The notes under the pieces: generated by a model
Database searches by the model: none
What the model was told of the DNA's origin: nothing
What the model saw: only the letters and a program-made list of their open reading frames with translations
Source of the DNA: Acholoe squamosa
Taxonomy: Eukaryota > Annelida > Polychaeta > Phyllodocida > Polynoidae
Length of the DNA stretch: 64,000 bases
Assembly: GCA_949317995.1 (NCBI GenBank)
Contig: OX439046.1
Location: 76,818,786-76,882,785 of the forward strand
Direction of reading: 5' to 3'
Part shown: positions 1-64,000 of the stretch, one piece after another
How positions within the stretch are numbered: position 1 is the first letter of the stretch
Layout: each line of letters starts with the position of its first letter
Program-made: the position numbers and the translations under genes

Positions 1-3000
1 TAAATACCAGTACACATTATAGTAAGACAACTATCGGCCTATGGTGAGGTACCTGGGGTTAGTAGAGTCGTCTGTAAATACCAGTACACATTATGGTGAG
101 ACAACTGGGGGCCTATGGTGAGGTACCTGGGGATAGTAGAGTCTGTAAATACCAGTACACATTATGGTGAGACAAATGGGGGCCTATGGTGAGGTACCTG
201 TGGTTAGTAGAGTCTGTAAATACCAGTACACATTATGGTGTGATAACTGGGGGCCTATGGTGAGGTACCTGGGTTACAGAGTCTGTAAATACCAGTACAC
301 ATTATGGTGAGACAACTGGGGGGCTATGGTGAGGTACCTGTGGTTAGTAGAGTCTGTAAATACCAGTACACATTATGGTGTGATAACTGGGGGCCTATGG
401 TGAGGTACCTGGGTTACAGAGTCTGTAAATACCAGTACACCTTATGGTGAGACAACTGGGGGCCTATGGTGAGGTACCTGGGGTAAGCGGAGTTTGTAAA
501 TACCAGTACACATTATGGTGAGACAACTGGGGGCCTATGGTGAGGTACCTTGGGTTAGCAGAGTCTGTAAATACCAGTACACATTATGGTGAGACAACTG
601 TGGGCCTATGGTGAGGTACCTAGGGTTAGCAGAGTCTGTAAATACCAGTACACATTATATAACTGGGGACCTATGGTGAGGTACCTGGGTTACAGAGTCT
701 GTAAATACCAGTACACATTATGGTGAGACAACTGGGGGCCTATGGTGAGGTACCTGGGGTTAGCGGAGTTTGTAAATACCAGTACACATTATGGTGAGAC
801 AACTGGGGGCCTATGGTGAGGTACCTAGGGTTAGCAGAGTCTGTAAATACCAGTACACATTATGGTGATACAACTGGGGGCCTATGGTGAGGTACATGGG
901 GTTAGCAGAGTCTGTAAATACCAGTACACATTATGGTGAGACAACTGGGGGCCTATGGTGAGGTACCTGGGGGCCTATGGTGAGGTACCTGAGGTTAGCA
1001 GAGTCTGTAAATACCAGTACACATTATGGTGAGACAACTGGGGGCCTATGGTGAGGTACCTGGGTTACAGAGTCTGTAAATACCAGTACACATTATGGTG
1101 AGACAACTGGGGGCCTATGGTGAGGTACCTGGGTTACAGAGTCTGTAAATACCAGTACACATTATGGTGAGACAACTGGGGGCCTAAGGTGAGGTACCTG
1201 GGTTACAGAGTCTGTAAATACCAGTACACGTTATGGTGAGACAACTGGGGGCCTATGGTGAGGTACCTGGGGTTAGCAGAGTCTGTAAATACCAGTACAC
1301 ATTATGGTGAGACAACTGGGGGCCTATGGTGAGGTACCTGAGGTTAGCAGAGTCTGTAAATACCAGTACACATTATGGTGAGACAACTGGGGGCCTATGG
1401 TGAGGTACCTGGGTTACAGAGTCTGTAAATACCAGTACACATTATGGTGAGACAACTGGGGGTCTATGGTGAGGTACCTAGGTTAGTAGAGTCTGTAAAT
1501 ACCAGTATACATTATATAACTGGGGGTCTATGGTGAGGTACCTGGGGTTAGCAGTGTCTGTAAATACCAGTACACATTATGGTGAGACAACTGGGGGCCT
1601 ATGGTGAGGTACCTGGGGTTAGCAGAGTCTGTAAATACCAGTACACATTATGGTGAGACAACTGGGGGCCTATGGTGAGGTACCTGAGGTTAGCAGAGTC
1701 TGTAAATACCAGTACACATTATGGTGAGACAACTGGGGGCCTATGGTGAGGTACCTGGGTTACAGAGTCTGTAAATACCAGTACACATTATGGTGAGACA
1801 ACTGGGGGTCTATGGTGAGGTACCTAGGTTAGTAGAGTCTGTAAATACCAGTATACATTATATAACTGGGGGTCTATGGTGAGGTACCTGGGGTTAGCAG
1901 TGTCTGTAAATACCAGTACACATTATGGTGAGACAACTGGGGGCCTATGGTGAGGTACCTGGGGTTAGCAGAGTCTGTAAATACCAGTACACATTATGGT
2001 GAGACAAATGGGGGCCTATGGTGAGGTACCTGGGGTTAGCAGAGTCTGTAAATACCAGTACACATTATGGTGAGACAACTGGGGGTCTATGGTGAGGTAC
2101 CTGGGGTTAGCAGAGTCTGTAAATACCAGTACACATTATAGTAAGACAACTATCGGCCTATGGTGAGGTACCTGGGGTTAGTAGAGTCGTCTGTAAATAC
2201 CAGTACACATTATGGTGAGACAACTGGGGGCCTATGGTGAGGTACCTGGGGATAGTAGAGTCTGTAAATACCAGTACACATTATGGTGAGACAAATGGGG
2301 GCCTATGGTGAGGTACCTGTGGTTAGTAGAGTCTGTAAATACCAGTACACATTATGGTGTGATAACTGGGGGCCTATGGTGAGGTACCTGGGTTACAGAG
2401 TCTGTAAATACCAGTACACATTATGGTGAGACAACTGGGGGGCTATGGTGAGGTACCTGTGGTTAGTAGAGTCTGTAAATACCAGTACACATTATGGTGT
2501 GATAACTGGGGGCCTATGGTGAGGTACCTGGGTTACAGAGTCTGTAAATACCAGTACACCTTATGGTGAGACAACTGGGGGCCTATGGTGAGGTACCTGG
2601 GGTAAGCGGAGTTTGTAAATACCAGTACACATTATGGTGAGACAACTGGGGGCCTATGGTGAGGTACCTTGGGTTAGCAGAGTCTGTAAATACCAGTACA
2701 CATTATGGTGAGACAACTGTGGGCCTATGGTGAGGTACCTAGGGTTAGCAGAGTCTGTAAATACCAGTACACATTATATAACTGGGGACCTATGGTGAGG
2801 TACCTGGGTTACAGAGTCTGTAAATACCAGTACACATTATGGTGAGACAACTGGGGGCCTATGGTGAGGTACCTGGGGTTAGCGGAGTTTGTAAATACCA
2901 GTACACATTATGGTGAGACAACTGGGGGCCTATGGTGAGGTACCTAGGGTTAGCAGAGTCTGTAAATACCAGTACACATTATGGTGATACAACTGGGGGC

Positions 3001-6000
3001 CTATGGTGAGGTACATGGGGTTAGCAGAGTCTGTAAATACCAGTACACATTATGGTGAGACAACTGGGGGCCTATGGTGAGGTACCTGGGGGCCTATGGT
3101 GAGGTACCTGAGGTTAGCAGAGTCTGTAAATACCAGTACACATTATGGTGAGACAACTGGGGGCCTATGGTGAGGTACCTGGGTTACAGAGTCTGTAAAT
3201 ACCAGTACACATTATGGTGAGACAACTGGGGGCCTATGGTGAGGTACCTGGGTTACAGAGTCTGTAAATACCAGTACACATTATGGTGAGACAACTGGGG
3301 GCCTAAGGTGAGGTACCTGGGTTACAGAGTCTGTAAATACCAGTACACGTTATGGTGAGACAACTGGGGGCCTATGGTGAGGTACCTGGGGTTAGCAGAG
3401 TCTGTAAATACCAGTACACATTATGGTGAGACAACTGGGGGCCTATGGTGAGGTACCTGAGGTTAGCAGAGTCTGTAAATACCAGTACACATTATGGTGA
3501 GACAACTGGGGGCCTATGGTGAGGTACCTGGGTTACAGAGTCTGTAAATACCAGTACACATTATGGTGAGACAACTGGGGGTCTATGGTGAGGTACCTAG
3601 GTTAGTAGAGTCTGTAAATACCAGTATACATTATATAACTGGGGGTCTATGGTGAGGTACCTGGGGTTAGCAGTGTCTGTAAATACCAGTACACATTATG
3701 GTGAGACAACTGGGGGCCTATGGTGAGGTACCTGGGGTTAGCAGAGTCTGTAAATACCAGTACACATTATGGTGAGACAACTGGGGGCCTATGGTGAGGT
3801 ACCTGAGGTTAGCAGAGTCTGTAAATACCAGTACACATTATGGTGAGACAACTGGGGGCCTATGGTGAGGTACCTGGGTTACAGAGTCTGTAAATACCAG
3901 TACACATTATGGTGAGACAACTGGGGGTCTATGGTGAGGTACCTAGGTTAGTAGAGTCTGTAAATACCAGTATACATTATATAACTGGGGGTCTATGGTG
4001 AGGTACCTGGGGTTAGCAGTGTCTGTAAATACCAGTACACATTATGGTGAGACAACTGGGGGCCTATGGTGAGGTACCTGGGGTTAGCAGAGTCTGTAAA
4101 TACCAGTACACATTATGGTGAGACAAATGGGGGCCTATGGTGAGGTACCTGGGGTTAGCAGAGTCTGTAAATACCAGTACACATTATGGTGAGACAACTG
4201 GGGGTCTATGGTGAGGTACCTGGGGTTAGCAGAGTCTGTAAATACCAGTACACATTATAGTAAGACAACTATCGGCCTATGGTGAGGTACCTGGGGTTAG
4301 TAGAGTCGTCTGTAAATACCAGTACACATTATGGTGAGACAACTGGGGGCCTATGGTGAGGTACCTGGGGATAGTAGAGTCTGTAAATACCAGTACACAT
4401 TATGGTGAGACAAATGGGGGCCTATGGTGAGGTACCTGTGGTTAGTAGAGTCTGTAAATACCAGTACACATTATGGTGTGATAACTGGGGGCCTATGGTG
4501 AGGTACCTGGGTTACAGAGTCTGTAAATACCAGTACACATTATGGTGAGACAACTGGGGGGCTATGGTGAGGTACCTGTGGTTAGTAGAGTCTGTAAATA
4601 CCAGTACACATTATGGTGTGATAACTGGGGGCCTATGGTGAGGTACCTGGGTTACAGAGTCTGTAAATACCAGTACACCTTATGGTGAGACAACTGGGGG
4701 CCTATGGTGAGGTACCTGGGGTAAGCGGAGTTTGTAAATACCAGTACACATTATGGTGAGACAACTGGGGGCCTATGGTGAGGTACCTTGGGTTAGCAGA
4801 GTCTGTAAATACCAGTACACATTATGGTGAGACAACTGTGGGCCTATGGTGAGGTACCTAGGGTTAGCAGAGTCTGTAAATACCAGTACACATTATATAA
4901 CTGGGGACCTATGGTGAGGTACCTGGGTTACAGAGTCTGTAAATACCAGTACACATTATGGTGAGACAACTGGGGGCCTATGGTGAGGTACCTGGGGTTA
5001 GCGGAGTTTGTAAATACCAGTACACATTATGGTGAGACAACTGGGGGCCTATGGTGAGGTACCTGGGGTTAGCAGAGTCTGTAAATACCAGTACACATTA
5101 TGGTGATACAACTGGGGGCCTATGGTGAGGTACATGGGGTTAGCAGAGTCTGTAAATACCAGTACACATTATGGTGAGACAACTGGGGGCCTATGGTGAG
5201 GTACCTGGGGGCCTATGGTGAGGTACCTGAGGTTAGCAGAGTCTGTAAATACCAGTACACATTATGGTGAGACAACTGGGGGCCTATGGTGAGGTACCTG
5301 GGTTACAGAGTCTGTAAATACCAGTACACATTATGGTGAGACAACTGGGGGCCTATGGTGAGGTACCTGGGTTACAGAGTCTGTAAATACCAGTACACAT
5401 TATGGTGAGACAACTGGGGGTCTATGGTGAGGTACCTAGGTTAGTAGAGTCTGTAAATACCAGTATACATTATATAACTGGGGGTCTATGGTGAGGTACC
5501 TGGGGTTAGCAGTGTCTGTAAATACCAGTACACATTATGGTGAGACAACTGGGGGCCTATGGTGAGGTACCTGGGGTTAGCAGAGTCTGTAAATACCAGT
5601 ACACATTATGGTGAGACAAATGGGGGCCTATGGTGAGGTACCTGGGGTTAGCAGAGTCTGTAAATACCAGTACACATTATGGTGAGACAACTGGGGGTCT
5701 ATGGTGAGGTACCTGGGGTTAGCAGAGTCTGTAAATACCAGTACACATTATAGTAAGACAACTATCGGCCTATGGTGAGGTACCTGGGGTTAGTAGAGTC
5801 GTCTGTAAATACCAGTACACATTATGGTGAGACAACTGGGGGCCTATGGTGAGGTACCTGGGGATAGTAGAGTCTGTAAATACCAGTACACATTATGGTG
5901 AGACAAATGGGGGCCTATGGTGAGGTACCTGTGGTTAGTAGAGTCTGTAAATACCAGTACACATTATGGTGTGATAACTGGGGGCCTATGGTGAGGTACC

Positions 6001-7380
6001 TGGGTTACAGAGTCTGTAAATACCAGTACACATTATGGTGAGACAACTGGGGGGCTATGGTGAGGTACCTGTGGTTAGTAGAGTCTGTAAATACCAGTAC
6101 ACATTATGGTGTGATAACTGGGGGCCTATGGTGAGGTACCTGGGTTACAGAGTCTGTAAATACCATTACACCTTATGGTGAGACAACTGGGGGCCTATGG
6201 TGAGGTACCTGGGGTAAGCGGAGTTTGTAAATACCAGTACACATTATGGTGAGACAACTGGGGGCCTATGGTGAGGTACCTTGGGTTAGCAGAGTCTGTA
6301 AATACCAGTACACATTATGGTGAGACAACTGTGGGCCTATGGTGAGGTACCTAGGGTTAGCAGAGTCTGTAAATACCAGTACACATTATATAACTGGGGA
6401 CCTATGGTGAGGTACCTGGGTTACAGAGTCTGTAAATACCAGTACACATTATGGTGAGACAACTGGGGGCCTATGGTGAGGTACCTGGGGTTAGCGGAGT
6501 TTGTAAATACCAGTACACATTATGGTGAGACAACTGGGGGCCTATGGTGAGGTACCTGGGGTTAGCAGAGTCTGTAAATACCAGTACACATTATGGTGAT
6601 ACAACTGGGGGCCTATGGTGAGGTACATGGGGTTAGCAGAGTCTGTAAATACCAGTACACATTATGGTGAGACAACTGGGGGCCTATGGTGAGGTACCTG
6701 GGGGCCTATGGTGAGGTACCTGAGGTTAGCAGAGTCTGTAAATACCAGTACACATTATGGTGAGACAACTGGGGGCCTATGGTGAGGTACCTGGGTTACA
6801 GAGTCTGTAAATACCAGTACACATTATGGTGAGACAACTGGGGGCCTATGGTGAGGTACCTGGGTTACAGAGTCTGTAAATACCAGTACACATTATGGTG
6901 AGACAACTGGGGGCCTAAGGTGAGGTACCTGGGTTACAGAGTCTGTAAATACCAGTACACATTATGGTGAGACAACTGGGGGCCTATGGTGAGGTACCTG
7001 GGGTTAGCAGAGTCTGTAAATACCAGTACACATTATGGTGAGACAACTGGGGGCCTATGGTGAGGTACCTGAGGTTAGCAGAGTCTGTAAATACCAGTAC
7101 ACATTATGGTGAGACAACTGGGGGCCTATGGTGAGGTACCTGGGTTACAGAGTCTGTAAATACCAGTACACATTATGGTGAGACAACTGGGGGTCTATGG
7201 TGAGGTACCTAGGTTAGTAGAGTCTGTAAATACCAGTATACATTATATAACTGGGGGTCTATGGTGAGGTACCTGGGGTTAGCAGTGTCTGTAAATACCA
7301 GTACACATTATGGTGAGACAACTGGGGGCCTATGGTGAGGTACCTGGGGTTAGCAGAGTCTGTAAATACCAGTACACATT
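1..7380. repeat. Higher-order repeat of 2119 bp within the satellite
   Basis: The marker unit with ATAGTAAGACAACTATC begins at 1, 2120, 4239 and 5732. The first two intervals are both 2119 bp, with the same order of unit variants. The third is 1493 bp and lacks about nine units. The fourth copy runs until the pattern changes near 7380. Very high identity between copies implies recent block duplication by unequal exchange. Confidence 0.9.
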
Positions 7381-10300
7381 ATGGTGAGATAACTAGGGGC
7401 CAATGGTGAGATACCTGGGTTAGTAGAGTCTGTAAATACCAGTACACATTATGGTGAGACAACTGAGGGTCTATGGTGAGGTACCAGGGGTTAGCAGAGT
7501 CTGTAAATACCAGTACACATTATGGTGAGACAACTGGGGGCCTATGGTGAGGTACCTGGGTTAGCAGAGTCTGTAAATACCAGTACACAGTATGGTGAGA
7601 CAACTGGGGGCCTATGGTGAGGTACCTTGGGTTAGCAGCGTCTGTAAATACCAGTACACATTATGATGAGACAACTGGGGGCCTATGGTGAGGTACCTGG
7701 GTTACAGAGTCTTTAAATACCAGTACACATTATGGTGAGACATCTGGGGGCCTATGGTGAGGTACCAGGGGTTAGTAGAGTCTGTAAATACCAGTACACA
7801 TTATGGTGAGACAACTGGGGGCCTATGGTGAGGTACCAGGGGTTAGCAGAGTCTGTAAATACCAGTACACATTATGGTGAGACAACTGGAGGCCTAGGGT
7901 GAGGTACCTGGGTTAGTAGAGTCTGTAAATACCAGTACACATCATGCTGAGATAACTGGGGGCCTATGGTGAGGTACCTGGGTTACAGAGTCTGTAAATA
8001 CCAGTACACATTATGGTGAGACAACTGGGGGCCTATGGTGAGGTACCAGGGGTTAGCAGAGTCTGTAAATACCAGTACACATTATGGTGAGACAACTGGG
8101 GGCCTATGGTGAGGTACCAGGGGTTAGCAGAGTCTGTAAATACCAGTACACATTATGGTGAGACAACTGGGGGCCTATGGTGAGGTACCAGGGGTTAGTA
8201 GAGTCTGTAAATACCAGTACACATTATGGTGAGACAACTGGGGGCCTATGGTGAGGTACCTGGGGTTAGTAGAGTCGTCTGTAAATACCAGTACACATTA
8301 TGGGGAGACAACTGGGGGCCTATGGTGAGGTACCTGGGGTTAGCGGAGTCTGTAAATACCAGTACACATTATGGTGAGACAACTGGAGGCCTATGGTGAG
8401 GTACCTGGGTTACAGAGTCTGTAAATACCAGTACACATTATGGTGAGACAACTGGGGGCCTATGGTGAGGTACCAGGGGTTAGCAGAGTCTGTAAATACC
8501 AGTACACATTATGGTGAGACAACTGGGGGCCTATGGTGAGGTACCTGGGTTACAGAGTCTGTAAATACCAGTACACCTTATGGTGAGACAACTGGGGGCC
8601 TATGGTGAGGTACCTGGGGTAAGCGGAGTTTGTAAATACCAGTACACATTATGGTGAGACAACTGGGGGCCTATGGTGAGGTACCTTGGGTTAGCAGAGT
8701 CTGTAAATACCAGTACACATTATGGTGAGACAACTGTGGGCCTATGGTGAGGTACCTAGGGTTAGCAGAGTCTGTAAATACCAGTACACATTATATAACT
8801 GGGGACCTATGGTGAGGTACCTGGGTTACAGAGTCTGTAAATACCAGTACACATTATGGTGAGACAACTGGGGGCCTATGGTGAGGTACCTGGGGTTAGC
8901 GGAGTTTGTAAATACCAGTACACATTATGGTGAGACAACTGGGGGCCTATGGTGAGGTACCTGGGGTTAGCAGAGTCTGTAAATACCAGTACACATTATG
9001 GTGATACAACTGGGGGCCTATGGTGAGGTACATGGGGTTAGCAGAGTCTGTAAATACCAGTACACATTATGGTGAGACAACTGGGGGCCTATGGTGAGGT
9101 ACCTGGGGGCCTATGGTGAGGTACCTGAGGTTAGCAGAGTCTGTAAATACCAGTACACATTATGGTGAGACAACTGGGGGCCTATGGTGAGGTACCTGGG
9201 TTACAGAGTCTGTAAATACCAGTACACATTATGGTGAGACAACTGGGGGCCTATGGTGAGGTACCTGGGTTACAGAGTCTGTAAATACCAGTACACATTA
9301 TGGTGAGACAACTGGGGGCCTAAGGTGAGGTACCTGGGTTACAGAGTCTGTAAATACCAGTACACATTATGGTGAGACAACTGGGGGCCTATGGTGAGGT
9401 ACCTGGGGTTAGCAGAGTCTGTAAATACCAGTACACATTATGGTGAGACAACTGGGGGCCTATGGTGAGGTACCTGAGGTTAGCAGAGTCTGTAAATACC
9501 AGTACACATTATGGTGAGACAACTGGGGGCCTATGGTGAGGTACCTGGGTTACAGAGTCTGTAAATACCAGTACACATTATGGTGAGACAACTGGGGGTC
9601 TATGGTGAGGTACCTAGGTTAGTAGAGTCTGTAAATACCAGTATACATTATATAACTGGGGGTCTATGGTGAGGTACCTGGGGTTAGCAGTGTCTGTAAA
9701 TACCAGTACACATTATGGTGAGACAACTGGGGGCCTATGGTGAGGTACCTGGGGTAGCAGAGTCTGTAAATACCAGTACACATTATGGTGAGATAACTAG
9801 GGGCCAATGGTGAGATACCTGGGTTAGTAGAGTCTGTAAATACCAGTACACATTATGGTGAGACAACTGAGGGTCTATGGTGAGGTACCAGGGGTTAGCA
9901 GAGTCTGTAAATACCAGTACACATTATGGTGAGACAACTGGGGGCCTATGGTGAGGTACCTGGGTTAGCAGAGTCTGTAAATACCAGTACACAGTATGGT
10001 GAGACAACTGGGGGCCTATGGTGAGGTACCTTGGGTTAGCAGCGTCTGTAAATACCAGTACACATTATGATGAGACAACTGGGGGCCTATGGTGAGGTAC
10101 CTGGGTTACAGAGTCTTTAAATACCAGTACACATTATGGTGAGACATCTGGGGGCCTATGGTGAGGTACCAGGGGTTAGTAGAGTCTGTAAATACCAGTA
10201 CACATTATGGTGAGACAACTGGGGGCCTATGGTGAGGTACCTGGGGTTAGTAGAGTCGTCTGTAAATACCAGTACACATTATGGGGAGACAACTGGGGGC

Positions 10301-10976
10301 CTATGGTGAGGTACCTGGGGTTAGCGGAGTCTGTAAATACCAGTACACATTATGGTGAGACAACTGGAGGCCTATGGTGAGGTACCTGGGTTACAGAGTC
10401 TGTAAATACCAGTACACATTATGGTGAGACAACTGGGGGCCTATGGTGAGGTACCAGGGGTTAGCAGAGTCTGTAAATACCAGTACACATTATGGTGAGA
10501 CAACTGGGGGCCTATGGTGAGGTACCAGGGGTTAGCAGAGTCTGTAAATACCAGTACACATTATGGTGAGACAACTGGGGGCCTATGGTGAGGTACCAGG
10601 GGTTAGTAGAGTCTGTAAATACCAGTACACATTATGGTGAGACAACTGGGGGCCTATGGTGAGGTACCTGGGGTTAGTAGAGTCGTCTGTAAATACCAGT
10701 ACACATTATGGGGAGACAACTGGGGGCCTATGGTGAGGTACCTGGGGTTAGCGGAGTCTGTAAATACCAGTACACATTATGGTGAGACAACTGGGGGCCT
10801 ATGGTGAGGTACCTGGGTTACAGAGTCTGTAAATACCAGTGCACATTATGGTATGATAACTGGAGGCCTATGGTGAGGTACCTGGGGTTAGCAGAGTCTG
10901 TGAATACCAGTACACATTATGGTGAGACAACTGGGGGCCTATGGTGAGGTACCTGGGGTTAGTAGAGTCTGTAAAT
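7381..10976. repeat. Second higher-order pattern (about 2.4 kb) within the satellite
   Basis: The marker variant GAGATAACTAGGGGCCAATGG occurs near 7388 and again near 9792, a period of about 2404 bp. Units with GTACCAGGGG and with the longer GAGTCGTCTGTAAATACC junction are typical here and rare in the 2119-bp blocks. The second copy is rearranged before the transposon junction at 10976. Confidence 0.75.
10973..10976. other. Target-site duplication AAAT, left copy
   Basis: The left flank reads TCTGTAAAT and the right flank AAATACCAG. A normal satellite unit reads TCTGTAAATACCAG. The AAAT is therefore present twice, once on each side of the element, as expected from a 4-bp staggered insertion. 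If the outermost T/A is counted in the inverted repeat, the duplication would read as 2 bp; 4 bp is the maximal reading. Confidence 0.85.
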
Positions 10977-11000
10977 GACCAATTGTCATGAATCATCCAT
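10977..11000 (+). repeat. Left terminal inverted repeat of the transposon
   Basis: Begins GACCAATTGTCATGAATC, then ATCCA. The first 23 bases match the reverse complement of the right end with one A/G difference. A smaller internal symmetry (CAATTG) sits at bases 4-9. Confidence 0.93.
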
Positions 11001-12143
11001 ATCTGGCTTTTTTTTCAATAAAAACTCTAAATTAAGTAACATCTGTGTGTTTATCATTTATTCTGGTCGGGATGGGATAGAGCTACAAATGGTATATGGG
11101 TTTTGCATATCTCCGAGGCATATTAAGGGAGTGGGGGGCCTAAAACTGCCCAAAATGAGGCTTTTTTCAAGCAAAAACACAAAAATCTGTACTACATCTT
11201 GTAAAAAAAAAACACAAGGCATATAGGTTCTATTTTGTGTTTTGGTATTTCCCCCATAACAAAGGGAAAATTTTAAGACCATATAGGTATACGTAGGCAA
11301 ATAATTTTATCTGCTGGGGCCAAAAATGTATTTGGGCAGTTTAACGCGGGACCCGACGTATACCCTAACATGGCTTCCCTGCTCTATTTTAAATATAGAA
11401 GGGGGAAGAGAGAAATGTACCATGCAAAGCCTTAACATGTCTATATATGTATAAAAAAAAAATTGGGAGCCTAGCTCTAATATCTTGGCCTGGGTGCTCC
11501 ATCCCGCTCAAGTGACACACTTGGGGTAGTTTTTCGCGTCACCCGACGTATACCCTACTTTCAGTCCTACCACCCCTCCATAATATATTTAACTAATATG
11601 TTATATATGGTAAGTTACCTTATAACCAAGGTATCTAACCCTGAAACAACCAACCCCCTCCTCCACCATGGCACACGGCTATGCCAACATCACTTAGGGC
11701 GGTACCCGACGTACACCCGGGACCCGACGGATCCCCTAGCGCCAAACGCATGAACTAGGCTCCAGCGCGCCATCTGTCGTCTCTTAGCGGTACTGCTCGG
11801 TAGAGTTACAACGGCTGGGAGTCACCCGACGGACGCCGATAGATTTCAAGGTAAGAAATCGATGAATTATGTTTCTTTTCCCGCATAATATGGTACAAGT
11901 ATCTCGAAATAAGTGCAGAACATGTAGGGGAATGTGTATGAACCTCAAAATAGTAGAGTATTACCCCTTAACTGCTCGAAACGGCATATAAACACGACCC
12001 CCTAGCGATATCGCTATGCGCTAACATAGTCAATGCTATAGAATAGGCGGGGATACGACGGGTGACGGTGTACATCGGGTGACTCCTACGGGTATACGTC
12101 GGGTGACGTTCACGGCTAATAACCCATTCTTCTTCCTTTGTAG
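11001..12143. other. Left subterminal region of the transposon
   Basis: Non-coding. It holds five copies of the subterminal motif in GTCACCCGAC orientation (11350, 11538, 11702, 11720, 11821), then three in GTCGGGTGAC orientation (12051, 12068, 12092), just upstream of gene 1. The short open frames here have no protein-like composition. A splice acceptor (CTTTGTAG) directly precedes the gene 1 start codon, so an upstream non-coding exon and the promoter probably lie here. Confidence 0.7.
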
Positions 12144-12474
12144 ATGCCTTATGCCGACCCAAACTCCGAGGCTGCCAAGGCCAGCCGAAAGAAATCAAAG
12201 AAGAAGTGGGAAGAGAAAATAAAGCAGGATCCAGAAAAGCTGGAAAAAAGAAAACAGCAGAAACGTGTAAGTACGAAATATATAAATGAATGTACATGTA
12301 TACTACATGGATTATGCTAGTTGTGTGGCCTATGGGTGTACTTCGGGTGACACATGTAATCTTTTGGGTAGTATATATGGTAAGATAGGAGGGTATACGT
12401 CGGGTGACGCACGTAATTGTTTAGGTAGTATTATGGCATGATCCTTCTGTATTGCCAGGTATACGTCGGGTGAC
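11350..12474. repeat. Left cluster of 16-bp subterminal motifs
   Basis: Consensus GTATACGTCGGGTGAC. Reverse-orientation copies start at 11350, 11538, 11702, 11720 and 11821. Forward copies start at 12051, 12068, 12092, 12336, 12393 and 12459. The conserved core is CGTCGGGTGAC or its complement GTCACCCGACG, and the flanking sequence is unrelated between copies. Multiple subterminal repeats of this kind are transposase-binding sites in hAT, En/Spm and Mutator-like elements, so that role is inferred here. The last three lie inside the first intron of gene 1. Confidence 0.88.
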
Positions 12475-14891
12475 ACGAGCAAGTGAAATCTTAGGCCATA
12501 CTGGCGTTACTGTCTTATTGTTTTAAACAATTTATTTCCTTTCATTTCAGGACCATGACAAGAAGAGGCCCTACTCCAGCCTCACTGAGGCAGAGAAAGA
12601 GGCAAAACGTGCCCACAAGAGGGATGTGCGGGCATTGGCCAAGGAAGGTATGGATCCTCTTATGAAATTAGATTTTATGTCAAATGTATTCCATTGTCTT
12701 TTTATTATAGGTTATAGGGAAGGAGTGTCAAATATGAAAATAAAAAATTTTACCTCATAACTTAAATGTTGTATTTTTATGTTCATCAGAACGTGAAGTT
12801 CAAGCTGCTGCCCCCCAAGCAGCCCCTGATGTCGAGGCCCCTGCTGCCGCTGCGCCGCCTGCCGCTGCGCCGCCTGCCGCTGCGCCGCCTGCTGCAGCGC
12901 CGCCTGCCGCTGCGCCGCCGGGGACCCGCAAGACATCGCGGCGGAACAAGGGAGAGGCACCGCCTCCCACTGGGCCCCTCCCCGAGAAACGGAGGAAGCC
13001 AACTGCCACTCGGTTAGTATTTTTAACATTGTCACAAATAAGAAAAAAAAAATTAAGATCTATCTATGGGAAGAAGTTATTTTGCATAAATCTAATAAAC
13101 AAAAATTATATAATATGTCCCCCAGTACAGGAGGGTGATAGACAAATTGACCATCAACAGAATTACAGTGGAACTTTTATTTGCAGCTCACGAGCAGACA
13201 GCCCAGAGGCTAGCACTTCCGCTGATGCCGCTGGTAGTGCCGCACCTCTCACCTCGCCTCCACCACTTCCACCGGCTCGAAGGAGGAAGGCTGCCAGCAC
13301 CAGCAGCACCAGCAGCAGTGACTCCCCCGTGGCCAGCACCTCTTTAGAAGCAGCACCACCTTCACCACCTTCACGCCCTCGCCGCTCAGGACCATCCAGC
13401 AGCTGCTCAGTCACTGCCCCCGTAGCCAGCACGTCTGGCACCAGGACTGGCAGGAGGAAGGGTGAGCCCCGAGCCTCTTCAGCACCTCGGTTAGTAATGC
13501 TTGTTAATTCCTATAATATGACCTGTAAGTCAAAACCATGATATAGTGTAATAACCAAAAGAGCAATGCATGCATGTTACCCATAGTAGACCCACCAGTA
13601 CAGGTTTATGGTAGCCTATAGATATGTAATTACCAATAGAATAACGCATGTCACCCGACGTAGACCATCCAGTACAGGAACACAGGATCTATGCATGCAT
13701 GTATACATTCATACTTGTTTAATTCTTAACCCAACATGTGTTGTCATTTCTGTGCAGGATACCTCAGTCCAGTCCGTCTCCCACTTCAACCTACACATTT
13801 GGAAGAATACTGCCTTATTTCATTTTTGATCTCACATCGCGAGTGACACACACTTTTTCACCTGGTAGACTGGAGGTCACTAGATGTTTGCTGGGTTCCC
13901 TTATAAATATTTAAAATAGGTATGAGTGACATGTGGATACCTACGGTGTGTCGGGTTCTGCCTGGCGAACAACGAAGCATGTCTCACATATCTAGGAACC
14001 TCTCAGATGTCGAGTATCTGAATCTCAGCACCCTGCTGCTATGGTTTTTTTTTTGTGTGTCATTGGCTATCTCGATGTAACTTAAATGTGAGGTCAAAAA
14101 AGGAAATTAAGCAGGTTGATCTTGATCCATAGCCTAGCGTTTACACCCAAATTAAATTGCACACATTATAAAGTATCCCCTCCCTAACAAATTTATGCAT
14201 ACATGTGCTAGTAATTATGGCCATGGAAGTGGGAGACAGCGTTTCTTGGACCTGGTCCGTTAATGTCATCCTCCTGTACTGGTGGGTCTCTGTAGGGCTT
14301 CATTTTGTTCATGTAGGTATCACCCTACTGTACTTGTGGGTCTCTCCCTACGGTCCCCGTCCATTTCTGTGGCAATCAGTCTCATACAGGTACTGGTGGT
14401 TTGTACTTTCAGCTCCACAGTGTCTCCAGCAAGGGTGTCTCCTCCTCCACCCAGAGTCACCTTCGCAGCGACCCCACCCACAGCTGGGACCGTCGCTGCT
14501 GTCGATGCTGGCCTCCCCGGTGCAGCATTTGCAGAGCTGACCCCTACCACTCCCTCAATGGAACGGTTAGTATTGTTAACTTATTTCCCTTAAGTTTGCA
14601 CTAATAAATTCCATTTTCATTTCAGATGGCACTGAATGATTAACACAATATAAATTTATGTTAACTTGATGTTGAGACTTTACTTTCATTAACGAATTGG
14701 TTCTGTTGTGTTCTGTTTCTTAATGAGATTTAATTTCTTTCAGTGTGATGGACACTATGCCATACAGGATGGTACCCGTGCCCTACAACCTGCGAGGGCG
14801 CCGTGGCACCAAACATGTTGAGGCCAAGGTGCTGGGGGTGGGCATCGTTGTTGTGAAGCAGGAGGCCCCAAGCAGCGATGAGGAGAACTGA
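12144..14891 (+). CDS. Transposon gene 1: basic, low-complexity putative DNA-binding protein (348 aa, six exons)
   Basis: Coding exons are 12144-12266, 12551-12647, 12790-13012, 13187-13489, 14413-14565 and 14744-14891. Every junction is GT-AG and all phases agree, giving 1047 nt ending in TGA. The protein starts MPYADPNSEAAKASRKKSKK. Residues 10-75 are a charged, probably helical K/R/E region with motifs like KxxPEKLEKRK and SLTEAEKEAKRAHKR. Residues 80-120 hold an A-A-A-P-P repeat then a KTSRRNKG basic patch. The middle is Ser/Pro/Ala-rich with ARRRK and GRRKG patches. The C-terminus (YRMVPVPYNLRGRRG...) ends in an acidic DEEN tail. I recall similar charged repeats at the N-terminus of proteins related to gene 2, so here the DNA-binding part may be a separate subunit. 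No catalytic motif is visible. The ATG sits directly after a splice acceptor (12142-12143). Confidence 0.75.
13650..13665 (-). repeat. Isolated subterminal-type motif inside gene 1 intron 4
   Basis: GTCACCCGACGTAGAC, one mismatch to the reverse-orientation consensus. It is followed by CATCCAGTACAGG; a related CCAGTACAGG occurs at 13592 and near 13122. A degenerate copy (GTTACCCATAGTAGACC) lies about 75 bp upstream, so this intron seems to carry decayed duplicates. Confidence 0.6.
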
Positions 14892-14917
14892 TTTTGTTTA
14901 TATTCTGTTTTTTTCTT

Positions 14918-14923
14918 ATTAAA
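14918..14923 (+). promoter_or_regulatory. Probable poly(A) signal of gene 1 (ATTAAA)
   Basis: ATTAAA lies 27 bp after the gene 1 stop codon, in a T-rich stretch, and is followed by a GT-containing segment. ATTAAA is the commonest variant of AATAAA in animals. No better signal lies between the stop and the 136-bp module. Confidence 0.45.
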
Positions 14924-14999
14924 AGCCTGGTGCTTCTTATTCTTAACTAAAGTCTATGTATACATGTATCTAACCTAATATATATATCATATCTCTTAG

Positions 15000-15135
15000 A
15001 AGTGTTACATCTCAGTTGCTGTAGTTTGAGCGAGTGGGAATACTTGGCACCTTGTTCTGTAGAAAGCATGGGATTACCCGCTTGGGGGTGCCCGGTGCAC
15101 CCACTGGCCCAAACTGCAGCACTGAGATGTACCTT
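15000..15135. repeat. 136-bp duplicated module, copy 1 (after gene 1)
   Basis: Matches 17987-18122 with about four substitutions in 136 positions and no gaps. The ends are inverted: TTACATCTCAGTTGCTGTAG near the start pairs with the end (TGCAGCACTGAGATGTA), and GGGTGCCCGGTGCACCC lies within. It sits about 110 bp after the stop of gene 1. It could be a small MITE-like hairpin, a structured 3-prime RNA element or a transcription terminator. It does not match U1, U2, U5 or 5S RNA as I know them. Confidence 0.9.
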
Positions 15136-15589
15136 CTGTAACTTTTCTATCTGTAAGTTAACTTTCATTAAGAGTAGATTCATAGATCAATATATTATAA
15201 AGATATATGTATACAGTTTAAAAGTACAAATTTAAAAGAGATGTATATATATACATGTACCTACTTGACAGAGATAGAGATAAAAGTTTATTTAAAAGAG
15301 GTACTTATAAGATATATATATTTAAACAAAAATAAAAGTTTTTATTTTTCTCACTATGTTTGTGTTTTGTCATCACTTGTAACATACTTACGAGGGGATA
15401 GATATGTAGGGTCTACACTTCAGGTGAGATGCGTTCCTATTGGTTATTACTGTGCCTATCATCACTCTGTTATGGAGGATGTACATATATGTCAGGTCCC
15501 ACATCACTGGTTACACAGGTTCTCTCGTGGATGCTTATTACTTTTACTTACCATGGACCAAACATTTTCTTTTTAGCTTGGTTGTGTCC
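15136..15589. other. Intergenic region and presumed promoter/leader of gene 2
   Basis: AT-rich DNA with ATATATATA runs (15244-15255, 15311-15322) that could serve as TATA-like elements. A splice acceptor with a good pyrimidine tract (TTTTCTTTTTAG, AG at 15575-15576) lies 13 bp before the gene 2 start codon, so a non-coding leader exon probably exists. The frame is open further upstream (to 15440), but that part looks like intron rather than protein. Confidence 0.5.
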
Positions 15590-17497
15590 ATGCCGTTCCA
15601 CCGAACACCCTTCTCCAAACTCCCCAAGGCGAGAAAGATGCGGCGCGAGATGGACGAGATGGAGAGAGAGATTGCTGAACTGCGCAAGGAAGTAAAGCGC
15701 AGCAAAGAGGCTTTAAAAGCATCCTCCCCTCAGGGCAGCACCACATCAGCAATCTCCTCTCGTCCCAGCCTGAGTCAACCCATCACAACTTCTGCCAGCC
15801 CAAGAGACCCAAACCAACTACACTGGGTAGACCCAGTGTACCCCGCGCCGCAGGAACTATTGGAGGTTCCAGCACCTGAGCCCCAGCCTGTAGCTCCAGC
15901 ACCTGAGCCCCAGCCTGTAGCTCCAGCACCTGAGCCCCAGCCTGTAGCCCCAGCACCTGAGGCCCAGCCTGTAGCTCCAGCACCTGAGGCCCAGCCTGTA
16001 GCTCCAGCACCTCAGCCCCAGCCTGCAGTCCCAGCAGCAGAGGAGCCTGCTCCACCAGCCCCTCAGCAAAGGCGTCAGAGGCCTGCCCCGGAATCGCCCA
16101 AGACCGAGACCAGGCAGGTCCTCGACGCGCTTGATATAACACCAACTAAGAAGAGGTTAGACGAGCTGACCAGCTACATCATGGTAGCCCAGCAGGTCAG
16201 GGTGAGCTCCACCAAGGTGAAGCAGGGACTCATGGCAGAGCCTGCTGTGAAAAAAGTGTATGGCCAGGCTGGGCGACTTAGCAAGCAGGTGGGGTTATCC
16301 CCAGAATATATATTTCACACCCCAGAGCCAAGCCACACCCGACAGGACAACTCTGAGGAGACCAGGCAACACGTTATAGCATTCCTAAAACGAGAAGATA
16401 ATAGCTACGAGCTACCGCACAAGCGTTACGTAAACAAGAGGGGTGAAACAAGATTTGCTTTGGCTGACACAATGGTGAATTTGCACCTAAAGTACTGTAC
16501 GGAGTATGATTCCACCATTTCTCCATCCACGTTTGTGCGGGCAAGGCCCAATACTGTGAAACTGAACCACTTTCTGAAGCGCTCAGTGTGCCTGTGTAAG
16601 TCCCATGCCAATATGGGGTTAATGCTGGAGGCCGTCCCTGGACTGCCAAACTCCACCAGCCAGCTGATCGAATTGTACACCGATGGGGAGATCGTAGAAA
16701 AGTTAAATCAAATCAGTACTGACTATGTGACATATGAAAAGTGGACGAAAGTGGAAAAGAAGTTTAACGACAAGGATGTCACTTATACTAAACTTGTCAA
16801 GGTAGCCGAAGAGAAGAAAGACTTTGTCGCATTGTTCAAGGCTGCCCTGCCCGAATTCAGGCAGCACTGTGAACGGGTGCACCAACAGTTCACACAATGC
16901 CAGGCCCTGAAAGACCACCTCCCGGAGGGACACTGCATAATCCAAATGGATTATGCTGAGAACTGGAACACCTCGTACCTCCGGGAGGTGGCTGCTGCTT
17001 ACTACAGCAAAGACCAGGTGACTCTCCACCCTATGGTGGTCAAGGTCCGGGGAGCAGACGGGGAGATCATCACAAAAACATTTGTCGGCGTTACATCCAT
17101 CACCAGCCACACCTTCCCCACCACCTGGGTTTTTGTGCAGAAGTTGGTGGCACAGCTGAAAGAGGAGCACGACCTCTGCTACATTCATTTTATAACGGAC
17201 AGCCCTAGCTCCCAGTACCATAACAGGTACACTGTTCAAATGATCGCCCGCTTTGAGGGTCTCCTCGGCCTCAGCGCAGCCTGGAACTGGCTGGAGTCAG
17301 GCCATGGCAAGGGGGCCTGCGACGGGGTCGGGGGCACCCTCAAGCGGTTAGCGGACCGCCTTGTTAAGTCACACCCAGATAAAACCATCCAGAATGCTGG
17401 GGACTTTGCAGAGAAGGTTGGCCCTGCAACAAAGGTGCAAATCATCCATGCCTCACCAGAGGAGGTCAAACAGGCAGAGGAGGATGTGGCCTCATGA
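15590..17497 (+). CDS. Transposon gene 2: RNase H-like transposase candidate (635 aa to an in-frame TGA)
   Basis: One uninterrupted exon. The start is ATG 15590 (MPFHRTPFSKLPKARK), chosen because an acceptor sits just upstream; the open frame extends 50 codons further. Residues 17-45 form a charged coiled coil. Residues 94-148 are six copies of a nine-residue PAPEPQPVA repeat. A helical segment with VKKVYGQAGRLSKQVGLS precedes a conserved block with RARP and C334-x-C336-x2-H339-x-N. The putative catalytic acids are D454 (MDYAENW), D537 (TDSPSSQYHN) and E569 or D578 (ESGHGKGACDGVGGTLKR). I recall the motif order DxAEN, SDG-x-SQYKN, HGK-x2-CDG-x-GG-x2-KR from many uncharacterised fish, cnidarian and insect proteins. 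A DDE/D RNase H fold is inferred. The frame continues after the TGA to 17950. Confidence 0.85.
   Translation: MPFHRTPFSKLPKARKMRREMDEMEREIAELRKEVKRSKEALKASSPQGSTTSAISSRPSLSQPITTSASPRDPNQLHWVDPVYPAPQELLEVPAPEPQPVAPAPEPQPVAPAPEPQPVAPAPEAQPVAPAPEAQPVAPAPQPQPAVPAAEEPAPPAPQQRRQRPAPESPKTETRQVLDALDITPTKKRLDELTSYIMVAQQVRVSSTKVKQGLMAEPAVKKVYGQAGRLSKQVGLSPEYIFHTPEPSHTRQDNSEETRQHVIAFLKREDNSYELPHKRYVNKRGETRFALADTMVNLHLKYCTEYDSTISPSTFVRARPNTVKLNHFLKRSVCLCKSHANMGLMLEAVPGLPNSTSQLIELYTDGEIVEKLNQISTDYVTYEKWTKVEKKFNDKDVTYTKLVKVAEEKKDFVALFKAALPEFRQHCERVHQQFTQCQALKDHLPEGHCIIQMDYAENWNTSYLREVAAAYYSKDQVTLHPMVVKVRGADGEIITKTFVGVTSITSHTFPTTWVFVQKLVAQLKEEHDLCYIHFITDSPSSQYHNRYTVQMIARFEGLLGLSAAWNWLESGHGKGACDGVGGTLKRLADRLVKSHPDKTIQNAGDFAEKVGPATKVQIIHASPEEVKQAEEDVAS
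15869..16030 (+). repeat. 27-bp coding repeat (PAPEPQPVA x6) in the transposase
   Basis: Six copies of a 27-bp unit encode nine residues each, with E/A and T/C variation. The unit is a multiple of three, so copy number can change without breaking the frame. It separates the coiled coil from the catalytic region and is probably a flexible linker. Confidence 0.9.
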
Positions 17498-17950
17498 AAC
17501 AGCCCTGCCCTCCATGGAATAACCACCATCCATCAGGCCGCTTGCCATGAGGGCCAGATCAAGGTGAGGAACACCTCCTGCTACAGTCCATGCTGCCTCA
17601 GTGAGGATGGCTTCCAACCAAGCTGCAAGGACTGGAAGGGCACCAGAGTCGCACAGGTTGGAGAAGTGGTTGAAGAGGTCGTGGATGACTGTGATGAATG
17701 GGACTCTGGTTACGACTCCACCACCGACGACGACCGCCCTCTCATTATATTGCAACAGGAGCTGCGGGAAGATGACATGCCCCTTGCCCAGCTGCAGGCC
17801 CAAGTCCGGCGAGAGGAGAATCTGGAGGACGCCGTACCACTGACCCAGATGCCACCTGACACGGAAGACGAGGATGATATCCCCATAACACAGCTGCAGC
17901 TCCCCAAGCGTGCTACCAGGCGGTCCACTCGTCGCACTCTCCGTCGTTAA
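17495..17950 (+). pseudogene. C-terminal part of the transposase beyond an in-frame TGA
   Basis: After TGA 17495-17497 the same frame stays open for 150 codons to TAA 17948-17950. The stretch looks genuinely coding. A conserved-looking segment, ALHGITTIHQ then GQIKVRNTSCYSPCC and C-x2-W, resembles the cysteine-rich C-terminus I recall in relatives. An acidic tail follows (VVDDCDEWDSGYDSTTDDD) with three DDMPLAQLQ-like repeats and an arginine-rich end. The TGA could come from a CGA codon by CpG deamination. Alternatives are stop-codon readthrough or a sequencing error. An independent short protein is unlikely, because no ATG leads this segment. Confidence 0.75.
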
Positions 17951-17986
17951 CCATACACCCTTGTACAAATAAGTCAATGATGTCAC

Positions 17987-18122
17987 AAGTGTTACATCTC
18001 AGTTGCTGTAGTTTGAGCGAGTGGGAGTACTTGGCACCTTGTTCTGTAGAAAGCATGGGATTACCCGCTTGGGGGTGCCCAGTGCACCCACTGGCCCAAA
18101 CTACAGCACTGGGATGTACCTT
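17987..18122. repeat. 136-bp duplicated module, copy 2 (after gene 2)
   Basis: Direct copy of 15000-15135 at about 97% identity, beginning 36 bp after TAA 17950. Both copies sit in the same orientation just downstream of a gene of the element, which suggests a role in 3-prime end formation or a duplicated hairpin insertion. Confidence 0.9.
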
Positions 18123-18250
18123 GCTTTAAATAATAGGTTATTACTGTGGACATTGTCCCCTATTGGGTCATTGTAGTGGGCATAACCCTCCATGATATAT
18201 ACCTGGGTGGGATGGGGGATATAGAATTTTCAGTAAAATGAATTAATTCA

Positions 18251-18553
18251 TTGGATTAAGTCATAATAGATAGATTAAGACATGATGGGTAGCCTGGGGT
18301 ATGGATAATTGAATGAAGTCATATCTAGAAATAAAATGAATTAAGTCACTGCGATGATTATAAATGTACTATGGGGGGCTAGGGGGTTTGGAGGGTTAGT
18401 TGGATTAAGTCATAACTTAGATGGATTAAGTCATAACTTAGATGGATTAAGTCATAAGAGATTAAGACTTGATGGGATAGGGATAGTTGGATTAAGTCAT
18501 AACTTAGATGGATTAAGTCATATAGATGTTTTAAGTCATGTTTTAAGTCATGA
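18251..18553. repeat. ATTAAGTCAT minisatellite inside the transposon
   Basis: About nine imperfect copies of a 21-bp unit built on GGATTAAGTCATAACTTAGA; the clearest run is 18400-18536. TAAGTCATAACTTA is itself an inverted repeat. It lies between gene 2 and the right subterminal motifs and has no counterpart on the left. Confidence 0.85.
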
Positions 18554-18747
18554 TAAATGGAGAAAACGGGGGTCAATAAAAGTGTTCTTTCCAGTTTTGT
18601 TAAAAATTGTTTCTGTTATACATTTACTATGGGTAATGATTGAATCAATGGCCACAGATGCCCCTCACTAGCATTAGAGTACAGCCCACATAGTCCCTTC
18701 AGCATAGAGGGGTGATAGGTACAGTAACAACCGAGAGAGAAACGCGT

Positions 18748-19527
18748 GTCACCCGACGTATACCCTGGATAACCTATCGCGTCACCCGACGTATACCCTA
18801 TCTGAGGTCACATAGCTGAATTAATACAAATTCTAAGCTTATAATCTTACCCCTGGACTTAGATAAGAATATTAGCCAGCATATAAAGAAGGAATAAGGG
18901 AGGTTAGTCATGTATTTCTGCAACGTTAAGCCCTTGATAGCTCAATTTTACCACAAAATCCATCAAAATCCATAAAAAACAATTAAACTTCCATCTGTCA
19001 TGGTTGAAAATGGACTGTAATACTGGATTAGAAGTTTCTTTGAATACTTAGGAACATATTGGAATGGGTTATAAGCAGTCATTCTATGAAAGAATAGGTT
19101 GGAAGGAAAATACAACAAATAATGGTTTTGCGCTCCGTTAACGCGCGATCGCGTCACCCGACGTATACCCTAATTGAGGTGATATAGCAGGAATACTATA
19201 AGGCCTAGGATAATATCCTTATACCTGGACTTAGACATGCATGTTAGCTACCATATAAAGTAGGAATAGGAATGGTGACTCATCTGTGATTAGTTTTAAA
19301 GAGTTAGACAAAAAGCATGTTCAGTTGTGCAGGGACCGCACGCACGCCTGGATATTTCATTTTTTCTCAAAAATTAACAAAAAATCACAGAATCTCCATC
19401 TAAATTCATTCATAGCATGCTCAAATATGTTTATTTTATATATCAAAAAGAATTATTAAGGTATGATTCATATGTTACATGTTAAATTAGGATAACCTGC
19501 AGCAGGGCAGGGTATACGTCGGGTGAC
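18748..19527. repeat. Right cluster of 16-bp subterminal motifs
   Basis: Reverse-orientation exact copies (GTCACCCGACGTATAC) start at 18748, 18781 and 19153, and a forward copy (GTATACGTCGGGTGAC) starts at 19512. The outermost motif on the right is forward and the outermost on the left is reverse, so the two ends are mirror images, as expected for sites bound by a transposase dimer. Around 18800-18900 and 19180-19270 two paralogous stretches (TATAAAG(A/T)AGGAATA, CTGGACTTAGA) accompany the motifs, so part of this end is a local duplication. Confidence 0.88.
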
Positions 19528-19692
19528 GCGCGATATTGACATACTCAAGTTCCCTGCTATGCCCTGGATTTAAAAACGATATTTAACCTACCCACATATA
19601 TGGACCCTAAGCCCCAACACCTATACTATATATACCCTAAAACCTTTTAGGCTGCTCCAGAATATTTTTGGGACCCCCCTGCCAGCCCACTT

Positions 19693-19716
19693 CTGGACGA
19701 TTCATGACAATTGGTC
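19693..19716 (-). repeat. Right terminal inverted repeat of the transposon
   Basis: Reads GATTCATGACAATTGGTC at its end, the reverse complement of the left terminus. Beyond the first 23 bases similarity decays quickly (left CATATCTGGC, right CAGAAGTGGG). Confidence 0.93.
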
Positions 19717-22315
19717 AAATACCAGTACACATTATAGTAAGACAACTGGGGGCGTATGGTGAGGTACCTAGGGTTAGTAGAGTCTGTAAATACCAGTACA
19801 CATTATAGTAAGACAACTGGGGGCGTATGGTGAGGTACCTAGGGTTAGTACAGTCTGTAAATACCAGTACACATTATGGTAAGACAGCTGGGGGCGTATG
19901 GTGAGGTACCTAGGGTTAGTAGAGTCTGTAAATACCAGTACACATTATGGTAAGACAACTGGGGGCCTATGGTGAGGTACCTGGGTTACAGAGTCTGTAA
20001 ATACCAGTACACATTATGGTGAGACAACTGGGGGCCTATGGTGAGGTACCTGGGGTTAGCAGAGTCTGTAAATACCAGTACACATTATGGTAAGACAACT
20101 GGGAGCCTATGGTGAGGTACCTGGGGTAAGCAGAGTCTGTAAATACCAGTACACATTATATAACTGGGGGCCTATGGTGAGGTACCAGGGGTTAGTAGAG
20201 TCTGTAAATACCAGTACACATTATGGTGAGACAACTGGAGGCCTATGGTGAGGTACCTGGGGTTAGCAGAGTCTGTAAATACCAGTACACATTATGGTAA
20301 GACAACTGGGAGCCTATGGTGAGGTACCTGGGGTTAGCAGATTCTGTAAATACCAGTACACATTATATAACTGGGGGCCTATGGTGAGGTACCTGGGTTA
20401 GCAGAGTCTGTAAATACCAGTACACTTTATGGTAAGACAACTGGGGGCCTATGGTGAGGTACCTGGGGTTAGCAGAGTCTGTAGATACCAGTACACATTA
20501 TGGGGAGACAACTGGGGGCCTATGGTGAGGTACCTGGGGTTAGTAGAGTCTGTAAATACCAGTACACATTATGGTAAGACAACTGGGGGCCTATGGTGAG
20601 GTACCTGGGGTTAGCAGAGTCTTTAAATACCAGTACACATTATATAACTGGGGGCCTATGGTGAGGTACCTGGGTTAGCAGAGTCTGTAAATACCAGTAC
20701 ACTTTATGGTAAGACAACTGGGGGCCTATGGTGAGGTACCTGGGGTTAGCAGAGTCTGTAGATACCAGTACACATTATGGGGAGACAACTGGGGGCCTAT
20801 GGTGAGGTACCTGGGGTTAGCGGAGTTTGTAAATACCAGTACACATTATGGTGAGACAACTGGAGGCCTATGGTGAGGTACCTGGGATTAGCAGAGTCTG
20901 TAAATACCAGTACACATTATGGTGAGACAACTGGGGGCCTATGGTGAGGTACCTGGGGTTAGCAGAGTCTGTAAATACCAGTACACATAATGGTGAGACA
21001 ACTGGAGGCCTATGGTGAGGTACCTGGGGTTAGTAGAGTCTGTAAATACCAGTACACATTATGGTGAGACAACTGGAGGCCTATGGGGAGGTACCTGGGG
21101 TTAGCAGAGTCTGTAAATACCAGTACACATTATGGTGAGACAACTGGGGGCCTATGGTGAGATACCTGGGTTACAGAGTCTGTAAATACCAGTACACATT
21201 ATGGTGAGACAACTGGGGGCCTATGGTGAGGTACCTGGGGTTAGCAGAGTCTGTAAATACCAGTACACATTATATAACTGGGGGCCTATGGTGAGGTACC
21301 TGGGGTTAGCAGAGTCGTCTGTAAATACCAGTACACATTATGGTGAGACAACTGGGGGCCTATGGTGAGGTACCTGGGGTTAGCAGAGTCGTCTGTAAAT
21401 ACCAGTACACATTATATAACTGGGGGCCTATGGTGAGGTACCTGGGGTTAGCAGAGTCTGTAAATACCAGTACACATTATATAACTGGGTGCCTATGGTG
21501 AGGTACCTGGGGTTAGCAGAGTCTGTAAATACCAGTACACTTTATGGTAAGACAACTGGGGGCCTATGGTGAGGTACCTGGGGTTAGCAGAGTCTGTAAA
21601 TACCAGTACACATTATGGTATGATAACTGGGGGCCTATGGTGAGGTACCTGGGTTAGCAGAGTCTGTAAATACCAGTACACATTATATAACTGGGGTCCT
21701 ATGGTGAGGTACCTGGGGTTAGCAGAGTCTGTAAATACCAGTACACATTATGGTTTGACAACTGGGGGCCTATGGTGAGGTACCTGGGTTACAGAGTCTG
21801 TAAATACCAGTACACATTATGGTAAGACAACTGGGGGCCTATGGTGAGGTACCTGGGTAAGCAGAGTCTGTAAATACCAGTACACATTATATAACTGGGG
21901 TCCTATGGTGAGGTACCTGGGGTTAGCAGAGTCTGTAAATACCAGTACACATTATGGTGAGACAACTGGGAGCCTATGGTGAGGTACCTGGGTTACAGAG
22001 TCTGTAAATACCAGTACACATTATGGTGAGACAACTGGGGGTCTATGGTGAGGTACCTGGGGTTAGCAGAGTCTGTAAATACCAGTACACATTATGGTGA
22101 GACAACTGGGGGCCTATGGTGAGGTACCTGGGGTTAGCAGAGTCTGTAAATACCAGTACACATTATGGTGAGACAACTTGGGGCCTATGGTGAGGTACCT
22201 GGGGTTAGCGGAGTCTGTAAATACCAGTACACATTATGGTATGATAACTGGGGGCCTATGGTGAGGTACCTGGGGTTACCGGAGTCTGTAAATACCAGTA
22301 CACATTATGGTAGTG
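19717..22315. repeat. 71-bp satellite array, right part
   Basis: Starts with the duplicated AAAT and continues the unit that was interrupted at 10976. Units here more often carry GGTAAGACAACTGG, CTTTATGG and TATATAACTGG variants. A local higher-order block of about 277 bp is seen (the variant GTAGATACCAGTACAC recurs at 20481 and 20758). The array ends near 22315, where unit sequence breaks into unrelated DNA (TAGTGAAGTAGTGACC). Confidence 0.96.
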
Positions 22316-24180
22316 AAGTAGTGACCTCACCCTAACCCCTCACCTTTAGGAACACACACAGCGATACTTATAAATTTTGTTGTTTTACCTGATGGTACGG
22401 AGCATGGAAGTTCCTTTTATTTATTATCTCAGGCTAATCAATAGATTACTTGATTTCTTAGTTTACAAGCATCTTTTCATACACTTTCAGTGTAACATTG
22501 ATATTAATCAAAAGGCTTGGCGGTTATATTGACGATTTGAAAAGATTGTTGATGAGCATTAAATCTACCAGTTTGTATTGTTGATTCACTGACAGATTCA
22601 ATATTATGCCTATTCTCTTGGGGTGGGCGTCTCAAGTTATGTGGCCGTCTTAAGGTCAATCTACCCTACATACATACATGCTTCATCATGATGACCTTAT
22701 GGGGCTGATACTCTTCGGTATATTTGGCATGATGCGCCCATGTTGTACCAGAATGTTGAATGTCTTTTGTGCATCATTTTAACGAGCAGTGGGTGCAGGG
22801 TGAGGGGAATCTGCTGTAAATGTTTGCGACAGAATTTGTTGTGCTTTGTTGATGCATTAATCTGTTTTATCCCTGAATTGCAGCCCTGGCCCATCAGAGA
22901 CAGGTTCAATGTAAAGATAAAACTGCCATATTTTATGTATTTAACAAATGTAATGTGGGTTTGATGTAAGTAGCACAAGCAATTATAGGAGAAATCTTCC
23001 TAACATGTATCACTCTGTGGCAGGATAGGCACAAAGCTGGTATTTTATCCAGAGGCTCTGATCCATTGTCATTACCTGCTATCTCAGTCTATCTCACTCT
23101 GTTTGACTGATACTGACCCAAATACCCTTGTCTATAATGGCATGAAGCAGTCTATGGCATGCTGAGTTGAGGGCGTATATTTCATTCAATAGTATAGAGG
23201 ATCTATGACATACATCCATCGTTGTAACTTGCTATCTCAGTCTGCATACAATGTTATTGCTTAGAGCATCCATGTCCAGGCCAAGTTGGACCAAGCCTCT
23301 CTCTGAGCTACTCTATAGTATGGCTATTTAGATTAGCCCACCCAGGGACCTCTACTTTCTGATTGGTTGATGTCCCACGCTCATTTTTCAATCCCATGTT
23401 TGTATTGGGGGCAGGCTTAGTGAGATTGGTGAATGGCGTACAGTGGGATGAGAGCGAGTCAATACTGAGTTGTTGACATTGATAACGTTTTAACTGATGT
23501 TTGTTGTCATCAACCATCTTATCTGAATTCAGCTTTGTTATAATGGAATGAAACTCTTATTACAAGGTTTGCTTTTCTGCCCCCATTGATGCATCATTAC
23601 ATCACGCCTTTTGACTGCCAGTATGCCTTAATGCATTGGTAGCTGATAAATGAGTATTGCATAGGCCAAGTTCATTAACACAACTCTTGTCACTGACAGA
23701 TGAAGATGTAATCAAGGCCTACGTGTAGGACTAGAGAGGAAAAAAAATCAAACCAAGGTTTTTGACATTTTAGTAGAAGCATTAATAAAAAGAAGTGGTA
23801 AGCCGCTGTCCATGATGTTCAGCAAAATGAAAGTAAAGAAGACAAGCAAAAATAAGGAGTAAATAACAATGGTCATATGACAATGACATTTTGATAACAT
23901 ATCAGCACCAAGGTTACATTACCCAGACCTAAGGTCACACAAACCAGTCTAAAATCATCTCAATGGCACAGAGGTCAAGTCAAGGTCAGACCAAGGTCAT
24001 ACAGAATGGGAGAGTAGATGTATGATGGCTGTCAACAAGGGGCCAGACCACGAACATCCATCATCTTACTTATAGATTAAGGATGGGTTGTCTGGGGATC
24101 TGGACATTTAAAGGCACTAGATATTTCCCAGGGGTTAGGTTAAACACACCTGCTGGTATGTAATAGTGCATGATGCACAG
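22316..24180. other. Non-coding region after the satellite
   Basis: Mixed AT-rich DNA with stops in all frames. The longest open frames (about 93 codons at 22697-22978, minus) overlap a plus-strand frame and show no splice sites or recognisable motifs. I see no gene here. Confidence 0.55.
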
Positions 24181-24212
24181 CTTGTAGAATTGATGCATTC
24201 CAGAGTGGTTGC

Positions 24213-24411
24213 CTTGATGCCTTCCTGCATGCACTGCACTGGTGCATCATGACTGGCATGATGCCTTCCTGTAATCACTGCACTGGTGCATCATGACTGG
24301 CATGATGCCTTCCTGCATGCACTGCACTGGTGCATCGTGACTGGCATGATGCCTTCCTGCATGCACTGCACTGGTGCATCATGACTGGCATGATGCCTTC
24401 CTGCATGCAAT
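24213..24411. repeat. 44-bp minisatellite related to the GCATCATG MITE family
   Basis: About four and a half copies of a 44-bp unit containing CTGCACTGGTGCATCATGAC and GGCATGATGCCTTCCTGC. Each unit has short inverted repeats around GCATGATGCC. The words are the same as in the dispersed MITE family (for example 59868-60150), so this array probably expanded from a MITE core. Confidence 0.88.
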
Positions 24412-24429
24412 GTGTGAGGTGGTGGCATT

Positions 24430-26025
24430 GATACACTACACAATAGCTGACTCTTTAGCCTACATTCCTGCATACAGTGTAGTTGTGCTTCATATAGCAC
24501 CAGGTCATGATGTAACACAATGCATTGAAATGCCATCTACATTTCAAAGTTAATAAGGCATAGCAGCCACAATGAGATGACACTAGAGTAAATATGGAGA
24601 AAACCATGGGTTTCAATAATCTACTGACATGACACAAAATGTTGGTCTATACATGTCTATATTTGGGAAGTAGGACGAAAACCAGTGTACAATATTGACA
24701 CAATGTAGGACAACCCTATTTCTCTATGCCAGCCCAACCCCTTGATACCACCCGCCTGCCTGCCCGCCTGGTCCATCCTTCCGTCAGGTTTAATAAAACA
24801 TGTGTTAGCTCCTTCCTTTGTCCTTCAGCATGAGGAATGTGACTGTGTCTCACCAAAATCATGCAGAGTCACCTTTCTATGCGCGTAGAACTCACAATTC
24901 TTTTTATCATATTTAATGATAACAAATGATTCAGGAGTAGCCTCCACATGCTGGAGAATCATGGTCTATACTTTTTTCCTCCTAAATGTGTATATTTTGC
25001 TTGAAAAATCAACCTTTATTAAACAGTCACCTTTCTACATGTTTCTATGTCTGACTCTGACTCTGTAGGATTAATCCAATTTATTTAACACAATTTATTT
25101 AATCTGTTTTAGCTTTGTCATGATAACACCAGGGTCATAAGAAATTTCAGCAGTGAAGAGCACCCAAAAAAGTGTTGGGGATAAGCTTTGCAAATATGGG
25201 TCATTATCACTATCACAGGAGGCAGAGAGACGTGAGTTGGAATGGCAAAAGCAGGGGATAGAAATGTAGAAAGGGCAAGGTTGTATCTGTCTATAATGTC
25301 TATAATGTGTCTACATCACAGAATGTCAGTACACCACAGTTCAAAGTGAATATGACTAACTTTCTTTTTAAGGTTTCCTTCTGCAGATATGCCTCGTAAA
25401 TGCAGATACACAGTATGACTTACACACAACATATTCAAGTGCAGTATTATAGAATAAAAAATGCCAACAGTTTATGAAGCCAACACTGAATGAATACAAA
25501 AACTGAAAACAAAAAAAAAGCACTGATTATGGCCTTTGAGCCGGCCGTTTATGGTCAGCCATTTTCTTTTTCATTCCCACATCCCACTTACACCTGGGTC
25601 TCATTGTGATATATCCAGATTTGGCTGTGTAAAAAGAAAATGGTGTTCGTATTCAAAATGCTACAATTCCTGCTCCCCAAGGGATGTTCAGGCCTTCATG
25701 GCTCACCCATGCTGGCAATAATTGAATCTATGGATCAGCTTTTGGCGGGTCATGTGACCAACAGTGTTGTCTTATTTTCCAGACTGCCCTGTAACCATGT
25801 GGGCCATGTTCTAATAACTGAGATCTAGACATAAAGTCTATTATCATGACATAAACAATAGTGTTATGGTGGCACAAAAGGAGCACCACAGAAGATCCTG
25901 ACTGAATGGGGAGTATTTACATGAAATAAAGGATATAATTACTTGTCTGCCACTTGGGAATAAAGTGGTTAGAAAATTGAAGTTGAACAAAGGGGTGACA
26001 AAAGAAGGCAGTCATTCTCAAGTCT
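24430..26025. other. Non-coding region
   Basis: No supported gene. There are several short open frames of about 60 codons on both strands without splice context. The segment 25500-25830 is locally GC-richer but has no recognisable protein. Confidence 0.5.
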
Positions 26026-26160
26026 TCTCACCACATGGTGTCAGAAGTCATTAGTTGTACAGACAAGGTGTCATATTTTAAGACGGGTAATGAGGTCACA
26101 GTCCTTTGCGTGTCACCCCTTAATGGGATCATGGCCATTGGTCTTCATAGTGTCCTGACG
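26026..26160. repeat. Dispersed repeat, copy related to 33548-33690
   Basis: GTCAGAAGTCATTAGTTGTACAGACAAGG is shared with 33569 onward, followed in both by a diverged stretch with CACAG(T)CC..TG(T/C)GTGTC and CCATTGGTCTTC. Same orientation; only parts align well. Family unknown. Confidence 0.6.
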
Positions 26161-26655
26161 AACTGCAGATCAGTCTGCTCATGAGTCCTTCACTATTGCA
26201 TGAGGTCAGCCTTCGAGGACTGTATCCATAGGCTCAGTATGATGGATTAATGCAGCCAATGAACCTTCTGCAATCAACTTAATAATTGTTGATAATTCAA
26301 TGCTATTGTCAAGTCTTACAAATGTACAGAAGTTGTTACTGTATTTTGTATGCGATTGGCCAATACCCATAGTTGCCTTAATTTTGAAACTTCCCAGAAT
26401 ATATATCAGTTATACACTTCTGAAAGGAAAATGTGTTTGAGTCGCATCTATGGCAGAGTCAGACACTAGAAGACTTGTGCGACACCACCAAGTGTCTGCA
26501 GACAGGACCATTACACTGTGTCTTGAAATATTTTGCACATAAAAACTTCACCTCCTGGGGTGTCACCTTTCACCTTGTGTGCTCAGCACCTATAGAGACC
26601 TACCTCTCGGGCACTTTGTACAGTCTCACTATAGAGGCAGTCATATGTCTCTGAT

Positions 26656-26790
26656 AACCTTTTAAGATGGTAAGGGCTGCTGATGCAGGAGTGCATCATG
26701 CCCATTGATCATCATGATGCACCAATGAAGGTGAGTCTTTCATAGCGAGAATTTTATCTGCACTTCATACCAACGCTACAGTAATGTTAC
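26656..26790. mobile_element. GCATCATG MITE, partial copy
   Basis: Begins ACCTTTTAAGATGG, then GGGCTGCTGATGCAGGAG and TGCATCATGCCCATTG, matching the left arm of the full copy at 59868-60150. The right arm is missing or too diverged to see. Confidence 0.65.
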
Positions 26791-28076
26791 CACTCTGCAG
26801 GGTCAGGGATAGGTCTGTAGTATTTTGTAACAATGATGCAACCATGTAACTTGACCGAAAAGGGCATCCTTGTCCATTGAACCTGAGCTATACAGGATTT
26901 CCCCCTGTATGAAAGCATTTCACCCATAGAGCTCTATGTTCCATATTGCTAGGTTATCTAAATTCTGTTTTAGTATATTTCTTGGAGTGCTATATTTACG
27001 GATAGAGCAACAGTATAAACAGCTCTAAACTAAAAAATGTGAGCAATTGATACACAAACTGATGAAAACACTGACCTGTCAACATTTATGTTACAAGTAG
27101 GCAAATCTTAACTTCTCTGGTATGTAAATTCTGTTTCATATATTTCTTGGAGTGCTAGCACATTAGCATGAAGGGATAAATTATGGGAATGTGATATTGA
27201 TACTTAAAGAGTTATAAACTAGTGCCTGATGACTTTCCATTGATTCTCGTCTATAAAAAGTTGTCCATAGTGGTTTTTCCCACCGGTTGTTCAGCTGCCT
27301 GTAGGCCACAGGACTATTCCATCACTGCGTGTACACCTTATCAGTCTTTACCTTTTTCATATATAAATAAAACCCTGCTGGCTACCTGATAGTGTGAAGT
27401 ATATAAAACCAATGGGGCTCCAGAGTGGGCCTATCATTGAAACAGCTTGGTTAAAAAGAATCAAAGCCTTAGCCGCTACTAGAGCCAATCAAGAACGGGT
27501 GATAACCCTATAGGGGGAGCCCTGTGTTTAGTACACTGAAATTTCATCCGATATCTCGAGGTTTCACTCTAAAATATTATAGTTTCTAGGGTCAGGTAGA
27601 ATTCAAGGTTAAAGTCATGATCAATGAATTGATACCTTTACTAGCAAAATTAGTCGCTGATCAGTAAATGTTACAGCATAGTCAGAAAAAAAAGAGACTA
27701 ACTTACGATAATTTTCCCACTGTCAGTTCCCGATAGATTGTGACATGTCACAGCTATTATTCTCAGTTGGTTCACTTGTAGCAGCTCTGAAGATACAAAC
27801 CAGTTGTTAATCTTTTCTTCCATTGGTGGGTGTGGCACATGTTGCGAGCGCTGATTGACTCATGGCATGCCGTGCAGCAGGTGTGTTTGTGAACTGAGAT
27901 TGAGAATGAGATTGAGGCAGTAAATCACTACACAGGTGCGCTAAGGCAACCTGAATTCATGCAATATCTCAGGGACGATTGCCAAAATGTCCAAGCTGTA
28001 TCACGGTTCATCAAGCTTATAAAGTATTGATGAGGATGTGTGATTGAGGAGTGGTGAAGGCACACTTGCACTGGTC
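26790..28076. other. Non-coding region with a small local duplication
   Basis: No gene supported. The stretch ATTTCTTGGAGTGCTA with a preceding AAATTCTGTTT occurs near 26958 and again near 27125, a local duplication of about 40 bp. Confidence 0.45.
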
Positions 28077-28780
28077 ATTAACCCCAGCATAATTCACAGG
28101 GCAGATGGGGGCAGAGATTAGAGTTATAAACTACAGGTAGGGTACCTTACCCTCTTACTGCAATACACTGTACATTAACTTATATTAGCCCCTGCGTAAA
28201 CATGACCCAGTGGCGTATAATGGTAAAGGTGAACAATGATTAGTTTGAGCTGACCGTTTCTTCACGAGCGTGTACTGCCCGTTCCTCACAAGGCCGGTAG
28301 GCAGAGTGCAGAGCGGGCAGGATACGCGAGTGAAGAAACAGGAAGCTAAAACTTATCAGAGTTCATATTTACATTTATGTCAAGGTGTTTGAGTGCAAAA
28401 TCAATCAATATTTCATCAATAAGATTGAAATAAACTCTTATTTACCCATCGTCATCGCGAAATGCTGACCACCGCCATCTTGAATGTTTATGTTTCAAAA
28501 AGGCTGTGCATGCGCGATGGACCTATGACATTATCGTGCAGATTTGGCACCGGTTATTTAACGCAGGGGAGCAATACGCGGTCTCAGTGCTTTCTCTATG
28601 GAGCATCGATATTCACCTTGACATAATGTAGCCTATCCTCTAACACAGGTTATTAACACCAGCATAATTCACAGGGCAGATAGGGGCAGAGATTAGAGTT
28701 ATAAACTACAGGTAGGGTACCTTACCCTCTCACTGCAATATACTGTAAATTAGCTTATATTAGCCCCTGCGTAAACATGA
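28077..28780. mobile_element. 129-bp direct repeats flanking hairpin DNA
   Basis: Copies 28077-28205 and 28652-28780 are about 93% identical and in the same orientation, each running from ATTAACMCCAGCATAATTC to CCCCTGCGTAAACATGA. Between them lie a 26-bp-arm hairpin (GTTTCTTCAC arms at about 28255 and 28340) and a 250-bp segment bounded by TATGTCAAGGTG and its complement (28376-28625). It could be a tiny terminal-repeat element or a tandem duplication into which MITEs inserted. The direct repeats lack obvious TG..CA ends, so an LTR origin is doubtful. Confidence 0.6.
28376..28625. mobile_element. 250-bp MITE-like segment with 12-bp inverted ends
   Basis: Left end TATGTCAAGGTG at 28376-28387 and its exact complement CACCTTGACATA at 28614-28625. 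No coding potential. The interior is GC-mixed with CATGCGCGATGG. The target duplication is not clear. Confidence 0.55.
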
Positions 28781-31549
28781 ACCTCACGGGGGTTATCTAT
28801 GATGTTGTTTTAGTAGGATTATGTTCAAAAATACATTTATTTGGCATAGAATTAGGATTTTACCATAGCTGTCTGACCATTTACAGAGCTTCAGGTTATT
28901 GCATGGGAGGATGCAATATGGGGCTCCTTGGTTTAGCCTATGGAGCTCCAGTATTCAACTTGAGATAAAGAACAGTACTACACCTTCAATTTTTAGGCCT
29001 TGTGTGTGACTTGTACTCCAGTCCAGCATCACACCGAAACGTAAAAGGCTTAAATCATTACACTCTCCCCTCTTCCAATGGTGGGAACTTGTAATACCAT
29101 TTCCTCAGCTGCAGGTATTTTGTTGGAATCAAGTTGTATAGTGCGATGATATATTTTCCCTGAGAACGAAAATATTCTGTAAAGTGGAGCGCACTGTAAA
29201 AACACAACAGTTGATTTGAAGCAGACTTCAATACCATTCTCGTCTTATTTCTTGATTGCTGCAATAAGTGAGTTACAGATTGAATCCAGCATAATTGTTT
29301 CTGCCCCATGACCCCAGTATCTTGAAACAGATTTTCACACAAGAAATTGCCATGCATGGGAAAATAGGATATCCTTAATGAACCCTATTAAAACTTTCCA
29401 AAGTTACTTTGAGAAAAGCATTCCTCATGATGGTGATGAGGAAATGCAATCTGAATACCAGATCAAGAAGTTAACAATCAATTTGATATAAATAACTATG
29501 TGCAATACATTTAAATTTTCTTTAAAAATCTACTTTCAAGTAAAACTCCTTCACCCTATTGTACACTCTTTTCATACCATTTTTGGGTAAGTTCACTTTG
29601 ATTAGCCTTTCTCCGTCCCTGATATGTTATATTGAGGCTTAATGCTTTGTCTCATACATCGATCTGTTCCTCTAGTATCGCTACAATTCCAAAGCAGCAT
29701 AATGACCAACATCTAGACTAGCATACTGTTTGTATTTTAACTGTAAAACTGTAATTTCCCCTCTGGCAATGAGAAATGGATTTTTGTGGAGATCTTTGTG
29801 TGGACTATGTTTCTGTGCCCAGGAAACTGGCATATGAATACAAACAGTAGAAACTGCCTGTGGTAATTGGGTTTTAAGAAATGGCTGATGAAAAATGAAA
29901 AACATGCACTTCAGCAGAGTGGGTCTGAGTCGATTAATTTAGAGAAATTGTGACATAGTGAGGTAAATATAAGACATGAAAGAAGGTAGATAATACAGAA
30001 GGAACAGGAGTGCAAAAGGAAAGGTGAGAGGAAGAAGGAAGAATTCTTGTGAGTGAGAGTTAGAGGGAGAGAGAGTGAGATAGAGACAGAGTGAGTCATG
30101 GAGAAATGATGAAAAGTAACAAAGTAATGACTCTGTTTGAAGGCAATAGCATTTTTATTGAACTTGAAGAGACTCTGTTTGGTGTAATTTACTCATTGTG
30201 CTCTCTAGGGTTTCCAAACCTGGTTAGATGATGGATGTTGTTTCCAATATTCTTTTCATTCAATAAGATAATGTAGCACATCTTTTATACATGCCCTTTC
30301 CCACTCCTAAACATTTGATAGTTTGGTCCTAGCTTATATGAGGTAGGCTTCACTTTATAAATATTCATAAAGATGATATGTGTACAGAAAGTCTTAGAAG
30401 TTTTAAGAATGATAATGACTTGATTTTAACATTTATGTAAGCCACTAATGAAGGCTTCCCTTTATCAGTTCAACATCAATACATCTTCATTAGTGAGATA
30501 TCCGCCATTTACCCGTTCACCCTCTGCATCTCCTAGTCATGATTAGGAAATTGCTTTCATATTCAATTCCACATCTCAACAATGAATGATTTTTGCTTGC
30601 AGTTTGTTTACTGTAATCTGTTATCAATCCCAATTATCCCTACTACATTATTGGAATTTGAAGTCCATATTAGATTTCATTGTGTAGTTTCTATGTCCAT
30701 TGCTCATTGTACAAATAACAATCAACCATTTGCAATACAAAATTAAATCCAATTTATTTTCTACAGCACCCTGCAGGTTTTAGTATAATGGCTGCTCCCT
30801 TTATTCACAACAGCTGCTGCCATTTTCCTCTGTGCCATTAGTCCCTGTATGTTGGTAATTAAGTAGATTTAGCCGACCGTTTCTGTTTAGGGGGAGTTTG
30901 TTTTTAACTTGTAAGGTCTGAGAGACATGTGGGGGCAGGGTGTCACTTTAAGAACTCAAAATGCCTGTTTCAGAGATGGGATTGTTCAGTTCACCCTCAA
31001 ATAACATCAAAATGCTTAAATTATATGAAACCTTTGATAGAATGGTGTACATATTCAGGATCATAGAGGTGTAATTGTTACCTGTTATATGGTTCTTATC
31101 TTTTTGGTATTAAGGTTTCAAAAAAGTAGATCATGTAAAAATGGATGTCAGATGTTTCGGGCACTTAATGTTTTCCTATCGGGGTGTCAGTATGGCCTAC
31201 TTTGGGTGTCCGGTCTTCGCGCCCTTGTGCATCATCCGCGTAATGTTTGCTGAAAATCATCCAAGCGGTTCAACTTTTACGACATTGTGTTACATTGATA
31301 CAAACATGGTGGATATTAAAGGAACTCTAATGATATATTACAGCGTAGGGAGAAAAAGATGGATCTTTACAAATAAAGGCCTAATAACTATGATGTGAAG
31401 AAGAACACATAATATGTAGGTAAGTCTTTCACATTACTGTCACTATAGTAGCAAAAATGGCCATCCCTATACTTTCCTAGATACCTTTTTCTGAAGCTGC
31501 AAATGAGGAGGCTCCATAGAAATGTTACAAGGTGGAAATATCAGGCAAG
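28781..31549. other. Non-coding region
   Basis: No gene supported. Open frames up to 99 codons (29058-29357, minus) have no splice sites or motifs. A purine-rich stretch lies at 29990-30110 (GAGAGAGAGTGAGATAGAG). The 31141-31398 plus frame (85 codons) shows no recognisable domain. Confidence 0.5.
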
Positions 31550-31775
31550 GGATCATGGTGTAATGGTTAGCATGCTGGAATGTCATGCCACAGATCAGGG
31601 TTCAAGTCCCGGTGATCCTAAATATTTTCACCTTCCAACTACACCTGGATCGGTATGATACACACCAGGGGAGCAGTGATTACCAGGTAACTGGCCCCTG
31701 AGGGTCAATCTACTGGGCACAGGTATTTCTGGTCCCATACACGACACTCGGGGTTAATAATAAAGTTACTTTACG
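31550..31775 (+). mobile_element. tRNA-derived SINE with tRNA-like head (31550-31619)
   Basis: The head folds as a tRNA. Acceptor arm GGATCAT pairs with GTGATCC. A box A-like TGGTGTAATGG and an excellent box B GGTTCAAGTCC are present. The anticodon loop ATGTCAT would read GTC (Asp), but the anticodon stem has two mismatched pairs. The D-arm words TGGTGTAATGGTTAGCA resemble animal tRNA-Gln or tRNA-Glu genes. About 150 bp of unrelated sequence (CCAACTACACCTGGATCGG..) follows without a T-run terminator, ending near TTAATAATAAAG. That fits a SINE better than a working tRNA gene. Confidence 0.65.
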
Positions 31776-31984
31776 AAAAACTAAGACACTTCCCCTGCAT
31801 ATTAATACAGCCAAATAACCCCACCCCAACTTTTTAATGAACTCTAATAAATAACCAAGAGGTGAGTTAATGCCATACCTTACCATAATGACCCCATTCA
31901 GTAACATCCACAGTACACATAATGATGATATCCTCATGTCCCTCATGATGAGCAGGCAAGGGTTTATGGCCAGCAGGGCGGCAG

Positions 31985-32200
31985 TCAGTGGTGGCTAACC
32001 ACCCTTAAGGGGCTGTGTGCTGTTTTGATGCAACAAAGTGGCTGGTTGATGTACCTGGTAAATCTATTCACCAGGGCAGCATTTATGCATCCTGCCCACC
32101 CTACATGTATGGGCAGCATATATGCATCATGGCTGATACACTCTAGTATGGTCAGCACGATGCACCCACTCAATCGTGATGCATTCCTCGCTCATACATA
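31985..32200. mobile_element. GCATCATG MITE, diverged copy
   Basis: Starts CCACCCTTAAGGGGCTGTGTGC and contains ATTCACCAGGGCAGC, TATGCATCATGGC and GATGCATTCCT in the family order. Ends are worn and the target duplication is unclear. Confidence 0.55.
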
Positions 32201-33547
32201 GAAATGACAAAGATACATCAATAAGGTATTATGTTGTCCATACAGAGGTTATGACAGTGAGTGGCAGTTAACGGCTGAGTGTGATGAGCTCCTCCCAACT
32301 GGGGCTATATCATCGCTCCTCCCTCTTCATCAACCAAGCCCCCACCCGAGATATATCATATTCCGACTCCTTAGTAGTCCTGTGCCCAATAGCCCTCACC
32401 CACATGTAAGCAGCACCCTGACTCAGGGAGGACGCTCTATGTGCTGCACAAGGACCCTGATATTTCCCTTTCTAATAAATCATTGTATTTAGTGTGACCC
32501 CAAACTTGGCTATGTGTTACTCGTAGGCCATTTCAGTCTATTAACATATCATTGGAGATATAAGATGCCAGATGCAGGGACAACATTAGCAATGGGTTCA
32601 TGTCATTTCAAATGTTCACAAAATAACATTGTTCTGTTGGGAAAGCTTCCTAGACCGTAGGTTGATCTATCAGTTTGATTGTAAGTAGTATGTCAGCTTT
32701 GTTCCATGTTTAATGTTAACCTTTCACCCCTGAATTTCCGTTACTCTATGAGAATGTCAATTGTGCAGTCTAAAGGTGAGATGAAGTTAACACTCCTTTG
32801 CCAGGAGTGCATTATCCATCTAGATAATGCACGTTCAGTCAGCCAATCAGAACGCAGCATTCAGGATAATGCACTCTGACTTTGCCAGCAGTGTTATAAG
32901 GTGTATTATGCTAATATTCCTGCTTTCCATCTCTTATCATTTTTTTTGGTTTGAATTTACTTTATTGACTTATTACATATCGAGCATAGTTTTAATAACG
33001 GTACAGAGATCAAAATATACAAGACGATATGTCATATATGTTTGAAACATCCTAGTTAAACATGGATATACATTATTTTCTTAAATAAATGCAAATAATT
33101 TCCATGTGATACGGACGATAGTATAAATCAAACAGAAGGTAGAGGACCTCATCCCCACTATAACAGTGTTAGGTTGATAATTCTGGTCCTACCTATCTTC
33201 CCAAATTATATACGAGAACTTTGGCACATTTTTAATAAGAAAGTAATATAATATACATCGCAGGAGTCATAGAGATAATTCAGCAATCCATGTCACACAT
33301 TGGAAGCTGGTTGAAAGTCAAGGAAAGAAATTAACAACATTGTTAACATTATTGTTATAAATTTTTCTAGATGTACTATGCGTTTACGTACGGGATAAGA
33401 GACTTTAATGATTTTTTGGATTCTTTTTTGAATTGTTTCATGTTTACAGCAAGTCTCCTATCAGTAGGTAAAGCATTCCAGATTAAGGCTCCATAGTATT
33501 CTAGTTGTACTTAATGTTCTCCTATATTGTTTCAGGTGAGTAAAGTT
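32200..33547. other. Non-coding region
   Basis: No gene supported. A short palindromic pair, GTGCATTATCC(ATCTA)GATAATGCAC, lies at 32807-32831, with further GGATAATGCAC copies at 32862. The rest is AT-rich with frequent stops. Confidence 0.5.
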
Positions 33548-33690
33548 TACCGCTGATGACACCACATGCTGTCAGAAGTCATTAGTTGTACAGACAAGGC
33601 GCCATGTACAGGTGTCCTGGTGCTGGTAGTAGGACCACAGCCTTCTGTGTCCGTATAGTCATCCTTTCATGGTATCGTACCCATTGGTCT
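33548..33690. repeat. Dispersed repeat, copy related to 26026-26160
   Basis: Shares GTCAGAAGTCATTAGTTGTACAGACAAGG and later CCCATTGGTCTTCGTGG with the copy at 26 kb, in the same orientation. Confidence 0.6.
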
Positions 33691-33964
33691 TCGTGGTGGC
33701 TGTTGTCACTGTACCTCCCATCTTACTAGGCAGTCATATGTCACTGGATGTCTTGGCACAAACTGTACCTCATGATCACCATGTAACCCTTCACAGACAG
33801 CGTTCATGGTGATCCGTCGGTATGATACAGGACCTGAGAATGAACTCACTGATGCCACATTTGCATCAATACAACCCTTTTGGGAACTTTTATATCCCAT
33901 CACTTTTTCTTGATACATGATTGCATTTTTTGCGAGTTTCTCAAATCTACTCAATTGAAGGGCA

Positions 33965-34627
33965 TTAAAGGTGTTTTCCACCATCAATTATATCGCCACC
34001 TGGTGGCCAAAAATTGAAACTCCCTTATTTTACCTAAACCCATGATATACGCTTATATCCCTTTTGTATCCAGCTGCTGAATATCAGACTTTTGTATTTT
34101 TCATGACAAAACATTAAGATTCACTATTGGCCAACTTCATAGATTTCTGTAATTGCGGAAAAGGATTTTCTAGATTCTGCCAGTAAACTTCCAATTCTTT
34201 GCTCATAAAATGTTCATAATGATTGTATCTTAATCCCTGCAAAGTCTGGTGAACAAATTCCTGCTAGTTTTTTCCGGTCATGGGAAATGTAAGAAATTCC
34301 AACACTTTTCATTTCTGCATTTTTGTTTAAATTATTCATGGCTCTTTTGTTTGTCCAATGACTACCTATTTTTATTGCTTTGTCCTGGTACAAATGATGT
34401 CTACTAGACATATGAGAAGTTGAGTTAAGATATTGCTGGTCAGTTTTTCAATACTTGAGAAAATCATGAAAAATAGAGGTTTCTCCCATAAGCGGCCATA
34501 GTTAAGGATTCCCCATCTTCAAAAGTCAATGAATCTGAAACTAGCACAATGATTTTTATTGCTTCAGCTACCTCATAATACATAAAACTAATATGATCCC
34601 AAGTGATTTGGAGAAACTGCTGGTAGT
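33965..34627 (-). mobile_element. AAAGG-end MITE, truncated copy
   Basis: Aligns in reverse orientation with most of 53054-53787: shared words include CCACCTGGTGGC, CATGGCTCTTTTGTTTGTCC, CTAGTAGACAT-like and GATTTGGAGAAACTGCTGGT. It begins at the AAAGG inverted end (33965) and breaks off at GGTAGTT near 34627, so about 70 bp of the other end are missing. The two copies differ in several indels, indicating an old family. Confidence 0.8.
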
Positions 34628-34639
34628 TACACTGGCGGG

Positions 34640-35214
34640 TGTTACACTGGCAGTATCAGCAGTGCAGCTTCCAGATGCAGCTAGCATAAGCTTGCTACAA
34701 CTTGCTGCAACAGCTGACCACAGAGACAACAGACGGTGTTTGCTTTGCAGCTGCAAGTTGCCGCAGCTGATGCAGAGCAGGAAATGCCATCACTGTAAGA
34801 GAAAGTGGAGGAACGTTATGAGACCATTACAAGACGCTGACCAGGGTTAGGTGGTAGGTGTTAATTATGTGGATCAGGCATGTACTCTAGGCATCAGGGA
34901 GGTGTGATTAGGTCAGAACGGGCTGATTAAATCCTGCTTAATGACCCCATGTCATGCCGCATCAATGACGTGTCACGGTCTGATGGACGCATGGTGTAAC
35001 GAAACAGCCAGCTCTTTAAGGCTGTCATTGTGATAATGCATCATGTATACCCATAATTGTTTTACACACCTTTGGAATGCTGACCAGAAGTGATGTATAT
35101 TTAATGTGTACTGTACCACGTAACTAGGACAATGTGCCATATCTATATTTCCACATCCAGGCAGCCAGGGCTGAAGGCCAAGCTGTGCTGTGATTGGCTG
35201 ATTTATCAGTAGTA
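34640..35214. other. Non-coding region
   Basis: An 85-codon plus frame (34593-34850) starts inside the MITE end and continues through an imperfect CAGCT/TTGCA-rich stretch. I see no domain or splice support, and no other gene-like signal. Confidence 0.45.
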
Positions 35215-35217
35215 CCG

Positions 35218-36003
35218 GGTAATGCCATGAGAGGGGGTGTCAATCACACACAGTTTATGTCATAATAGGTAATGCTGTGAGAGGGGGTGTCAATCACACA
35301 CAGTTTATGTCGTAACAGGTAATGCGATGAGAGGGGGTGTCAATCACACACAGTTTATGTCGTGACAGGTAATGCCATGAGAGGCGGCGTCAACAACACA
35401 CAGTTTATGTCGTAACAGGTAATGCCATGAGAGGGGGCGTCAATCACACACAGTTTATGTCGTAACAGATAATGCCATGAGAGGGGGCGTCAATCACACA
35501 CAGTTTATGTCGTAACAGATAATGCCATGAGAGGGGGCATCAATCACACACAGTTTATGTCGTAACAGGTAATGCCATGAGAGGGGGCATCAATCACACA
35601 CAGTTTATGTCGTAACAGGTAATGCCATGAGAGTGGGTGTCAACCACACACAGTTTATGTCGTAACAGGTAATGCCATGAGAGGGGGCGTCAATCACACA
35701 CAGTTTATGTCGTAACAGGTAATGCCATGAGAGGGGGCGTCAATCACACACAGTTTATGTCGTAACAGGTAATGCCATGAGAGGGGGCGTCAATCACACA
35801 CAGTTTATGTCGTAATAGGTAATGCTGTGAGAGGGGGTGTCAATCACACACAGTTTATGTCATAACAGGTAATGCCATGAGAGGGGGTGTCAATCACACA
35901 CAGTTTATGTTGTAACAGGTAATGCTGTGAGAGGGGGTGTCAATCACACACAGTTTATGTCGTAACAGGTAATGCCATGAGAGGGGGCGTCAATCACACA
36001 CAC
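35218..36003. repeat. 50-bp minisatellite, about 16 copies
   Basis: Unit contains GGTAATGCCATGAGAGGGGG, then CGTCAATCACACACAGTTTATGTCGTAACA. Copies differ by a few substitutions (CC/TG at CCATGAG, C/T in GGGGGYGTC). The length is not a multiple of three and no open frame spans it. Confidence 0.96.
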
Positions 36004-36182
36004 AGTGCACCTTTAACTACAAAGATGAGGATGATTAGTGTAGTATGAGGCCTGAAGAAGAAGGAGAAGATATAAACCCTATTCAGCAGTCAGATTTAGG
36101 TTCTTTAGGTGAAAGCTTTGCCTTTTGCACATGGACCCTTCTGCTTGGTTGTCTGTAAAGGTTTCCTTTTCACTTTCTCTCC

Positions 36183-36309
36183 CTCATAGGGGATTCCTCA
36201 TAGGTGATTCCTCATAGGGGATTCCTCATAGGGGATTCCTCATAGGGGATTCCTCATAGGGGATTCCTCATAGGGGATTCCTCATAGGGGATTCCTCATA
36301 GGGGATCCT
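36183..36309. repeat. 15-bp minisatellite, about 8 copies
   Basis: Perfect or nearly perfect repeats of GATTCCTCATAGGGG with one T variant. The short unit and high identity suggest recent slippage expansion. Confidence 0.95.
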
Positions 36310-38340
36310 CTAAGGCCTGGACTCAGCCTGTGTTAGGGCCACACAGTATGTCTACCATAGACAGAAGTCAGCCTGTTGAGGTACCCACACCCATTACAAC
36401 TGGCAGTCCTTCGCATGTCAGCATGCAGAGTTATACCGCCGCTCTTTACTTTAACTCTGCCTCTCATTGAGCTGCTCCTTCTAGTTACTGCAGTCATGGA
36501 GAGCAGCTCTCTACAGCTCACTTAGTTCATGCTCGGTTTGCCTTCACTCAGTGCACACACCTAGACTAGAGCAGGTTGGTGAGCATTTCTGGTGTGTAGA
36601 ATATTGTAGAGCTGTTGTCCATATAGCTGAAAAAATTGGCTCTGGGAAGCTTTAACTGTTTGTTTTTTTTCTGACTGGGGGAAATCCCAAGTAACACAGT
36701 GCATTACAGTACTGCTTTCTGGGGCTTAGAAAAACTGCTGTATGGCACCTCCTTCACAAAGTTCATGTTTTGTGACATGTGCTAAGCTGCTGTTTCCGGT
36801 GCTTTAATGTAGAAATTTGACTGCTTCACTGCAATACAAATACAGTGTAAGGGGATGCAGGGTAACATATTTAACAGTCTTGTCTTAGAGCACATCAACG
36901 TTCTCATAATGGCCTCCCTGTGTGTTGTCAGGTAAGTTTAAAATCCACCCTCATCTACCTTAACTCAACATGAACCCATTCCGTGTGGCATGGACTGAAA
37001 TGGTGTTTACATTCAGAAATGATTGTCGACCGACCGTCAAGCCATTAGGTTGAAGTATGCATGTTCAACCATAAGGGCCTTGATTGTAAAAAATTTCAGC
37101 ATGAACCGATGTAATAACTCTTGTTCTCCTCAATCGTCCTTATCCTGAATGTAATAAACCTGGTTGTGTGCATCCATGAATTCTCATTTGTCAGGAGAGA
37201 TGGTTTCAGATTTCATGTATATTGCTATAATACCATCAATATCTTAAAGGCTGTTAACCATCGAGGGGAACATGAAGCTGATCAATTAGCCTATCCTTGA
37301 TTTAGTATCAGTTTTATAAAACAGCAGGGTATGGCTCTGAGAGGATGGTGAAGGGAAATTTAGCTATTATAACGCACATCATTAGTACTACAATCTGACT
37401 TGACTTCCTTATATTTGGAAAATGCAAGGAAAAATGTCTTGAGGAGAAAATTTGAAAAGCTCTTACTTCTAAATATCATAGAAAGTATACAGTCAGATGA
37501 AAAGTTTCTGTCTGACAAAGTGAGGGATCTGAGGTCGGCCATGCTGCGTCAAGGTCCCCGTATACAGGGTGTCCACACACTATATTACATTAGCTTAATA
37601 AGACTGTACATGTTTTAGATGTTTGTAGACTTTGCCAATAACTATATTACATAGCTGTAACTTAATTATAGGCGGTTTAAGTCAGGCCCTTTACTTAGGC
37701 TGGTGTATAAGAAGGAACAGTGGTTAAAAGGATGGCATGCCATGTACACCAGTAAGCATATAACAACGCTTTTTTTAAGTTATCTTTTCACAACATCATA
37801 TTAGCAGAGCAGGAGGTCGTTGCACAATACACAAGAATAGACCTATTCTCGTTGTTTCTGGTCCAAAGTGTTGCACAAATGTTTTCTAGCTGTTCAATTT
37901 CCTCTGATTTTTCACAGCAAGAAAAAAAGTGTTGCACAATCATATTCTTGTTATGAAGAAATCGTTTTATGTCAACAGCTAGAAAAAAAAGGCAGTTGGT
38001 CAAGAGGTACTGCTTTTTATAATTTTAACATTGGTGTCTATCGGGACCATTGGGACATTTATAGGAGAGATCAGAAATAACCAGAAACCTAGCTGGCAGG
38101 TTCTAAAATCATAGGAGAGGTCAGAAATGACCAGAACTAATTCCCTGACTAAATCTAATTACTTCCGACCTCACCCATTAATTTCCAGACTTCATCTAAT
38201 TATTTACAACCTCTCATATTATTTTCCTGACTTCATCTGATTATTCTCGACTTATTTTGGTTATTTCTTAACTATTAGATCAGTGCGACCATATTTGGTT
38301 ATGAAGATACACACAGAGGTCGCTGTAGTCTAAGTTTAAG
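36310..38340. other. Non-coding region
   Basis: No gene supported. The plus frame at 37400-37618 encodes an amphipathic Leu/Lys-rich stretch, but it lacks convincing splice sites and a homologue I know. Around 38090-38290, imperfect repeats of about 30 bp contain CTGACTTCATCTRATTATT. Confidence 0.45.
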
Positions 38341-38451
38341 TTCATTAAATGTCACCTAAATTTGCTTAAATGTCATTTTGACATTTAAGCTACTTTAGGT
38401 AACTTTTAGGTAGCTTAAATTTACTTAAATAGTTACTTTAAGCAATCGGAA

Positions 38452-38755
38452 CACTGAAAACATGGAAGATCCGAAACTAGTCAGCGGTGACCACTTTAGG
38501 TCCTCAAGTTGACAATACCTAAAACTACAGCTTTAGGTAGTCAAAATGACGACTTTAGGTCATCATCCTGACGACCTGAGTCATCAGGATGACAATACTG
38601 ACAGTACAGAGTCGTCATATTGATAACTCAGGTCGTCAGGATGACGACCTAAAGTCGTCATTTTGACTACCTAAAGCTATAGTTTTAGGTATCATCAACT
38701 TGAGGACCTAAAGTGGTCACCGCTGACTAGTTTCAGAACTTCTAGGTTTTCAGTG
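38452..38755. mobile_element. Foldback MITE with long inverted arms
   Basis: Ends CACTGAAAACATGG and CTAGGTTTTCAGTG are inverted. The arms continue for about 130 bp each through GACCACTTTAGGTCCTCAAG, TCAAAATGACGACTTTAGGT and CCTGACGACCTGAGT, leaving only a short central spacer near 38590-38625. The transcript would form a very long hairpin. Flanking duplication is not clear. A second palindromic stretch (AAATGTCATTTTGACATTT) lies just upstream at about 38370-38388. Confidence 0.85.
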
Positions 38756-39234
38756 AAATGTGCCTAAATCCCTACATTCATGCAGTGATGCCATCTGGCA
38801 GAAATTTTCGGAAACTCCGATTCGTGATTTGGGCGCCAATTTTGAGGGGAAGTCTACAATTTATCACTTATCTAATATTGGGGATTGGTAGATAACATGG
38901 TAAAATATGTATCTGGAACTTTACAGCATGTAAATCGGACTATAAATAAGGATTTGGACCTGAAATAAAAATCTAGAGTGTACAAACAGAAATGGCCAAA
39001 AATCTTGTTGTGGCCAATGTAGGTCAAATTACACTGGTTCCCAGTGCAACAACGAGAAAGCAACGATTCTAGCTGTGAAAAGACAGAAACAATTGTGCAA
39101 CAGGGGGGGGGGGGAATTTGTGAACATAGCTATTTTAGGTAATTTTTCCATAACGAGGGCTTGCTGTTTGTGCAACGACCCCAGCACAAAGAGTGTTCTG
39201 TTCTCACATGCCCTCTTGGCACATGGGGACAAGA

Positions 39235-39625
39235 TGGCGTTACCATAGGTTGAAAAAATGTCTGCCTACACAGGGCGATTAGCTGCAGTGTTCATAGACT
39301 ATAAAGGTTGACAGGCAGCCTAGAATAACCACCTCCAGTGCTACAGGGGACAAGTTTATAGTGCTTTATAGATGGCTGCCTACATAGGGTGATTTGTTAG
39401 ACTGCTGTCTGTGTAAGATAAACCACTCTGTCTGAGGGAAGATGGTCAGAGACAAATAGAGCTGATGACTGTGTGGGGGACAAAATGGCTGTCTATACAG
39501 GGTAACCGGTTAGCATGCTATATCAGTAGACTGTATAATTGGTTTCTGTGTGAGATAAAACTACTTTGTGCGTGGGAAGATGTAGGAGACAATTAGAGAT
39601 ATTGACTGTGTGAGATGGTAGGTTG
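39235..39625. repeat. Imperfect tandem repeats of about 120 bp, three copies
   Basis: Recurring words TGGCTGYCTACAYAGGGTGA, TGTGTGAGATAAAMCACT and GGGAAGATG appear in order three times with substantial divergence. No coding sense. Confidence 0.5.
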
Positions 39626-42400
39626 TAAGACTTTATCACTGTTTTACCTCCCAATGTATCGAACTATGGAGACTTTGTCACTTGATGAGGGACTGGATTT
39701 GTAGCATTTGTAACATCCGTGTGCAGCCTAGACATTAAAACCGATCAATTGCGGATATCACTTCATATTTCATTCAATAGATATCAGATTTGTGGTTCAT
39801 CAAAAATGCAGTCATTGAAAGCTTTCATTTGTACCCACTACAGTGGAAATGATATTCAAAAAGAATACTTTGTATTAGCCAGTAAATTACATATTTTGAT
39901 TATATTTATCAAAAGTGTTTTAAGATGGTACCCTAGTGTATAAAAGCAATGTAAATTTGTGAAAGGTCAGGATGGGTTCTAAAAGTAAACAGACACACCT
40001 AGATGCCACTGTCAAAATGGCACCAATGGATTGTAAAGGTGAATTAGCAGAGCAGTGTTAGTACACGGTGGCTTCCGTAGGTGATGGTTTAGGGCCGTCT
40101 TGGTCTACAATAGCGCGGTAAGCCCCTAGGACTAATCAGCTCCTATTACTACTCACCCCACCTAGTGGCCACTCACACACACTAATGATGCCTCTTCTAG
40201 AAACTGGAACTCTCCAAAGCCTCACTACCTCCCCACAGGAAGTAGTACCCAATGGACACCCCCAGTCTCCTGGTAAGGCCCTCAGCACCCTATGTATACT
40301 TAGTGGTAGTTTTCTGAATTATCACTCAGTCTGTTAAAATGTGCTTGGTTTAGGTTTTTGAGTTCAGTAAATGGAGAGTGAAAGTGGAAAGTGTTGAATA
40401 GTCATCTGGGTTTCCTGAAAGCTGAAGGATGCCTTGATCTGTAGGATATGTTAGACACTGTTAGTGTCCAATGGTGGCTATAGGGAGAGGGAAGAAGTGA
40501 CTTAGGAACCCATTAAAGAATGGTTAGGAGGATATCATTTTTTTTTCATTCTATTTCCAGTGGTGCCTACTGAAATGACAATTGCACACTTGCAAAAGCT
40601 AGTACATGGTTGTAGTCATCAATGTAGAATCTCTGGCATTACAACCAAAAATATTTCACCTTTTCAGCAATTCTTTTTTTAAGTCATCTTTTCACAAGTG
40701 CAGATGTTCATGTTCAATTTCCTTTTCAATGATTTCCATACCCCTTTTTGCCCCTGGTGGATCTACTTACGGCACTCACGCATCATGCTGCAAATAACTT
40801 GATAAGGGCAGTCCAATAAATCACATGTAATGAACAGGAAACATTCACGTACATAGTAATTAGTATTGGCAGAGAAAGGAACTGTTTTTTGGCATGTGAT
40901 ACTTAACAAGCCATTAAAATGATTAATTAGATACCATGCACAAAGCCACTAGGTGCCCAAGGTGATAGGATTAAGATAATTACCTTGGTGTAGTGCAAGA
41001 TTTAAAAAATGTTGATTATCCATTTGTGTAGACTGTTACAACCCTTACCCCCCTCCCCACACACACATACAAGCCTACAGATTATACACCCATACTGCAC
41101 CCTTATCCTGTATATGACACCTGTTACACAGCTGCTGATGTACCATCATTATGTCAATCTCTGTACATCTGTACATCTAAGACAGTAAGGATCAGCTTGG
41201 GGTAGGGGCACTTGGACATTACTATGGCACTCTGTATGCCGTAACAGTAATCCACTGTGTGGCTGTATACTAGAACTAGTCCCCTATAACAGACTGTATC
41301 CATCACCCTCTTCATTAATGTATAATGGCACTACAAGTGTTTCTTAATGGACATTGATGGGTGTAGGGTGCAGAGACTGGTTAGTGTTGGAGATAATCAT
41401 TAGTCACATAAAAGAAAGGCATTTTAGAAGTTAGTTTATCCTGCCAAGTGAAGCTGCAAAATTTAGATTTATTCAGTTTTGGAAATTTTGTGTATCATTG
41501 CCCATTTTGGTTGCTTTTAGCCATCACAAGTTGCCCCCACACATTGTCAGCCAATAACATGCTAGTAATTTTGAGGCTTGATTTAGAAAAAAAGATTAAG
41601 ACAGATCCAACCTACGCACTAAACACTTTTGCACCATGTGAGATTGGCTTCAAAATGATAACCACATGTGCATTGAAAGATGTTGTGTATTAATGATAGC
41701 TTGTACAGTGTTATGTACTCAGACAAATATCACATCTGTAGTATCCAACATGGTGCAATGTTTCCCGCCGGGAGTGAAGTACCTACCATAATGATGATGA
41801 TCATCATCATCATTAGTGTGTGTAAGATTGATGACTGATTATACCCTCCTACACCCCCTAGCGAACCAACAACTATCCATTCGTATGGGGAGCCGCAATA
41901 CCTGAGCCGCTAAAGTTACAATAAATAGTAGGGGTTCAGAAATTCATAATCTGACATATTCCAATGGCTGGCCTCTTGGAGTGTGAAGGTAATAGCAATC
42001 ATTATATGAAGATATGTTATTAGATCAATGTTAAACTAATTTTTGTGTACATTTAAATGATCTCTTTATGATCAGGGGGGTTTCAGGAGTGCTTCTCTAA
42101 ATCATGTGCTCAGTGACCTTCATCCCTGAGAGATCCAAGGGTTAAAAGTGAAATGTTTGTAAGGGGGCATCCATTAATTATGTATGCATCAAGGGGGTAG
42201 CGGGGGTCAAGCCAAATGTGTACAGATGCATACAGGCAGGGGGAGGGGGTTATGGGCTTTGAGTATGTACGCATATGGCCTAATAATTTAGGAGAAATTG
42301 GAGTTTTTTTTGGGGGGGTGATTGTATTTCTCTTTGTAAGCTTGCAAAATAATTATGTTGACTGCAGTGAACACCACCCCCATTGAAAGATTCACAAGCT
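39626..42400. other. Non-coding region
   Basis: No gene supported. Open frames of up to 81 codons (41448-41693, plus) lack splice context. A palindromic ATG/CAT run (GATGATGATCATCATCATCA) lies at 41793-41814. Confidence 0.45.
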
Positions 42401-42404
42401 ACAA

Positions 42405-42494
42405 GAATAAAGGGTGTACACACACCTCCTACATCCTTTTTAAGTACATGGTATGTAAATGTGTATGCATACTATATGTGTACACCCTTTAGGA
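42405..42494. mobile_element. Small hairpin element
   Basis: TAAAGGGTGTACACA at the left and TGTGTACACCCTTTA at the right are exact complements of about 15 bp, separated by about 55 bp. This is MITE-like or a relic of one. Confidence 0.6.
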
Positions 42495-42584
42495 CTATCA
42501 TGCCAATCTTTAGGCTAGGCGCTGGTGATATACTCATGACAGCTTGGTATATACATTGTAAGACCAGATGACATATCCCATTGA

Positions 42585-42760
42585 ACCACGCCCCTGATGT
42601 AGGAGTGCATCATGACCATTGGTTGTCTGATGCACAGATAAAGTGCTGGTGAGTCTGCTTGCTGGTAGTTCATTGGAGCATGAACCTTCAGGTGTATATC
42701 AAACCCATCAAGGTTGTCATGGTGTATTAAATCATTAGCAGTCTTTAAATGGCTAAGGTG
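42585..42760. mobile_element. GCATCATG MITE, copy
   Basis: Contains CTGATGTAGGAGTGCATCATG, CCATTGGTTG, AGTGCTGGTGAGTC and an end ATTAGCAGTCTTTAAATGGC, in the same order as the full copy at 59868-60150. Confidence 0.65.
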
Positions 42761-42828
42761 CAGGACCATTCAGGTTCCATGTGATACAGCGTCTTCCCAG
42801 GTCAGTGCAGCAGTAGGGTGTAGGTCAT

Positions 42829-42864
42829 GTTACCAAGGTAACCTGATGTTATTACCATGGTAAC
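42829..42864. promoter_or_regulatory. Pair of RFX X-box-like palindromes
   Basis: GTTACCAAGGTAAC (42829-42842) fits the X-box consensus GTNRCC-N2-RGYAAC completely. ATTACCATGGTAAC (42851-42864) fits except for the first base. They are 8 bp apart. X-boxes bind RFX factors and often mark ciliary genes. No gene is visible nearby, so a regulatory role is inference only. Confidence 0.45.
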
Positions 42865-43167
42865 ACTACTCACATCACGCTATAAGGCAGGTTTACCATT
42901 TAGTTACTGTGGGTACCACCAGGTGGCTTCTAGTACCACATGACCTCAAAATTCACCACATGGCTTCTTCCTGAGGTTGATTACTGATGTACACAACATG
43001 TAGGGCTGCACCACGGCCTTTATAGACGTACCACACTCGCTCATTTCATTATCAGAGCATGTAATAATGGCTAATGGCTCAGGTTATGGGAATGGAAAAG
43101 GTGTTGTTTCCTATGGGCCAGTAAGGAGGACACTTAAATAGGCCACTATTCTATCATCCTTTACCTC

Positions 43168-43650
43168 ATTGGTCCAAAGGTCAATACATCTTATCACTGT
43201 TGTAGGTGTCAGGCAAACAGCAATTAAGTAGCTGTTCAGGACATGATCATTGGTCCAAAGATCAATACATCTTATCACTGTTGTAGGTGTCAGGCAAACA
43301 GCGATTAAGTAGCTGTTCAGGACATGATCATTGGTCCAAAGGTCAATACATCTTATCACTGTTGTAGGTGTCAGGCAAACAGCGATTAAGTAGCTGTTCA
43401 GGACATGATCATTGGTCCAAAGGTCAATACATCTTATCACTGTTGTAGGTGTCAGGCAAACAGCGATTAAGTAGCTGTTCAGGACATGATCATTGGTCCA
43501 AAGATCAATACATCTTATCACTGTTGTAGGTGTCAGGCAAACAGCGATTAAGTAGCTGTTCAGAACATGATCATTCGTCCAAAGGTCAATACATCTTATC
43601 ACTGTTGTAGGTGTCAGGCAAACAGCGATTAAGTAGCTGTTCAGGACATG
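43168..43650. repeat. 81-bp minisatellite, about 6 copies
   Basis: Unit contains TTGGTCCAAAGGTCAATACA, CACTGTTGTAGGTGTCAGGC and AGTAGCTGTTCAGGACATGA. Because 81 is a multiple of three, the minus strand stays open for 163 codons as a 27-residue repeat. Copies differ by isolated substitutions, and no codon bias or gene context supports coding. Confidence 0.95.
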
Positions 43651-43997
43651 AACAACAAGAAAGGGTTCAAATATGAGGCAACTACATGCTTGTGCACTGG
43701 GATGTCAAATCATGTTGTGGTCTACTCCCAGACTGTGTCTGGAGAATGTTTCAGTCCTACATGATGAAATGATTGGAGATTGGCCAGCCCCATGTGACCT
43801 GTACCTATTGCATGCTGGGTAAAGTTAGATATGCCATGTTCAGATATCTTTGGAATGTGCATCGACATGTTCATAAGCCAACATGGAGGCTTTTAGACCA
43901 ACATGGCTGCAAAGTGCATGTTTGTGAGTTTAAGGAGGCATGGAGGATGTATCGTACTTTTAATGGGATGCGTGCTGTACATGCATTGTATCAATTA

Positions 43998-44345
43998 ACT
44001 CTTTAAAGATGGCAACTTACTCACTACAGTACTCGCTACATCCATGCATCGCGCCGACCCTGTGGGAATGATACACTATAAGGGGTCAGTATGATGCATT
44101 AATGAAGTGCTGGTGAACAGACTCGCCACAACATATTTGGTTCATCGTGCTGACGGATCAGTATGATGCCTTTATACCTTAAGGTGTAGGTACTGTACAT
44201 GGAGGTAACTGTATGTATGTGACTGGTTACATAAAGTGTAAGGTTGTGTACATGGAGGTAGCTGTATGTATGTGACCGGTTACATCGGGTCATTGGACCT
44301 TGACGTGCTGTGCGTGCATCAATGCATCATGCTGTACTTCTGCAT
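43998..44345. mobile_element. GCATCATG MITE remnants with a tandem duplication
   Basis: CTTTAAAGATGGC, CGCCGACCCTG, GTATGATGCATTAATGAAGTGCTGG and GCATCAATGCATCATGC are family words. Inside, a unit of about 57 bp with TGTACATGGAGGTARCTGTATG is present twice (about 44195 and 44250). Confidence 0.5.
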
Positions 44346-44663
44346 CAGCTGCCGCAAAAAGGTTAAATTTGTTCAACATTAAGGCGCTGTGTGGTATTGA
44401 TCTGATCTCCATGCACAACATGATAAGGAACCGATACATAGCTCATACCCGCCATGGGACTCATAAAACTGTGTGCCAAGAAAACATTTCCTTTTCCTAG
44501 AAGTTGTACATATTTATTATGTCAATCCAATGTTAGAGAAAAATACAAAATAACTCTACATTCTCTGTAGAAATGAAAAACCTGTGGTAAAAAGTATTAT
44601 TTTCTGGGCACTAATAAAAGTGAAAATGAGGTTGTCATCATGTCCACCTATAATCCATGTCAG

Positions 44664-44820
44664 GTGTGACACAAGGTGTGATGTATGAGACATATTAACA
44701 CATCCACATGTGGCATGATTAGATTATCATAACGTACCAGATCACACCTAGTCTATGTGATGTGTAACACAAGGTGTGCTGTATGAGACATATTAACACA
44801 TCCACATGTGGCATGATTAG
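44664..44820. repeat. 99-bp direct repeat interrupted by a 1-kb insertion
   Basis: GTGTRACACAAGGTGTG then GAGACATATTAACACATCCA and GTGGCATGATTAG occurs at 44664 and 44762. After the inserted block, CACCTAATGCCATATGACGTGTGACACAAG at about 45850 resumes the spacer of the same repeat. The DNA between about 44821 and 45849 is therefore a later insertion. Confidence 0.7.
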
Positions 44821-44837
44821 GTTTTTAAGCTAATAGA

Positions 44838-44943
44838 TGATGCATATCGGGGCCCTAGGGCTGTATATGCTGTATATACCTGAGCCGCGGAGCGGCGAGG
44901 GTATATACAGCATATACAGCCCGTGGGGCCCCGATATGCATCA
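44838..44943. repeat. Near-perfect palindrome, 43-bp arms
   Basis: The left arm runs TGATGCATATCGGGGCCC then GGGCTGTATATGCTG and TATATACC; the right arm 44900-44943 is its complement except at TA versus CAC. The 19-nt loop (TGAGCCGCGGAGCGGCGAG) is itself partly palindromic (GCCGC/GCGGC). Pairing may extend a few bases further at TAATAG. Confidence 0.93.
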
Positions 44944-45122
44944 CCTAATAGGTTTATACCACAATTTCCTCCATTTTGTATCAATTTCTTACCTGAAATC
45001 CAAAGAATATAGCCAGGCGAAGACATTTTGTAAAAGCAAGCGATACGGCCCGGGTCAGCGCTCTGCGCGAAGCCATTGTTTTTGTTCCTTGCCGGGACAG
45101 GTACCGCCGTGTTCACACTCAC

Positions 45123-45513
45123 TTTTCGTATGGAATCCAACCATGACATGTTATAATATTGAAATCCCAAGAAGTTTTTGATCCATAGACGAGGAATGCG
45201 TGCTAATTTTCTCCATTTTCTTCGATATAAATAAGAATCCATTGATTTTTCCATCGTAAGCGAGTCGCGGTCCGGCCATTCCCACCCGCCTCCTTGTTCA
45301 GCGAAAGTGTGTCAGGGGCCCGGATGTGGATATAGGTCATCCGCTCGCCGTACGAGGAAGACGGCGAAAACTGCGGACCGGTTTGGAAAATCGATGGATT
45401 CTTATTTATATTGAAGAAAATGGAGACAATTAGCACGCATTCCTCGTCTATGGATCGAATACTTCTTGGGATTTTAATATTATAACATGTTATGGTTGGA
45501 TTCCATACGAAAA
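45123..45513. repeat. 130-bp inverted repeat
   Basis: Arms 45123-45252 and 45385-45513 are complementary over about 130 bp with some ten mismatches. Shared words are TTTTCGTATGGAATCCAACC, CATAGACGAGGAATGCGTGC and ATAAATAAGAATCCAT. The 132-bp spacer is GC-rich. Open frames on the minus strand here are mirror artefacts. Confidence 0.9.
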
Positions 45514-45562
45514 CTGACTGGAAACATAGCAGGTTAGAACTTCGCATTGGATTTCATCACCG

Positions 45563-45635
45563 TTCAGTGTGGCGCTATGGCTAAGGCCTTCGCCTACCAC
45601 CACTGCGGCCGGGGTTCAATCCTGATACGAGTTGG
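45563..45635 (+). mobile_element. tRNA-derived SINE head (probable)
   Basis: TGGCGCTATGGCTAAGGCC resembles a box A region and GGGGTTCAATCCTG fits the box B core GWTCRANNC, spaced about 35 bp apart. Similar words head tRNA-derived SINEs of marine invertebrates as I recall them. The fold is incomplete. Confidence 0.45.
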
Positions 45636-46023
45636 GACGATTTTTCACATTGAAACAATGGCGAGGCTAAATTTCTATGTCCGCCAGCGTCTCCAAAAAT
45701 ATTCCAACGTGACCTCGAAAAAGTATATACCAAAAATTTCAAAAATGCACAAGGGTGGTATATGCAGAATAATGCACGGCTAAACTGCATATAAACCCAC
45801 CGGAAGTGCCGAAATCGTGGTATAACATGATATGTACATGTACCAGCGCGCACCTAATGCCATATGACGTGTGACACAAGTTGTGTTATATATGGAAGAT
45901 AAATTGGCTCCATGTTAGACTGACATACAACATGTTGCCTGGGGCAGCGACAGACAGAGTACCAGTCTAGTAGTCATTTTTCACACACTAAATGCCAGTG
46001 TAGCTATTTGTCACACACTAAAC

Positions 46024-46165
46024 CCTTGAAGTGCAGCTGATGGAGGAGTGCATCATGCTCATTGGTCAGCATGGTGCATCAATGAAGAAATCTTGCCAGC
46101 ACTTCATTGGTGCATCATGCTGACCCTCTAGGAGTGTATCAACCCTGTACGGTTTGCATGATACA
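46024..46165. mobile_element. GCATCATG MITE, copy
   Basis: GCTGATGGAGGAGTGCATCA, GTGCATCAATGAAG, CCAGCACTTCATTGGTGCAT and GATACATGAATG match the family. A matching right end (TTAGCAGCCCTTAAAGGG) appears at 46528-46546, so the copy may be split by about 330 bp of other DNA. Confidence 0.6.
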
Positions 46166-46596
46166 TGAATGTTGTAACTTTCCAGAGCTACATCAACTGC
46201 ACCCTTTACTCTGTAAGTAGCTCATATAGGGAAGGGGAACGCTTGTGTAAACATTCTTGTGAGAAGGAGTGTTTCCACTGCTATTCTTTCACTATGGGCC
46301 TCTTGCCCCTGTGTACAGTGTGTTCTACTTGGAACAGTGTAGGATGGCTGAGGCTTAGATCACTCCGAACTTAGTGCTGGCTGTGAAAAGGCAATACAGT
46401 CTAATCTTAAAATCGCTTAATTGGATAAGGCAGAATAATTCCTAAGACCGTTGAGGTATTGATCCCAGGACCTTTTGAATTAACCTCCTGGCATCATAAC
46501 AACCAATGGACATGGTGCATTACTGGTGCATTAGCAGCCCTTAAAGGGTTAATGGACATATAACTATGTTGGTACTGTATGTTGTAGCTGCATGTA

Positions 46597-46873
46597 CACT
46601 GCAAAAAAGGTGCTTAAAGATACACACCAAATTTTCTCAACACCAACATTTAAACATCTAAACACTTGAAGTGCTTAGGTGTTTAGCTTTTAAACACTTA
46701 TTCTCAAACACCTAAACACTGAAGTGTTTAAGTGTTTAGCATTTAAACACTTGGTTAAACACTTCCTAGTTAAACGCGTTTAAATTGAATGTGTTTAACA
46801 CTTAATAAGTGTTGAGAAAAGTGTTTAACTTCTAAACACTGGTGTTTAATTCTTAAACACTGTTTTTACAGTG
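46597..46873. mobile_element. 277-bp AT-rich MITE with TA target duplication
   Basis: Ends CACTGCAAAAAAGGTG and TTTTTACAGTG are inverted, flanked on both sides by TA. The interior is almost entirely AAACACTT/AAGTGTTT words in both orientations, so the strand folds on itself many times. The ends and TA duplication suggest a Tc1/mariner or Harbinger-derived MITE. Confidence 0.75.
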
Positions 46874-48052
46874 TAGAGCTAAGCACCTGCAGCACATTAG
46901 CCACTCACTTAAAGCACACCTGTTACAACCTAATGATTACATACATATCCATGTTGCATTGTAACAGAAATAGTCACAGAACTTGCCTATACTGTTGCAA
47001 CTAAAATAAAGAGCATTGAATTGAATTGAATGTGTAAGTCTAAAACTAGTTAAAGGGATATTTGTGAAAAAGGTTAGCTTTGGCTAAATGAAGGGTCAAA
47101 TTGATTTAATGACACGGTGTGAAAAACAGTCTATATGAAAACACACACTTTTTTTCATGTCATTGCTAGAGAATGAATGGGTGAATTCTTTTTTATTGAC
47201 CCCCACGTATAATTCATTTTGTCAGGTTAAAGTCAGCTAAAGTTATGACTGAGAATTATCAGGAGCTCTGATATCAATGATGCATTCCTGTGCTATTGAT
47301 GGTATGAAATGAAATGAGTTCTCACTAATGAGAGTTTTTACATGTGACAGCACATTGCATAATGCACAGACTGAGTGCTGATAGCGCTTTGTGTATAGAT
47401 GTAGGTCATTATGACCCAACCATGTTACGTCACCAGTCCTTAGTACAAATGACCTTACCATACGAGATATGATGCATGTAAATGGGTCCTACAGGTACCA
47501 GTGTAAGGAGACAGGCCTTACCAACCACCAGCAAAGTACCAGCCACCCCATGTCACATGACAGGACCTATTGTGGTATGACATGACAGAAAGTAGAAGTA
47601 ATGGTAAAGGAGGAATATAAAGGCCCTACATATATAGACAGACAGGTTTTCCCCTTCGCCTTTTTCTTTAATAACATCACAAGGTGAATTCATTATGTGT
47701 GTCAGGGGCAGGACATATATCACTAATGGGGAGGAAAATACCTGTATCAGAAAGAGAGGAGGAAAATACCAATATCAGAAAGGAGTAAATAACTGACCCT
47801 AAATGTGTTTACGTTGAACCAACAAAACCAGACACAGGCGTTGATCTATCATTGCAGTTTAGGCATTATACAGTCAATATGTTAAGTACCTCTCACAGGG
47901 ACTTGTCTCATATCAGTCAATGTTTGAACTCTGACGTGAACCTTAAGTACCTCCATGAAGGGGGCTTGAATGAAGAGCCTTTGTGAAGAGTACTTAAAGA
48001 GGCTGTAGGAGGAAGCAGCTGTACATTGAACTGGAGGATCGAGACCTATCCC

Positions 48053-48240
48053 TTTAACCATTTAAAGGCTGGTAATGCGTTTATACATGATGCATGAATG
48101 CAGCCTTGGTGAGTAACCTGCCAGGGCTGCATTCAATCACCGTGCCCACATTATGGGATTGACACACTCCCAGAGGGTTGTCATAATGCTCCAATGAAGT
48201 GCTGGTAAGCAAATGTTCTACCACTGAGCTTTTGGGATGG
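48053..48240. mobile_element. GCATCATG MITE, copy
   Basis: ACCATTTAAAGGCTGGTAATGC, CATGATGCATGAATGCAGCC, ACCTGCCAGGGCTGCATTCA and TGCTCCAATGAAGTGCTGG follow the family order in part. Confidence 0.6.
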
Positions 48241-49010
48241 TGCTTGACCAATGTGAGGTTATCTATGTTGATCAGGGCATCAGAGGAGAGAGTCTGTGTA
48301 TGTTGGTTCCACCTAGTTCACCAGACAAACCTACCTGGCTAGACAGAATTAGAAGGTCTTAAAGGAGTAAAGGGTTTTGTATAAAGTATTAAAATAGTAG
48401 AGATTGTGGCCGGGTTTAACGAGTGGTGTAGGAGTGTGGTATACGTAACTCAATAACACCTGGTGTGCTGAAGGTGCAGCTACAGGACATCAGCAGAAGC
48501 AATGTGTGATCAGGCCAGCAGGAAAGATGCTCTGTGCACCCTCTCATGGACTATCATTTCTGCCTTTGAAGTTTGAGTTGAGTCAGGTCTGGTAGTTTAA
48601 GAGTATCGATTTTTGAGCTGACCCAGGTAGAGGATGAAAAGAGTATCAGTTTCTAAGTTTAGCGAGGTAAGTTGAGCTGAGTGGGGAACTTTAAGAGTAT
48701 CAGTTTTTGATTTAATCTAGGTATGAGTTTTTGAGTTGAGTCAGGTTAGGGACTTTAAGAGTCAGTTTTTAAGTCGAGCCAGGTAAAGGAGTTTAAGAGT
48801 ATCAGTTTTTCAAGCCTTTTAAGATTGACACATTCCCGGAGGGTTGTCATGATGCTCCAATGAAGCCAGCATTTTATTATTTTTGTGGATCAGGGCAGCG
48901 TAAGAGAGAATCTGTGAATGTTGGTTCCACATGTTTTACCAGACATTTAAAGCTGTAAAGTGTTAAAACAGTACAGATTGTGGTCTGCTTTAATGTGTGG
49001 TTGAAGGAGG
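48167..49010. repeat. Two diverged direct copies of a segment of about 200-270 bp
   Basis: GATTGACACAYTCCC then GAGGGTTGTCATRATGCTCCA, ATCAGGGCA, TGTTGGTTCCAC and GTAGAGATTGTGG-like words occur in the same order at 48167-48440 and 48827-49010. Between them (48575-48810) lie four or five poor copies of a GAGTATCAGTTTTTGAG unit. Confidence 0.6.
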
Positions 49011-51030
49011 TCCACTACACTGCCTGCCCGGTCCCAAGTACTCAAACATAACAAATAGGCTGCCTGTGGACACCACTCTGTGAGTGCATGTGCACTGAGA
49101 GGGCTATTTCAAATTCATTTCCAGAGAAACTAAAGGCTTATCTACCTGTCTGTAAGTCATTGGGAAAATCATACATGGCCTGTGCATATTTTGCCCTATG
49201 ACCAGATTGGATAGGTTAAGATATAGAGATTCTAGGGCAAAAGGAAAATTGGTGACCTTCACCTGCACAACAAGGATTTGAGTTTCACAATCTGGTTCAT
49301 AATTTGCCAATTGTAAAGTACCATATGAGCCCTTAAGATGATGGAAATATCCGTTGGTTTTCTCTGGGAATCAAAATATTTCATTTCACTCTACTGTAGG
49401 GTGGTTCATAAGAAGCAAAATTTGACTTGGTCACTTGTGGGGGGTATTTCATAAATAAAACTGATGCAAACGAGTAAACTTGACAAGCAGAACATGCAAA
49501 TGTTTTCTACACCATCCTACCATAGACTCTTTTGGGGATCTCTTTTTATGATCCCAAATTGGTAATTTTGGAGATGAATGTGAAGGCATTCTAAACACTG
49601 GCATTTGATAAGACTGGTTAAGGAGGACATAGCCAAAAATAACAAAGTGTAACGAAAAATAAACATTTACAAACCAAAGTGACCAAAATAACCAAAAGTA
49701 GGAAGCAACTATCTTTGACATACACAGGTAGAAGGGGTTTCAGACCCCTCTGCACTAGCTGTGGCCCCTTTTTGCAGATTGTGTCACATTTGTAACAATA
49801 GTGCCAATTGTGGCTTCATGGTATGGATTGTGATCATAGATTATTCGCTTTGTGTTAACACCCCTCGATGGGATTTTTTATAATTCCCAAATTGGCTTCT
49901 AGAAAAAATTGTTGTTTGTTTTCAGCCACTGGCCACCCAGACACAATATAGCATATAAAACTTTTGACTTTTCAGCACAGTACTACTGTCCCGTTGTAGG
50001 GCTCACGATTTCAATCTAATACAGCATTCAACAATACTTTTAAAACTCCACAAAGTGCACCAGGATGATGTAGATGCATAGGTCCACATGGATAATGAAG
50101 TGAGAAGTACATGCAGGGTCCGTTAGTGGATCTGATAATAGGAAAATGTGTGCAAAGTCTTTTTTTTCAAAATGCACTAATGAGTAGAAATAGTACTGGG
50201 GTTTGACAGTTGTTGATCAAATCCATTATCTGGGTGGTATTGGAAATTGTATGGGTGGATACCTCCCAAAATGTATGATACCCCCATATTGATATCAAAA
50301 TATTTCCTAATCAGGTCAATCTATACAAATCACAAGAATGACCCATTCTCCCTTCAAATTTTCAAAATGCCAATTCTTGTTGATATTTTCTCAGCAGGTA
50401 AATATATTGCAAAACCAAATATTGCATATTAAAGACAACACTTTGGCACTTCTAATCATACAATTCTTATGTATATAGGTTTACAGGATATTTTTTTTTC
50501 CTACTTTTTGGCCAAACATGCTGTCACTGTTTTGTTTCTAGGAAGGAGGCGCCATTAGATAGCTAAAAAAAAGATTTCAGATTGTTGATCAGCACAATTT
50601 TCCAGTCATTTTGATGGGGGTTTAAAAAGGTGAATGAAATTTTCACCAATCCCGAAAATGCTTTAAATTAGGAAAAATTCTGAATCTTTTAAAAAATACA
50701 GTTAATTTTAACTGTATTATAAACCTCCACATTGTTGGGTTTAAATCAATGCAAAGGGTGTTGTCATTGAGTAAGAATTAGTATAATTATACCGATTCGA
50801 AGACATGGTGTCAGGTCAAAGACTTCTCTCATCACGGGAAAAATGTCCAAATGCATGGCCTGTTATAAGATACATTCCAGAATAAAACAGTGTTGATTTT
50901 CGATATCTATGCCTTTTTCTACATGAGATACTTTCTTACTTTACTATAGTGACAGATATACAGGCAGTCAGAGCCGGCCTTCAGCACCCATCCCTACTCG
51001 GGCCTCCCCAGCCCCAGGCCATCTTTAAAA
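49010..51030. other. Non-coding region
   Basis: No gene supported. Frames of up to 90 codons (49449-49721, minus) are AT-rich and lack splice context. Confidence 0.45.
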
Positions 51031-51059
51031 GGGGTCTATGTCTTGCTTTTCTATCCTCT

Positions 51060-51285
51060 CTGAGTGTGGGTGGTGTCCATATGCGCGGGCACTGGCACAT
51101 ATTCGTTCCTTGAATCTCCTCTTTCCTGTCCCCTCTTTCTTACATGTGTCTGGTGTCCATATGCACGGGCACAGGCACATGTATTCCTTTGTGACGTGAT
51201 GTCTAATGTACTTTTTCCGCCATGAATATGACCTTAGCTGTCGGCTTGGCGTTAAACAACCATTACTCACTCTCACTCACTCTCC
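51060..51285 (+). mobile_element. SINE-like segment with CTCA-rich tail
   Basis: GTCCATATGCRCGGGCAC occurs twice (51077 and 51153), followed by GGCGTTAAACAACCATTACT and a (CTCA)n tail. A tail of GGCGTTAAAC plus short ACTC repeats is common in SINEs of molluscs and other marine animals, as far as I recall. The promoter head is not evident. Confidence 0.5.
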
Positions 51286-51289
51286 CATC

Positions 51290-53050
51290 CCTACTTAATT
51301 AGGCCTAAGGTCTATATGATGACGAGGTCTTACTCTCATAACAAGTTTTTAACAGATCCTTAAAATGCATCAGAATGCATATTTTTGATTTTCCTAATTC
51401 CCTCCCCCCCCCCAACATTCAAATGGTTCCACCATTTGAATGTTGGACTACCCTGTATTGAGTGTTTTGTTGACTGAAACCCTTCATTGCCTGCACCACT
51501 CTGAGTGTGCCCAGCCATGCATGACCAGGTGCCACTGGCTAAACTAGAATGTACTTAGACATTTGGGCCAAAATAGTGACTGGATTTCAATGTTTAAAGT
51601 GCTCTATCTCCTCACAGAGATAACATATCTTTATGCAGATTGTTGCAATAGACTCCTCAGACTCTTACCTTTGCACCTGACCAATTCTATTGGGACTTTT
51701 TCCATAAGATAATGTTCGCCTCACTTCCCTTTTATGAGTGTGGTATGCAATCAGAAAGGATGTTCTGTGCATCATCTCATGGACCATCATTTCTGCCTCC
51801 CTGTTCATGTGATACCTACCATAGTGGTCTAGTTAAGTGCCCCCGCGCTTATAGATTTCAATATACCTGCAGCTCGGACCCTTACATGAGTTTTAATTTG
51901 AAGCTTACTGTATCACAAAATGCACCAAAATGAGGCCAAATATGTATGTTTGAATATTGGACTAATACAGAGAAGCAGACAAATAACCTGCTGTTCGTCA
52001 ACAAGTCATGAGACAATCATGATGCAAAAAGCAACCAGTGGTGAGAAAAGGTCAAGTCAACATCAGTCTCATTCTAATGATGATAAAGAAATGGCCAAAC
52101 TGCTACTGGCATATTGGGGATTTATTAGTAAGGAAAAGGTAAAAATAACAAATACATACAGAAGCAGGCAATGTTGTGGTTAATTTTCACAATCTGACTG
52201 AGTCTTCAGAATGGCCATTTTATAACATAATCAATTTAGGCCATCAAGAAAATAAAATTGTTATAAATACAGAAACTAACAACTGTTATGAAATGTCACT
52301 GATAGAGAGTATGATTATGAGCAGGTGACTCTGCTTTTTTTATACCACGAACATTACTGAATCCAGCAATCTCCTTCCAAACAGCATAAAAATAAGGGCC
52401 TATGGTACGATATTAAACAGAAAGGCAAAACAAGAAGTGATTTGTGTCAGCCTTCTATGGTAAAACCTGAGATATATTGAGGAGTTGATCCTGGATAAGA
52501 CGCCATAATCCGCTTACACAGATAATACACAAGCTTGAACCTGTTGTACCGCCACCAGACTTACCACTAGGCCTACTCTAACAAGGGCACTTCTAAAGAA
52601 ATGCCCTTGTGCCCTTGTCTAAAGAAATGCCCTTGTGCCCTTGTCAGTTTTAACAAATGGCTTTGTTCCCTTGTAACATTTAAAAACTGTAGGTTTTCCC
52701 TTTTTAAAATCTAAGGATTGGCCTTCCCACTCAACAAATAAACATCAGTTAATGTCAAAACGTAAACGTTTGTCCGTGTTAGGGAGTCATAGGGAAATCT
52801 TCTGAAATGCTTTGAAAACGTTTTTTGTTGACAATGAAAACTGATTGGCAATAAAAACAGAGGGATTTGATCGCTGATAAGCTGCTGTTTAATCCTCTTA
52901 CCTTGCTAAGCTTAACCCTCTAATCCTCTCAGCTACAGTCTCCATAGTGCTTTGACCCTTTACCCCTTTAAGGGCTGCTGACTATGTTTCCTATCTTACC
53001 CACTGAACATCTTATCACCAATACATTCTTTTATATACTAGGGTACAATC
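51290..53050. other. Non-coding region
   Basis: No gene supported. A short tandem (TCTAAAGAAATGCCCTTGTG) is present twice at about 52592-52640. A C-run at 51403-51413 and an inverted pair CATTCAAATGGT/ACCATTTGAATG lie around 51416-51443. Confidence 0.45.
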
Positions 53051-53053
53051 TTG

Positions 53054-53787
53054 AAAGGGATATTCCACTATTCGGTAAATCCTTACCTACCAGCAGTTTC
53101 TCCAAATCACTTGGGATCATATAAGTTTATGTAATATGAGATAGATGAACTGATAAAAATCATGGTTCATTGTGCTAGTTTCAGATTTATTGACATCTGA
53201 AGATGGGGAATCCTTAACTATGGCAGCTTATGGGAAACCCCTCATTTTTCCATCATTTTCTCAAAAGAAAAAGAAAAATTTACCAGTGATATCTTAACCA
53301 TACATCCCAAATGTCTAGTAGACATTGTCCGTACCATGATCCATCAATAAAAACAGGTAGTCACTGGACAAACAAAAGAGCCATGAATTATTCAACCAAA
53401 AAAGTGGAAATGAAAAATATTGGAATTGCTTTCTCATTACAGGAAAGAAACTGTTAGGAATATGTTTACCAGGCTTGGCAGGGATTAAGATACAATCATC
53501 ATGAACATTTTATGAGCAAACAATTGGAAGTCTACTGAAAGAATCTACAGAATCTACAGGTACAGAACTTTTTCCTCAAATACAGAAATCTATGAAGTTG
53601 GCCGACATTGACTCTTAGTGCTATGTTAGGAAAAATGCAAAACTTGAATATTCAACAGCTTTATACTGATGAGTTAGGGCATATAAAAAAAAGGTAAAGA
53701 AGCATGTATCATGAGTTTAGGTAAAATTAGGTAGTTTCAATTTTTAGCCACCAGGTGGCAATGGGATAGATGGTGGGAAATCCCTTT
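53054..53787 (+). mobile_element. 734-bp MITE with AAAGGGAT ends (full copy)
   Basis: Left end AAAGGGATATTCCAC and right end GTGGGAAATCCCTTT are inverted with one mismatch in the first 12 bases. A truncated reverse copy lies at 33965-34627. The interior is AT-rich without coding potential. Confidence 0.85.
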
Positions 53788-54153
53788 AAATATAAAACTG
53801 AGCAGTGAACCACTGTAATTGTGTGGCAGGGAACCAATGTAGTATTTACAAGAAGCCCATGGTGAGAGTACAGTGGTACACCAATGTACAAGGATTCTCT
53901 GTGAGAATAACAACAGATCTGTCAACTTTGGGACAAGGATTCGGTTGTTATTTCAACATTTGTTTTTAGATAAGGATCAATAGATTTTTAAAACCTAAGA
54001 AAACTCAATTTTTCCAGAATGTCAACCATTTACACTGATTGATTGATGATTGATTGATTGATTGATTAGAGGAGGCGACGATATGTGTTTTACATATAAT
54101 TGCTCTTTCCTATTACCATATCACTTTATCTTAGGATTTCTTGTTTTTCTTTC

Positions 54154-54306
54154 CAGATATGGACGTGGATCCCATCCTCACAGAGAAAACTCATGTTTGT
54201 CATTTTGGCGTCCATGGTGTCCTACGCACCATGCAATCAATGCAGACACAGCCAAGGGGATGGACCAAGGAGCGGATACACCTTACGCCCTCTATTGGAG
54301 GCTAAG
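54154..54306 (+). CDS. Candidate isolated coding exon
   Basis: A strong acceptor (TTGTTTTTCTTTCCAG, ending 54153) and a good donor (AAG|GTAAGA) enclose 153 bp, 51 codons open in phase 0. The peptide has a hydrophobic stretch KLMFVILASMVSYA followed by PCNQCRHSQGDG, which could be a signal peptide or membrane anchor. A second frame is also open, so the reading is uncertain. No partner exons were found nearby and I do not recognise a family. Confidence 0.25.
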
Positions 54307-54424
54307 GTAAGACAGTTAAATATTCTCAAAATACTTTTTTCTGCTACAGAAAAGTAACTTTATTCCAGTCAGTTTTTTATTTTTTCATTTTGGGTGTATT
54401 TTTGTAATAAATATACAGCATTTT

Positions 54425-54985
54425 CAGTTTCTACTGGCCACTGAAGCAGGAGTGCATCATGCCCATAGGTCGTCATGATGCACGAATGAAGTGCTGCCGA
54501 TCATTATGCCATCACTCCAGGACTATATGAACCACATAGGGTGGGCATGATGCATGAATGTAGCCCTAGCGAATAACTGGCCAGGGCTATATTCATGCAT
54601 TCATTTGTTGATGTCCTTTAAAGGTTTAGTATGGTGATGTAAAGAATATGGCCCATGATGAGCCGGTAGCTAATAGTGGTGTAAGGGAACTGTTGTGTGA
54701 GTCAGATATTACCTCATTGACAGGCAAGTGGCTGACATAATGCCTACTCACATATCACTTATTACCATAACAATGTGTCACTGTTTGCACCCTAGTCTGT
54801 GCTACCCTTTAAGAACTGCTAATGCATAAATGCATCATACCCATTGGTTGCTGTGTTGCATGGATGTAACCACGGTGAGTTACTTGCCAGGCTCATGCCG
54901 TCAATACTATCCCAGAGGGTCGGCATGATGCTCCAATGAAGACCAATAGGCATGATGCACTCCTGCATCAGCCCCCCTTAAAGGG
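54425..54985. mobile_element. Two GCATCATG MITE copies side by side
   Basis: First copy about 54430-54630 (GCAGGAGTGCATCATGCCCA, GATGCATGAATGTAGCCC, CTTTAAAGG). Second about 54808-54985 (CCCTTTAAGAACTGC, GATGCTCCAATGAAG, TGCACTCCTGCATCAGCCC, TTAAAGGGG). Both retain inverted CCTTTAA ends. Confidence 0.7.
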
Positions 54986-54989
54986 GTTG

Positions 54990-57900
54990 TATGCCATCTG
55001 TATATGGATGTACATTGGTGGGTAACCAAGCGTTAGCCCCACCCCAGTCAGCGCCCTGGTAGGTATTACATGACACATGGAGTTGGCAGTGTTTGGTAAC
55101 AGGCCAATAACAATATACCATCGCTGACAATAGTGTAATCCCACAGCACAAACAGAACATATACACAGATAGGCAATTTGTGTATGGACTAGAATGACAC
55201 GAGCAGGCAGCCTCTGTCATTCAGAAATAGATTTGTGTGGGCTGTTATTGTATGTAGCGTGTTTGTATCATATGCTAGGAACTTTGATAGACCTTTTCTG
55301 GAGGAAAAGAGGAAATCATAGCAGGGTCAGCTGGATGCAGTGAAATTTCACCAAAAATACTATGCAGTGATATGCTAGAAACTCTGATATTACGGTTTAT
55401 GTCAGATTCCTGTACAACTTAAGTACTACTGGACAGTTCGAATTGGCTGCTTTTGCAGAGCAATATATGCTGAACATGTCTCCAAAGTTTGAGTGGAAGT
55501 ATTGAAGCAAAATGATTGCCTGTTGATATTGCCAGTATGTGAAGTTTGATTACTATTTTTGAGGAACTCAAATTTGGAATTTGAGACCATATTTCAAGGA
55601 AAGGGTTAAAAATCATATGAAAATATCTTGTGATGAAATTTTTTATGAGCGAGAGTTTGCCTTTTAAATTGATTCCTTTTGTTCATAGCACATGCAGCTA
55701 TTTCAAGGTACTATTTTTGGCAGTGGGGCAATTCAGGCTGCTATTTTCATAGCCATAGGGTAGGGCTGCCGATCTATAAACCCTAGTGTGATTCCTCTTG
55801 CCTACCCTGTCTTCCCACTGCTGCAATCTGACACCACACCCACATGAATCCAGGATACGCCTGGAGCTGCCAATAGGGAATTAAGTCATGTAAAATAGTC
55901 TCAGGCTGGTGGAGGGATCGGCCTTATCACACACTGCTCACACTAAGTGCAACGTGATGACTTGACGATGTGCCTGGGGGCAGCACTGGTCAGTGCCCTA
56001 CATGGGTCACATGACCTGCATCTGGCTACTTAATGAGTTAACTACAGGATCTATGGCTGAGTGGCGAGGTGAAGGTGGTGGTAGGACATGTTATAAAAAC
56101 CTAGGGAAGAACAAGATATGATTAGTTCGCACCTCAGGATGCAGCGATGGGTAGTGTAAGAGGTGACGTAAGAAACTCGTAAGGTAGTGATATGTTTTAC
56201 CTTGTAGTCTATTTATTACAAAACTAGTGGCTTCATATTTAAATTACTCTCTTTATGCCTCCCATTGATATTTAAGTCCATATAATAGTACACTAGTATT
56301 GCCTACAAGCTAAGTTATTTGTAGTCATGTGCTATTGCCATGTGACACCTCTTTCCATAAATCTCACACCTCATACCTCATACCTGCACCAACAGCACAG
56401 TTCACATACAATACATCATCTGTACACAAAATGATAGACACCCAGGGGAAACACTAAACTCTATTACATTATGTCCTTCAGGTGCCATTCCCATAAGTAA
56501 TATTTTCTCTGCCAACAGTAGTGATATCCATATGCAAATGTCTATATATAGTACTGCAGTAGTGATGTCTATATGCAAATGCAAATATAGCGAGGATAAT
56601 TCACCAGATAGAATCTCTCACTATGACAATTCGGTTGTGACAGTTTCAGTTGTGAACCATCATATTCTTCTTTTCTTTAGCCTCTTTTGATATTCATATA
56701 CCATACCATCGTGAAAAGCCGGCCCAGTGGTAACAGATTTCAAGGGATAATTTCCCCCAGCCCTTATACAAGACAGACTTTATTCAAGGTCTATTTCTTA
56801 ATGCTTAATTGTCACCGGAGATGTCAGACTCTCAGAGGTCCATCTATTTTCGGAGGATAAGAGGCCCCTCAAATTTAGACTTAAGGGCAGTTTTATATGT
56901 TTAGAAATGTGAGGTGTTCAGGGGTCCTAAAATCTTCAGAGGTTGGACGAACACTGACGTCTCTGTCTGTTATCTAACACCCCTTTATTTTTTAGACTGG
57001 GGTTTGTTCAAAACCCATACTCAATATTTGTGCTTTGAAGAATCGCCAGAATAAGATACCTTCAATGAGGCTTCATTCATGTGGGGGTTATTATTCAAGT
57101 AGAAGAAAAAAATCCAGATTGATCAATTCAGTTATGAGAAACATGATAGCCATGTGAGCGACCCCTGGGATCACCCCAACACACTTTTTTAACCTTGTAT
57201 CCTTCCCGGCAACAATTTTATGATGCTGTGAAGTTGGACAAAATAACATGTTTTTTTGCAGCAATAATGGATTGGGGGCAGCTTTGTCACCTGGAAACCA
57301 ATGTCCACGCACACACAAACAGTGCATTCTGCTACTGCTTTCAAACCAATCCGTAAAGAAAAATACTACTTTATTTTCATGATAGTGTATTTTAATGGTC
57401 TTTCCTCTGCTGCTCTCCTCTATAGTGACACATTTTCAATAAGTTTGTCAGAATCTTTATTTTACATGAAGGCTACAATGAAAGTGGGCTCGTTTTCTTT
57501 GGTGCTGTCATGAAGGTTACTATTGTCCTTGATATTTGACATCCATCTGGCCGCCTGACCATTTTGACTTGTGGAAATAGAGAAAATGTCCCTGTTCTGT
57601 GTAAAATGATATCATACCATAAAACGGGGCTATTTTTGCCAGTTTTTGTGTTTTTCTTTGGACATCTGCTCAATTTATCACTGTTTGCAATATATTGCGA
57701 TTTTCTCATAAGAACAAATATAAACACTTGCAGTATGATTGAAATTGCATTTAAAATCATTCAAATTGTGCTTTTTTTTCGTGAAAAAAGGCCAAAAACA
57801 AGAGTCCCCAACTTCAGGGCTATTTTGGCCACCTGGGTAGTCATATTTGACCATACACCATTTGGGATACTCAAGCATGCTTAAGACCATTTAAAAGTGA

Positions 57901-58900
57901 TTTTGAGCTTCCCAGAGGCTATGCCATGCTTTGTACCATTGCCATATTTTGAGGTGAGATGTGCAGAGAATTCATCAATATGAGGCATATTTGGCAATTT
58001 GAACCACAAAATTGAACCATATTTAATGCCATCACCTGTTATTTCACTTTTTCACAAATCTTCACTAAACATCTTATTTCTTATGTGAAATTAGCTGTAG
58101 AAATTGATTAAGGTAGTTATTCCAAGGTAAAATGAATTTATAAAAATTCCTTATAAAGGAAATTTTGTGACCAATATTTTTAGGGGGCTACCGGCCAAAC
58201 TAGCCCCGTATTACCTAAAATTGAGCTTTTTTTTTTTTTTTAGTAAATACCCAATATTTTAAGCAAAATTCAAATATTGTGTATTTTTTTCATTATTATA
58301 CCTTAGAATATGACTTTATATGGAATTTATACTTGTTCAAGTCAGTTCCACCCATTATTTCATGAATATCTGTGATAAAGTTCGAGGTATGATGAATTTT
58401 TTCATAAATCTTGAGGTCAAAATGGCTCAATGGTCAGATATGCACCCCAAAGATGATTTTTCTCAAAAACATCAAAATGCAATCTTAGATGCAAGAATAT
58501 AATATACTACTTTTTAATTTTTCATCTTTAACTGAAATGTGAATACTTGTTTGGAGGGTGGCCAAAATAGCCCCCACAGGCCAAAATAGACCCGTTTAGC
58601 AGTTCCAAATAATTGATAATAACCCCTTTCATGATTAGACTCTTGCTTGTATCTATCTACATTTTCAGCCCTAATTGTAAATACGCAGCACATAATGCCA
58701 TAACATATACACTAGAACCAATCACCAATCAAGTCAATGGGTTTGTACTGACATCAACTCCCCTGTAGTCTCGAATAATAAGCTATCAACTGAAATCTAG
58801 TTCGCTGGCTGACAGTGTAGATTAGGCCTGGAGGCACTAAAGTACATCCCAACATGTGCTGGTTGTATTCAGATTCTCAATTTTGAACAACTCACTGCAT
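54990..58900. other. Non-coding region
   Basis: No gene supported. Between about 57600 and 58600 the words GGGGCTATTTTTGCC, GGGCTATTTTGGCC and GCCAAAATAGCCCC recur in both orientations, suggesting an old inverted-repeat element. Three ATGCAAAT octamers lie at 56532-56586. Confidence 0.45.
56532..56586. promoter_or_regulatory. Three POU octamer motifs in 55 bp
   Basis: ATGCAAAT at 56532-56539, 56573-56580 and 56579-56586, the last two overlapping by two bases. This arises from a small local duplication of GTAGTGATRTC..ATATGCAAAT. Function is only inferred from the motif. Confidence 0.3.
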
Positions 58901-59004
58901 TTTTGTCTTATTTTGGCAGATGGCTGTAGTTTCCCATGCTGATAGCAGTAAAGAGGTAGGAGAGAATGAATGCCTTGGGGACATCGATGGCCTTCGGGCA
59001 CCAA

Positions 59005-59639
59005 TGCCCAAGGGGCATACTTGCAGAGGTTTAGATGGAACCCTTTTTTTGTCTTGTAAAATATTTTATGTTCGCTGGCTGCTAAGGCTATGGGCCCTCA
59101 GGACATCTTTTTTTAATGCCCTGAGGGCCTACCAAGGGCATATGATTATTGTGGTGCCTATCAGTTGGACACTACTCATGTAGACCTAAGCCCCTAGGAC
59201 CAACAATCTATCCTTTAAAATGTTGCTTCCACAGCATGCATCAGATGATTCACTACATGCATTTTTTATAGCCAATGCCATTGGCATCTAAGGCATATAA
59301 CTACTGACAATGCCCTAAGAGCATGTATTTTTCAATCATAGGCCTATATATGTACCTTAGTACCTCCAGGGGCCTACACACGGGGCCTCGACGGGGCCTA
59401 CATAAGCAAGTGCAAGTTTATGTTGGCTGGTCAAATTCTAAAAGTACCTTTAAAGAACATACCCTGAGGGCATGGATAACACCTGCAATGCCCTGAGGGC
59501 ATACTTTGATCATACATTAGAATTGGTCAATTGCTTATTTGAGAGGTGCAGCGAAATGCCCTGAGGGCATGCTCAATTTCGTATGGCAGTCCCAAATTCT
59601 AAGCGTCACAATAGGGGGGTGCTGCATGCCCGCAGGGCA
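59005..59639. promoter_or_regulatory. Cluster of AP-2-type palindromes (TGCCC-N3-GGGCA)
   Basis: Exact sites are at 59005-59017 (centre AAG), 59489-59501 (TGA), 59557-59569 (TGA) and 59627-59639 (GCA). One-mismatch sites are at 59117-59129, 59311-59323 and 59460-59472. TGCCCTGAGGGCA is the known optimal TFAP2 binding sequence. By chance about one exact site is expected per million positions, yet four occur in 635 bp. The mannosidase gene ends 700 bp away. An enhancer is a reasonable inference; an amplified palindrome of other origin is the alternative. Confidence 0.6.
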
Positions 59640-59867
59640 TATAGTCCGACGTAACAAGTTGCATTCTGCAGCTGGAATGCCTTCCAGACAAGCACTCACT
59701 TTCGCCCACTATCTCACCCGCGTTATCCCTACACACCAGACACACTCCCATTTGGACTAATTAGTGAAACACACTTTATTCCACGATGACAAGTGACAAA
59801 AGAGACAATGTATGTTCTCGATTTCATCCCATTCCTCAAAGCAGTTTGATTAAAAATTGCCATGTGG

Positions 59868-60150
59868 TTTAATCCTTTAAGGGCCACTGGTGCAGGAGGG
59901 CATCATGCCCATTGGTCGTCATGATGCACCAATGAAGTTCTGGCATGTCTGCTCGCCAGACGAAATTCTGGTGACTGTTCACCAGCACTTTATTGGCATG
60001 TCATGCCAACCTTCTGGGAGTGTACCAACCCCATGGGGTTGGCATGATGCATGAATCTAGTCCTGGCAAGTTACTTGCCAAGGCTGCATTCATGCATCAT
60101 GCGAACCCTACAGGGTTGAAGTATTAATGCATCAGCAGCCTTTAAAGGGT
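59868..60150. mobile_element. GCATCATG MITE, full-length reference copy
   Basis: Ends AATCCTTTAAGGGCCACTGG and GCAGCCTTTAAAGGGTT are inverted. Internal nested hairpins carry GCATCATGCCCATTGG, CATGATGCACCAATGAAG, TTGGCATGATGCATGAA and GCATTCATGCATCATGC. It lies within the presumed 3-prime flank of the mannosidase gene. At least eight further copies or fragments occur in this window. Confidence 0.85.
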
Positions 60151-60345
60151 TAAAACTGAACTGGAAACACTTGGATAAAACAAACCTTGCATCACATTAC
60201 CTCAAACAGATAACGCAGCACTGTGGGTTGTGCTGCCAAATACTAGAATGGATAGCCTCTGAGTGATTCATCACTGTTCCCATTTACAATAGACTTTTCT
60301 TTGTTAAATACACAAAAAGGAGTAGTAGAACTAGAAGATGGTGTA

Positions 60346-62896
60346 CTAGCTGTGATATCTAGGTAAGGGGTGTGCTTCTGTATTTATCACAAACTTATCG
60401 AGTGGTATAAGATTAGGATCGTCACTAAATAACAGGTACAGGTATTTAAGGGTTTCAGCGAGGTAGAACGTCTCCATCTTGTCCATGTATCCCGGGTTCT
60501 CTGGATGCCGCACACTGTCAATGGAGGCATAGCCCTCCTTTAGACAAGTGTGGTTCTCAAAGGCCCTGAAGATGTCCCAGCCCCATTGCTGGTACTTCTT
60601 ATCTTTGATGGCATGGTACATGTAAAACAGGCTCTCCACTGTCTCTGGACGCTGCAGGTTGAACTGTGTGCTGTACTGTAAGGGTCTAAAATTACTGTAA
60701 GCGTGAAGATTACACATGTTATTCAATAGTGGTCTAGATTAGACCTATGCTTGGAATTGTGAATTGAGAAGAGACATACTTTAAATGTTTTGTTGTTAAA
60801 TAATTAAAGAGCTACTCACAGCCTTCTTGAAGAACACTTTGTCATCAGAGAGATGGTAGACACTCAGTAGACCACCGAGTGCGTGGATAACAATCTCAAA
60901 CAACTGTGCATCAATGTCCTTCTTCAATGTCATGTTCCATGCTACCCAGTAATTTCCAAGTTTGAACTCTGCACAATGGAATTTGTTACACACATGTTTA
61001 ATTTATCTACTTAATAACTGTTGTGATTTTCCTAATTTTTTTAGCTAGCATAGCTTAAGCGTGTGATACATGTGGGTACTGCTATAGGCCTCCCTTAATT
61101 TTTTAAAGAGTAGTTCTTGGATCTAATCGCCTTAGTGCAAGACGGCTGACTGCATTTTTCAATAAATATATCACCAAGGTAGATATGGGTCAATAGATGT
61201 TAAAACAGAAGAAAACTCCATTTGGCCAAAATTTCAGTAACAAGGCGACAATTTATACTTTTTAAAATTTCCTATATTATTTAAGATTTCAATAAGTGAG
61301 ATAACTTGATTGGAATTGTTTAGTTGCCATCTTGTTTTAATATATATTTGGCATAGACATTTAAATGTTACAAATAAGACTTTATATGGAGAAGAATCTT
61401 GTATTTCATGAGGCCGATACCAAACCACTCCTGCCACCCCTTGGACACTGGTCTTAGCTCATCGTGGCCCCACGCGTAGGTCTTGTACGCTGTCCATGCA
61501 TGCATGAATGCCTCAACCACTGCCCGCTGCTGTTCATTCTTGGGGCCTGAAAGACAACATTCACACATTTATAATTAGAATGTGACTCACTAATATTTCA
61601 ACGGGAATTGTGTTTCCAGGTATGATTTTGCCCTCAGCATTCATTCTCTATTAGAATACTACCTATAAATGCCCAAGAAGCAGATTGTTGTTATTATTGG
61701 GACTGTTTATCCCCTCTCCTATATCATCCAAAATATATTTAATGACATAGAAAGAATCCTCTCCTGGCTTTTGAGAAAAAAAGGAAAACAAGGACTCCTT
61801 AGTATTGTAAGGGAAACAGTAAGATTGCTATCCCTGTGGGTTTTTCCAAAGGTGAATGTTTGAGGGGTTACGGTGAGGTTACCAGTTTTTGTTTGTGTTA
61901 GAGTAATGAAGGTATTTACAGACTATGCTAACCCCAGGTGTCTGACCATAGGCCCCCAGCTACCTCACCACGGTGCGGTGCACGGCCTTTGTGTGTATCA
62001 TTAGGAGGTACAAGGGCAGCAGGATGACCTTCAAACTTGTTATATGTATATCTATATGTTAAATGTAAATTTCCTTCAATGTTAACGTTGCCAGCTGCTC
62101 AATGTTACTGCCTGGACATCTACACATAGACCTGGAGGCAAACTGACTCTACTGATGACTCGTACAGGAAGAACATCAATGAATTCATCAAACATCCACT
62201 GACCTCTGTAAGGGTCTAACGTTGGTTTTGCTGCATTAGCTGCACCTCCTTTTTCCACCAAAAAGGGACCCTGTAAAATGTACAAGGGATATCTTTTATG
62301 AATAACAGTTGCAAAAGCTGGTATTAATTGAAAGATAAATATATTAATTTGTAAATCCAGAACAGCAGACAGCATTAGGAACCATCATTTCACTGGTATC
62401 TGAAAGTGAAAGCTGCAAATGAAATCTGTAGAGATTATACGACCCGTCTATACCACTAAAGACATAATGCATTGGGAATAAACTGTTCAGTGTGACACAG
62501 GGATTTTCTTTTTGTACATGTAAACTTTTAAGTTTATCAATCCTGGTGAGCTTCATACAATATTGCATTATAATGATATCATCTAATGGCAATTATGTTT
62601 TATACAGGTGTGTCCTCATTAAGTGAATAATGAAATGTGACACCTAGCATCAGGCTAGGCATGTCAGATGGAGAATGTTCTACACACATACAAAGTAACC
62701 TACACCACACCTCATGGGGCCTTGTGTCAACATCTGTGCTAGCAGAGATAAAGGATTTTAGATCTCCATGCGTCAATCGTGTCGTCTATGTTGTGGCAAG
62801 AAGCCGGATGTATCTAGCTATGACTGATTAACTCCACTGTTTACTTACAGATGGAATTCCTCGTCTAAACCCTCCAGGTCCACGGAGGTTTTCCAT
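60346..62896 (-). CDS. MAN1B1: MAN1B1-like class I (GH47) alpha-1,2-mannosidase, internally deleted
   Basis: Exons on the minus strand are 62896-62849 (probable; [16 protein letters not shown]), 62270-62204, 61546-61421 (or to 61410), 60968-60820 and 60663-60346. The family trims mannose from N-glycans in the ER/Golgi and helps mark misfolded glycoproteins. Exon 3 has [20 protein letters not shown] then [21 protein letters not shown], and exon 4 has [19 protein letters not shown]. The last exon has the catalytic-glutamate motif [34 protein letters not shown] and NTEAHP, whose threonine binds calcium. The part encoding TLIDALDTMWILGL and about 230 central residues with another catalytic acid are absent. 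The remaining junctions still fit in frame (about 235 residues). This is a decaying gene, an assembly gap or a non-catalytic derivative. Confidence 0.85.
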
Positions 62897-62899
62897 TAC

Positions 62900-63212
62900 A
62901 AATCTATCTAATGTCTAAGACCAACATTCTTGTGGTCCTTCGTAGACAGTTAGATTAGGTAGGGCTGGAATTAACACAGTAGTGAAAAAGTAGTTGTCGG
63001 TCTTCGGTTCAGAGGGCCATATATCCATCAGGGGAGGAGGCTACAGTGGTGAGGGGTGAGCTCATAGATCTAAGCTTAACGCTCCTTTGTGGAGGGCACT
63101 TCTGCTCATAGATTGAAGTGATTTAAACAAATGGATGGGTCATCTTTAGCTCAGCTGCCTTCTGCCCTGCGTAACTACCCCCGAATATTTCCATCTTGTA
63201 TTCTCCTTACTC
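62900..63212. other. Non-coding region upstream of the mannosidase exons
   Basis: No further mannosidase exon (cytosolic tail and membrane anchor) could be recognised here. It would be expected on the minus strand at higher coordinates, beyond or within the minisatellite. Confidence 0.4.
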
Positions 63213-64000
63213 AGCCTGTGTCTGACATCAGAGAAGAGAAACCATTGGTGTATATGGAAAGCCTGTGTCTGACATCAGAGAAGGGACACCATTGGTGTAT
63301 ATGGAAAGCCTGTGTCTGACATCAGAGAAGGGACACCATTGGTGTATATGGAAAGCGTGTGTCTGACATCAGAGAAGGGACGACATTGGTGTATATGGAA
63401 AGCCTGTGTCTGACATCAGAGAAGAGATACCATTGGTGTATATGGAAAGCCTGTGTCTGACATCAGAGAAGAGATACCATTGGTGTATATGGAAAGCCTG
63501 TGTCTGACATCAGAGAAGGGATACCATTGGTGTATATGGAAAGCCTGTGTCTGACATCAGAGAAGGGACAACATTGGTGTATATGGAAAGCCTGTGTCTG
63601 ACATCAGAGAAGGGACAACATTGGTGTATATGGAAAGCCTGTGTCTGACATCAGAGAAGGGACAACATTGGTGTATATGGAAAGCGTGTGTCTGACATCA
63701 GAGAAGGGACACCATTAGTGTATATGGAAAGCCTGTGTCTGACATCAGAGAAGGGATACCATTGGTGTATATGGAAAGCCTGTGTCTGACATCAGAGAAG
63801 GGACACCATTGGTGTATATGGAAAGCCTGTGTCTGACATCAGAGAAGAGACACCATTGGTGTGTATGGAAAGCCTGTATCTGACATCAGAGAAGAGACAC
63901 CATTGGTGTATATGGAAAGCCTGTGTCTGACATCAGCTCTAGAGGGACACCATTGGTGTATATGGAAAGCCTGTGTCTGACATCAGAGAAGGGATACCAT
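63213..64000. repeat. 47-bp minisatellite, about 17 copies (runs off window end)
   Basis: Unit contains GCCTGTGTCTGACATCAGAG, AAGGGACACC and ATTGGTGTATATGGAAA. Variants alternate between GGGACACC, GGGATACC, GAGATACC and GGGACAAC. One unit near 63930 has CTCTAGAGG in place of AGAAGGG. The length is not a multiple of three. Confidence 0.96.

Follow-up and report, generated by a model that had tools for sequence, protein, structure and literature searches.

Insertion Site and Termini of the Element

The window analyzed here, a stretch of 64,000 nucleotides from the annelid Acholoe squamosa, contains an array of a 71-bp satellite that is interrupted by an element of 8740 bp (positions 10977-19716), and the locus raises the question of what kind of mobile element this is and how it may work. 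The evidence presented below points to a recent multicopy cut-and-paste transposon of autonomous type with a DDD transposase, which is probably a member of the Sola superfamily closest to its Sola2 group and probably works along the lines modeled at the end.

The first 18 bp of the element are the reverse complement of the last 18 bp, with 87% identity over 30 bp, and the termini read GACC...GGTC. With 3 mismatches allowed the 18-bp end sequence has only two sites in the window (0.08 expected by chance), both of them ends of the element. An earlier note on this DNA had described a complete 8.74-kb transposon with matched ends, and its coordinates prove exact, the perfect 18-bp inverted ends being the real termini. 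The AAAT that it saw in both flanks is present on either side (Table 1). Its statement that removal of 8744 bp rebuilds a normal satellite unit is borne out by the joined-flank 26-mer AGTCTGTAAATACCAGTACACATTAT, of which the window contains 190 matches when 1 mismatch is allowed (0 expected), so that excision gives back an ordinary unit.

Table 1. Features of the element in coordinates of the window
Feature	Position	Strand	Remark
Target site duplication AAAT, left copy	10973-10976	.	inside 71-bp satellite unit
Left terminal inverted repeat	10977-10994	+	18/18 bp; identical at both ends in 11 young two-ended copies
Left subterminal array, 11 copies of CACCCGACGTATACC	11350-12472	.	up to 3 mismatches; 5 in +, 6 in -
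Exon 1 (ATG)	12144-12266	+	predicted
Exon 2	12551-12647	+	predicted
Exon 3, Ala/Pro-rich repeat	12790-13012	+	predicted
Exon 4, basic, Ser/Pro-rich	13187-13489	+	predicted
12th left-side CACCCGACGTATACC copy, in intron 4	13652-13666		
Conserved block, intron 4	13750-14136	+	most (13800-14140) predicted to fold as ~330-nt hairpin
Exon 5	14413-14565	+	predicted
Exon 6, first alternative last exon, ends 348-aa accessory protein	14744-14891	+	predicted
Hairpin HP1, presumed 3' untranslated region of exon-6 mRNA	15000-15135	+	z -8.76
AATAAA, possible poly(A) signal of exon-6 mRNA	15331-15336	+	also ATTAAA at 14918
Exon 7, second alternative last exon, DDD transposase	15577-17953	+	predicted from acceptor, phase and constraint
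Triad codons	16949-16951, 17198-17200, 17321-17323	+	in exon 7
In-frame premature stop, TGA, of window copy	17495-17497	+	precedes conserved Cys-rich C-terminal part
Hairpin HP2, presumed 3' untranslated region of transposase mRNA	17987-18122	+	z -8.86
AATAAA, possible poly(A) signal of transposase mRNA	18575-18580	+	another at 18330
Right subterminal array, 4 exact copies of CACCCGACGTATACC	18750-19525	.	
Right terminal inverted repeat	19699-19716	-	18/18 bp
Target site duplication AAAT, right copy	19717-19720	.	

Recent Copies in the Host Genome

The genome (1.48 Gb, 63 contigs) was searched with the left 300 bp of the element, and 40 matches were scored out of 613 candidates. Thirteen of these, counting the window itself, are at least 98% identical over the full query, two more are 99-100% identical over part of it, and the remaining 25 are at 80-86%. 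Copy counts rest on this left-end search, with 20 matching stretches inspected besides the window. The element is a recent insertion, and counting it the host genome has at least ten such copies. The further copies that the earlier note proposed to look for are found elsewhere in the genome, at least nine of them long and one (L021) internally deleted, each with perfect ends and a 4-bp duplication of its own.

Fifteen two-ended copies were accepted, and a perfect 4-bp duplication flanks 14 of them (window included) with nine different sequences: GTAT four times, ATAT and ATAC twice each, and AAAT, ATCT, ACAT, AGCT, TTAT and GGAC once each. L023 is the sole two-ended copy without one. The 14 duplicated copies comprise a young family of 11 (window, L009-L015, L018, L019 and L021), whose ends match at 18/18 bp, and an older group (L024, L025 and L026) with 1-3 mismatches in the ends. 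Six stretches were left out: five (L016, L017, L022, L027 and L028) in which one end is missing from the stretch even with 4 mismatches allowed, and L020, whose second end is a 4-mismatch match without a matching flank. L010-L015 and L018 align to the window in one piece with identities of 97.9-99.2%. L025 is a mosaic that is mostly 98-100% like L024 and closer to the window over ~15.9-18.0 kb, with 94% identity to the window over the transposase core.

Transposase and Relation to Known Transposon Groups

Fifty-one proteins at E ≤ 1 (among 8000 scored candidates) are related to the transposase, including models from the sea urchin Lytechinus pictus and the oyster Saccostrea echinata. For the alignment the window sequence was combined with 36 relatives, the remaining 15 of the 51, mostly shorter, being left out. 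Asp-454, Asp-537 and Asp-578 are invariant in all 37 rows, and Glu-457 and Glu-569 are found in 36 of them. The putative order of strands and helices read around the three aspartates would be that expected of an RNase H-like transposase. In three other families of the host genome a pattern search recovers the second and third motifs in all three and the first motif in two, L029 being the exception. Searches of Pfam and of PDB sequences with the transposase return nothing above chance, and a Pfam scan of 37 relatives gives no convincing family match, so that Pfam-based annotation would leave such transposase genes uncharacterized. No relatives of the transposase occur in the viral or prokaryote contigs scanned, and in the viral contigs scanned there are no matches to the element end, the CACCCGACGTATACC repeat or the hairpin core.

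The transposase protein is clearly under constraint. Exon 7 is open to its natural stop in eight of the 11 long family copies (window, L009-L015, L018, L019 and L022), frameshifted in L019 and L022, and carries one premature stop in the window; the sister copies have a premature stop (L024) and a frameshift (L025). Comparison of exon 7 between L011 and L024 gives pN 0.146 and pS 0.714, the latter near saturation and the ratio of ~0.07 therefore rough. The Cys-rich C-terminal part of the window copy (17498-17950) is conserved and continues in the same frame past the stop, and the relatives read through in one frame. Because of this stop the window copy is probably mobile only in trans, by means of protein from open-frame copies.

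The earlier note found no superfamily that it could name, a view that gives way here, as the DDD transposase, the 4-bp AT-rich duplication and inverted ends within the 12-21-bp range resemble Sola2-type elements. Sola transposases are reportedly DDD, as Bao et al. are said to have set out in the founding paper of 2009. We infer a Sola-like element from its features, namely a DDD triad by conservation, a 4-bp duplication in 14 of 15 copies and inverted ends matching at 18/18 bp, with Sola transposases compared by description only. In the excerpts consulted of the Sola2 description (Bao and Jurka 2013, PMC3627910) these elements have inverted ends of 12-21 bp and 4-bp AT-rich duplications, both shared with the present element, and the 888-aa transposase of one Sola2 element is counted as a further likeness. 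Targets given there are AWWT in a social amoeba and ATAT, AAAT and ATTT in another host, whereas those of the present element lie mostly outside AWWT, with nine of 14 duplications being purine-pyrimidine-purine-pyrimidine. Those excerpts of PMC3627910 mention no hairpins, no subterminal arrays and no accessory gene that has alternative last exons.

Other groups share single features with the element. CACTA/En-Spm elements likewise have arrays of subterminal repeats and produce both a DNA-binding protein and a transposase from a single locus (PMC2613891, in part), but the present ends are GACC rather than CACTA/CAC, the duplication is 4 bp compared with 3 bp for the soybean element, and the transposase has no Pfam match to the CACTA transposase, making these elements an analogue and not a group to which it belongs. 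KolobokP, according to the portion of PMC9587614 consulted, has a similar composite look, with repeats having inverted arms on either side of the transposase part; the KolobokP repeats lie at its termini, measure about 450 or 660 bp and can move alone, and Kolobok targets TTAA, whereas the repeats here are internal 136-nt hairpins. Chapaev shares the 3- to 4-bp duplication and animal hosts but is described in the portion of PMC4079192 consulted as having ends that are invariably CAC/GTG and a DDE triad. Kolobok and piggyBac do not fit, with TTAA in 0 of 14 duplications, nor does CMC (CACTA, Chapaev), with ends that are GACC...GGTC and not CAC...GTG. For hAT, P, MuDR, Kolobok and Dada the excerpt of PMC9587614 gives C/DxxH between the second and third acidic residues, and these do not fit either, with ExxH (E569-H572) in its place in 36 of 37 rows. 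AcademH and AcademX lineages encode a helicase or nuclease in the excerpts consulted, and no helicase or nuclease Pfam match is found in the transposase or in the four exon pieces scanned (exons 2 and 5 left out). The motif HGKG has no occurrence in the literature among the matches listed.

Predicted Gene Layout and Subterminal Repeats

Exons 1-6, predicted with GT-AG borders, would encode a basic protein of 348 aa rich in Ala, Pro and Ser. Their spliced frame is open in all 11 long family copies with lengths of 1035-1098 nt, the differences coming in threes. Exon 6 looks constrained, with a dN/dS of about 0.15 between L011 and L024, and L031, an element of another family, holds an exon homologous to it (E 2e-7). 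The acceptor of exon 7 (ttttag/C at 15576) is in phase 2, the same as the donors of exons 3, 4 and 5, and the joining of exons 1-5 to exon 7 gives no stop over 939 codons. The predicted layout is apparently that of one gene with two alternative last exons, leading to either the accessory protein or the transposase, by analogy with En/Spm-like elements (PMC2613891, in part).

Several comparisons of the window with L024 and L025 count against this gene model. Exons 1-4 are 60-70% identical and introns 1-3 61-69%, exons 5 and 6 at 72-75% fall below introns 4 and 5 at 85-87%, the spliced accessory frame is broken in both sister copies, and exon 5 of L024 contains a stop. Equivalence of the accessory N terminus with the basic N-terminal domain of relatives is not supported, scoring 2.9 bits against seven relatives with 48 of 1000 shuffles doing as well; the comparison without bias correction has 29 of 2000 shuffles as good.

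The repeat CACCCGACGTATACC has 18 matches in the window compared with 1.00 expected, two of them outside the element with 3 mismatches and 16 inside it, of which the left 1.5 kb has 11, the right 1 kb four and intron 4 one. The accessory protein presumably binds these repeats.

Conserved Hairpins

HP1 and HP2 are each 136 nt long, 97% identical and placed one after each alternative stop. None of 200 shuffles is as stable as either hairpin, and their windows give the four lowest z-scores of 113 across the element (16 mononucleotide shuffles per z-score window). Among the 11 long family copies L009 has lost most of HP1 and the other ten retain the pair, as do the sister copies L024 and L025. Between L024 and the window HP1 is 97.8% and HP2 96.3% identical, compared with 54-87% for other parts. 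Of the hairpin matches in the genome (40 scored of 212 candidates) 36 lie beside element sequence by their coordinates, the other four being unplaced.

Within 11 distinct hairpin sequences 99.1% of 583 cells pair and five do not, and two pairs are changed on both sides, whereas slid structures give 34-46% pairing and no two-sided pair change. In the pair-change test eight of 500 shuffles are equally good, a result that sequence relatedness can produce, and both two-sided changes sit in one variant, the L023 hairpin, which is the same as HP2 of L025. The covariation is thus supportive and short of proof because it comes from a single variant and the structure was derived from one aligned sequence. 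Six one-sided changes (a small sample) keep pairing through G-U in the sense strand, a route that favors RNA rather than a DNA cruciform.

The block in intron 4 has a predicted fold of -107.9 kcal/mol (z -4.07, 0 of 100 shuffles), which is not significant when the right arm is left out. Compared with L024, positions 13777-14176 are 96-100% identical in 100-bp windows and other non-hairpin windows 47-93%, and in the genome the block is 90-100% identical across the 40 matches scored from 81 candidates. The block is not found in L029 or L033, elements of two other families, and a five-sequence alignment contains no two-sided pair change. An RNA structure of the block is suggested by these predictions, and its conservation could come partly from sequence exchange between copies, as seen in the mosaic L025.

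At gathering thresholds the sole Rfam match in the window is a tRNA that lies outside the element, and at permissive thresholds there are two matches far below family cut-offs, a microRNA family over HP2 reaching 22.4 bits compared with 197; the intron block has no Rfam match. Generality of the hairpin pair across the superfamily is rejected, as the hairpin of L029, about 30 nt past the transposase stop, is a different one and L031 and L033 are without a hairpin at the place scanned. Direct repeats flanking the transposase part of L029 and L033 are not alike as hairpins (z +1.3 to -2.9).

The transposase looks to be of a known type, with the conserved RNA hairpins as the novel part. No published description of the gene layout and hairpin set was found in a search with subscription journals and Repbase Reports outside its scope. 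Hairpins of Sola elements are unmentioned in the consulted portions of PMC3627910, PMC4455052, PMC10294476, PMC9587614, PMC10045372, PMC7998251, PMC7822920, PMC5753468, PMC4079192, PMC2613891 and PMC11373642, the searches not being specific to hairpins of untranslated regions.

Alternative Explanations

The element could represent a DDD superfamily separate from Sola in which the triad and the 4-bp duplication arose convergently. No Pfam family matches it, both relatives named by NCBI (the sea urchin and oyster models) are called uncharacterized, AWWT is found in just three of 14 copies, and the ends across the families examined start GACC, GGTC, GACT or, in L033, CACC. Sola nevertheless combines DDD with a 4-bp AT-rich duplication and with inverted ends that are short, and Sola2 hosts reported in the excerpts consulted include bivalves, an ostracod and a wasp, making a separate superfamily doubtful. 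A second question is whether the single gene is in fact two ordinary genes, the transposase gene having its own promoter and a start at 15590. The ATG at this position opens a long ORF, and the poly(A)-like signals at 14918 and 15331 would fall between the two genes, but a candidate in-phase acceptor lies 13 bp upstream of the ATG and is also present in the sister copies L024 and L025. LVVxMPF-like residues are retained around and ahead of the presumed ATG, but its Met is replaced by Leu in L029 and P0022 and by Ile in P0010, and since it varies while its neighbors stay this ATG is unlikely to be the start codon. Two separate genes are accordingly considered rather unlikely, and one gene with alternative last exons is the preferred layout.

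For the hairpins, gene conversion between copies would give an appearance of conservation in which RNA structure is not selected. The mosaic of L024-like and window-like stretches in L025 is consistent with such exchange, as are the presence of both two-sided changes in the one variant shared by HP2 of L025 and the L023 hairpin and the greater conservation of introns 4 and 5 relative to exons. The excess of pairing over slid structures and the two two-sided changes themselves argue in the other direction, together with the intron block, which in the L031 family is 91% identical compared with 68% for the transposase there. Conversion as the sole cause is a credible possibility to which we give somewhat less than even weight. 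The palindromic shape, the two copies of 97% identity and the loss of most of HP1 in L009 would also suit a nested miniature mobile element inserted twice. This is very improbable, as no duplications flanking the hairpins are seen in the window, 12 of the 13 long copies examined have them in the same two places and orientation, and the 36 of 40 scored genome matches noted above lie inside these elements.

Proposed Working of the Element

In the proposed model a single transcript would start from the left side, and its exons 1-5 would be spliced to either exon 6 or exon 7. The choice of exon 6 would give the small basic accessory protein, and that of exon 7 a transposase that carries the same N-terminal sequence. 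The CACCCGACGTATACC repeats close to either end would be bound by the accessory part. Cleavage at the 18-bp inverted ends would be the task of the transposase, as would their joining to the target with a 4-bp stagger. Since the same 136-nt hairpin would be present in the 3' untranslated regions of both mRNAs, one factor could presumably act on both, and the intronic hairpin may help to select the last exon.

A more tentative extension, which we think rather less than likely, is that the element typifies an animal DNA transposon lineage with its own structured RNAs, namely the hairpin pair of the two mRNAs and the ~330-nt hairpin of the intron, conserved above the coding DNA, through which one element-encoded or host factor balances the accessory protein against the transposase. 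If true, this would amount to RNA-level self-regulation by a cut-and-paste transposon, and hairpins acting as RNA would be a new means by which a DNA transposon regulates its dose.

Related Families in the Host Genome

Matches to the transposase core (95 matches, with 93 of 1425 candidates scored) fall into groups of about 91-100, 77-83, 67-68 and 53-59% identity with a few fragments between them, and many of those scored have open frames. With several families of a little-studied transposase type and many open frames in one host, activity, target choice and regulation are directly testable. Pairs taken from three of the identity groups are elements of 7.1-8.4 kb. Read by eye, L030, L032 and L033 have the 4-bp duplication ATAT, L031 has GTAT provided that its altered right end is read that way, and the flanks of L029 (ATAT/ACAT) and L034 (ATCT/ATAT) are one base apart.

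Variation among copies of the element

As judged by sequence comparison, the copy L025 is a mosaic element. Its backbone is for the most part 98-100% like L024, a sister copy from the same older group, and at ~15.9-18.0 kb (window coordinates, oriented as the element) it is closer to the family of the window, 94% over the transposase core, with the right breakpoint placed close to hairpin 2, the 136-nt hairpin following the transposase stop. A possible rearrangement of another kind is seen in L016, a copy with two left ends at 301 and 5947, separated by 5.6 kb and each preceded by the identical 12 bases, the last four being ATAT. This arrangement looks as if a segment had been tandemly duplicated together with target DNA.

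Hairpin 1, which follows the accessory protein stop, is mostly deleted in L009 (~4338, oriented), a member of the young family of the window, and both reading frames are still open despite this loss. The more distant L029 family, only 53% identical to that of the window, has a hairpin of ~130 nt at 7700-7900 of L029 starting ~30 nt past the transposase stop, and no similarity between this hairpin and those of the window was detected.

Sequence context in the window

The CpG observed/expected ratio is 0.56 inside the element compared with 0.33 outside (window 22300-64000), in keeping with a young insertion in a methylated host genome. The satellite at 1-10976 has a higher-order period, with an irregular block seen at 874, 2993, and 5112 (spacing 2119 bp) and again at 6605 and 9010. 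Among the remaining features, the self-complementary repeats are possibly palindromic miniature elements, and the inverted pair is probably an older dispersed repeat.

Other repeats and genes in the window
Feature	Window position	Unit or length	Identity or self-complementarity
Self-complementary repeat	38452-38755		90%
Self-complementary repeat	44827-44954		85%
Self-complementary repeat	45110-45526		77%
Inverted repeat pair	33965-34629 and 53084-53789	~0.7 kb each	78% identity
tRNA-Asp (GTC) gene	31549-31620		
Tandem array	35218-36002	50-bp unit	
Tandem array	43166-43651	81-bp unit	
Tandem array	63213-64000	47-bp unit
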